Below are positions 1-31,721 of a stretch of 31,721 bases of DNA, one piece after another. Source of the DNA: a virus. The notes under the pieces are model-generated. The model was not told where the DNA came from and made no database searches. It saw nothing but the letters and a program-made list of their open reading frames with translations. The position numbers and the translations under genes are program-made. Location: the IMG/VR virus record IMGVR_UViG_3300015165_000001, positions 1 through 31,721 of that record. One strand, given 5' to 3'. Position 1 is the first letter of the stretch. Each line of letters begins with the position of its first letter.

Positions 1-777
1 ACGATCATGACCACCGCGCGTACGGGTGGTGGTGGTGGTGGGGGTGGTGCGCTTCAGCGTCTGTGGCTTCCTGCGTTTGCGCTGGACGCGTTCGTGACGG
101 TGACGGTCGGGGTTGGCGGGACCGTCGGTGTGACGTTTGGTGGTGTCGGTGGGAATACGAGCTTCGGGACGATCGTGGCTGGCGGCGGATCTGGCGGCGG
201 CGGCGGGTCGTCTTCGCAGGTCTCTGGCGGAACGGGCGCAGGTGTGTCTGGAAACCTTCAGCGGCCCGGGACGGCCACAAAGACCGCATACGCTGGAATA
301 GGTGCCAGCACGAGTACGACTTCGGGTGACATCTGCTACGCAGAATATGGGGGTGCTCCCGGTGGCGGGAACGCAGTCAACGGTGGAGCATCCTGGCCCG
401 GGCATGGCTCACTGGAAGGAGCTGGCGGTGGCGGCGCGGGTGGAAGTGGGAGTACCACGAACGGACTCAACGCTCCATCTGCTGGCGGCAGCTCGGGCAC
501 GTTGACGGCGGGGTTGGGTGGTGCCGCTGGAGTCGGCGGCGCGTCTCCGACCCCTGGTTCGCCGGGGGCCGCCGCCGTGACTCATGGTCTTGGGTGTGGC
601 GCGGGCGGCGGCGGCGGCGGCGGTACGATCACAGCGACGACAAACGGAGCAGATGGTGGAGTCGGCGGTTTCCCTGGCGGTGGTGGTGGCGGTAGCGGGG
701 GTGCGACGAACACCGCGAACTCAGCTCGCGGTGGCCGTGGCGGAGATGGCTATGCGTTGATCGTCTCGATCGGCTAG
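1..777 (+). CDS. Gly-rich virion (tail/fibre-type) protein, 5' end cut by window
   Basis: The reading frame is open to base 1, so the gene probably begins upstream; the first internal ATG is at 7. The protein is dominated by glycine runs broken by short beta-type segments such as VTVTVGVGGTVG and SFGTIVAGGG. It ends in GGDGYALIVSIG, the closing pattern of glycine-rich domains found at the ends of phage tail fibres and minor tail proteins. A structural role on the virion surface is therefore likely, inferred from family resemblance. The poly-Gly helices in such domains usually form sandwiched brush-like tips. It lies 12 bases upstream of the giant repeat protein, and a GGGGG ribosome site overlaps its stop. 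There are no catalytic motifs, and the exact place on the virion is unknown. Confidence 0.7.
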   Translation, partial: TIMTTARTGGGGGGGGALQRLWLPAFALDAFVTVTVGVGGTVGVTFGGVGGNTSFGTIVAGGGSGGGGGSSSQVSGGTGAGVSGNLQRPGTATKTAYAGIGASTSTTSGDICYAEYGGAPGGGNAVNGGASWPGHGSLEGAGGGGAGGSGSTTNGLNAPSAGGSSGTLTAGLGGAAGVGGASPTPGSPGAAAVTHGLGCGAGGGGGGGTITATTNGADGGVGGFPGGGGGGSGGATNTANSARGGRGGDGYALIVSIG

Positions 778-789
778 GGGGATCGCCAC

Positions 790-3700
790 ATGGCTAGAAC
801 CCTCCTCGATCGAAAGTCAACCGAGCTCGCCGATCTAGGGCTATTCAGTGGCCGTAGTGGAGCGCACCTTCGTGGTGATCTCTATCGCGACACATCGACA
901 TCAACGGCCACCAACGCTGCGGCTCAGGCTGCTTCTGGCACGGGTGCCGCCTACGACGCGTCGATCAGCATCGCGGCCTCGTCGGGTAGTTCGGCGGGCA
1001 CGGGAGCGTCGAACGACGCGGCGGCCAACATCGCACCCAACGCCGGGAACGCAGCCGGTACAGGTGCGGCCTACACCATCACGGGCACGACGGTCTCGGC
1101 TGGGATCGCCCTCGCCTCCGGGACAGGTGCCGCCTACAACCCGACGCCCTCGATCGCCTCGAGCGGCATCGTCGCGACTGGCTCAGGTGGGGCCAACGCC
1201 CCGCCGACCAGCATCGCTCCCACGAGCAACCTGGCGTCAGGCACAGGTGCAGCCGGAGACCCGGCGAGCTCGGTCGCAGTCAACACGGGTTCAGGTGCCG
1301 GAACAGGCGCAGCGAACAACGCGACCGGAGCCGTATCCAAGGAAGCGTCTGCGGGCGTAGCGACCGGAACGGGTGCTGCCAACGGTCCGTCGACGAGCGT
1401 CGCTCCGACTGCCGGAGTCGCCACGGGCACGGGTGCCGCCAACATCGCCTCGGAAACGACGGCGGTCGCGAGCACGGCCACTGGCACGGGCGCTGCGAAT
1501 AACACGAGCACCAGTGTCGCCGCGACGGCTGGCCTCGCCACAGGCACAGGATCGGCCCTGGGACCGACGCCATCGGTCCAGGTCGCTTCGGGAGCAGGGT
1601 CTGGAACAGGTGCAGCCAACGGGTCGACAACGTCGATCGCGCCGACCCAAGGTGTCGCCACCGGAACCGGCACGGCCCAGACTCCAAGTGCATCCATCGC
1701 CGTCAACAGCGGTCTCGCGAGCGGCACGGGTGCGGCGAACAACGCAACTGGGGCTGTCGCCAAGGCGGCCAGTGCGGGTGTCGCGACAGGCACAGGCGCA
1801 GCCAACGGACCGGCTGCATCGGTCGCAGGCTCGAGCGGATCCGCGACAGGAACTGGGACGGGCCAGACTCCTGCTGCGTCGGTTGCTGCGACCGCAGGCG
1901 TCGCAACCGGCACGGGCGCTGCCAACAACGCAACGGGAGCCGTCTCCAAGTCGGTAAACCCGACAGCGGCAACGGGCACCGGTGCGGCGAATGGCGCATC
2001 AACCAGCGTGGCTCCAACGGCTGGAGTCGCCACTGGTGTCGGTACAGCCAATATCGCCTCAGAGACGACCGCCGTCGCGAGCACAGCGACCGGTACTGGT
2101 GCGTCGAACGGCGCATCGATCAGCGTTTCCGCTTCGGCTGGCGCTGCATCTGGCACTGGCGCTGCGAATAACGCCAACGCCTTGGTCGCGGCAGGCCCAT
2201 CGCAGGCCTCTGGTACTGGTGCGGCGAACAACTCGAGCACCTCGGTCGCAGGGTCATCTGGTGCGGCGACCGGGACAGGAACCAGCGGCAGCCCGGCGGG
2301 TTCGATCGCCGTCACCGGCGGCATCGCCACGGGCACCGGTGCCGCCAACAACGCATCTGGTCAGGTCGCCAAGTCAGTCAGTCCGACGGCGGCGACTGGC
2401 ACCGGCACGGCATACAACCCAAGTCTCTCGGTCGCATCGACCGCAGGTATCGCTACCGGAATCGGGGCGGCACTCACTCCTGGCCCAAGCGTCGCGGTCA
2501 ACGCCGGGCTCGCCACCGGAGCCGGAGCTGCGTACGGGGCCACCGGTGTTCCGGCGATCGCGGCCAGTGCCGGTCTGGCCTCGGGGACCGGCGCAGCGCA
2601 GCCGCCTCGGATTGACATCGCCGCCTCGGCGGGTGTCGCGACTGGCACCGGAGCTGCCTACCCAGCGACCCAGTCGGTGGCCAACCCAACGGCCGCTTCT
2701 GGTTCTGGGTCAGCGAACGACGCGAGCGTCGCGATCACGACCAACCCATCGGCTGCCACGGGCACAGGGGCAGCGGGCACAGCAAGCATCACGATCGCAC
2801 CGAACGCCAGCACGGCGACTGGTACCGGTGCGGCGAATGGATCGAGCACCTCGGCTGCTGGCAACAGCAACGTTGCCACGGGCACCGGTTCAGCGCCCGA
2901 TGTAAGCATCTCGGTTGCGGTCAACGCTGGCGCGGCGTCCGGCACAGGCACGGCCTACTCGGCGACCGAGAGTGATACGGCCAACGCAACGACCGCCAGC
3001 GGTGCTGGTTCGGCGAATGGGCCGAGCGTGGCCATCGAGGTCAGCGCTGGGCTCGCTGCCGGAACTGGCACGGCCTACGACGCTACCGTCACGTCCACGG
3101 CCGAAGGTAGCGCTTCGCCCAGCACGGCCACGGGCACAGGATCGGCCAGTGATGCGTCAATCAGCCTGGCACCCAACGCCAGTGCTGGCGCAGCAACGGG
3201 TTCTGCCGGTAGTCCGACCAGCACGGTCGAGCCAACGGCTGGACTGGCCTCGGGTAGCGGTGCCGCTTCGGATGGCACCGGATCAGTCGCAGCATCGGTC
3301 AGTGCCGCGAGCGGTACGGGTCAGGCGAACAACGCCACCGTCAACACCTCATCGGCCACCCAAGCCGCTGCCGGAACCGCCACCGGTACGGGAACTGCCA
3401 GCAACGCCTCGGTCAAGGTCGAGGCATCGGTCCAGCCCGCTGGCGGAACGGGCAGCGCGCACGACGCCACGGCAACCGGTGGTGGGACGACTCGCCGCCG
3501 CGAACCTGGTGCCTGGGTCTGGGATCGCGGGCGGCGGTCGAAGGTCACGGTCGAGTCGGAGCTCCACATCAGTTGGAGAATCCGGGCCGCGATCGAAGCG
3601 ACGCTCGTCATCGAGTACCGCATCAGGGAGCTCATCGAAGCTCCAATCGCAGCCACCTGGCGTATCGCTGGGCGTATCGATGAAGGACGCGAGTTGTCCT

Positions 3701-3795
3701 GGTCGGTCCTGGACCTCGATCGCGTCACCAAGGCCAACCGCCGCATCCTGGCGGAAGAGATGGACCCGGACCTGATCCTGGTTCGTAGGAGGTAG
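790..3795 (+). CDS. Giant Ala/Thr/Gly repeat protein, probable virion fibre
   Basis: This 1001-residue protein has three parts. An N-terminal 45 residues is rich in charged residues. About forty imperfect 20-residue repeats follow (residues about 50-900), each beginning near GTGAA and carrying an S/T-S/T-V-A centre. The last 100 residues (901-1001) are charged and hold four short beta motifs (ISWRI, IEYRI, ATWRI, LSWSV) spaced 13-14 residues apart. That W-R-x pattern resembles strands found in other phage tail and fibre proteins. The repeats contain almost no large hydrophobic or charged residues, so an extended beta-solenoid or fibrous stalk is more likely than a globular fold. A GGGGG site 8 bases upstream supports the ATG at 790. 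Its product is inferred to be a virion appendage; no close family is recognised. Minus-strand open frames through this region are repeat shadows. Confidence 0.72.
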   Translation: MARTLLDRKSTELADLGLFSGRSGAHLRGDLYRDTSTSTATNAAAQAASGTGAAYDASISIAASSGSSAGTGASNDAAANIAPNAGNAAGTGAAYTITGTTVSAGIALASGTGAAYNPTPSIASSGIVATGSGGANAPPTSIAPTSNLASGTGAAGDPASSVAVNTGSGAGTGAANNATGAVSKEASAGVATGTGAANGPSTSVAPTAGVATGTGAANIASETTAVASTATGTGAANNTSTSVAATAGLATGTGSALGPTPSVQVASGAGSGTGAANGSTTSIAPTQGVATGTGTAQTPSASIAVNSGLASGTGAANNATGAVAKAASAGVATGTGAANGPAASVAGSSGSATGTGTGQTPAASVAATAGVATGTGAANNATGAVSKSVNPTAATGTGAANGASTSVAPTAGVATGVGTANIASETTAVASTATGTGASNGASISVSASAGAASGTGAANNANALVAAGPSQASGTGAANNSSTSVAGSSGAATGTGTSGSPAGSIAVTGGIATGTGAANNASGQVAKSVSPTAATGTGTAYNPSLSVASTAGIATGIGAALTPGPSVAVNAGLATGAGAAYGATGVPAIAASAGLASGTGAAQPPRIDIAASAGVATGTGAAYPATQSVANPTAASGSGSANDASVAITTNPSAATGTGAAGTASITIAPNASTATGTGAANGSSTSAAGNSNVATGTGSAPDVSISVAVNAGAASGTGTAYSATESDTANATTASGAGSANGPSVAIEVSAGLAAGTGTAYDATVTSTAEGSASPSTATGTGSASDASISLAPNASAGAATGSAGSPTSTVEPTAGLASGSGAASDGTGSVAASVSAASGTGQANNATVNTSSATQAAAGTATGTGTASNASVKVEASVQPAGGTGSAHDATATGGGTTRRREPGAWVWDRGRRSKVTVESELHISWRIRAAIEATLVIEYRIRELIEAPIAATWRIAGRIDEGRELSWSVLDLDRVTKANRRILAEEMDPDLILVRRR
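930..3480 (+). repeat. About forty imperfect 60-bp tandem coding repeats
   Basis: The coding sequence repeats roughly every 60 bases, with a few units of 63-66. The core encodes G-T-G-A-A followed by N or Y and a variable Ser/Thr-rich stretch. Units differ from one another by many synonymous and conservative changes, so the array is old or kept diverse rather than freshly expanded. Such arrays can gain or lose units by recombination. Confidence 0.8.
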
Positions 3796-3797
3796 AC

Positions 3798-4049
3798 ATG
3801 GTCGCGACGAGCGAAGAGAGCAAGCCCGAGGAGAACAAGGAGTCGACCGACGCCAAGGAGGCGAAGGCGGCAGCCGACCCGGTCAAGGACGACCCGGCGT
3901 TCATGCCCAACATCGTGCCGCAGACCGGCGAGGGCGGGAAGGCGAGCTCGAAGAAGGAAGTGGACTCGGGCCTCGAGCCGAACCCCCACGATCCAGTCAA
4001 CTCGCCGCAGGCGAGCAACCCGACGGTCATGACCGGGGAGAACGAGTAG
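3798..4049 (+). CDS. Small acidic hydrophilic protein
   Basis: This is an 83-residue protein dominated by Glu, Lys, Asp, Pro and Ser, with no hydrophobic core, so it is probably disordered. An AGGAGG ribosome site just upstream and a start directly behind the previous stop make it a convincing gene. It is followed without a gap by the next start at 4050, so it belongs to the same transcript. The central stretch DPAFMPNIVPQTGEGGK resembles the two tiny hydrophilic proteins of the minus strand at 26877-27225 in composition only. The function is unknown. It could be an accessory virion protein or an assembly factor. Confidence 0.7.
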   Translation: MVATSEESKPEENKESTDAKEAKAAADPVKDDPAFMPNIVPQTGEGGKASSKKEVDSGLEPNPHDPVNSPQASNPTVMTGENE

Positions 4050-4403
4050 ATGGCAACCAAGAAAGCAGCCAAGGTCGACAAGGTCGACAAGACCGTCGAG
4101 CGAGATGAGACACGGGTGAAGCCATCGGCCTCATCGCGCAAGTCGCGCAAGGGCGATGTCCGACTGGACCCGCAAGGCGCGCTTCTTCCGGGCAACACCG
4201 TCACCTTCGTCGCTGACGAGGGTGAGGGCGTGGTCCAGGCCAAGATCATCACCGCCAAGGATTCCTGGCTCGTCGCCGCAAGCAATACCGCAGGCGGCGC
4301 TCGTGTCTCGAAGATCATCGAGACCGGTCACGGCGAGATCACCGTGGAGTTCTACGAGGACGGCAAGCTCTACGCGTCGGGGACTTGGACCGTCGGTGCG
4401 TAG
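4050..4403 (+). CDS. Basic-tailed small beta-rich protein
   Basis: This 117-residue protein has two parts. A very basic, lysine-rich N-terminal 40 residues (ATKKAAKVDKVDK and on) is likely flexible. A C-terminal part of about 75 residues has alternating beta-type segments such as NTVTFVADEG, EITVEFYEDGKLY and ASGTWTV, which suggests a small beta-sandwich. The start immediately follows the TAG of the preceding gene. The stop overlaps the GTG start of the cytidylyltransferase, so translation is probably coupled. The family is not recognised. Position between virion-type proteins and sugar enzymes would fit a small surface or decoration protein, but that is inference. Confidence 0.65.
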   Translation: MATKKAAKVDKVDKTVERDETRVKPSASSRKSRKGDVRLDPQGALLPGNTVTFVADEGEGVVQAKIITAKDSWLVAASNTAGGARVSKIIETGHGEITVEFYEDGKLYASGTWTVGA

Positions 4404-4854
4404 AACGTACGGGGCCGTCGTCTACACCGGTGGCACGTTCGACCTCTTCCATGCCGGTCACGTCGAGCTGTTGCGAACCTGTCGTTCGCTGGCTGGGCGT
4501 GACGGCAGGGTTGTGGTGGCGCTCAACACCGACCAGTTCGTGATGGATTACAAGCACATCATCCCGAGCCATGACTACGACGCCCGTAAGATCATCCTTG
4601 AGGCCTGCCAGTACGTTGACCTGGTGGTCTGCAACACCGGCAACGAGGACAGTAAGGTGGCGATCGAGGTCGTCCAGCCGGACATCATCGCCATCGGAGC
4701 CGACTGGTCGCCGCAGAACGGCAAGGACTACATGGCTCAGATGAAGTTCACCGAGCAGTGGCTCAACGAACGACACATCGAGCTGCGCTTCGTGCCCCTC
4801 CTGGCAGGGCACTCGGCGACCATCACCCGCCGGAAGCTGGCGTCCGTGCCGTGA
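4396..4854 (+). CDS. Cytidylyltransferase-like nucleotidyltransferase (TagD/GCT superfamily)
   Basis: This 152-residue enzyme belongs to the HxGH nucleotidylyltransferase superfamily. The N-terminus shows the hallmark YTGGTFDLFHAGHVELL, with the nucleotide-binding histidines H19 and H22. A later ALNTDQFV strand and IIAIGADWS match the Rossmann-like core. The C-terminal GHSATITRR stands where glycerol-3-phosphate cytidylyltransferases carry the STT signature. Relatives make CDP-glycerol or activate sugar phosphates with CTP or ATP; the substrate here is not readable from sequence. The GTG start at 4396 is chosen because upstream codons have no homology. It overlaps the previous stop by 8 bases. 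A longer open frame extends back to 4156 but is out-of-frame shadow. The next two genes are glycosyltransferases, so the product likely supplies an activated sugar or polyol for virion or host-surface modification. Confidence 0.85.
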   Translation: MRRTYGAVVYTGGTFDLFHAGHVELLRTCRSLAGRDGRVVVALNTDQFVMDYKHIIPSHDYDARKIILEACQYVDLVVCNTGNEDSKVAIEVVQPDIIAIGADWSPQNGKDYMAQMKFTEQWLNERHIELRFVPLLAGHSATITRRKLASVP

Positions 4855-5453
4855 AGAAGCGCGGTGTCGTCATCGCCTCCCATCCGGGTGGCATGACGCC
4901 ACTGATCACGCTCCTGAACTCGCTATCGACCTGCCGCCGCCAGGTCCACGTCGTCATCAACAACTGCCCCGAGGACCAGGTTCTCGCCATCCACGACCAG
5001 CTCATGCAGGTCGATCTCATCCGGCCGCTGTGGGTCTACTTCAACGAGGAGCCGGGCTACGAGCTTGGCGCGTTCAAGACCATCCTCGAGCACACCGACC
5101 TCGACGAGTTCCTCTTCCTCCAGGACACGTTCGAGGTCAAGGACGTTTCGTTCATCGATGTCGTCTTCAGGCGTAAGGAGTCGGTCGCACTGGGACCGAC
5201 GTTCTTCCACTACGCCGGTAAGTGGAAGCGTTCGGTCCTCGAGCAGATGGAGATCCCGGTCGTCCGCAGCAAGCAAGAGTCCATCCACTGGGAGCACACC
5301 TTCAGCCGCCAATACTGGGAGCGCGAGACCGTGTGGGTGTTCGACCCGCACTTCCACGACGGTGAGCACAAGGGCTTCGTCGACGCCTTCGGCCGCGAGA
5401 ACATGCTCCTGGAGAACGAGTTCTACATCAAGCGCAAGGGCACCTGGAAGTGA
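4851..5453 (+). CDS. Glycosyltransferase-like protein (GT-A fold, divergent)
   Basis: This 200-residue protein starts at a GTG that overlaps the preceding TGA by four bases (GTGA). The N-terminal VVIASHPGGMTPLITLLNSL and VHVVINNCP look like the nucleotide-sugar half of a GT-A enzyme. GYELGAFKTILEH and FLFLQDTFEV occupy the place of the metal-binding loop, where a canonical DxD is replaced by QDT. Many phage and capsular GT2-like proteins share the G-Y-E-x-G-A pattern. The reaction is presumably sugar transfer to a protein or polysaccharide acceptor, but the missing DxD leaves activity uncertain. It is coupled to a second GT2 gene downstream by another GTGA overlap, and the two could work in sequence. 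Confidence 0.7.
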   Translation: MKKRGVVIASHPGGMTPLITLLNSLSTCRRQVHVVINNCPEDQVLAIHDQLMQVDLIRPLWVYFNEEPGYELGAFKTILEHTDLDEFLFLQDTFEVKDVSFIDVVFRRKESVALGPTFFHYAGKWKRSVLEQMEIPVVRSKQESIHWEHTFSRQYWERETVWVFDPHFHDGEHKGFVDAFGRENMLLENEFYIKRKGTWK

Positions 5454-6148
5454 TCCCGGTCCTGGGTGTCCCGACGCTCTACCGGGTCGATCTGCTCAAG
5501 CGGATGCTCGACTCGATCGACCACGAGGTGGGGATCAAGCTCATCATCGATAACGGCGGCCTGGTGCCCGAGTGCGATGCCACGGTCATCCGCTTGCCGC
5601 ACAACCTCGGGGTCGGGGCGAGCTGGAACCTAATCTTCAAGATGACGCCGCGAGCACCGTGGTGGCTCATCTGCAACGACGACATCGTCCTCGGACCCGG
5701 CGACCTGGAGCGACTGGCGGGGGTCATGGAAGACCCATCGCCCAAGATCGCGATGCTGCTCGGCTTCACGTCGTTCGGCATCAACCAGGCGGCCCTCGAC
5801 GCCGTGGGGTTCTTCGATGAGAACTTCCACCCGGCGTACTGCGAGGACAACGATATGACCTGGCGAGCTGGGCTTGCCAACGTTCCTCTCATCAACGTGG
5901 AGTCTCACGTTGAACACGAAGGGTCGGCGACCATCCGTGGCCACGATCTTTACATGCGGCAGAACGGCAACACGTTCCCGCAGAACTTGGCCTACTACCG
6001 CTCCAAGTGGGGCGGCAACCCAGGCCAGGAAACGTATCGAACACCATTCGATCAGGGTGGTGATCCAGCCGGAGTCCCGATCAAGTTGACCCGGCTCAAC
6101 GAATACGCCTGGGCTCGATTGAAGCCCGAGCAGGAGGATCAGGAATGA
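5450..6148 (+). CDS. GT2-family glycosyltransferase
   Basis: This 232-residue protein has clear family 2 glycosyltransferase marks. RLPHNLGVGASWN (residues 48-60) is the usual nucleotide-sugar region. CNDDIVLGPGDLERL (75-89) carries the D77-D78 metal site. FDENFHPAYCEDNDMTWR (122-139) holds the E132-D133 acceptor/catalytic motif. VEHEGSAT (154-161) matches the late conserved H-x-G-S/T of rhamnosyltransferase-like members. The family average is larger, so this is a compact catalytic domain without extra modules or membrane segments. The start is the GTG overlapping the previous TGA. The stop overlaps the next ATG (ATGA), where an AGGAGG site lies within the end of this gene. Its product probably adds a sugar to a virion protein or glycan made by the neighbouring enzymes. 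Confidence 0.85.
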   Translation: MIPVLGVPTLYRVDLLKRMLDSIDHEVGIKLIIDNGGLVPECDATVIRLPHNLGVGASWNLIFKMTPRAPWWLICNDDIVLGPGDLERLAGVMEDPSPKIAMLLGFTSFGINQAALDAVGFFDENFHPAYCEDNDMTWRAGLANVPLINVESHVEHEGSATIRGHDLYMRQNGNTFPQNLAYYRSKWGGNPGQETYRTPFDQGGDPAGVPIKLTRLNEYAWARLKPEQEDQE

Positions 6149-6474
6149 CCGTCGCGATCACCATCGTCCCCGCATCCGGAAGCGTCAAGGCCAAGGTCAG
6201 CGCGTGCCGCGTGCATGTGACCGGAGCCAGCGCCACGGACTCGACAACCTACGACACGGCCGAGCTTCCTCGTGAGGATGCGATCCCGTTCCGGTTCGTC
6301 GCCACCAAGTCCGGGGTCGACAACCTCGTCAGCCACGAGTTCAACGTCAGCGCCAGCGGTGAGCACACCTGGGATGACCTCATCTTCCCGATCGACGGCA
6401 CGTGGTCGCTGAAGCTCGTCGACCAGCGCAATAACTCCAACGCCGCGACCCTCTCGGTCGTCGTCAACGCGTAG
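6145..6474 (+). CDS. Small beta-sandwich-like protein of unknown function
   Basis: This is a 109-residue protein with a start supported by AGGAGG at 6131-6136 and by a 4-base ATGA overlap with the GT2 gene. Alternating strands (VAITIVPAS, KVSACRVHVTG, IPFRFVATKS, SHEFNVSASGEHTW, TWSLKLVD, ATLSVVVNA) suggest an immunoglobulin-like sandwich of the kind found as decoration or tail-surface domains in phages. There is no signal peptide and there are no catalytic motifs. Sitting directly behind the glycosyltransferases, it might be an acceptor or a decoration protein; that is inference only. Confidence 0.65.
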   Translation: MTVAITIVPASGSVKAKVSACRVHVTGASATDSTTYDTAELPREDAIPFRFVATKSGVDNLVSHEFNVSASGEHTWDDLIFPIDGTWSLKLVDQRNNSNAATLSVVVNA

Positions 6475-6494
6475 GCCATCTTGATCGACGTCGC

Positions 6495-6647
6495 ATGGAT
6501 GAGGAGATTCGCAAGCAGCAGTCTGAAGAACTCGTGAAGCAGGCAGCACGGCTGGCGGCTGAGGCTGGCGAGGCCAGCAACCGGCTCCGCAAGTTGTTGG
6601 ACGAACTGGCGTCGGTCAAAGCGACCATCGAGAAGCAGCGGCGATGA
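6495..6647 (+). CDS. 50-residue coiled-coil protein
   Basis: An ATG at 6495 opens a frame of 50 codons ending with TGA at 6645-6647. The product is a single charged amphipathic helix (begins MDEEIRKQQSEELVKQAARL, ends ASVKATIEKQRR) with regular hydrophobic spacing, likely a coiled coil. The ribosome site is weak. The codon use and G/C third positions match the neighbours, and it fills an otherwise empty 208-base gap. The function is unknown. It may partner with the helical proteins that follow. Confidence 0.5.
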   Translation: MDEEIRKQQSEELVKQAARLAAEAGEASNRLRKLLDELASVKATIEKQRR

Positions 6648-6682
6648 TCTTTCGCCATATCGGGAAGTAATCAGGGGAACCC

Positions 6683-7006
6683 ATGCCGCAAGAATGGGTT
6701 GCGTTTCTTCGGGAGTTCGGGCTCCCGCTCTCAATGCTTGTCGTTCTTGCCGTCGGTTTCCAGAAGCGAGTCTTCGTCTTGGGGAAGGACGCTGACGCCC
6801 GAGTCGATGACGTCAAAGCATCCGCATCCGTAGCGCTCGGTCTCGCCGAGCAGGAGAAGGCATACCGAGAAGATCGCCGCCTCGAGGAACGGGCCAATCG
6901 GTTGCTAACCGAAGAGGCTCTCCGTAACCAGGTGAACGTTATGCGCGACATGACTGAGCTACTCAAGGACATCGAACGGAACTTTCGAGGACGTTCTGAT
7001 GCCTGA
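6683..7006 (+). CDS. Single-pass membrane coiled-coil protein
   Basis: This 107-residue protein has one hydrophobic segment near the N-terminus (LPLSMLVVLAVGF, residues 14-26) followed by a long charged helix to the C-terminus. The first residues MPQEWVAFLREFG are short and amphipathic. A GGGGAA site lies 5 bases before the ATG. The shape resembles small phage membrane proteins such as holin-associated or spanin-like components, but no family signature is visible. It overlaps the next start by 8 bases, and three neighbours share the helical character. Confidence 0.6.
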   Translation: MPQEWVAFLREFGLPLSMLVVLAVGFQKRVFVLGKDADARVDDVKASASVALGLAEQEKAYREDRRLEERANRLLTEEALRNQVNVMRDMTELLKDIERNFRGRSDA

Positions 7007-7184
7007 ACGCGACAAGCAGCGAGACCCCCAGCTCGAGCTTGAGCGAGCCCAGACCAATGAGCTGCTCGTGGCTGCCGAATCGGCGGCGACAGAGGGGGCG
7101 GCAGTGCTTGAACGTCTTCGACTCGCAACCGAGCAATACCGAGAACGGCTCGGAATCCCACCTGCTACAAGGCGGCCTAGATGA
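6999..7184 (+). CDS. Small helical hydrophilic protein
   Basis: This 61-residue, charged helical protein (ERDKQRDPQLELERAQTNEL at the start) has no membrane segment. Its ATG overlaps the end of the preceding gene and its stop overlaps the next ATG (ATGA). That makes a three-gene coupled run. The pattern LLVAAESAATEGAAVLERL suggests a coiled coil. The function is unknown. Its coupling to two membrane proteins points to a small multi-protein membrane-associated complex. Confidence 0.55.
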   Translation: MPERDKQRDPQLELERAQTNELLVAAESAATEGAAVLERLRLATEQYRERLGIPPATRRPR

Positions 7185-7798
7185 CCATCGAGTTTCTCGT
7201 TCTCGTCGTCTTCACGGCCCTTCTGTCGCTCGGTACGATCAGAACCCTGGCCAGGCTCGTGGAATACGCTAATGCGCGACGACCGATTCCGGTCCTGCTG
7301 TGGCGCGATGTCGTCGGCCAGGCCGGTCTCGCGCTCCCATTCCTGCTGATCGCGATCTCCCGAGCGCTGGGTCTGGGGCCGGTCCTGGCCAAGATGGACT
7401 GGTGGATCCTCCTCACCTCCGTGCCCGCGATCATCAGCGTGGCCACCTACGCCTACTACGAATACTTCGTCATCGACAAGTACGCGAAGGACGTCGCGAG
7501 CGCTGGCCGTGACCGTCGAGACCCGCTCCTGCGGCGGCGGTATGACATGTTGCTCTCGGCCATCAAGGACCAGGGGAAACAGATCTCCCAGCAAGCAGGG
7601 CAGATCTCCGCGCAGGCCGGTCAGATTCTCGAACAGGGCGAGCAGCGTAAGGTTGACATCGAGGTCCAGCTTGTCCGTACCGAACAGATCGCCGACCTGG
7701 CTGCGAACGTTGCTGCCGTTGGTGCGGATACCCACGACAAGGTCGAGGACATCCACGACGCCGTCGTCGAGGAGCCCAAGCGAAACGGCCGGGCTTGA
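7181..7798 (+). CDS. Multi-pass membrane protein with long coiled-coil tail
   Basis: This 205-residue protein has an N-terminal membrane region with three likely helices (residues about 3-20, 45-63 and 73-93). A charged, helical C-terminal half follows. The segment QISQQAGQISAQAGQILEQG (about residues 136-155) is a clear 7-residue periodic repeat. The tail ends in a basic stretch, KRNGRA. The start is the ATGA overlap with the gene before. Size and shape would suit a holin-like or membrane-anchored scaffold, but the position upstream of the head genes rather than by the lysis genes argues for another role. The next gene is 171 bases away, so the transcript may end or be re-initiated here. Confidence 0.6.
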   Translation: MTIEFLVLVVFTALLSLGTIRTLARLVEYANARRPIPVLLWRDVVGQAGLALPFLLIAISRALGLGPVLAKMDWWILLTSVPAIISVATYAYYEYFVIDKYAKDVASAGRDRRDPLLRRRYDMLLSAIKDQGKQISQQAGQISAQAGQILEQGEQRKVDIEVQLVRTEQIADLAANVAAVGADTHDKVEDIHDAVVEEPKRNGRA

Positions 7799-7822
7799 CA
7801 AGACCTTGCGTAGGCCTATCAG
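7795..7822 (+). promoter_or_regulatory. Candidate sigma-70-type promoter before the capsid operon
   Basis: A perfect TTGACA lies at 7795-7800, followed after 16 bases by TATCAG at 7817-7822. The spacing is one base short of the usual 17 and the -10 box is poor, so this is a suggestion only. It sits in the largest intergenic gap before the head genes, where a late promoter would be useful. Confidence 0.3.
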
Positions 7823-7969
7823 GTCGCGTATTGTGCCGTTGGTGGACCGCGCCGCTCTATAAGATGAGCCGAACAGGCTCGATGGGTCGAATGGCGACCT
7901 GATTTATCAGGCCACAGCCTCCCCAGAGCGCGTGCCGTAACCCCTTTACCTCGTCACCGAGGGAGGCGT
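7799..7969 (+). other. Structured non-coding leader before the head genes
   Basis: This 171-base gap holds several short inverted repeats: GAGCC/GGCTC at 7866-7880, GGTCG/CGACC at 7885-7899, and the palindrome CCTGAT-tt-ATCAGG at 7898-7911. A 10-base inverted pair, ATCAGGTCGC at 7818-7827 and its complement at 7894-7903, spans 66 bases between its arms. These could be operators or an RNA leader structure. No tRNA fold or open frame was found. The GGGAGG at about 7961-7966 is the ribosome site of the next gene. Confidence 0.4.
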
Positions 7970-9277
7970 ATGCCCAAGATCCTCCTCCTGGCTGACGCTG
8001 GGAGCACGACGGGGTTCGCGCGTGTCAGTCACGCCGTCGGAGACCGTCTGGTTCGCGACTACGGGCACGAGGTTCACTGCCTGGCGGTGAACTACGACGG
8101 GGATGCAGGCAAGTGGGATACGGCCATGAAGCTGTATCTGCCGACCAAGTACCGACCCAACGATGTGTACGGCCAGAGCCGCTTCGTCGAGATGCTCGGC
8201 GAGGTCATGCCGGACGTCGTGGTCATGCTCAACGATCCGTACGTCATCCTGAAGTTCCTGCTGCGCAACAAGTTCGACCCAGAGGCCCTGCTGGCGCGGA
8301 CACGACCGATCATCGCGTACATGCCGGTCGATGGCACGAACCAGCCACCGGCCTGGAGCCGGATCGGCCAGATCATCGCCGGGCTACCACCGATCAAGGG
8401 TGGGACGGGTCGGACGTTCTACCCGGTGGCCATGAGTGGCTACGGCCAGAAGTTCCTCACCGGTAGCGAACTCATCTATCACGGCATCGACCACGACCGC
8501 TATCGGCCGGTGAGCCCAGAGGACCCGCTTCTGCTGTCGACCGGCGAGTCGATCACCTCCAAGGCCGAAGCCAAGATGGCGTTCGGCATCCCGCCCGATG
8601 GGCTGCTGGCCCTGCGAGTCGACCGCAACAGCTCCAGGAAGAACTTCGGCGATACGTGGCGGGCGCTGGTGCCGGTCATGCAGCGACACCAGAACCTGCA
8701 CGCCTGGTTCCACTGCCGAGCTGAAGGCGATCAGCTCGAGATGCCACAGCTCTTCAGCCGTGATCCAGCCACCGCTGAACGATTCCGTGTGCCAGGCAAC
8801 TTCGATACCAAGCATGGCTGGAGCGAGAACGATCTCATCGGTCTCTACAACGCCGCCGACTTCTTCGTCTCCACCAGTTGGGGCGAGGGCTTCGGCCTGA
8901 CCCTCGGTGAGGCCGCCGCATGCGGGATCCCGATCGTCGCCCAGAACGTCGCATCGATCACCGAGGTCGTTGGCCCCGGTGGCATCCTCCTGAAGCCCGA
9001 ACGACTCACCGCTGTCGAGTCTGGCCAGGATCAGTGGCTCCCCGATGTTCGTAAGTTCACCATCGCCATCGAGCGCTTGGTGGCATCGGAAGGGCTACGT
9101 CAGTCGCTCGGTGAGGCTGGTCGCGCGCATGTCGTCTCAACGTTCAGTTGGGATGACGCGGCCCGCCGTTTCCACGAGCTGATTACCAGGGTGGCTCAGG
9201 AGAACCCTGTGACTCCCACCTCGGAAGCGCTTGGAGATGACGACTATGCCCCCGACGATCCTCGAGAACCAGACTGA
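7970..9277 (+). CDS. GT4-type (GT-B fold) glycosyltransferase
   Basis: This 435-residue protein carries a two-domain GT-B layout. The N-terminal ILLLADAGSTTGFARVSHAV (residues 4-23) is the acceptor-side Rossmann start with its glycine-rich loop. RVDRNSSRKN (217-226) is the phosphate-binding arginine-lysine region. STSWGEGFGLTLGEAAACG (301-319) contains the E306-x7-E314 pair that defines the family 4 donor site. VRKFTIAIERLV near the end closes the donor domain. There is no signal or membrane segment, so it acts in the cytoplasm on a nucleotide-sugar donor. GGGAGG precedes the ATG. Its 3' end overlaps the prohead protease start by 32 bases, tying it to head synthesis and suggesting that a head protein is the acceptor, though that is inference. 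Confidence 0.85.
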   Translation: MPKILLLADAGSTTGFARVSHAVGDRLVRDYGHEVHCLAVNYDGDAGKWDTAMKLYLPTKYRPNDVYGQSRFVEMLGEVMPDVVVMLNDPYVILKFLLRNKFDPEALLARTRPIIAYMPVDGTNQPPAWSRIGQIIAGLPPIKGGTGRTFYPVAMSGYGQKFLTGSELIYHGIDHDRYRPVSPEDPLLLSTGESITSKAEAKMAFGIPPDGLLALRVDRNSSRKNFGDTWRALVPVMQRHQNLHAWFHCRAEGDQLEMPQLFSRDPATAERFRVPGNFDTKHGWSENDLIGLYNAADFFVSTSWGEGFGLTLGEAAACGIPIVAQNVASITEVVGPGGILLKPERLTAVESGQDQWLPDVRKFTIAIERLVASEGLRQSLGEAGRAHVVSTFSWDDAARRFHELITRVAQENPVTPTSEALGDDDYAPDDPREPD

Positions 9278-10382
9278 CGACGACCGCGTCGTGGCGATCT
9301 CGCCCACGTTCAAGATCTTCTCCGGAACGCTCAAGGCGTTCGAGAAGGACGCGAGCGATGGCACCGGATCGCGCAAGTTCCTGAGCTGCACCGCCAGCTC
9401 GACCATCGAAGATCTGCACGGCGACCGAATGACCGCCGAGTGTGTCCAGGGAATGGCCCCGCAGGCCAAGAACAAGGGCATGACGATCTTCCTCAACCAC
9501 AGCTACAAGGTCCCCGAGGACGTCTTCGGCAAGACCACCGATGCCAAGATTGTCAGTCGCTCGGTCGACAAGGACGGCTCGGCGGTCTACGACCTCGACC
9601 TCGAGATCATGCTCAACGAGTCCAACCCGCGCGCCATCGACACCTATGCGTCCATCAAGGACCAGGGTATGAAGATGGGCGTCTCGATCGGCGCGATGAT
9701 CGAGGACTGGGAGTTCCTGGACGAAGAGGCGGGCTGGTGGGGCGGACTCGAGATCAAGTCCGTCAACCTGCTCGAGGCGAGCATCGTCGGCATCCCGGCC
9801 AACCAGCGTTCATGGGTCGTCAACGGCATGAACGCCCTGGGTGCGCCGCGCAACATCATCGCCAAGGCGCTGGGCAAGGGTGATCCCGAAGACCAGCCGC
9901 CGGTCGCCAAGAAGAGCGACAAGCCTGTCACCGATGACAGCGAAACCACCACAGACGTCGAAGACTCGACCGCTCCCTCAGGGGAGACTCCGGCCGAGGG
10001 AGAGACAACGTCCGGCGAGGCGGATACGCCCGATCCGACGGACACCGACAAGGGCCTGGCCCCTGTCGGCGAGACCACAGCCGAGACCCTGCGAGCCGCT
10101 GGTATCAGCGACGCCCAGCTCGACCTCGTCATGAGCCTCTTGGAGGGAGCGACTGAGGAAGTCGTCAGCCTCCGGGAGATCCTCGTGGCGAAGGAAGCCG
10201 AGCTGGCACAGGCACAGGCCGATGTCCTCGAGTCCGCAGAGATCGTCGAGATGATCGCCAAGACACCCCTCGGACGGAAGGCTGGCTTCGCTGGCCCCGT
10301 CTCAAGCTTCCGAACCAAGTTCGGGGGCATCTATGACGAGAGCCTGATCAGGCTTCTCGAGGGAGATGACACGAATGAATGA
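9246..10382 (+). CDS. HK97-family prohead protease with C-terminal scaffold-like extension
   Basis: The first 200 residues are an S78-type serine protease that cuts head proteins during maturation. H85 in FLNHSYKVP, S147 in KMGVSIGAM and E178 in LLEASIVGIPANQ match the expected catalytic positions. The remaining 180 residues are an acidic Thr/Glu/Pro-rich linker (about 210-285) followed by a helical coiled-coil region (LREILVAKEAELAQAQADVL), the shape of a scaffolding domain. No separate scaffold gene lies before the capsid gene, so the two jobs are probably fused. The ATG at 9246 is chosen because GGAG lies 9 bases upstream. An ATG at 9237 and a TTG at 9231 are alternatives. It is followed by the capsid gene with an 8-base overlap. 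Confidence 0.9.
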   Translation: MPPTILENQTDDDRVVAISPTFKIFSGTLKAFEKDASDGTGSRKFLSCTASSTIEDLHGDRMTAECVQGMAPQAKNKGMTIFLNHSYKVPEDVFGKTTDAKIVSRSVDKDGSAVYDLDLEIMLNESNPRAIDTYASIKDQGMKMGVSIGAMIEDWEFLDEEAGWWGGLEIKSVNLLEASIVGIPANQRSWVVNGMNALGAPRNIIAKALGKGDPEDQPPVAKKSDKPVTDDSETTTDVEDSTAPSGETPAEGETTSGEADTPDPTDTDKGLAPVGETTAETLRAAGISDAQLDLVMSLLEGATEEVVSLREILVAKEAELAQAQADVLESAEIVEMIAKTPLGRKAGFAGPVSSFRTKFGGIYDESLIRLLEGDDTNE

Positions 10383-11631
10383 GGACTTCAAGAAGCGGCT
10401 CGCAGCCGCTCTGGAGGCCCTGGAACCGGATCTTGGTAAGACAGCCGCCCCCGTGGGGATGGATGACCAGACCGCGACCAACAAGGGCTTCCTGACCGTC
10501 AGCGACCAGATGACGATGCGTCGGTCGCTGAAGAAGCTGAGCGACGGCGAGATCAGCTCGGTCTTCGGCCAGCAGCTCCGCAAGGAAGGCCAGGGCATCC
10601 CGCTGGATGTCTGGATGCGCTCAGGCGGCGGGCGCGCACTCGAGGACCTCCTCGATGGCAATCCGACCATCCGCAAGGCGCTCGACAGCACGGCTGGCAC
10701 GGCCCTGATCCGTCAGGACCTGGAGCCGATGCTCTACGAGCTCTACATCCGCGAGTTCCCGGCGTGGGATCGGTTCCCCAAGGAACCGGCCAACGGCCTG
10801 GTCCACGCGTACAACCGGCAGACCGGCTACGGCGACGCCCAGTTCATGACCGAGCTGGGAACCGTCACCGATGACACGGCCGCCTACGAGCGGGCGACCA
10901 CGCCGATCGCCATCCTGGCAACCCGCCGGGGCGTCACGCTGAAGAACCAGTACGCCACCCTCGCGGGCGGCGCAGGGTTCAACCCGGAGCAGCTCGAGCT
11001 CCAGGCCGGTCTGCGAGCGATCGCCCACCGGATGCAGAAGACCATCTTCCAGGGCAACGCCACCGTGTCCGGCGGCACAGCGTCGACCGAAGATGGCGCG
11101 TACGACGTCAACGCGTTCGACGGACTCCGCAAGATCCTCAACACGGCCAATGCCGTGGACGTCGATCCGACCGGTGTCACCCCGGAGAACATCCGGGCCA
11201 AGATCAACGAGGCCATGATCACGACCATGCAGGCCGCAGGCCGCCCGGGCGTCATCTACCTCGACCCGGAGGCGTCCGGTCAGTTCGACGTCCAGCAGGA
11301 CGACCTCGTCCGCTACATCGATCGGGATCAGATCTCGGTCGGCGTGACGGTCCAGAGCGTCTCCACCACGATGGGGCGGCTCCCGCTCTTCGTGGTCCCC
11401 GGCGACTCAATCGGTGAGTACACCCGTTCGGCACAGACCGTCTCGGACGCGTATCTCATCGACGAGCAGGCCGTCAGCATCCCGTACCTCGGCTCCGATG
11501 GGCCGACGGTCCTCGACATCCCGATGGGCGTGTCCGGCCAGCTCACGCGGCTGTTCATCATCTTCGGGATGTGGGGCTTCGCGGTGAAGGCCGTGCAGTT
11601 CCACAACAAGGTCAGGATCCGCAGGGCTTAG
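10375..11631 (+). CDS. HK97-fold major capsid protein
   Basis: This 418-residue protein directly follows the prohead protease and is the expected major head subunit. An N-terminal charged helical stretch of about 100 residues could be the delta-like domain removed by the protease. The middle contains TRRGVTLKNQYATLAGG and GLRAIAHRMQKTIFQG, typical of the spine-helix and P-domain region. The C-terminal YLGSDGPTVLDIP and FIIFGMWGFAVKAVQFHNKVRIRR are typical of the closing strands. The ATG at 10375 is chosen because GGGAG at 10361-10365 lies 9 bases before it. A second ATG at 10366 overlaps that site. A strong hairpin lies 60 bases downstream, likely shaping the high expression of this gene. Confidence 0.9.
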   Translation: MNEDFKKRLAAALEALEPDLGKTAAPVGMDDQTATNKGFLTVSDQMTMRRSLKKLSDGEISSVFGQQLRKEGQGIPLDVWMRSGGGRALEDLLDGNPTIRKALDSTAGTALIRQDLEPMLYELYIREFPAWDRFPKEPANGLVHAYNRQTGYGDAQFMTELGTVTDDTAAYERATTPIAILATRRGVTLKNQYATLAGGAGFNPEQLELQAGLRAIAHRMQKTIFQGNATVSGGTASTEDGAYDVNAFDGLRKILNTANAVDVDPTGVTPENIRAKINEAMITTMQAAGRPGVIYLDPEASGQFDVQQDDLVRYIDRDQISVGVTVQSVSTTMGRLPLFVVPGDSIGEYTRSAQTVSDAYLIDEQAVSIPYLGSDGPTVLDIPMGVSGQLTRLFIIFGMWGFAVKAVQFHNKVRIRRA

Positions 11632-11690
11632 CGTTTCTCAAGGCGGATCGGTAGGCCTGCCCTCCTTGGCTCGCGAGATCGCCTTGTATC

Positions 11691-11722
11691 GGGGAGGGTC
11701 GGGTTCGCGCCCGGCCCTCCCT
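11691..11722 (+). terminator. GC-rich hairpin after the major capsid gene
   Basis: Arms at 11693-11703 and 11710-11720 pair over 11 positions (one G-U) around the 6-base loop TTCGCG, and one or two more pairs extend the base. No T-run follows, so it may be a partial terminator or a transcript-stabilising hairpin rather than a full stop, since the next gene has no separate promoter in view. Confidence 0.6.
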
Positions 11723-11739
11723 AACTCTGGGAGTCAGAC

Positions 11740-12606
11740 GTGTACGTGACGCCGAAGCGGTTCCGAACATTGGGGACCGGTCTCGACTTCACGGGGAAGT
11801 CGGACAACGATCTCCAGGCCATCCTCTTCGCGGCAGGGTTGGCGGTGAATGCCGCCTGCCATGCCCCGGAGGGTTATTCGTTCCTCGGCGGTCACGTGAT
11901 CAACGAGGAGCACCAGTGGCGGGTGGGTAACGCCTACAAGCAGCCGTCGGGACGCATCTGGCCATACATGCGCCCGCTCATCTCGGCGACCAGCTTGCGG
12001 ATCAACGTCACCCGAACCCAGCACGTCGACTTCAGTGATCAGCAGCTCTTTCTCCAGAACGGTCTGGGCTACGTCGAGCCGGTCGCCGCACCGAACACCA
12101 CGGCGCTGTTCACCTCGGTGCCGCCCTGGCTGCTTTCTTCACCGGTGGCGTATCTCACCTACGACTACGGGTTCAATGAGCTTGTCACCGACGAGATTCT
12201 GGCAACCCTGTCCGGCGGCATCCTGGCGGGCAACCACCAGTTCTGGTTCACCGAAGAGGCCGTCACGCTCAAGAAGAACGACGTCGTCGTCCCGACCAAC
12301 CAGTACACCATCGACTACACCGAGGGACTCATTACGCCGACGACACCGCCTGCTGGCGAGGTCTGGAAGGCGAGCTACCACTACCACCTCCCGGCCGGGA
12401 TCGCCGCAGCCACCTCACTCATCGCCACCGACCTCCTGGGTCAGGCGGCCATCGTTGGCTCGGGCCTGCTTGGCCTGTCGGGACTCAAGGTCGAAGAGGT
12501 CGAGATCCGGCTGAGTGCGAAGGTCAACTTCGGGGTCCAGCCGATCAGTGCTGCGGCAGCGATCTACCTCGCGCCGTACGCATCGATGTTCGTCTCGATG
12601 CGATGA
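11740..12606 (+). CDS. Head-tail connector/adaptor-type protein
   Basis: This 288-residue protein stands immediately after the capsid gene, where head-tail adaptors are encoded in siphoviruses. The first 80 residues are helical, with the pattern SDNDLQAILFAAGLAVNAAC typical of the four-helix gp6-like connector. A beta-rich middle part (YDYGFNELVTDE and VTLKKNDVVVPTNQYTIDYTEG) resembles a bound surface domain. It ends in a helical tail, AAAIYLAPYASMFVSMR. The protein is longer than the classical connector of about 100 residues, so the beta domain is an addition. The GTG start at 11740 has GGGAG upstream. The stop overlaps the next ATG (ATGA). Confidence 0.7.
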   Translation: MYVTPKRFRTLGTGLDFTGKSDNDLQAILFAAGLAVNAACHAPEGYSFLGGHVINEEHQWRVGNAYKQPSGRIWPYMRPLISATSLRINVTRTQHVDFSDQQLFLQNGLGYVEPVAAPNTTALFTSVPPWLLSSPVAYLTYDYGFNELVTDEILATLSGGILAGNHQFWFTEEAVTLKKNDVVVPTNQYTIDYTEGLITPTTPPAGEVWKASYHYHLPAGIAAATSLIATDLLGQAAIVGSGLLGLSGLKVEEVEIRLSAKVNFGVQPISAAAAIYLAPYASMFVSMR

Positions 12607-12968
12607 GCCCACTCCTTAGCACGGCCCAGCTCGCCGGTCTGCGCAAGGTCGCGCACCGGGGTCTTACCGATACCGCCGTCGTCCTGCGAGCTACGGAAGT
12701 GGAGAACGACTTCGGGACCGAGACAGTCTGGGCGACGGTCTATCTCGATGTGCCGTGCTGGGTCCGCCAGATGAAGGCCAGCAACATCATTGATGTGGTG
12801 ATGCACTCAGCGGTCATCGGCGACTTCCGGATCCTGTTCCCGGTCGGAACGGACATCGATGACGACGACAACGTCGTGGTCGCTGGGCAGACCTACAGCG
12901 TCACCAACAACAACACGGAGGACACCATCCAGGTCTTCTGTGAGGTGACAGCGAGGAAGGTCGAATGA
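12603..12968 (+). CDS. Head-closure (stopper) protein
   Basis: This 121-residue protein is beta-rich, with the stretch VVLRATEVENDFGTETVWATV followed by VPCWVRQM, DFRILFPVGTDIDDDDNVVVAG and QTYSVTN. This resembles stopper proteins that seal the head after packaging (SPP1 gp16/HK97 gp7-like), where a small beta-barrel binds below the connector. It overlaps the connector at ATGA and the next gene at ATGA. The identification rests mainly on order and fold resemblance. Confidence 0.65.
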   Translation: MSPLLSTAQLAGLRKVAHRGLTDTAVVLRATEVENDFGTETVWATVYLDVPCWVRQMKASNIIDVVMHSAVIGDFRILFPVGTDIDDDDNVVVAGQTYSVTNNNTEDTIQVFCEVTARKVE

Positions 12969-13600
12969 GGCCAGGCAAGGTCACGCTCCACATCAAGAAC
13001 ATCGACCTCTCGAACCTCGACGACGACGAGGCGCTCATCAACATCCTGGCCGTCAAGGTCAGCCACGCGTTCAGCGAGAAGCTGGCACCTCAAGTCGTCG
13101 ACGTGGCGAAGGCCAGGGCTCCGAGTCGCCAGCCCGCTGAACGTGCGTTCAACCCGAGGAAGTCGAGCTTCCAGAAGGTTGCCCTCCTCGATCGGCTACC
13201 TCCCTCACGCTCGAACACCGCCGAGCGCATCAAGCGCTTCAGCTCACTCCAGGCTGGTGAGCGGGAGGTCGATCTGGCCAGGGATGCCGAGTTCTTCCGA
13301 GGGACCGCTGGCAAGAACAAGGGCGCAGTACCCGACGTGCTGCGGTTCCGAGGTGGAGCCGTGGTCGGTGCGTTCGAGACCAGGGGCGGGACCCTGAAGG
13401 CCAGCATCAAGTTCGATGGTGTTCGTCGTGAGGGCAACAGGGTCATCGCGACGGTCAGAGCCCACGCGCCGTACGCCTGGTACGTCCACGAGGGTTTCAA
13501 CCATGTGGGCGGCAAGGCGATCGCTCCACGCAAGTTCCTAGTGTCGGCTCTCGCCAACATCAGAACGAGGATGTCCGACCCGTCCACCTATGAGGGTTAG
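12965..13600 (+). CDS. HK97 gp10-like neck/tail-completion protein
   Basis: This 211-residue protein ends with VRAHAPYAWYVHEGFNHVGGKAIAPRKFLVSAL, here cited in parts: VRAHAPYAWYVHEGF (residues about 161-175) and KAIAPRKFLVSAL (182-194). That YxxYVHEG...P-x-KFL pattern is the signature of gp10-like minor tail or neck proteins. The N-terminal 80 residues are helical and charged (LAPQVVDVAKARAPS), as in the family. Its size is somewhat larger than HK97 gp10, with a basic insertion in the middle. It joins the stopper and terminator in the neck between head and tail. It overlaps the gene before by ATGA and is followed two bases after its stop by the next start. Confidence 0.8.
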   Translation: MRPGKVTLHIKNIDLSNLDDDEALINILAVKVSHAFSEKLAPQVVDVAKARAPSRQPAERAFNPRKSSFQKVALLDRLPPSRSNTAERIKRFSSLQAGEREVDLARDAEFFRGTAGKNKGAVPDVLRFRGGAVVGAFETRGGTLKASIKFDGVRREGNRVIATVRAHAPYAWYVHEGFNHVGGKAIAPRKFLVSALANIRTRMSDPSTYEG

Positions 13601-13602
13601 CG

Positions 13603-14037
13603 ATGGCGGCAACGACTGGCATCGCGCCCATCAAACAGGCCCTCGTGAAGGCGCTGCGCGACAACCTGGCTCTGAAGGCCATGGTCGGCTCAGATGGCAT
13701 CAACGAGGGTACCGAGCCTAGAGACGTCGCCTACCCGTACATCGTCTATTCGATCACCCACTCCTATCGGGAATGGGATGGCACGAACGTGATGATCGTC
13801 GCAGATGTCGATGTCTATTCGATCTCGGACCAACAGGTCCAGGCCCATAGCTTGGACCAGCTCGTCGCCGACTCACTCGAGGACAAGGTCCTTGATATGA
13901 CGTCGTCCGGGCAAACCAGCTTGACCTGTCGGCGGATCGGCGACCTGTCGTTGCTCGACGTCGATGGTGCAGGCAAACGGATCTACCAGATGGGTGGCGT
14001 TTACCGCGTCTGGACAGATCAACCGCGTACTGCCTAA
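13603..14037 (+). CDS. Tail terminator protein
   Basis: This 144-residue protein fits the tail-terminator family that caps the growing tail tube and joins it to the neck. The N-terminal helix TGIAPIKQALVKALRDNLALKAM is followed by NEGTEPRDVAYPYIVYSI, close to the usual P-x-x-x-Y/F-P-x-I-x-x pattern. YREWDGTNVMIVADVDVYS then makes a strand pair and SLDQLVADSLEDKVLDM a helix. Order (after gp10-like, before major tail protein) is also exact for this role. Confidence 0.75.
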   Translation: MAATTGIAPIKQALVKALRDNLALKAMVGSDGINEGTEPRDVAYPYIVYSITHSYREWDGTNVMIVADVDVYSISDQQVQAHSLDQLVADSLEDKVLDMTSSGQTSLTCRRIGDLSLLDVDGAGKRIYQMGGVYRVWTDQPRTA

Positions 14038-14058
14038 ACCGGCAGAGGGACTCCATTC

Positions 14059-14481
14059 ATGGCCAACAGCGGCACGAAGCTCCACGGCAAGAACGGGGCG
14101 ATCTATCTCGGCGGGGCCAAGGGCTCCGGCGGGGTCAAGGTCGCCACGAAGTCGGCGTGGACCCTCCAGCGCAACAGGGACTACGTCGACGCCACGGTGT
14201 TCGGCGAGGCCAACAAGACGTACCTGGCCGGTCTTCCGAACGTCCAGGGCACCTTCGCAGGAATCCTCGACGTGTCGGGCGACCTGATGCTGAACTCGGC
14301 CACGTCCGACTCGCAGCAGCTCTACCTGTACGCCGACGACAACCCCTTCACCACGACCACCCTGGTCCTGGTGGCGCACGGCCCGGCGCTCATCGACGCG
14401 ACCGTCGATGCGTCGAACACCGACGCCGTCCGGATCACCGGCGAGTTCCGGGCCCAGGGCTCCTGGACGATCGACCTGTAG
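14059..14481 (+). CDS. Major tail (tube) protein
   Basis: This 140-residue protein is almost all beta: GAIYLGGAKGSGGVKVATKSAWTLQ, DATVFGEANKTYLAG and NVQGTFAGILDV at the N-terminal half, and TLVLVAHGPALIDATVD and VRITGEFRAQGSWTIDL at the end. This matches the tube-subunit fold, whose rings stack to form the tail around the tape measure. The start has an AGAGGGA site upstream. A perfect 12-bp hairpin 7 bases after the stop separates it from the chaperone genes, as commonly seen after this highly expressed gene. The length is at the small end for the family and there is no extra Ig-like domain at the C-terminus. Confidence 0.82.
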   Translation: MANSGTKLHGKNGAIYLGGAKGSGGVKVATKSAWTLQRNRDYVDATVFGEANKTYLAGLPNVQGTFAGILDVSGDLMLNSATSDSQQLYLYADDNPFTTTTLVLVAHGPALIDATVDASNTDAVRITGEFRAQGSWTIDL

Positions 14482-14487
14482 TTCCCC

Positions 14488-14522
14488 GAGGGCGGTCGGT
14501 TCGTCCCGGCCCGACCGCCCTC
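14488..14522 (+). terminator. Perfect 12-bp hairpin after the major tail gene
   Basis: GAGGGCGGTCGG at 14488-14499 pairs fully with 14511-14522 around an 11-base loop. There is no T-run. It is probably a partial terminator or processing/stability element that lowers expression of the genes behind it. The capsid gene is followed by a similar hairpin. Confidence 0.65.
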
Positions 14523-14560
14523 ATCCACTTCCAGCACCTACCTAATCGGGGTGTCAGCAC

Positions 14561-14890
14561 GTGAACATCAAGCACATGACGGGTATCGAAGGCCAGGTAG
14601 CCCTGGTCGGTTACAAGGCCGTCGTGGCGATGTTCCTTCGATGGACGCTTGAGAGGCGCGGAGAAGACGGGTCGGGTCAACCGATCTGGACTCTCCGCGC
14701 CTCTTTGTCGTACCAGAAGGACTCGATGCTCCTCAAGGAGTCGTTGCCCAAGCAGATCACGATCAAGTACCCGGGCAAGGAGTACATCTGCGAGGTGATG
14801 CCAGGTGTCGTTCCTTTCATCGATAAGCACACCGACAAGTACACCGTAGATGGAGTCCGACTATGTCCAGTGGAACCGAAGCAGCCGTGA
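14561..14890 (+). CDS. Small tail-region protein of unknown function
   Basis: This 109-residue protein starts with GTG at 14561, preceded by GGGG at about 14548. It contains GIEGQVALVGYKAVVAMFLRW, a beta/helix mix, and a C-terminal beta stretch ITIKYPGKEYICEVMPG. No family is recognised. It stands between the major tail protein and the tail chaperones, where small tail-assembly proteins occur, and overlaps the chaperone start by 28 bases. Codon use is like its neighbours. Confidence 0.6.
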   Translation: MNIKHMTGIEGQVALVGYKAVVAMFLRWTLERRGEDGSGQPIWTLRASLSYQKDSMLLKESLPKQITIKYPGKEYICEVMPGVVPFIDKHTDKYTVDGVRLCPVEPKQP

Positions 14891-15210
14891 CGAAGATCGC
14901 CAAGGCCCAGCGTGATCCGTTCGACTTCCCGGCCAACACCGACAAGGTGTCGTACATGGGCGTCGACTACCACTTCCGGGAGCTGACCGTCGCCGAGACC
15001 GACCAGGCCCGTGAGGATTCGATGATCGGTGACAAGTTCGACGGTCGCCTGATGACCCGCCTGATGATCTGCGAGGCGTCGACCGATCCGAAGATCGGGC
15101 TCGAGCAGCTCGCCAAGATCCCGCAGCGGCTCTACTCGGCGATGGTCGACCTCGTCAACGACCTCAACGACCCCGAGGCCCTGAAGGGCGTCGACCCGGG
15201 AAACTCCTAA
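14863..15210 (+). CDS. Tail-assembly chaperone, short (zero-frame) product
   Basis: This 115-residue protein has the look of a lambda gpG-type tail-assembly chaperone. A beta start, VSYMGVDYHFRELTVAETDQA, is followed by helical acidic segments (RLMTRLMICEASTDP, EQLAKIPQRLYSAMVDLVNDL). Such proteins coat the tape measure while the tube polymerises and are absent from the finished virion. The start ATG at 14863 has GGAG upstream. The last codons contain the slippery heptamer at 15198-15204. Ribosomes that do not slip stop at the TAA 15208-15210 and make this form. It precedes the tape measure, the standard place. Confidence 0.85.
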   Translation: MSSGTEAAVTKIAKAQRDPFDFPANTDKVSYMGVDYHFRELTVAETDQAREDSMIGDKFDGRLMTRLMICEASTDPKIGLEQLAKIPQRLYSAMVDLVNDLNDPEALKGVDPGNS

Positions 15211-15422
15211 CGGTCGATGACATCGAGCGGTTCGAGATCGCTCGACTGTTCTCGGCCGACCCAGGCACCCTCCGCCACATCCCACTGTCCGAGTACCGCA
15301 AGCGTCGCGCGTACTGGATGGAGGTCAGAAAGATCACCCAGCGAACCGAGACCGGTCCTGGCGGCGTCGTTATCGAGCGCACGGGCGCAGAGATCGAAAC
15401 CGACGCCACGATCATTGAGTAG
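14863..15422 (+). CDS. Tail-assembly chaperone, -1 frameshift fusion product (G-T type)
   Basis: A second open frame runs from just after the slippery site to the TAG at 15420-15422, one frame back from the first chaperone frame. It has no start codon of its own near its beginning. A -1 slip at GGGAAAC joins residue 114 to 72 further residues, for about 186 in total. The added part begins LLTVDDIERFEIARLF and is charged and helical, with a central EYRKRRAYWMEVRK, as in the T-part that binds the tape measure. The coordinates span the join. Codons are read in the first frame to 15204 and in the second from 15204 onward. Confidence 0.85.
15198..15204 (+). promoter_or_regulatory. -1 frameshift slippery heptamer GGGAAAC
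   Basis: In the zero frame the bases read G-GGA-AAC, the X-XXY-YYZ form. After slipping, the tRNAs re-pair on GGG and AAA. The TAA stop of the first frame is only 3 bases beyond (15208). The lambda G-T site, GGGAAAG, is one base different. Only weak small hairpins were seen downstream. Confidence 0.85.
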
Positions 15423-15428
15423 GACCTG

Positions 15429-18400
15429 ATGGTAAACGACACCGCCAGAACCGCATCCGTCGATATCGAAGGCGTACTAAGCGTCACCGTTGATCCGGAT
15501 TCGCTGGCGGCTGCCCGGGAGCAGATCGCTGAGGCCGCTTCTGGTGGCACTGAGACCGCTTCTGGTGGCACGAGCAGGGCGGGTAGGGGTAGGACAGCCA
15601 AGGCGGCGACGGTCGATGGCGGGACGGCCAAGATCGCGGTCGATCAGGCCAAGGTCGCTAAGGACGTCCAGTCTGCCGTCGGCAAGGACACCTACACGAT
15701 CAGCTTCGATGTCGGGGACCTGCGAGGGCAGATCGAAGAGCTTCTGAGCAAGCCGTTCACCATCACCGTCAACGCCGAGATGCGTGGTGCGATCGCCCAG
15801 GCTGAGCTGGGTACATCCCACGGCGAGATGGTGACTCACGGTGCCCCGAGTGGCCGGGGTCCGACGCCAGACGAGATCCTGGCGCTGATGACGCACACCG
15901 GTAAGAAGGGGGCCAAGGAGACCTACCCGTTCGTCGGCGGCATCGACGCGGTCTATCGAAACGTCAACTCGCTGCTGGAGAAGGCCGGAAAGCCGCCCAT
16001 CGGCCACCAGCCGACTGGCCCAGGCCACGCTGTCGAACAGGCTCTTGAGCTTGTCGACAAGTTCGGTTCGGACGTCAAGAAGTGGATCGAGTTCGCTGAT
16101 GGCCCGATCCCCCGCCCGACTGGTGGCGGGACGATCCCGGAGTACCTCAAGGCCCAGGGGGCCGAGACCAAGAGCGACTCCCTGACCTCCGCCATTGGTG
16201 CGTTCGGCGGGGATAACAAGCGAGTTGCTGGAAGCTTTTTCGTCAAGCTCAACGAATGGATGAAGCAGACACCGGTGCAGGCCCAGCCCGCTGCTGCTGC
16301 CGCACCGATGGCGCAGACGCACGCCCAGCCTGCACCCGCGCCGGTCGCAGATACGGCCGCCAAGCAGCAGTCGGTCGCCCTCCGCGAACAGGCCGAGAGG
16401 GAGACGAAGGAGGTCGCCGCCCAGCAGGAGCGGTCACTGCGGTTCGTCCCGATCGTCGGAAAGGACAAGGAGGGTAAGCCGCTTACCGCGATCACCACGC
16501 TGGCGAACATCCCGAGTGGCTATGCGCCACCGCTTGGCAAGGGCAAGCGGACTGGCCCTGAGGGCCCGGGGGTTCGTGGCGAGGGGAAGCTCGGTCCGGC
16601 TGTCCCCGAAGTGGTCGCCATGGGGTCTGGCGACCAACCCGTCTCAGCAGAGGAGGCTGCTCGTCGCCAGCTCGGTCCCGACCGGGCCAACGTGCGAAGG
16701 CTGCGTGGCCATACCCCCGTTCAGCATGTCGCCGGACTGCCCGTCATCCTCGACAACCTCGAGCGACTGGCTGAGATGGGTCGGTTCCAGGACGTCTTCG
16801 AGCAGTTCGGCGGCAAGAAGTTCAACGAAAGCGAAGGCTTTGGTCAGCTCGTCTCGGAAGACGTCGGTGGCTACGACGCCCTCTCGAGGCTTGGCAAGAG
16901 GGGTCCTGGGGTCAAGTTCGGCATCACCGGGAAGGAGGGCAAGAAGTTCGCCGCCCTCAAGCCCAGTGAAGCATTCGCTCGAACTGTGCTTCACGCCACC
17001 GGTGCCGAGAGTGATAACGCCTCGATGGAAGCCGTCCGGGCGTTCCTCGATGAACCCGAGATCGCGGACAAGATCAAGAAGGCGCTCTCCCGAGGTGCCT
17101 CGCCACTTCAGGGCACCAGTGGTGCCACCAAGCGTGGTCAGGGCAAGCCGAAGATCGGCTCTGGACCATCGGATCTCGGGGCTCAGGCCAAGCGCCTGTT
17201 CGAGTGGATTGACAAGCTCGATGGCCAGATCGCCGACTACTCCACGGAGCTCGACCGGGTCAACCGTCAGATCGAGTACCTGTCCGGGTCAGGCCAGAAG
17301 ACCAACAACCTAGAAGACCACGCCAGGGACCTGGCAAAGCGTATCCAGGTGTTCCGTCGAGACAGGAACGCTGCTGTCGCCGAGCGTGATGCGGCGATGG
17401 CCAGTGGTGTCTCGCCTGAAGTTGCGGCGGTCCGTGCTGCCGCTGTGGTCCGTGGACGGAAGGTTGGCGGCAGCAAGGACGTCATCGAGCAGCAGATTGG
17501 CAAGGACCCGGCCGAACGTGCCTACAACGAGGACACCGGTGTCTTCGGCAACGTTGAGACCGGCAAGCGGCTCGACGCGATGGTCAAGGCCAAGGAGCTA
17601 CCCTCCCAGAGGGCCATAACGAACGCGTTCGTCGAACGCTACTTGCAGAACCAGGATCGAACCGACCCTGCGACCGGCGCATCTGTCACTGGCTATCAGA
17701 CCCTCAAGCAGGTCGCCTTCGGTCCAACCGGTAAGCCGCGCAAGGCCAAGAACGACCAGGACGATACCGGTCTCTACGGCGACCTGGTGCGCGGGATCGA
17801 CCCATCGCTTGGGCCAGCCGCGAAGCGTGAGGCGCAGGGGTACATCGCTGACGCGCTCAAGTCGGTCATCAGTGACCAGGGCTTCAAGCGCGCTCTCGCC
17901 GAGAAGGACGTTGCCCGCAAGGAAACGATGGCGCGCCCGGCTCTTGTCGGTATCACGGGTGAGGGCCAGTACACAGGCACGCCTCCTGGCGTGCTCGGGG
18001 CCCTGCGTTCAAAGATCGGCATCGAAGAGAAGCTTGGCCCCGGACATCCGGCCTCGGCTCACGGCAAGTATGCCGATACGCACGAGGAGCTGGAGGACAA
18101 GGTTGAGACCCCCGCTGGGTCAGTCAACCCGATCGTGGTGCCTGGTCTGCGTACCCGGCTTCATGAACTCGAACAGCGCAACATTCGCATCAAGGCGGCT
18201 GAAGATAAGCGGGCCACCGCTCGCAATAAGACACTGGCTGATCCGACCAGCCTATCTGGGGACGCCTCTCGAGACATCGCACGGGACGTCGGCGTCTTCA
18301 TGGAAGGCGAGGTCCGGCACGCTCCGTTCGAGAAGTTCAACGAGCAGTACGACAAGCCACTCGGACCGGGATACGAGCGCATCGAGGCCAGCCTTGGCGC

Positions 18401-21400
18401 TGCCCGTGAGTCGGGTGCCAGTAAGACCTCCTTCGTCGGTGGTGGTGGCGGGGCTGGCCAGAATGGCGATGGCGGCGGGTTCGGCGAGATCTCAGGACCG
18501 ATCCACGTCATCATCCAGGGCCAGCCCATCCTGGTCCAATGGGCTGGCGGTGGTGGCGGAGGTGGCGGCGGCGAGGCTGGAGGTGGCGGTGGCGGCCGTC
18601 GTCCGCCTCGCGGCAGAGTTCCGGCTGACGAGCAGCCCGAGCAGCCCGCTGACGAGACGCCGAAGGGCAAGACACCGAAGTCGATTCGCTACAACCGATA
18701 TGGCGTACCAACGATCGACATCACGCGATCGCGCATCACTACGGCTGCGTCACCGATCAATCTGACCAAGCCCATCGGTGTGACTACGACAGCAGCGCAG
18801 CGCGCAGCGGCCGCTGAAGCCAAGCTCGCCCGCCAGGAGGCCGAAGCTCCGTTCAAGGGCTTTTCCGAAGCCGCCAAGGCAGAGGAACAGTCACGAGCGG
18901 CAGCGCTTCGGGCGAGCATCACCAACCGGTACGGGGTACGGCCGATCCAGATGGTCGGTGGTCCTGGCCTTGGGATGCCGATCGCCCAATATCGCCGACA
19001 ACAGGCCAACATCGCGCGTGGCCTCCGCGCCGGGAATCGACCGCGCGACGTTCGTGCTGACATCGAACAGCGGTACGCCGACCGAACCGCCAGCATCTTG
19101 TCGCCGACTCCACCAGAAGTGGTCGAGAGCCAGATCGCTGCCCAGCAGGCGCAGCAGAAGCTCCAGCCCAGATCGCTGTCGACCTACCTCGTGTCCCTGG
19201 CGGAGAACTCACCGCTCGGCAACCGACGTGAAGGTCTCCGTAAGGTCGCGGAACTGCGTAACGCGGCGACCCGCCAGAACCAGCTCACCAACCAGCAGGA
19301 GGCCATCCAGCAGGACCTGACGGCGGCCGAGGCCGGACGGCGCGGGACAGCACGCGAGATTCTTGGAGCGAGACGGGCGGGGACTACTGTCGACCCGGCG
19401 CTCATCAAGGAGCATCGGCAGTACCTCGATACGGTCATCGGTCTGCGCAAGGCCTCGATCACCACATCGAAGGCCTTGAACACTGTCAGTGGCGAGATTA
19501 CGAAACTCGGTGGTGCCGTTGGCAAGGTCGATGTTGCGCGAAACCTGGGAGCTGGCTTCGCCGGTGGTGTTGCCGGTGGCCTCGTGGCCGGTGGCGTTAG
19601 CCAGGTCGCCGGTCTTGTCCTCAAGGGCGTCCAGGAGACCCTGGGGCCCCTCGCCGAGCGTCTGTCCGGCTTTGCCGGGACGACTGGCCGGGTCCAGGAA
19701 GGTCTGGCAACGAGTCTCCGAGCGAACAACGATCAGCTTGGCCCCACGCTGGCCCAGGCGGGCACAGAAGCACGTCTGTCGGATGCTCAACTGGCCGCTG
19801 TCAGCGGGCCACTCGGCGCACGTGCTAAGACCGTCGCTGGGACCCAAAGCCTTCAGAAGCAGTTCGACCTGTTCAACGCAGCGCAGGGTACCGGTAGTCA
19901 GGCGAACCAGGGCTTCGATCGATCGCTCTTCCGCTCGACAGGCGGGTTGTTCGACCTCTCCACCACCGGCGTTGGTCTCGGTCCAATCAAGGACTTCTCC
20001 GTGGGCGGCCAGGCCTCGACAGCCGAAACGCTCGCCTCACAAGTCAGAAACATCAAGTCCATCCCAGAGGGCTTCGGGGCTCCAGCCTTTCCCTCCGGAC
20101 GTGGTCGAACCCAGACACGAGACGGCAAGCCTCTTGATCTCGGACCAACACGGAGTACAAACGCCGAAGCGGACAGGGTGCTGGCCGAGAACAACAAGCA
20201 ACTCGGCTACCTGAACGAGAACCTCAAGGGCTCGAAGTACAGCTTGGCGCAGACGAAGGATGAGACGGCCCTCGCTGCGCAGCGGAACCAGTTCGAGGCG
20301 GCTGGCGCTGGCAGTCTCGGTCAGGCTCTCGCCGATGCGAAGACGCTGGTCAGCGGGATCAACCCGAATGCGCAGAACCCGATCGCTGAAGTCGGCGGGT
20401 TCCTCAAGACAGCCGATGAAGGCCCGAAGCTCTCTGCACAGCAGCTTCTCGACATCAATGAGCCGCAACGTCGGGCTCAGGTCTATCGCGAGGACAGGCA
20501 GACCCAGTTCCAGATCGGCATGGTCAACCCACAGCAGACAGCCATGGCGAACCTGGCCCAGCCGACCGCACCTGCCGCCGCTGGTATCAACCTCGGTGGA
20601 CTGTCCCCGGCCAAGCAGAAGGAGTTGAACGCATCCCTGGCTGAGACCGATGACAAGCAGCGCCAGATCAACGCCGACACGCAGGTCGGTGTCGCGGCGG
20701 CCAAGGCGTTCGTCTCGGCGCGACTGCCGCAGGTCGGTGCCGCCTTCGCTAAGTCCCTTGACCTCGTCGGTCAGTACGGCCAGGACATCTCGAAGATCCA
20801 GATCGGTGTACAGACCGAGCAGGCGAACCTCGCGGCCAAGCAGTACAGCGTGCAGCTCGTTCAGGCCAACCGAAGCCTGAGAGACGCCAAGGGGTTGACT
20901 GGCGAGATCACCAAGCAGAACGGTGACAACCTCGGGATCATCGAACGCCAGACGTTCCAGCTCCAGCGCCAGAGCCAGTCACTCAGCATGGATCTATCGC
21001 AGAAGCAGATCAACTTCCAGCGAGCCGTCGCCAGCTTCCAGTCACCGGGGATGACCTCAGAGCAGCGCGAGGCGAATAAGCAGGAAGCCAAGCTCGAAGC
21101 TGACTACGCCCAGAAGCAACTCAACATCCAGAAGCAGTTGTTCGGCCTGAGTGGGAGCCAGTTCGGGATCGGAGCGAAGCGCCAGGTCAAGGACCTGAAC
21201 GCCCAGGTCGATCTGCTCACCCGTGGCCGAACCCTGGTCCTCGACACGGCCGTCGCAGAGAAGCGCGTTGCGGTGCTATCCAAGCTCCAGGCCAAGGAGA
21301 ACAAGCAGGTCGAGACGTACTACGCCGCTGCGGTCCAGCGCACGGGCGACATCATGGACCTCGAGGCCCAGTTGATCGCTGCCACCCAGGTCGACATGGC

Positions 21401-21692
21401 TTCGGTCGGTAGCATTGTCCTGGGAGCCTTCGCCAAGACCTACCAGGGGATGATCGACACCATCAATGGGCTAACGCCCGGCGATACGCAGGAGTCGGCA
21501 AGCCAGAGCCGCAACAGTGCCCGGGTCTCCGTGACCCCGGGTGGTGGCAGTGCCGGACACGGCGGCAGGAATGTCACCATCCAGATCAACAACCCGACCG
21601 TTCGCAACGACGCCGACATCAACAAGATCATCGCCGGTGTGAAGCTCGCCCTTCAGAAGGAAGCGTCACTGCTGTTGCCTAAGCACCCGTGA
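15429..21692 (+). CDS. Tape measure protein
   Basis: This 2087-residue protein is the largest in the window and lies straight after the chaperones. In siphoviruses this position and size belong to the tape measure, which sets tail length and is ejected with the DNA. At about 0.15 nm per residue, the expected tail is near 300 nm. The sequence has long charged helical and coiled-coil parts. A Gly-rich stretch occupies about residues 1004-1057. A hydrophobic segment, ARNLGAGFAGGVAGGLVAGG and on, lies near 1368-1410 and could insert into the host membrane. A short beta end, NVTIQINNPTVRNDADINKI, leads to an acidic/basic tail, as in many family members. The ATG at 15429 follows an AGGA site. The stop overlaps the next GTG (GTGA). 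Confidence 0.92.
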   Translation: MVNDTARTASVDIEGVLSVTVDPDSLAAAREQIAEAASGGTETASGGTSRAGRGRTAKAATVDGGTAKIAVDQAKVAKDVQSAVGKDTYTISFDVGDLRGQIEELLSKPFTITVNAEMRGAIAQAELGTSHGEMVTHGAPSGRGPTPDEILALMTHTGKKGAKETYPFVGGIDAVYRNVNSLLEKAGKPPIGHQPTGPGHAVEQALELVDKFGSDVKKWIEFADGPIPRPTGGGTIPEYLKAQGAETKSDSLTSAIGAFGGDNKRVAGSFFVKLNEWMKQTPVQAQPAAAAAPMAQTHAQPAPAPVADTAAKQQSVALREQAERETKEVAAQQERSLRFVPIVGKDKEGKPLTAITTLANIPSGYAPPLGKGKRTGPEGPGVRGEGKLGPAVPEVVAMGSGDQPVSAEEAARRQLGPDRANVRRLRGHTPVQHVAGLPVILDNLERLAEMGRFQDVFEQFGGKKFNESEGFGQLVSEDVGGYDALSRLGKRGPGVKFGITGKEGKKFAALKPSEAFARTVLHATGAESDNASMEAVRAFLDEPEIADKIKKALSRGASPLQGTSGATKRGQGKPKIGSGPSDLGAQAKRLFEWIDKLDGQIADYSTELDRVNRQIEYLSGSGQKTNNLEDHARDLAKRIQVFRRDRNAAVAERDAAMASGVSPEVAAVRAAAVVRGRKVGGSKDVIEQQIGKDPAERAYNEDTGVFGNVETGKRLDAMVKAKELPSQRAITNAFVERYLQNQDRTDPATGASVTGYQTLKQVAFGPTGKPRKAKNDQDDTGLYGDLVRGIDPSLGPAAKREAQGYIADALKSVISDQGFKRALAEKDVARKETMARPALVGITGEGQYTGTPPGVLGALRSKIGIEEKLGPGHPASAHGKYADTHEELEDKVETPAGSVNPIVVPGLRTRLHELEQRNIRIKAAEDKRATARNKTLADPTSLSGDASRDIARDVGVFMEGEVRHAPFEKFNEQYDKPLGPGYERIEASLGAARESGASKTSFVGGGGGAGQNGDGGGFGEISGPIHVIIQGQPILVQWAGGGGGGGGGEAGGGGGGRRPPRGRVPADEQPEQPADETPKGKTPKSIRYNRYGVPTIDITRSRITTAASPINLTKPIGVTTTAAQRAAAAEAKLARQEAEAPFKGFSEAAKAEEQSRAAALRASITNRYGVRPIQMVGGPGLGMPIAQYRRQQANIARGLRAGNRPRDVRADIEQRYADRTASILSPTPPEVVESQIAAQQAQQKLQPRSLSTYLVSLAENSPLGNRREGLRKVAELRNAATRQNQLTNQQEAIQQDLTAAEAGRRGTAREILGARRAGTTVDPALIKEHRQYLDTVIGLRKASITTSKALNTVSGEITKLGGAVGKVDVARNLGAGFAGGVAGGLVAGGVSQVAGLVLKGVQETLGPLAERLSGFAGTTGRVQEGLATSLRANNDQLGPTLAQAGTEARLSDAQLAAVSGPLGARAKTVAGTQSLQKQFDLFNAAQGTGSQANQGFDRSLFRSTGGLFDLSTTGVGLGPIKDFSVGGQASTAETLASQVRNIKSIPEGFGAPAFPSGRGRTQTRDGKPLDLGPTRSTNAEADRVLAENNKQLGYLNENLKGSKYSLAQTKDETALAAQRNQFEAAGAGSLGQALADAKTLVSGINPNAQNPIAEVGGFLKTADEGPKLSAQQLLDINEPQRRAQVYREDRQTQFQIGMVNPQQTAMANLAQPTAPAAAGINLGGLSPAKQKELNASLAETDDKQRQINADTQVGVAAAKAFVSARLPQVGAAFAKSLDLVGQYGQDISKIQIGVQTEQANLAAKQYSVQLVQANRSLRDAKGLTGEITKQNGDNLGIIERQTFQLQRQSQSLSMDLSQKQINFQRAVASFQSPGMTSEQREANKQEAKLEADYAQKQLNIQKQLFGLSGSQFGIGAKRQVKDLNAQVDLLTRGRTLVLDTAVAEKRVAVLSKLQAKENKQVETYYAAAVQRTGDIMDLEAQLIAATQVDMASVGSIVLGAFAKTYQGMIDTINGLTPGDTQESASQSRNSARVSVTPGGGSAGHGGRNVTIQINNPTVRNDADINKIIAGVKLALQKEASLLLPKHP

Positions 21693-24073
21693 GCACGGTC
21701 GTCATCAGGGTCGGCGGCACGAACATCACAGCAGACGTCATCTTCGGTGACGCGGCGTTCGTGTCACAGGTGAACGGGAATCCGGGGGCGTGCTCCTTCA
21801 GGGTCAAGGACAACGCACAGACCTACGCCTTCACCACCGGGGCCGAGGTGACGCTCGACATCGATAGCGTCCGGACCTGGGGCGGGTACATCACCCAGGT
21901 CCGTAAGACCTATGTGCTGCCGGTCCTCGACGCCGACCCGCCCACTGCCGTCCATCGGGTGTGGTCCGTCACCGGTCTCGACTACAACGTGCTGTTCAAC
22001 AAGCGGATCGTCTGGAAGGAATCGGCCCCGACTGGGAAGCTGGACTTCGAGTACAGCGTCAACACCTATGACGACACGATCATCAATGACATCTTCGACA
22101 ACTACCTGACCATCAGCGGCGATGGTCTGACGCGCACGGGCGTGACCCGGATCGACAAGGCCATCCTCGACCTCCCAGGGCTCGGCCACAAGGGCCTGAT
22201 CGCCTCGGCTGGGTTCACCTGGAAAGAGATGATGGACTCGGTCGCACGCGCGACGGGCGGCATGTACTACATCAGTCCCGACAAGGACCTGGCCTACGTC
22301 GACGTCGAGACGGCCGATGGGCCGTACCAACTCCAGGATCTCCGTGGGGTCACGTGGCAGGACTACACCGCTCCAGCGTGGGTGGCGCTGTCACCGGTGC
22401 TCTCCCTGGCGTTCGTACTGGGCGACTCGAACTACGTCTGGCAGTCCGGTGGCGACGGGACGACCGGTGCCTCGAGACCAGACTTTACGGCAGCGATGAT
22501 GGCGGGCACGGTCGATGACGGGACCGTCACCTGGTTCCTGGTCAACCAGTGGGTGACTGGCAGCGGTCAGTACCTGAACTCGGCGCTTCAGCCGACCATA
22601 CCCAACGGTCACGCGTACGTGACGACATACACGCGGGCCACCGACTTCGGGCTCACTGGCACGGTCGAGCCCACCTGGCCGACCGATGGATCGACCGTTA
22701 CCGATGTGGTCATCGGCTACCAGAACTTCTCGTTCCTCTACAACGGCTCGGACATGATCAACGACATGTTCGTGTGGGGCGCTGGCAACGCCACTCCGAA
22801 CTACGTCTTCAGCCGGAGCCAGGACTCCACATCGATCACGAATCACGGGCGCTGGCAGTCCAGCTTGCAGACCACTGCGCTGTACCGCCAGACCTCAGCG
22901 GACGCCGTGGCGACGTCCTACGTCTACGGCACGCCCCAGAGTCACCGTGGCGGCAAGGACGACCAGATCACGTTCACCTGCCGGGTGTTCCGGCCGGTCT
23001 ACCACGCCGGGTCGAAGATCAGCATCTACAACTCCATCTTCAACTACTACGACGTGCTGCCGGTCCGCCAGATGACGGTCACGTTCGTGAGCCCGACCGA
23101 ACCCATCTTCGACCTCACCCTGTCTCACGACATCGACCTGCCGTATGCCATCTCGGAGTTCCTCGGACCAGGGAGGCTCGGAGGAGGAACCACCGGGACC
23201 AACGTGACTCCTCACGCCACCGGGATCACTGACACATTCACGCGGGTCGTGAGCAGTCCCTCGTGGGGCACGAGTGATGCGGGTCTCCCTTGGTCCGTGA
23301 GTGGGATCTCCGTGACCTCGGCCGACGTGAACGGAGCCCGTGGCTGTCTTCAGGTGGCCCAATCTGACGGCTCCTACGTTGCGTCGGTCCTGACCTTCGC
23401 GACCAAGCCGTTTCTTGGGGCAGACATCGCAGCGCAGACGGACTGGCCGTTCGGTGGCGCGACGCTTGCGAACTTCTGGATCGAGTTCCATTTCGTGGAC
23501 GGTACCGCCGGTAATGTCCGGTTCTCGTTCTACGACGACCTCGTGACGCCAACTAAGGTCGCGTCTCTACAGGACTTCGGGCCAGCCCATACCGACTCAG
23601 TCACCTTCTCGACCTTCTCGTCGCTGGCCGACAACGTCTACCGCTTCGTGATCGATGCGGGCAACCTCGTGGTGTATGCGTGGACACGCCCCGGTGGTCC
23701 TGGTGCAGCGATCCTGTCGATCCCCATCGACTCGACGACCTATGACTCGATCACGATCGGGACGGATGGTGCCGCGCAGGGCGGCAAGGTCTGTATCGAC
23801 TACGTCGACCTGAAGGGAATCCGGGCTGACACCATCGGCGCAGGCACTACTGGGTTCGGCTGCGAATCCTTCATCGCGACGGCTTCTCAGACGACGTTCA
23901 CGGTCTCAAGCGCGATCCATCCCCTTACCTCGGAGGTGTCTGTGGCTGGGTTGCGGATGGCGCGTGGAGTCGATTACACGGAGACCCCAGAAACGGGGAC
24001 CATCGTGTTTGGCACAGGCGTGACCGCAGGGGTACTCGTCTACATCTGCTATACGGCCGACGGTGCCCTCTGA
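21689..24073 (+). CDS. Minor tail protein with lectin-like and repeat modules (long paralogue)
   Basis: This 794-residue protein is the longer of two tandem paralogues. The shared core begins with a beta-type start (VIRVGGTNITADVIFGDAAF) and includes LDYNVLFNK and the motif TSITNHGRWQ (about residues 380-390). Between these it carries an extra segment (about 225-347) with two copies of a GTTGASRPDF...DDGTVTW-type module, seen also as GLTGTVEPTWP. Residues about 512-707 look like a concanavalin/laminin-G-type sugar-binding domain (DTFTRVVSSPSWGTSDAG). Residues about 720-794 are a small beta module ending in VYICYTADG. It probably forms the tail tip or fibre base that contacts the host surface. 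The GTG start overlaps the tape measure stop by four bases. Confidence 0.8.
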   Translation: MSTVVIRVGGTNITADVIFGDAAFVSQVNGNPGACSFRVKDNAQTYAFTTGAEVTLDIDSVRTWGGYITQVRKTYVLPVLDADPPTAVHRVWSVTGLDYNVLFNKRIVWKESAPTGKLDFEYSVNTYDDTIINDIFDNYLTISGDGLTRTGVTRIDKAILDLPGLGHKGLIASAGFTWKEMMDSVARATGGMYYISPDKDLAYVDVETADGPYQLQDLRGVTWQDYTAPAWVALSPVLSLAFVLGDSNYVWQSGGDGTTGASRPDFTAAMMAGTVDDGTVTWFLVNQWVTGSGQYLNSALQPTIPNGHAYVTTYTRATDFGLTGTVEPTWPTDGSTVTDVVIGYQNFSFLYNGSDMINDMFVWGAGNATPNYVFSRSQDSTSITNHGRWQSSLQTTALYRQTSADAVATSYVYGTPQSHRGGKDDQITFTCRVFRPVYHAGSKISIYNSIFNYYDVLPVRQMTVTFVSPTEPIFDLTLSHDIDLPYAISEFLGPGRLGGGTTGTNVTPHATGITDTFTRVVSSPSWGTSDAGLPWSVSGISVTSADVNGARGCLQVAQSDGSYVASVLTFATKPFLGADIAAQTDWPFGGATLANFWIEFHFVDGTAGNVRFSFYDDLVTPTKVASLQDFGPAHTDSVTFSTFSSLADNVYRFVIDAGNLVVYAWTRPGGPGAAILSIPIDSTTYDSITIGTDGAAQGGKVCIDYVDLKGIRADTIGAGTTGFGCESFIATASQTTFTVSSAIHPLTSEVSVAGLRMARGVDYTETPETGTIVFGTGVTAGVLVYICYTADGAL
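22824..22858 (+). repeat. 35-bp direct repeat, copy 1
   Basis: These 35 bases are identical to 24866-24900, in frame, encoding the shared TSITNHGRWQ core of the two minor tail proteins. The flanking DNA is strongly diverged. Confidence 0.85.
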
Positions 24074-25602
24074 TGCCAGGCTCGACAATCGTCATCACCT
24101 ACGACGGCACGGACATCAGTGGATCGTGCATCTTCGCTGAGTGCTCGTTCGAGGCCCAGATGGCGGCGGTGCCCGGCACGTTCACCGTCACGGTGCGAGA
24201 CATGGATCGCACGCTCAACTTTGTCACTGGCAAGGAACTGACGCTCGACGTGGATGGCAAGCGCCTGTATGGCGGCTACGTCACCCAGGTCACGCAGCGT
24301 TACGCCTTCCCGGCCGACAACACGGCTGACCTATCCCGCGTCCATAGTCGCGAGTGGGTCCTGTCTGGCGTCGACTACAACGTTCTCTTCGACAAGCTGA
24401 TCCTGCACAACTCGGCCGACTACACGCACGACATCCCAGTGGTCTCAGGTGATCCGTACGACGGCACGATCATCCGGACCTGGTTCGATAACTACTTCGA
24501 CCTGCCAGCGGGCTTCACCTTCAATAACGCCACGTATGTGCTCAACAACCACCAGTGGGGCGCGTCCCAGAACCACCATTACATCTGGCCGACCCAGGGT
24601 GCCACCATGCGCCAGGTGCTCGAGGACCTGGCCATATACGGCTCAGTCTTCTGGATGGCAGCCGACAAGACCCTGCGCTTCATCCCGGTCCAGGACACGG
24701 CCGCTTCGTGGGGCTTCAGCGACCAGCCCAACAACGACCCGATCGGCGTCGGGACACCGACTCGTGGCTTCCGTGAGGGGGAGTACAGCATCGCCAACGA
24801 TGCCCTGGTCTGGGGCGGCTCCGAGTGGGCGGCCGGAGGCGCGGTGGTGTTCGACCGACGCACGAACTCCACATCGATCACGAATCACGGGCGCTGGCAG
24901 ATCGCCGAGAACCGTGTCGGTGACGCGAAGTTCAAGATCCTGGCCCAAGTCACCGCGCGAGCCAAGGTCATCGTCGATGGCAACGAGTCAGGAACGACCA
25001 TCCAAGGTAGTCAGGGCCTCGTCAACCCAGAGGACCAGTTCCGCTGCACGTGGTTCAACACGGGCGTGCCGGTCTCTGGCGGTAGTCCAGTTCACCTTGT
25101 TCCAGGGCTGGTCGTACCGATCGAGCTGTGGGTGTTCAGTCAGGACGCTGGCGTCCATCCGTTCCTGGTCAACCTGCCCTTGCGCCAGGTCCGCATCACG
25201 TTCCCGACCCTCGAGAACGAGACCGGCAAGGCCTACGCCCAGTTCGAGGGCTTCTTCGGGGTCCAGATGGCAGATCCGTTCTGGCTCTGGAGCTATCTGC
25301 GGTCGTCCAAGTCACGGCTCCCTCGGGGCCAGCTCATCAGCAGCGCGAACAACTCGACTGTCAACCCGCCCTATGCGGCGCAGTACCAGGACGTTCCAAG
25401 TCCGGCGGCTGACGGTTCGACCACCGTGTTCACCATCCCATTCGGCTACATCGCTGGAACCAGTCAGGTGTTCGTCGCAGGCCTTCTCTTGATGCCTGGC
25501 GACTACACCGAGAGCAATCCAGCAGCCGGGCAATACACCCTAGCGGTGGCCCCGACCACGGGCCAGACGATATGGGTGAAGACGACCCTGACGGGCGGCT
25601 AA
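24073..25602 (+). CDS. Minor tail protein (short paralogue)
   Basis: This 509-residue protein is a paralogue of the gene before it. Similar blocks include the start (ITYDGTDISGSCIFAECSFE), LSGVDYNVLFDKL and TSITNHGRWQ (about residues 266-275). It lacks the two repeat modules and the lectin-like domain of its partner. The C-terminal 70 residues (ADGSTTVFTIPFGYI to TIWVKTTLTGG) are the small beta module common at the ends of tail fibres, matched in the longer protein. The ATG at 24073 sits on the stop of the partner gene. Together the two likely form adjacent parts of the baseplate, one of them made adhesive by added modules. Confidence 0.8.
   Translation: MPGSTIVITYDGTDISGSCIFAECSFEAQMAAVPGTFTVTVRDMDRTLNFVTGKELTLDVDGKRLYGGYVTQVTQRYAFPADNTADLSRVHSREWVLSGVDYNVLFDKLILHNSADYTHDIPVVSGDPYDGTIIRTWFDNYFDLPAGFTFNNATYVLNNHQWGASQNHHYIWPTQGATMRQVLEDLAIYGSVFWMAADKTLRFIPVQDTAASWGFSDQPNNDPIGVGTPTRGFREGEYSIANDALVWGGSEWAAGGAVVFDRRTNSTSITNHGRWQIAENRVGDAKFKILAQVTARAKVIVDGNESGTTIQGSQGLVNPEDQFRCTWFNTGVPVSGGSPVHLVPGLVVPIELWVFSQDAGVHPFLVNLPLRQVRITFPTLENETGKAYAQFEGFFGVQMADPFWLWSYLRSSKSRLPRGQLISSANNSTVNPPYAAQYQDVPSPAADGSTTVFTIPFGYIAGTSQVFVAGLLLMPGDYTESNPAAGQYTLAVAPTTGQTIWVKTTLTGG
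24866..24900 (+). repeat. 35-bp direct repeat, copy 2
   Basis: This copy is identical to 22824-22858 and lies in the shorter paralogue. The two are 2042 bases apart. The identity includes synonymous positions, which differ almost everywhere else between the paralogues. Confidence 0.85.
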
Positions 25603-25657
25603 CGGGGGACGAATGATCCATTCCATCCATTGGTATCGACGTAGAGAGGAAGATGAC

Positions 25658-26380
25658 ATGGCAGACACCACCGCCAAGGCGGACGACAGCACCGAGCACT
25701 TCGGCACCGGAGCGATCCAGTCACCACCCGATGACCGGGACTTCACCTTCGAGCAGCTCGTAACAGCGAGTGGGCAGGAGCTCACGGCGAGCCTCCCCAG
25801 CACGTTCCTGATGACAGGACTCGCGCCCATCCTCAACCAGGGCAATACGCCCATGTGTGTGGCCTACTGCACCTCGGGGATGAAGGGCTACCAGGACCGC
25901 AAGGACCAGGGCAAGTTCTTCAACTTCGATGAGCCCAGGTTCTTCTCGCTCATCGGCGGGGGACCCAACGGGTCGACGGTGCGCGTCGGTCTCGATCGAC
26001 TCCTCAAGGCTGGCTATCCCGTCGTCGGTGTCGGTGATCCGGGCCACCACCGGATCGCTGGCTATTACGCCATCCCCAAGGCGCAGAACACCCTCATGCA
26101 GGCGGTCCACGACTTCGGCCCGCTTCTCGTCAGCACGCCCTGGTACCACTCGTGGTTCCACCCGGTCGGCACAGGTGGCAACGTCAAGCTGCCGCCGCCC
26201 GACTACAGCGTCGGTGGCCACGCCATCCAGGCGACCGGCTACAACCCGACCGGCCTGGTCCTGCGCAACTCGTGGGGCACCTCGTGGGGCTACCACGGCA
26301 GCGTGACCATGCCGTGGGCGTACGTCCTCCATTCCGTCTGGGAGGTCTGGAAGGCCCTCGACGTCATCGACAAGAAGTAG
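25658..26380 (+). CDS. Papain-like cysteine peptidase (C1 family)
   Basis: This 240-residue enzyme shows the papain catalytic set in order. Q61 and C67 lie in ILNQGNTPMCVAYCTSGM, H188 in VGGHAIQATGYN and N204 in LVLRNSWGTSWGYHG. The last motif is almost exactly the classical NSWGxxWGxxG. The length suits a mature catalytic domain, and there is no signal peptide or inhibitory propeptide. The ATG at 25658 is chosen over the ATG at 25613 because AGGA lies 7 bases before it, and because the longer N-terminus shows nothing of interest. It follows the minor tail genes and precedes a holin candidate. It could be a peptidoglycan endopeptidase for lysis, a tail-associated protease or an enzyme acting on host protein. 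The first is my preferred reading, but it is only inferred from place. Confidence 0.88.
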   Translation: MADTTAKADDSTEHFGTGAIQSPPDDRDFTFEQLVTASGQELTASLPSTFLMTGLAPILNQGNTPMCVAYCTSGMKGYQDRKDQGKFFNFDEPRFFSLIGGGPNGSTVRVGLDRLLKAGYPVVGVGDPGHHRIAGYYAIPKAQNTLMQAVHDFGPLLVSTPWYHSWFHPVGTGGNVKLPPPDYSVGGHAIQATGYNPTGLVLRNSWGTSWGYHGSVTMPWAYVLHSVWEVWKALDVIDKK

Positions 26381-26392
26381 AAGGAGCGCACC

Positions 26393-26626
26393 ATGATCTT
26401 CGGACGCCCACCGGCCCTGTTCGCAGCGGCGATCTCGGCCATCCTCAACGCCATCGTCCTGATCCATATCGTCACCCTCGACGCCCAGCAGATCGCTGGC
26501 CTCAACGTCGCGGCGGCAGCGATCATCGGCCTGATCGCAGGCACCTCACTGACCGATCACGCGGCCCTCGCGGCGGCGCAGGAGAAGCGGGTCGCCGCTC
26601 GCCAAGACCTAGACAAGTACAAGTAG
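26393..26626 (+). CDS. Two-helix membrane protein, holin candidate
   Basis: This 77-residue protein has two membrane helices (about residues 8-27 and 36-54), linked by a short polar turn, and a charged C-terminus (AAAQEKRVAARQDLDKYK). This is the class II holin shape. An AAGGAG site precedes the ATG. It lies 12 bases behind the papain-like peptidase and directly before a zinc-ribbon gene. Holins set the moment of lysis by opening the inner membrane. The call rests on shape, size and neighbourhood, not on any signature. Confidence 0.65.
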   Translation: MIFGRPPALFAAAISAILNAIVLIHIVTLDAQQIAGLNVAAAAIIGLIAGTSLTDHAALAAAQEKRVAARQDLDKYK

Positions 26627-26797
26627 ATGCCCAAGGCGCGCACGCTCGGACTCCCCATGAAGTGCCCGTCGTGCCCGCCTCGTCGGTACTACGGGATCCT
26701 CAAGGGGGAACAGGTGCCGACACACCTGGTCAAGTTCAACCTGTCGGATGTCTGTGAGAACTGCAAGACGCCGCTGATCCCAACGATCAAGCGCTAG
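26627..26797 (+). CDS. Zinc-ribbon small protein
   Basis: This 56-residue protein starts on the base after the holin-candidate stop. It has two C-x2-C pairs, C13/C16 (MKCPSCPPRRYY) and C43/C46 (DVCENCKTP), 26 residues apart, a typical four-cysteine zinc ribbon. The function is unknown. In phages such proteins are often small accessory or DNA/RNA-binding factors. It is the last plus-strand gene before the bidirectional terminator. Confidence 0.65.
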   Translation: MPKARTLGLPMKCPSCPPRRYYGILKGEQVPTHLVKFNLSDVCENCKTPLIPTIKR

Positions 26798-26821
26798 ACT
26801 GCGTTCGCCAGTCCGGTCATA

Positions 26822-26862
26822 GAAGAAGCCCCCGTCCGGTCAACCCGGACGGGGGCTTCTTC
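26822..26862. terminator. Strong bidirectional terminator between convergent arms
   Basis: Bases 26822-26839 pair perfectly over 18 bp with 26845-26862 around the 5-base loop TCAAC. The outer pairs are A/T-rich and the inner core is G/C-rich, so the stem ends in CTTCTTC on one strand and the same on the other. It lies between the last plus gene (26797) and the last minus gene (26877), ending transcription from both sides. Confidence 0.9.
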
Positions 26863-26876
26863 GTGCCTGCCAAGGC

Positions 26877-27041
26877 CTACTTGGTGGGTGGGTTCCAGGG
26901 CTTGCTGTCGACTTCCATCGCGCCACCCTCGAAGGCCGGGTCGGTGGTGTGCATCTCGCCCGTCTTCTCGACGAGCGGCTCCTGCTTCGGCTTCCGTGTC
27001 GCAGCAGGCTTGGCGGCGTCGGTCTTCTTCTTGTCCGTCAT
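26877..27041 (-). CDS. 54-residue hydrophilic protein
   Basis: The ATG at 27041 (one base after the TGA of the gene upstream) opens 54 codons to the TAG at 26877-26879. The product begins MTDKKKTDAAKPAATRKPKQ and ends AMEVDSKPWNPPTK, being charged and probably disordered. It is too short for strong proof, but it fits snugly between the upstream minus gene and the terminator. Its composition resembles the plus-strand protein at 3798. The plus-strand frame over the same DNA is cut off by the terminator and is rejected. Confidence 0.5.
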   Translation of the reverse strand: MTDKKKTDAAKPAATRKPKQEPLVEKTGEMHTTDPAFEGGAMEVDSKPWNPPTK

Positions 27042-27042
27042 C

Positions 27043-27225
27043 TCAGCGCTTCTTGTTCAGATCGCCCGTGCTCTCCGGCTTGCGCTCACCGGGCCCGCTG
27101 GGGGTCTGCTTCGAGAAGCTGGGATCCGGGGCCTTGGGGCCCTCGCCCGGAGCTGCTGGCTTGTTCTGTCCACCCTCGGTGGTGGTCGGGTTGTCGGTGC
27201 TGTTGCCCACGACGTTCTCCTTCAC
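27043..27225 (-). CDS. 60-residue Pro/Gly/Lys-rich hydrophilic protein
   Basis: A GTG start at 27225 opens 60 codons. The product is rich in Pro, Gly, Lys and Asn (NKPAAPGEGPKAPDPSFSKQ) and appears disordered. A possible TATCAT element lies about 30 bases upstream on the minus strand, but no -35 box at a proper distance was found. There is no clear ribosome site. It is followed by another tiny gene one base after its stop. The function is unknown; this is a modest-confidence gene. Confidence 0.4.
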   Translation of the reverse strand: MKENVVGNSTDNPTTTEGGQNKPAAPGEGPKAPDPSFSKQTPSGPGERKPESTGDLNKKR

Positions 27226-27282
27226 CCCGAGCTGGAGCTCGGCTATGGGCGGAATGATACGGCGAGCGACATTACGTCTGCA

Positions 27283-27948
27283 TCACCAACGCACGGTGAC
27301 GGGTAGCGTGCCGACGCCTCCCAGGCGGTGCATCGGAGCCCAGTACAGGTCGATCAGCTTGGAGTTGCTACCGCACCAGTCGACCAGCCTGACGATGACG
27401 ACCCGACCGCCGCTCGAGACCCGGACGACCTGGCCTCGCCAGTGGATGCCCATCGCCACCCGGAGCTTTCCGCAGGCTGCTGCGACCATCGAACCCGGTG
27501 GGTATGCGTAGTGACAGATCGATACTCCGGCCTTGCAGTACCAACTTGCTACGCCTGCTACGGAATGTGCTGTGGGAGTAGTAGCTACCTTCACTTTGGA
27601 CTCCGTCACCGGTGAAGGATTCCGGTTTATAACCTTCGGCGCTAAAGACTTGAGCTCAACGTGCATGGCTTCTGGAAGAACGCTGACGCTGAATCCCTCA
27701 TAGATGACGGGAACGGGCACTTGAGATGCTTGATAAGTCTTGGAACTTTCCTGCACGCTGGGCGGAACTGTGCTGGAACAGGCCGCAAGCAGGACTGAGA
27801 TGAGTAGACTTACGGCGGGTCGCGCGGCCCGACCGACTCCTTCGGCAGCGCGTTCAGGGTGAGGATGGGATCCCTGGGCGGGGCGTCTCGGCGCAGTACG
27901 GTGAGCGAAGGCCCACCGCCCGAAGGCTCCCATCAGGCCGCCATTCAT
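27283..27948 (-). CDS. RlpA-like double-psi beta-barrel lipoprotein
   Basis: This 221-residue protein has a hydrophobic stretch AVSLLISVLLAAC (residues 45-57) with a lipobox ending at C57. The N-terminal 44 residues are unusually long for a signal peptide. The C-terminal part (130-221) reads GVASWYCKAGVSICHYAYP, then AAACGKLRVAMG, RGQVVRVSS, VIVRLVDWCG and LIDLYWAPMHRLG. This is the pattern of RlpA-type domains, with D190 and D200 in the usual catalytic-area places. RlpA proteins are outer-envelope lytic transglycosylases or wall-binding barrels, so this could be a wall-acting phage lipoprotein. The ATG at 27948 overlaps the previous TGA (ATGA); a TTG lies six bases earlier. Its 5' half is visibly less GC-rich than the neighbours. 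Confidence 0.75.
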   Translation of the reverse strand: MNGGLMGAFGRWAFAHRTAPRRPAQGSHPHPERAAEGVGRAARPAVSLLISVLLAACSSTVPPSVQESSKTYQASQVPVPVIYEGFSVSVLPEAMHVELKSLAPKVINRNPSPVTESKVKVATTPTAHSVAGVASWYCKAGVSICHYAYPPGSMVAAACGKLRVAMGIHWRGQVVRVSSGGRVVIVRLVDWCGSNSKLIDLYWAPMHRLGGVGTLPVTVRW

Positions 27949-28445
27949 ATCCAAGCGCTGACCTTGTCGACTCCAGCCACGGCCAGCAGGGTGATGGCTG
28001 CCACGTTGAACCGCTCTGGGTGGCCGCCCGCAACGGCTCGGGCTGTCAGCTTGGTGGCGATCTCCTCGACGCTTAGGCCGTGCATGACCGCCAGGTACAG
28101 GACATCGAACTCGAGCGGTGCGGCCCGGCGGAGCTTGCGGAACGCTCGGGTGACACGCGTGCGTTCATCCGAGTGCTTGGCGCGGTATTCCTCGCCCTCG
28201 AGGTAGATCGGTAGGTCTTCCCGGCACTTCGCGCAGTGTGGGTCCTTGCAGTTGAGCTTGCCGACGTAGTTGACGAACTCTGGTGCGAACGGCGGGGCTG
28301 AGCCCAGGCCGAAGTGCGCACCGTGGTTGGTGGCGTGGATCCGGGTGGGAATCTCCCCTCGGTAGTCCTTGCCCCATTCACCCAGGAATCGCTGGGCCTT
28401 ACGGACCTCTTCGTCCGTGACGATCACCTCGTTGGGTCGTGCCAT
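27945..28445 (-). CDS. Possible HTH/zinc-binding regulatory protein
   Basis: This 166-residue basic protein has a GGAGGAAGG site before its ATG at 28445. C66-x4-C71-x2-C74 in LNCKDPHCAKCRED could bind a metal. The C-terminal half is helical and HGLSVEEIATKLTARA (122-137) resembles a helix-turn-helix of sigma-70 region 4 or LuxR type, followed by a helix with PERFNVAAITLLAVAG. DNA binding is therefore possible. No family is recognised. Its stop overlaps the start of the RlpA-like gene by four bases, so the two are co-translated. Confidence 0.5.
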   Translation of the reverse strand: MARPNEVIVTDEEVRKAQRFLGEWGKDYRGEIPTRIHATNHGAHFGLGSAPPFAPEFVNYVGKLNCKDPHCAKCREDLPIYLEGEEYRAKHSDERTRVTRAFRKLRRAAPLEFDVLYLAVMHGLSVEEIATKLTARAVAGGHPERFNVAAITLLAVAGVDKVSAWI

Positions 28446-28897
28446 AAACCTTCCTCCACAACTCTCTCGAAGAACGGGTCTGGAAGCCCGCTCCCTGTGT
28501 CGGAGCCGATCTCCGCGATCGCTCCGCTGGTATCGATGCCGTATGCGATGACAGGAATGCCCCTGCGCAACGCACAGGCCACCACGTGACTCGTGCCGCC
28601 ATCCCGTGGTCCATCGGGCCCGAAGAAGGCGAACACCCCGTCAGCGGCCTGCACGAGCGTCACATCGCGAACGTAACCTGCTTTCGAGCCCGCCTCGCTC
28701 GGTGAGTTGAACGTTCGGACGATCTTCCCGGTCTTGGTGCCGATCCGCCAGACCATCTCCTCGGTCATCGATGACGGCGTCCCCGAGCTTGTGCAACGGA
28801 TCCCGAAGTCGTCGTCGCGACTGACCATGATGGTCAGGATCGCCGAAGCGAGTCCGGGCGTTGGCCAGAGCGAGGAGGAGCCGACGATGACCTTCAT
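28424..28897 (-). CDS. SLOG-like nucleotide-binding protein
   Basis: This 157-residue protein has the Rossmann-like start MKVIVGSSSL, an acidic/serine middle, then ADGVFAFFGPDGPRDGGTSHVVACALRRG (about residues 85-113, cited in parts) and IPVIAYGID. The G-P-D/P-R-D-G-G-T and following helix are typical of the SLOG superfamily, which binds nucleotides or nucleoside derivatives and includes DprA- and LOG-like members. No enzyme motif such as PGGxGTxxE is present. The ATG at 28897 is chosen on the ATGA overlap with the preceding gene. A longer open frame up to 28921 is likely upstream shadow. The product may bind a nucleotide signal, but this is inferred. Confidence 0.6.
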   Translation of the reverse strand: MKVIVGSSSLWPTPGLASAILTIMVSRDDDFGIRCTSSGTPSSMTEEMVWRIGTKTGKIVRTFNSPSEAGSKAGYVRDVTLVQAADGVFAFFGPDGPRDGGTSHVVACALRRGIPVIAYGIDTSGAIAEIGSDTGSGLPDPFFERVVEEGLWHDPTR

Positions 28898-29304
28898 TCG
28901 GGGTGGATCATCACCCTCCACTTGGCTGCGTCGTACACCGTGACCGTGGTGTACGGGTTCTTGCTGCCCGTGACCTTGCTCATCACGACGGGCATGAAGA
29001 ACTTGTCGTTGTGCTCGATCGCCTCGGCCAGAGCGTCGTTCATCAGCTTGAGCAGGTTGTCACAGTCGATGTCGGTCTTCAACACGAAGTCGTAGGCGAC
29101 GATGACCTGACCGCGCTTGGGCAGGATGAACGAGCTGGGGCGGGCGACTCGAGCGATCAGCCGGATGCCGTTCTGGTATGCCTCAGCTTCAGGGGTCTTG
29201 AACAGCCCTCTGGTCTTGACTCCACCGATGTGCTGGAAACGCACTCGGAAGGCCTGATTCCAGGAGACGGGCTGGCCGGGAACCGTGAAGCTGAAGTAGC
29301 TCAC
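28894..29304 (-). CDS. rusA: RusA-type Holliday junction resolvase
   Basis: This 136-residue protein matches the RusA family in length. The start FTVPGQPVSWNQAFRVR is typical. DIDCDNLLKLMNDALAEAI (residues 78-96) is the D-x-D-N-x-x-K-x-x-x-D-x-L core, with D80, D82 and D90 as the likely metal-binding residues. D100 follows in HND. RusA cuts four-way junctions that arise in recombination and replication, which clears the DNA before packaging. The GTG at 29304 is chosen for the GTGA overlap with the gene before it and because the upstream frame to 29427 is disordered noise. It lies in the minus transcription unit with other DNA enzymes. Confidence 0.88.
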   Translation of the reverse strand: MSYFSFTVPGQPVSWNQAFRVRFQHIGGVKTRGLFKTPEAEAYQNGIRLIARVARPSSFILPKRGQVIVAYDFVLKTDIDCDNLLKLMNDALAEAIEHNDKFFMPVVMSKVTGSKNPYTTVTVYDAAKWRVMIHPE

Positions 29305-29492
29305 TCGGAGTGCTTGACCTTCGCTATCGGAGTCGTGATCGGAACCTTGCCGCCGTCGATCAACAGCGGTCGACCACAGTCCTTCACGTGGCAGACCCAG
29401 TACGCCGGGGTCTTGCCGTTCATCCAACCACTGCCGTTGTAGTGCGGGTCTGGCTTGTGCTCAGTAGAGCCGTCAGCGTGCTGCCAGCTCAC
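29301..29492 (-). CDS. Small C-x5-C protein of unknown function
   Basis: This 63-residue protein begins with GTG overlapping the methyltransferase stop (GTGA) and ends overlapping the RusA start. It has a Cys pair in AYWVCHVKDCGRPLLIDGG (C34 and C40), surrounded by His and Asp. This may bind a metal with nearby histidines, but only one pair is present. No family is recognised. The neat coupling on both sides makes a real gene likely. Confidence 0.6.
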   Translation of the reverse strand: MSWQHADGSTEHKPDPHYNGSGWMNGKTPAYWVCHVKDCGRPLLIDGGKVPITTPIAKVKHSE

Positions 29493-30103
29493 GTGTCGCG
29501 TTCAGCCGCGAGGCAGACAGCCAGTGCGAGCTGCTCGGGGATCTTCGCCACCAGGGCGCTATCCATACCCTGACTGGCTGTCCGTGAGCCGCGCGGAGCG
29601 GCGGTGTGGCACGGGTCGCCGTTATGGCACGACGGCAACAGCTCGAGCGACGGTGGGAAGACGCCCCACAGGTCGGTCGGCTTCATCATCGGCTCGCCGT
29701 ACTGGCAGTAGGTCACGGTTCGGCGCTCGTACTGGGTCATCGGGTAGAGCTTGCGCAGCTTGGCGCGCGGGTTCTCCATGATCCAGAAGCGAGGACCCAG
29801 CCCGGCGATGAGGTTGACGGTGTGCTGGACCAGCAGGAGCGCCTCAGCGGCGCTCGCGGTCTTCGGTGTTCCCTCACGTGTCCAGTTGGTCCCGATCTGC
29901 ATCACCGTGAACTTGGTGCAAGGCGGTGAAGCCAGGATGAGGTCTGGTCGACCGGGAAAGTCGGCTGGAGTCAGGTCCATCAGGTTGCGCTGTTCGTCGG
30001 CTCCGAAGCGCGGGTCGTTATCGAGCGTGAATACCTGATGACCCCTGGCCCTGAATGGCTTGGACCAGCCCTCGAGACCAGAGAAGAAGTCGTAGATGAT
30101 CAC
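29489..30103 (-). CDS. Small C5-type DNA cytosine methyltransferase
   Basis: This 204-residue protein shows the SAM-binding start DFFSGLEGWSKPF (residues 5-17, motif I), LDND (motif II) and SPPCTKF (59-65) with the catalytic cysteine C62. MENPRAKLR (109-117) is motif VI with P instead of the usual V. TYCQYGEPMMKPTDLWG follows and a closing helix, KIPEQLALAVCLAAE. Members usually exceed 300 residues, so there is little room for a target-recognition domain. It may be a phage orphan methylase that protects DNA from restriction, or a close relative working with an unknown partner. The GTG start overlaps the next gene upstream by GTGA. No partner restriction gene was seen. Confidence 0.82.
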   Translation of the reverse strand: MIIYDFFSGLEGWSKPFRARGHQVFTLDNDPRFGADEQRNLMDLTPADFPGRPDLILASPPCTKFTVMQIGTNWTREGTPKTASAAEALLLVQHTVNLIAGLGPRFWIMENPRAKLRKLYPMTQYERRTVTYCQYGEPMMKPTDLWGVFPPSLELLPSCHNGDPCHTAAPRGSRTASQGMDSALVAKIPEQLALAVCLAAERDT

Positions 30104-30294
30104 CGCTTGCGCTTGGCCAGCTCATCGGTGAGCCAGTCGATCGCCCATAGGGCGATGAATACGGCGAAGCCTGCGGCGACCGGGGTCTGCCAGCCGATGA
30201 CGGAATAGGCGGTGACGATGAGCCAGGCCCCGATGAGGACGACGAGTCCTGCGGCGACGCCAGCCAGCAACGAGATGACGGTTCGGTCGATCAC
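30100..30294 (-). CDS. Small two-helix membrane protein
   Basis: This 64-residue protein has two hydrophobic helices (ISLLAGVAAGLVVLIGAWLIV and PVAAGFAVFIALWAIDWL, cited in parts by residues about 7-28 and 37-54) and a basic tail, LAKRKR. The GTG start at 30294 overlaps the HNH stop (GTGA); the frame extends upstream to 30360 without good evidence. It is small and holin-like in shape, but lies among DNA enzymes. The role is unknown. Superinfection exclusion or another membrane function is possible, but that is speculation. Confidence 0.55.
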   Translation of the reverse strand: MIDRTVISLLAGVAAGLVVLIGAWLIVTAYSVIGWQTPVAAGFAVFIALWAIDWLTDELAKRKR

Positions 30295-30704
30295 CAGCCC
30301 TGTCCCTTCGCCATACCCGCGCACACGTGGGAGCAATACCGAGCACGGCCCGCTTCCCACTCAGCCCATCTGGGCTTGTACTGGACGCCACAGCCCGGTC
30401 GTTTGCACGTCACGAGCCTGTCCCGGTGCTCAGCATACTCGGCCTCCGTCTTGGTGAACTTGCGGCGCTGACACGCCGTGCAGCAGCGCACGATGTTGGA
30501 GATCTCGTTGGTGCCGCCCCGATCGAAGGCCAGGAAGTGATCCCAGCTCCCTTCTTCGAGGCGAAGTTCAGTGCCGCAGTAGCGGCAGTAATCCCCGGCG
30601 GCGGCCAGCATCTGCCAGGACAGGACACCGGGGACGTGTAGCTTCCTGGCCTTGGCGTTGTGGGTGCTGGCGATGCGTTGCAGGCGGCGCTTGATGGAGA
30701 CCAT
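30291..30704 (-). CDS. HNH endonuclease with C-terminal zinc finger
   Basis: This 137-residue protein contains C40-x2-C43 (YCRYCGTEL), WDHFLAFDRGGTNEISN with D55-H56 and N66/N70, then C75-x2-C78 (CTACQRRK). This is the HNH/treble-clef nuclease pattern. A second cysteine set, C100-x4-C105 and C124-x3-C128, forms an extra C-terminal zinc finger, which could bind DNA or a partner. HNH proteins act in phage packaging or homing. Here no terminase lies next to it. Its ATG at 30704 directly abuts the stop of the upstream gene, and it is coupled to a membrane protein downstream. Confidence 0.85.
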   Translation of the reverse strand: MVSIKRRLQRIASTHNAKARKLHVPGVLSWQMLAAAGDYCRYCGTELRLEEGSWDHFLAFDRGGTNEISNIVRCCTACQRRKFTKTEAEYAEHRDRLVTCKRPGCGVQYKPRWAEWEAGRARYCSHVCAGMAKGQGW

Positions 30705-30962
30705 TCACGCCGACCGGAGTTCGCGCTGACGCGCGTACTGACACGGCAGGCAGCGTCCAGTCTGTTTCGGCCCGTAGCGTCGCCAGGTCCAGGGCGTCTT
30801 GAGGTGGCCGCCCTTGCGGCAGCGCTCGCCGTTGTTGTGGGTCTTGGCGCTGCGCTCTCGCTGGCAGGCCAGGCAGCGCTGCTCGGTTCGACCACTGGCG
30901 TAGCGGTAGACCGCGAAGTCGGCCAGCCCGTGGCGGGGACAGCCACGCAAGTCCGGGATCAC
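30705..30962 (-). CDS. Twin zinc-finger protein
   Basis: This 85-residue basic protein carries two similar C/H-rich modules. The first is C8-x2-H11 with C30-x2-C33 (RGCPRHGLADF, RCLACQRER). The second is C48-x4-H53 with C71-x2-C74 (CRKGGHLKT, RCLPCQYAR). Each resembles the small zinc module that accompanies HNH nucleases in actinobacteriophages, but no nuclease core is present here. It may bind nucleic acid or help the neighbouring HNH protein. The GTG at 30962 overlaps the preceding TGA (GTGA). The stop is next to the HNH ATG. The open frame extending to 31235 is shadow of the gene before. Confidence 0.6.
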   Translation of the reverse strand: MIPDLRGCPRHGLADFAVYRYASGRTEQRCLACQRERSAKTHNNGERCRKGGHLKTPWTWRRYGPKQTGRCLPCQYARQRELRSA

Positions 30963-31306
30963 CAGGGACTCCTCCGGTCCTCGACCGGCTCGTCGAGCTG
31001 GGCCTTGCGAACCAGGCGTTCCTGCTCGATCGCTGGCAGCGTCAGCCACGACTCGATCTCCAGCCTGAGTGGTGCATCGTCCTTCGAGATACCCGCCCAG
31101 TCCCGGTACTCCTCGAGCATCTTGATCAACAGGTCGCGTGGCTCCCCGCAGTAGGCGCAGACGGCCGGGTGAAACGAGTCGACCGGTGGAAGACCCACCG
31201 GCCCGGCTCGCTGCACCCAGGTCGCCAGCCAGCACTTGGCCATGGCGATGGCCTTGGACGGGTCCCGGACTTGCGCCCGGCCCCGTCCCTCGCGCGGCTC
31301 CGTCAC
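30959..31306 (-). CDS. Small C-x2-C protein of unknown function
   Basis: This 115-residue protein has one cysteine pair (C50-x2-C53 in AVCAYCGEPRDLLIKML), a basic N-terminus and a helical C-terminal half (EIESWLTLPAIEQERLVRKA). The GTG at 31306 overlaps the stop of the gene before by GTGA. The family is not recognised; a half zinc finger or an HTH-less DNA-binding protein is possible. Its position in a coupled unit of DNA-binding and processing genes is the only hint about its job. Confidence 0.55.
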   Translation of the reverse strand: MTEPREGRGRAQVRDPSKAIAMAKCWLATWVQRAGPVGLPPVDSFHPAVCAYCGEPRDLLIKMLEEYRDWAGISKDDAPLRLEIESWLTLPAIEQERLVRKAQLDEPVEDRRSPW

Positions 31307-31671
31307 AAGTTACGGGCTGCGGTGGCGCTGTAGTAGGCGTTGGTCGTGGTGAAGCTGCGCTGCCAGCCCCACTCGTCCTGCACCCACGGCTTGTACTGGC
31401 TCATGTCGAGCTCGACCGTGTCGTGGATGTCGAGTTCGAGCATCCCGATGATCGTGTCGTACTCCTCGGTGTGGTCTTCCGGCATCCGAAGGCCGACGTT
31501 GATGTCGATCTTCTTGCCCTCGGCGGCCATCTTGAGCATCTCGTCGAGCCGTTCGATGACCTTCTCCCGGAAGCCAGCCTGGGCTTCGAGCACGATCGCG
31601 TGGTGGGCGTCGCGGTTGCGCCGCATGATGTTGAGCAGCTTGCCCTTGTCGACTTCGATGTCCTGCATCAC
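31303..31671 (-). CDS. Conserved phage protein with EYDxxIxML / DEWxWxxxF motifs
   Basis: This 122-residue protein begins with a helical, charged part (LLNIMRRNRDAHHAIVLEAQ) and continues with EEYDTIIGMLELDIHDTVEL and VQDEWGWQRSFTTTNAYY. That combination of N-R-D-x-H, E-Y-D-x-x-I-x-M-L and D-E-W-x-W-x-x-x-F is, to my knowledge, a widespread pattern in phages of high-GC bacteria, but no function has been assigned to it as far as I know. The GTG at 31671 overlaps the stop of the upstream gene (GTGA); an ATG follows at 31668 with a GGGAG site 8 bases away, so either start may be used. Confidence 0.7.
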   Translation of the reverse strand: MMQDIEVDKGKLLNIMRRNRDAHHAIVLEAQAGFREKVIERLDEMLKMAAEGKKIDINVGLRMPEDHTEEYDTIIGMLELDIHDTVELDMSQYKPWVQDEWGWQRSFTTTNAYYSATAARNL

Positions 31672-31721
31672 TGGATCTCCCTCGCGAGCCAGGGCTCACG
31701 CCCGGACTCGATGACGTCCTT
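31668..31721 (-). CDS. 3' end of a gene cut by the window edge
   Basis: From the right edge inward on the minus strand, one open frame reads KDVIESGREPWLAREIQ and then TGA at 31668-31670. The composition is protein-like and the stop lies in a GTGA overlap with the next gene, the same pattern as most other junctions of this unit. Only 17 residues are visible, so no family can be named. Confidence 0.5.
   Translation of the reverse strand, partial: KDVIESGREPWLAREIQ

Follow-up and report, generated by a model that had tools for sequence, protein, structure and literature searches.

Cysteine-peptidase lysins are already known from the CHAP, NlpC/P60, C39 and C71 branches, and C1A genes are known in phages. 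PeiW and PeiP (C71), the pseudomurein endoisopeptidases of methanogen viruses, are lysis enzymes of this kind; by description they are set apart from the papain analysed here in both peptidase family and host. The CHAP and NlpC/P60 lysins belong to the papain-like superfamily, employ Cys-His catalysis and serve in lysis (PMC10318531), but neither PF05257 nor PF00877 was matched in the window (the whole stretch of 31,721 bases analysed here) or in the searched contigs of its clade. Papain-superfamily lysins are also known from the C39 branch, through the C39-like N5 cysteine protease domain of mycobacteriophage and Gordonia phage LysA (PMC3314691, PMC4982276). LysA N5 resembles the window papain in being a papain-superfamily cysteine protease in a lysis cassette near a holin. 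It differs in being C39-like and, in BetterKatz, in being followed by a separate GH19 lysin, and no relation between the two was detected by hmmsearch or hhalign against BetterKatz gp29 (probability 0.2%).

Within the C1A family, xylellain of Xylella fastidiosa (3OIS) and short bacterial xylellain-type enzymes have the same fold and catalytic set as the window papain. Identity to xylellain is nevertheless about 22%, and the holin-linked setting and the NQG[ND]TPxC-type motif belong to the clade of the window protein; no lysis role is known for xylellain. A related arrangement is that of the Thermoanaerobacterium phage THSA-485A, in which the C1A papain Tsac_2838 lies 16 bases behind a GH25 lysozyme in a group of holin-like genes, and in which a motif of about 30 residues at the C-terminus is common to lysozyme and papain (z 11.8, 0 of 5000 shuffles). 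Like the window gene, Tsac_2838 is thus a C1A gene in a lysis cassette; however, it is 22% identical, falls outside the clade and is found together with a classical lysin, not by itself.

That Caudoviricetes have acquired C1A genes of the xylellain type has already been published (PMC10380794), and a single motif-limited scan gave 244 viral relatives. C1A genes are therefore not very rare in phages, and the rarity asserted in an earlier, sequence-only reading of this DNA was overstated. Our literature search turned up no C1A enzyme described as a phage lysin, and, within the literature searched, a C1A peptidase that fills the endolysin slot with no other recognisable lysin beside it is undescribed.

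The papain gene, its fold and its surroundings

The window covers one IMG/VR virus record in full; the record is classed as linear and is probably a genome fragment. Its papain gene (Table 1) is preceded by a GAGG-type ribosome-binding site and lies, as first read, after the tail genes: upstream are an ORF of tape-measure length (2087 aa) and two more long ORFs in tail position. The 509-aa ORF, which sits after the 2087-aa ORF, matches baseplate and tail families weakly in profile searches. Only 12 bases separate the papain stop (26380) from the ATG (26393) of a protein with two hydrophobic segments, in agreement with the two-helix holin-like neighbour proposed at the outset. The interval originally singled out, 25658-26797, contains these two genes but extends over a third ORF, zinc-ribbon-like, for which Pfam and PHROG searches gave no confident family. 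The run is closed by a hairpin (MFE -40.1 kcal/mol, z -7.9) lying ahead of the minus-strand genes. It is a probable terminator, and was absent from the list produced by a scan of the window for T-rich intrinsic terminator patterns. Elsewhere in the window, several glycosyltransferase-type genes and one cytidylyltransferase-type gene are found inside the structural region, where they possibly serve glycosylation of the virion or host surface.

Table 1. Coordinates of the features discussed, in the window and in the sequences compared with it.
Feature	Sequence	Position	Strand	Remark
Glycosyltransferase-type and cytidylyltransferase-type genes	window	~4156-9277	+	inside structural region
Tail-type protein	window	24073..25602	+	509 aa; immediately upstream of papain
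C1A (papain, xylellain-type) cysteine peptidase	window	25658..26380	+	240 aa; catalytic Q61, C67, H188, N204
Holin-like protein	window	26393..26626	+	77 aa, two hydrophobic segments
Zinc-ribbon-like ORF	window	26627..26797	+	56 aa, two CxxC pairs; last ORF of run
Probable terminator hairpin	window	26822..26862	.	18-pair stem, between converging gene runs
RlpA/DPBB-like secreted protein, probable lipoprotein	window	27283..27954	-	profile with L187 homologue
RlpA/DPBB-like protein	G001	2944-3642	+	
RlpA/DPBB-like protein	L187	758-1234	+	
RlpA/DPBB-like protein	L190	3-446	+	
C39-like-looking protein	L019 (G003)	6301-6999	+	232 aa
GH25 lysozyme	L004 (THSA-485A)	5068-5970	+	
C1A papain Tsac_2838	L004 (THSA-485A)	5989-6822	+	
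Probable endolysin	L295 (G133)	12100-13383	-	427 aa
C1A papain	L013 (Lak-A1)	3998-4627		after portal-type gene
C1A papain	L011	5917-6939		after portal-type gene
Papain and TM operon	L281	9777-11262	-	
Papain and TM operon	L285	8959-10447	+	
Papain and TM operon	L284	3425-4926	-	
Papain and TM operon	L282	8215-9720	+	papain appears frameshifted

The window papain matched PF00112 (Peptidase_C1) above the curated cut-off of 20.7 (24.5 bits, E=3.2e-5) and phrog_16701, annotated 'peptidase' (E=2.6e-14). PF00112 was its only Pfam family, and neither a peptidoglycan hydrolase domain from any known family nor a wall-binding domain was recognised in it. The Q-C-H-N set named in the sequence-only reading was correctly positioned, and all four residues are invariant in 33 of 33 aligned sequences; the catalytic cysteine, whose loss in close relatives would have counted against that reading, is retained throughout. 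An AlphaFold2 model built with 32 relatives as alignment (pLDDT 92.6, pTM 0.89) bore out the papain fold, with xylellain as the best solved structure (3OIS; E 1.6e-15, TMq 0.74) ahead of procathepsins, falcipains and papain. Among the matches in a viral fold library are entries that carry, by name only, the labels 'Peptidoglycan binding-like' and 'N acetylmuramidase'. By its catalytic set and its modelled fold, the product of the window gene is an intact C1A papain-type peptidase.

The protein had been described as free of a propeptide or signal peptide. Neither was seen in classical form, yet freedom from a propeptide is doubtful, as the protein has an N-terminal segment like that of xylellain: it is modelled at high confidence from about residue 20 onward, and a family profile made from the same alignment aligns with residues 28-289 of xylellain, the N-terminal segment included (E 2.5e-81), which makes the segment part of the family. 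The C-terminal domain of G001-type relatives was modelled below pLDDT 50.

Association with small membrane proteins in related phages

A maximum-likelihood tree placed the window protein in a monophyletic clade of 14 members (support 99/99), made up of the window, eight other viral contigs (G001=L002, G002=L018, L186, G003=L019, L187, L202, G004=L020 and L190) and five copies from bacterial genomes. The active-site motif of the clade is mostly NQG[ND]TPxC, with QGSSPMC in most Chloroflexota copies; the majority of the remaining viral papains have QGxLGSC.

At most two genes away from the papain, and mostly right beside it, there is a small membrane protein in 10 of 10 clade loci (the nine viral loci and L105, a Chloroflexi MAG contig that carries an integrase, two small TM proteins, the papain and a holin-like protein). 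The same was true of 19 of 62 other viral papains, against a background of 32% (Fisher p 4e-5 for the two counts, with loci that share ancestry treated as independent). The observation made in the sequence-only reading is real and beyond chance. The broader proposition that every viral papain is a lysis gene was rejected, since the other viral papains, mostly QGxLGSC, are not enriched beside small TM genes.

A frequent gene order is an XhlA-like coiled-coil protein with a C-terminal TM segment, the papain, a protein with one to three TM segments and a further small TM protein. The 77-aa protein of the window is homologous to the papain-side membrane proteins of G002 and L186 (z 15.6, 0 of 200 shuffles) and gives a weak holin match (phrog_9752, E 0.012). 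Further homologies join the neighbour in L202 to that in G001, and the neighbour in L190 to that in G003. The L190 neighbour is an HMM-recognised holin (phrog_1299, 3.9e-7; Phage_holin_5_2, 3.3e-5, below the Pfam cut-off). The membrane neighbours therefore comprise several unrelated families, with the papain as the constant element.

The cassette itself changes position. In the window, G001 and L202 it comes after tail genes, in L186 it lies among head genes, and in G004, L187 and L190 it is flanked by integrase and terminase. That papain and membrane protein remain paired while the cassette moves disfavours a tail or maturation role. A tail-bound or virion-associated protease, aiding passage through the envelope at entry, would fit the location of the window papain directly after tail genes; given the positions in the other phages, and a constant partner that is a small membrane protein and no tail gene, we regard this as improbable. 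A protease for head or tail maturation is a very improbable reading: distant C1A papains of a Lak phage and of L011 do lie directly after a portal-type gene, but the window encodes its own S78 prohead protease (Pfam), and its papain gene stands apart from the head module. The position of the Lak-A1 and L011 papains suggests a different role there.

In two clade members, L187 and G003, the papain has an N-terminal hydrophobic and a C-terminal TM segment, and that of L187 also a long P/T-rich linker. Judging from these segments, the two enzymes probably act outside the cytoplasm. A signal peptide is absent from most clade members. G003 additionally encodes, two genes past its papain, a protein of C39-like look, with no Pfam match and no similarity to the papain family.

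Candidate wall hydrolases and the endolysin slot

Among 40 proteins of the window, 46 of G001 and 48 of G004, Pfam brought up no member of the amidase, lysozyme, M23, CHAP, NlpC or glucosaminidase families, in scans that rest on our own gene calls and from which short or unusual ORFs may be missing. In G001 and in G004 the two ends of the contig seem to lie in one gene, so that each looks near-complete. G002 and G003 were pooled for the Pfam scan, of which the best 25 of 45 families were listed; targeted searches of these two for Amidase_2, CHAP and M23 found none, nor did searches for Amidase_3 and NlpC/P60 in nine clade contigs. The sequence-only reading, which saw no classical lysin in the window, thus holds, and the canonical endolysin that might have been encoded elsewhere was found neither in the window nor in the two near-complete relatives. 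As the window is a fragment, a lysin gene may lie beyond its ends.

The main doubt about a lysin role comes from an RlpA/DPBB-like secreted protein encoded in four phages of the clade (window, G001, L187 and L190). A profile with the L187 homologue included detects the G001 copy too (E 1.1e-22) and, at a weak level, that of L190. In L187 the protein exceeds the cut-off of PF03330 'Lytic transglycolase'; the window copy has no Pfam match of its own, and begins with a lipobox-like N-terminus. Identification of this protein as a papain inhibitor (NF041659, E 4.7e-4) was rejected at 20 bits against a cut-off of 150, and a generic RlpA/DPBB protein is preferred. Such a protein could be the glycan-cutting wall hydrolase, with the papain as helper, an accessory lysis protease acting on wall or surface proteins. 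The THSA-485A papain, which accompanies a GH25 lysozyme and does not replace it, offers a parallel. However, the DPBB gene lies outside the holin cassette, in the window on the opposite strand, and was not found in G002, G003, G004, L186 or L202, some of which are partial contigs or stretches. On balance we consider this division of labour unlikely.

The strongest argument for a lysin role comes from a related prophage. Neither the DNA nor the capsid of the window matched any of 50,697 phage records, but a homologue of its major capsid protein was detected in genome G133 (E 2.9e-91), which belongs to the class of the Chloroflexota genomes that carry the papain. The prohead protease and capsid of the G133 prophage are 35% and 43% identical to those of the window, and its tape measure, tail genes and post-tail slot are ordered in the same way. 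This slot contains an XhlA-like protein, a 427-aa glucosaminidase-like protein and an LL-H holin (PF09682, 1.1e-13, over the cut-off). The XhlA-like protein has a match (E 0.0018) in the XhlA-like neighbour of the L286 papain. In the 427-aa protein, an N-terminal glucosaminidase-like domain (PF01832, 9.8e-5, below the Pfam cut-off) is joined to an alpha/beta-hydrolase-like part, an unusual LysA-LysB-like fusion and a probable endolysin. The probable wall hydrolase of G133 and the window papain fill equivalent slots in related phages, and it is this equivalence that argues for a lysin role.

C1A enzymes are in general proteases acting on ordinary proteins. Together with the lack of a signal peptide in most clade members, this would suit a protease that works within the host cell, with host or antiviral proteins among its conceivable targets. 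Conversely, the membrane segments of the L187 and G003 papains, with the P/T-rich linker in the former, and the probable lysin in the equivalent G133 slot speak against this, and we give the intracellular role little credence.

Predicted role in lysis and copies in Chloroflexota

Since the papain is linked to a membrane protein at all ten loci despite the changing position of the cassette, and since a related prophage has a probable lysin in the same slot, the endolysin-slot reading of the window papain is well supported. Also in its favour are the lack of a classical lysin family among the scanned proteins of the window, G001 and G004, the membrane segments of two clade papains, the lysis cassette of THSA-485A with its distant C1A papain, the names matched in the viral fold library, and the tight operons of papain and small TM genes in Chloroflexota. 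Among the roles first entertained (lysis, tail-bound, maturation), lysis is now clearly favoured and the other two are disfavoured. We put at roughly two in three the probability that the window papain is the lysis endopeptidase of the phage, a xylellain-type C1A enzyme in endolysin position whose activity is predicted from sequence.

Under such a model the papain would be made in the cytoplasm late in infection, perhaps kept inactive before release by the N-terminal segment that resembles xylellain's. The holin-like protein would open the membrane at a fixed moment and the papain would reach the envelope, there to cut peptide bonds, in peptidoglycan peptides or wall proteins, until the cell bursts. 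In relatives with N- and C-terminal membrane segments, these segments would put the papain on the outer side of the membrane, where it need not rely fully on a holin.

The host is likely a poorly known member of the Chloroflexota, as indicated by the capsid homologue in G133 and by papain matches in the same class: a search of 177 genomes of the class of L105 gave matches at E<=1e-10 in 12 genomes, strong in six. D-Ala-D-Ala ligase was present in six of the seven class genomes searched, five of these being among the six with strong papain matches, so that peptidoglycan is to be expected in the host. The idea that a protease serves as lysin because the host has an S-layer only and no peptidoglycan is accordingly unsupported.

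Should the lysis role prove true, a new enzyme class would join the lysin repertoire, and a likely function could be given to some of the viral C1A genes annotated merely as 'peptidase'. An active-site motif combined with a holin-like neighbour would serve as a genomic marker for viral C1A genes of the lysis type. The substrate may inform on the envelope of uncultured Chloroflexota, and the enzyme offers a possible route to opening those cells. More tentatively, and with the odds against it, a lineage of Chloroflexota phages and prophages may use the xylellain-type C1A papain as sole endolysin, in replacement of glycosidase or amidase lysins, with the operon of membrane protein and papain also retained on host chromosomes, where it would serve by itself in lysis or secretion.

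In chromosome contigs of the Chloroflexota class, papain and small TM genes form tight operons with 4-nt overlaps, mostly without visible phage genes around them (Table 1). These may be prophage remnants or domesticated lysis or secretion modules. The pairwise dN/dS of the Chloroflexota papain copies is about 0.25, and the copy in L282 appears frameshifted.
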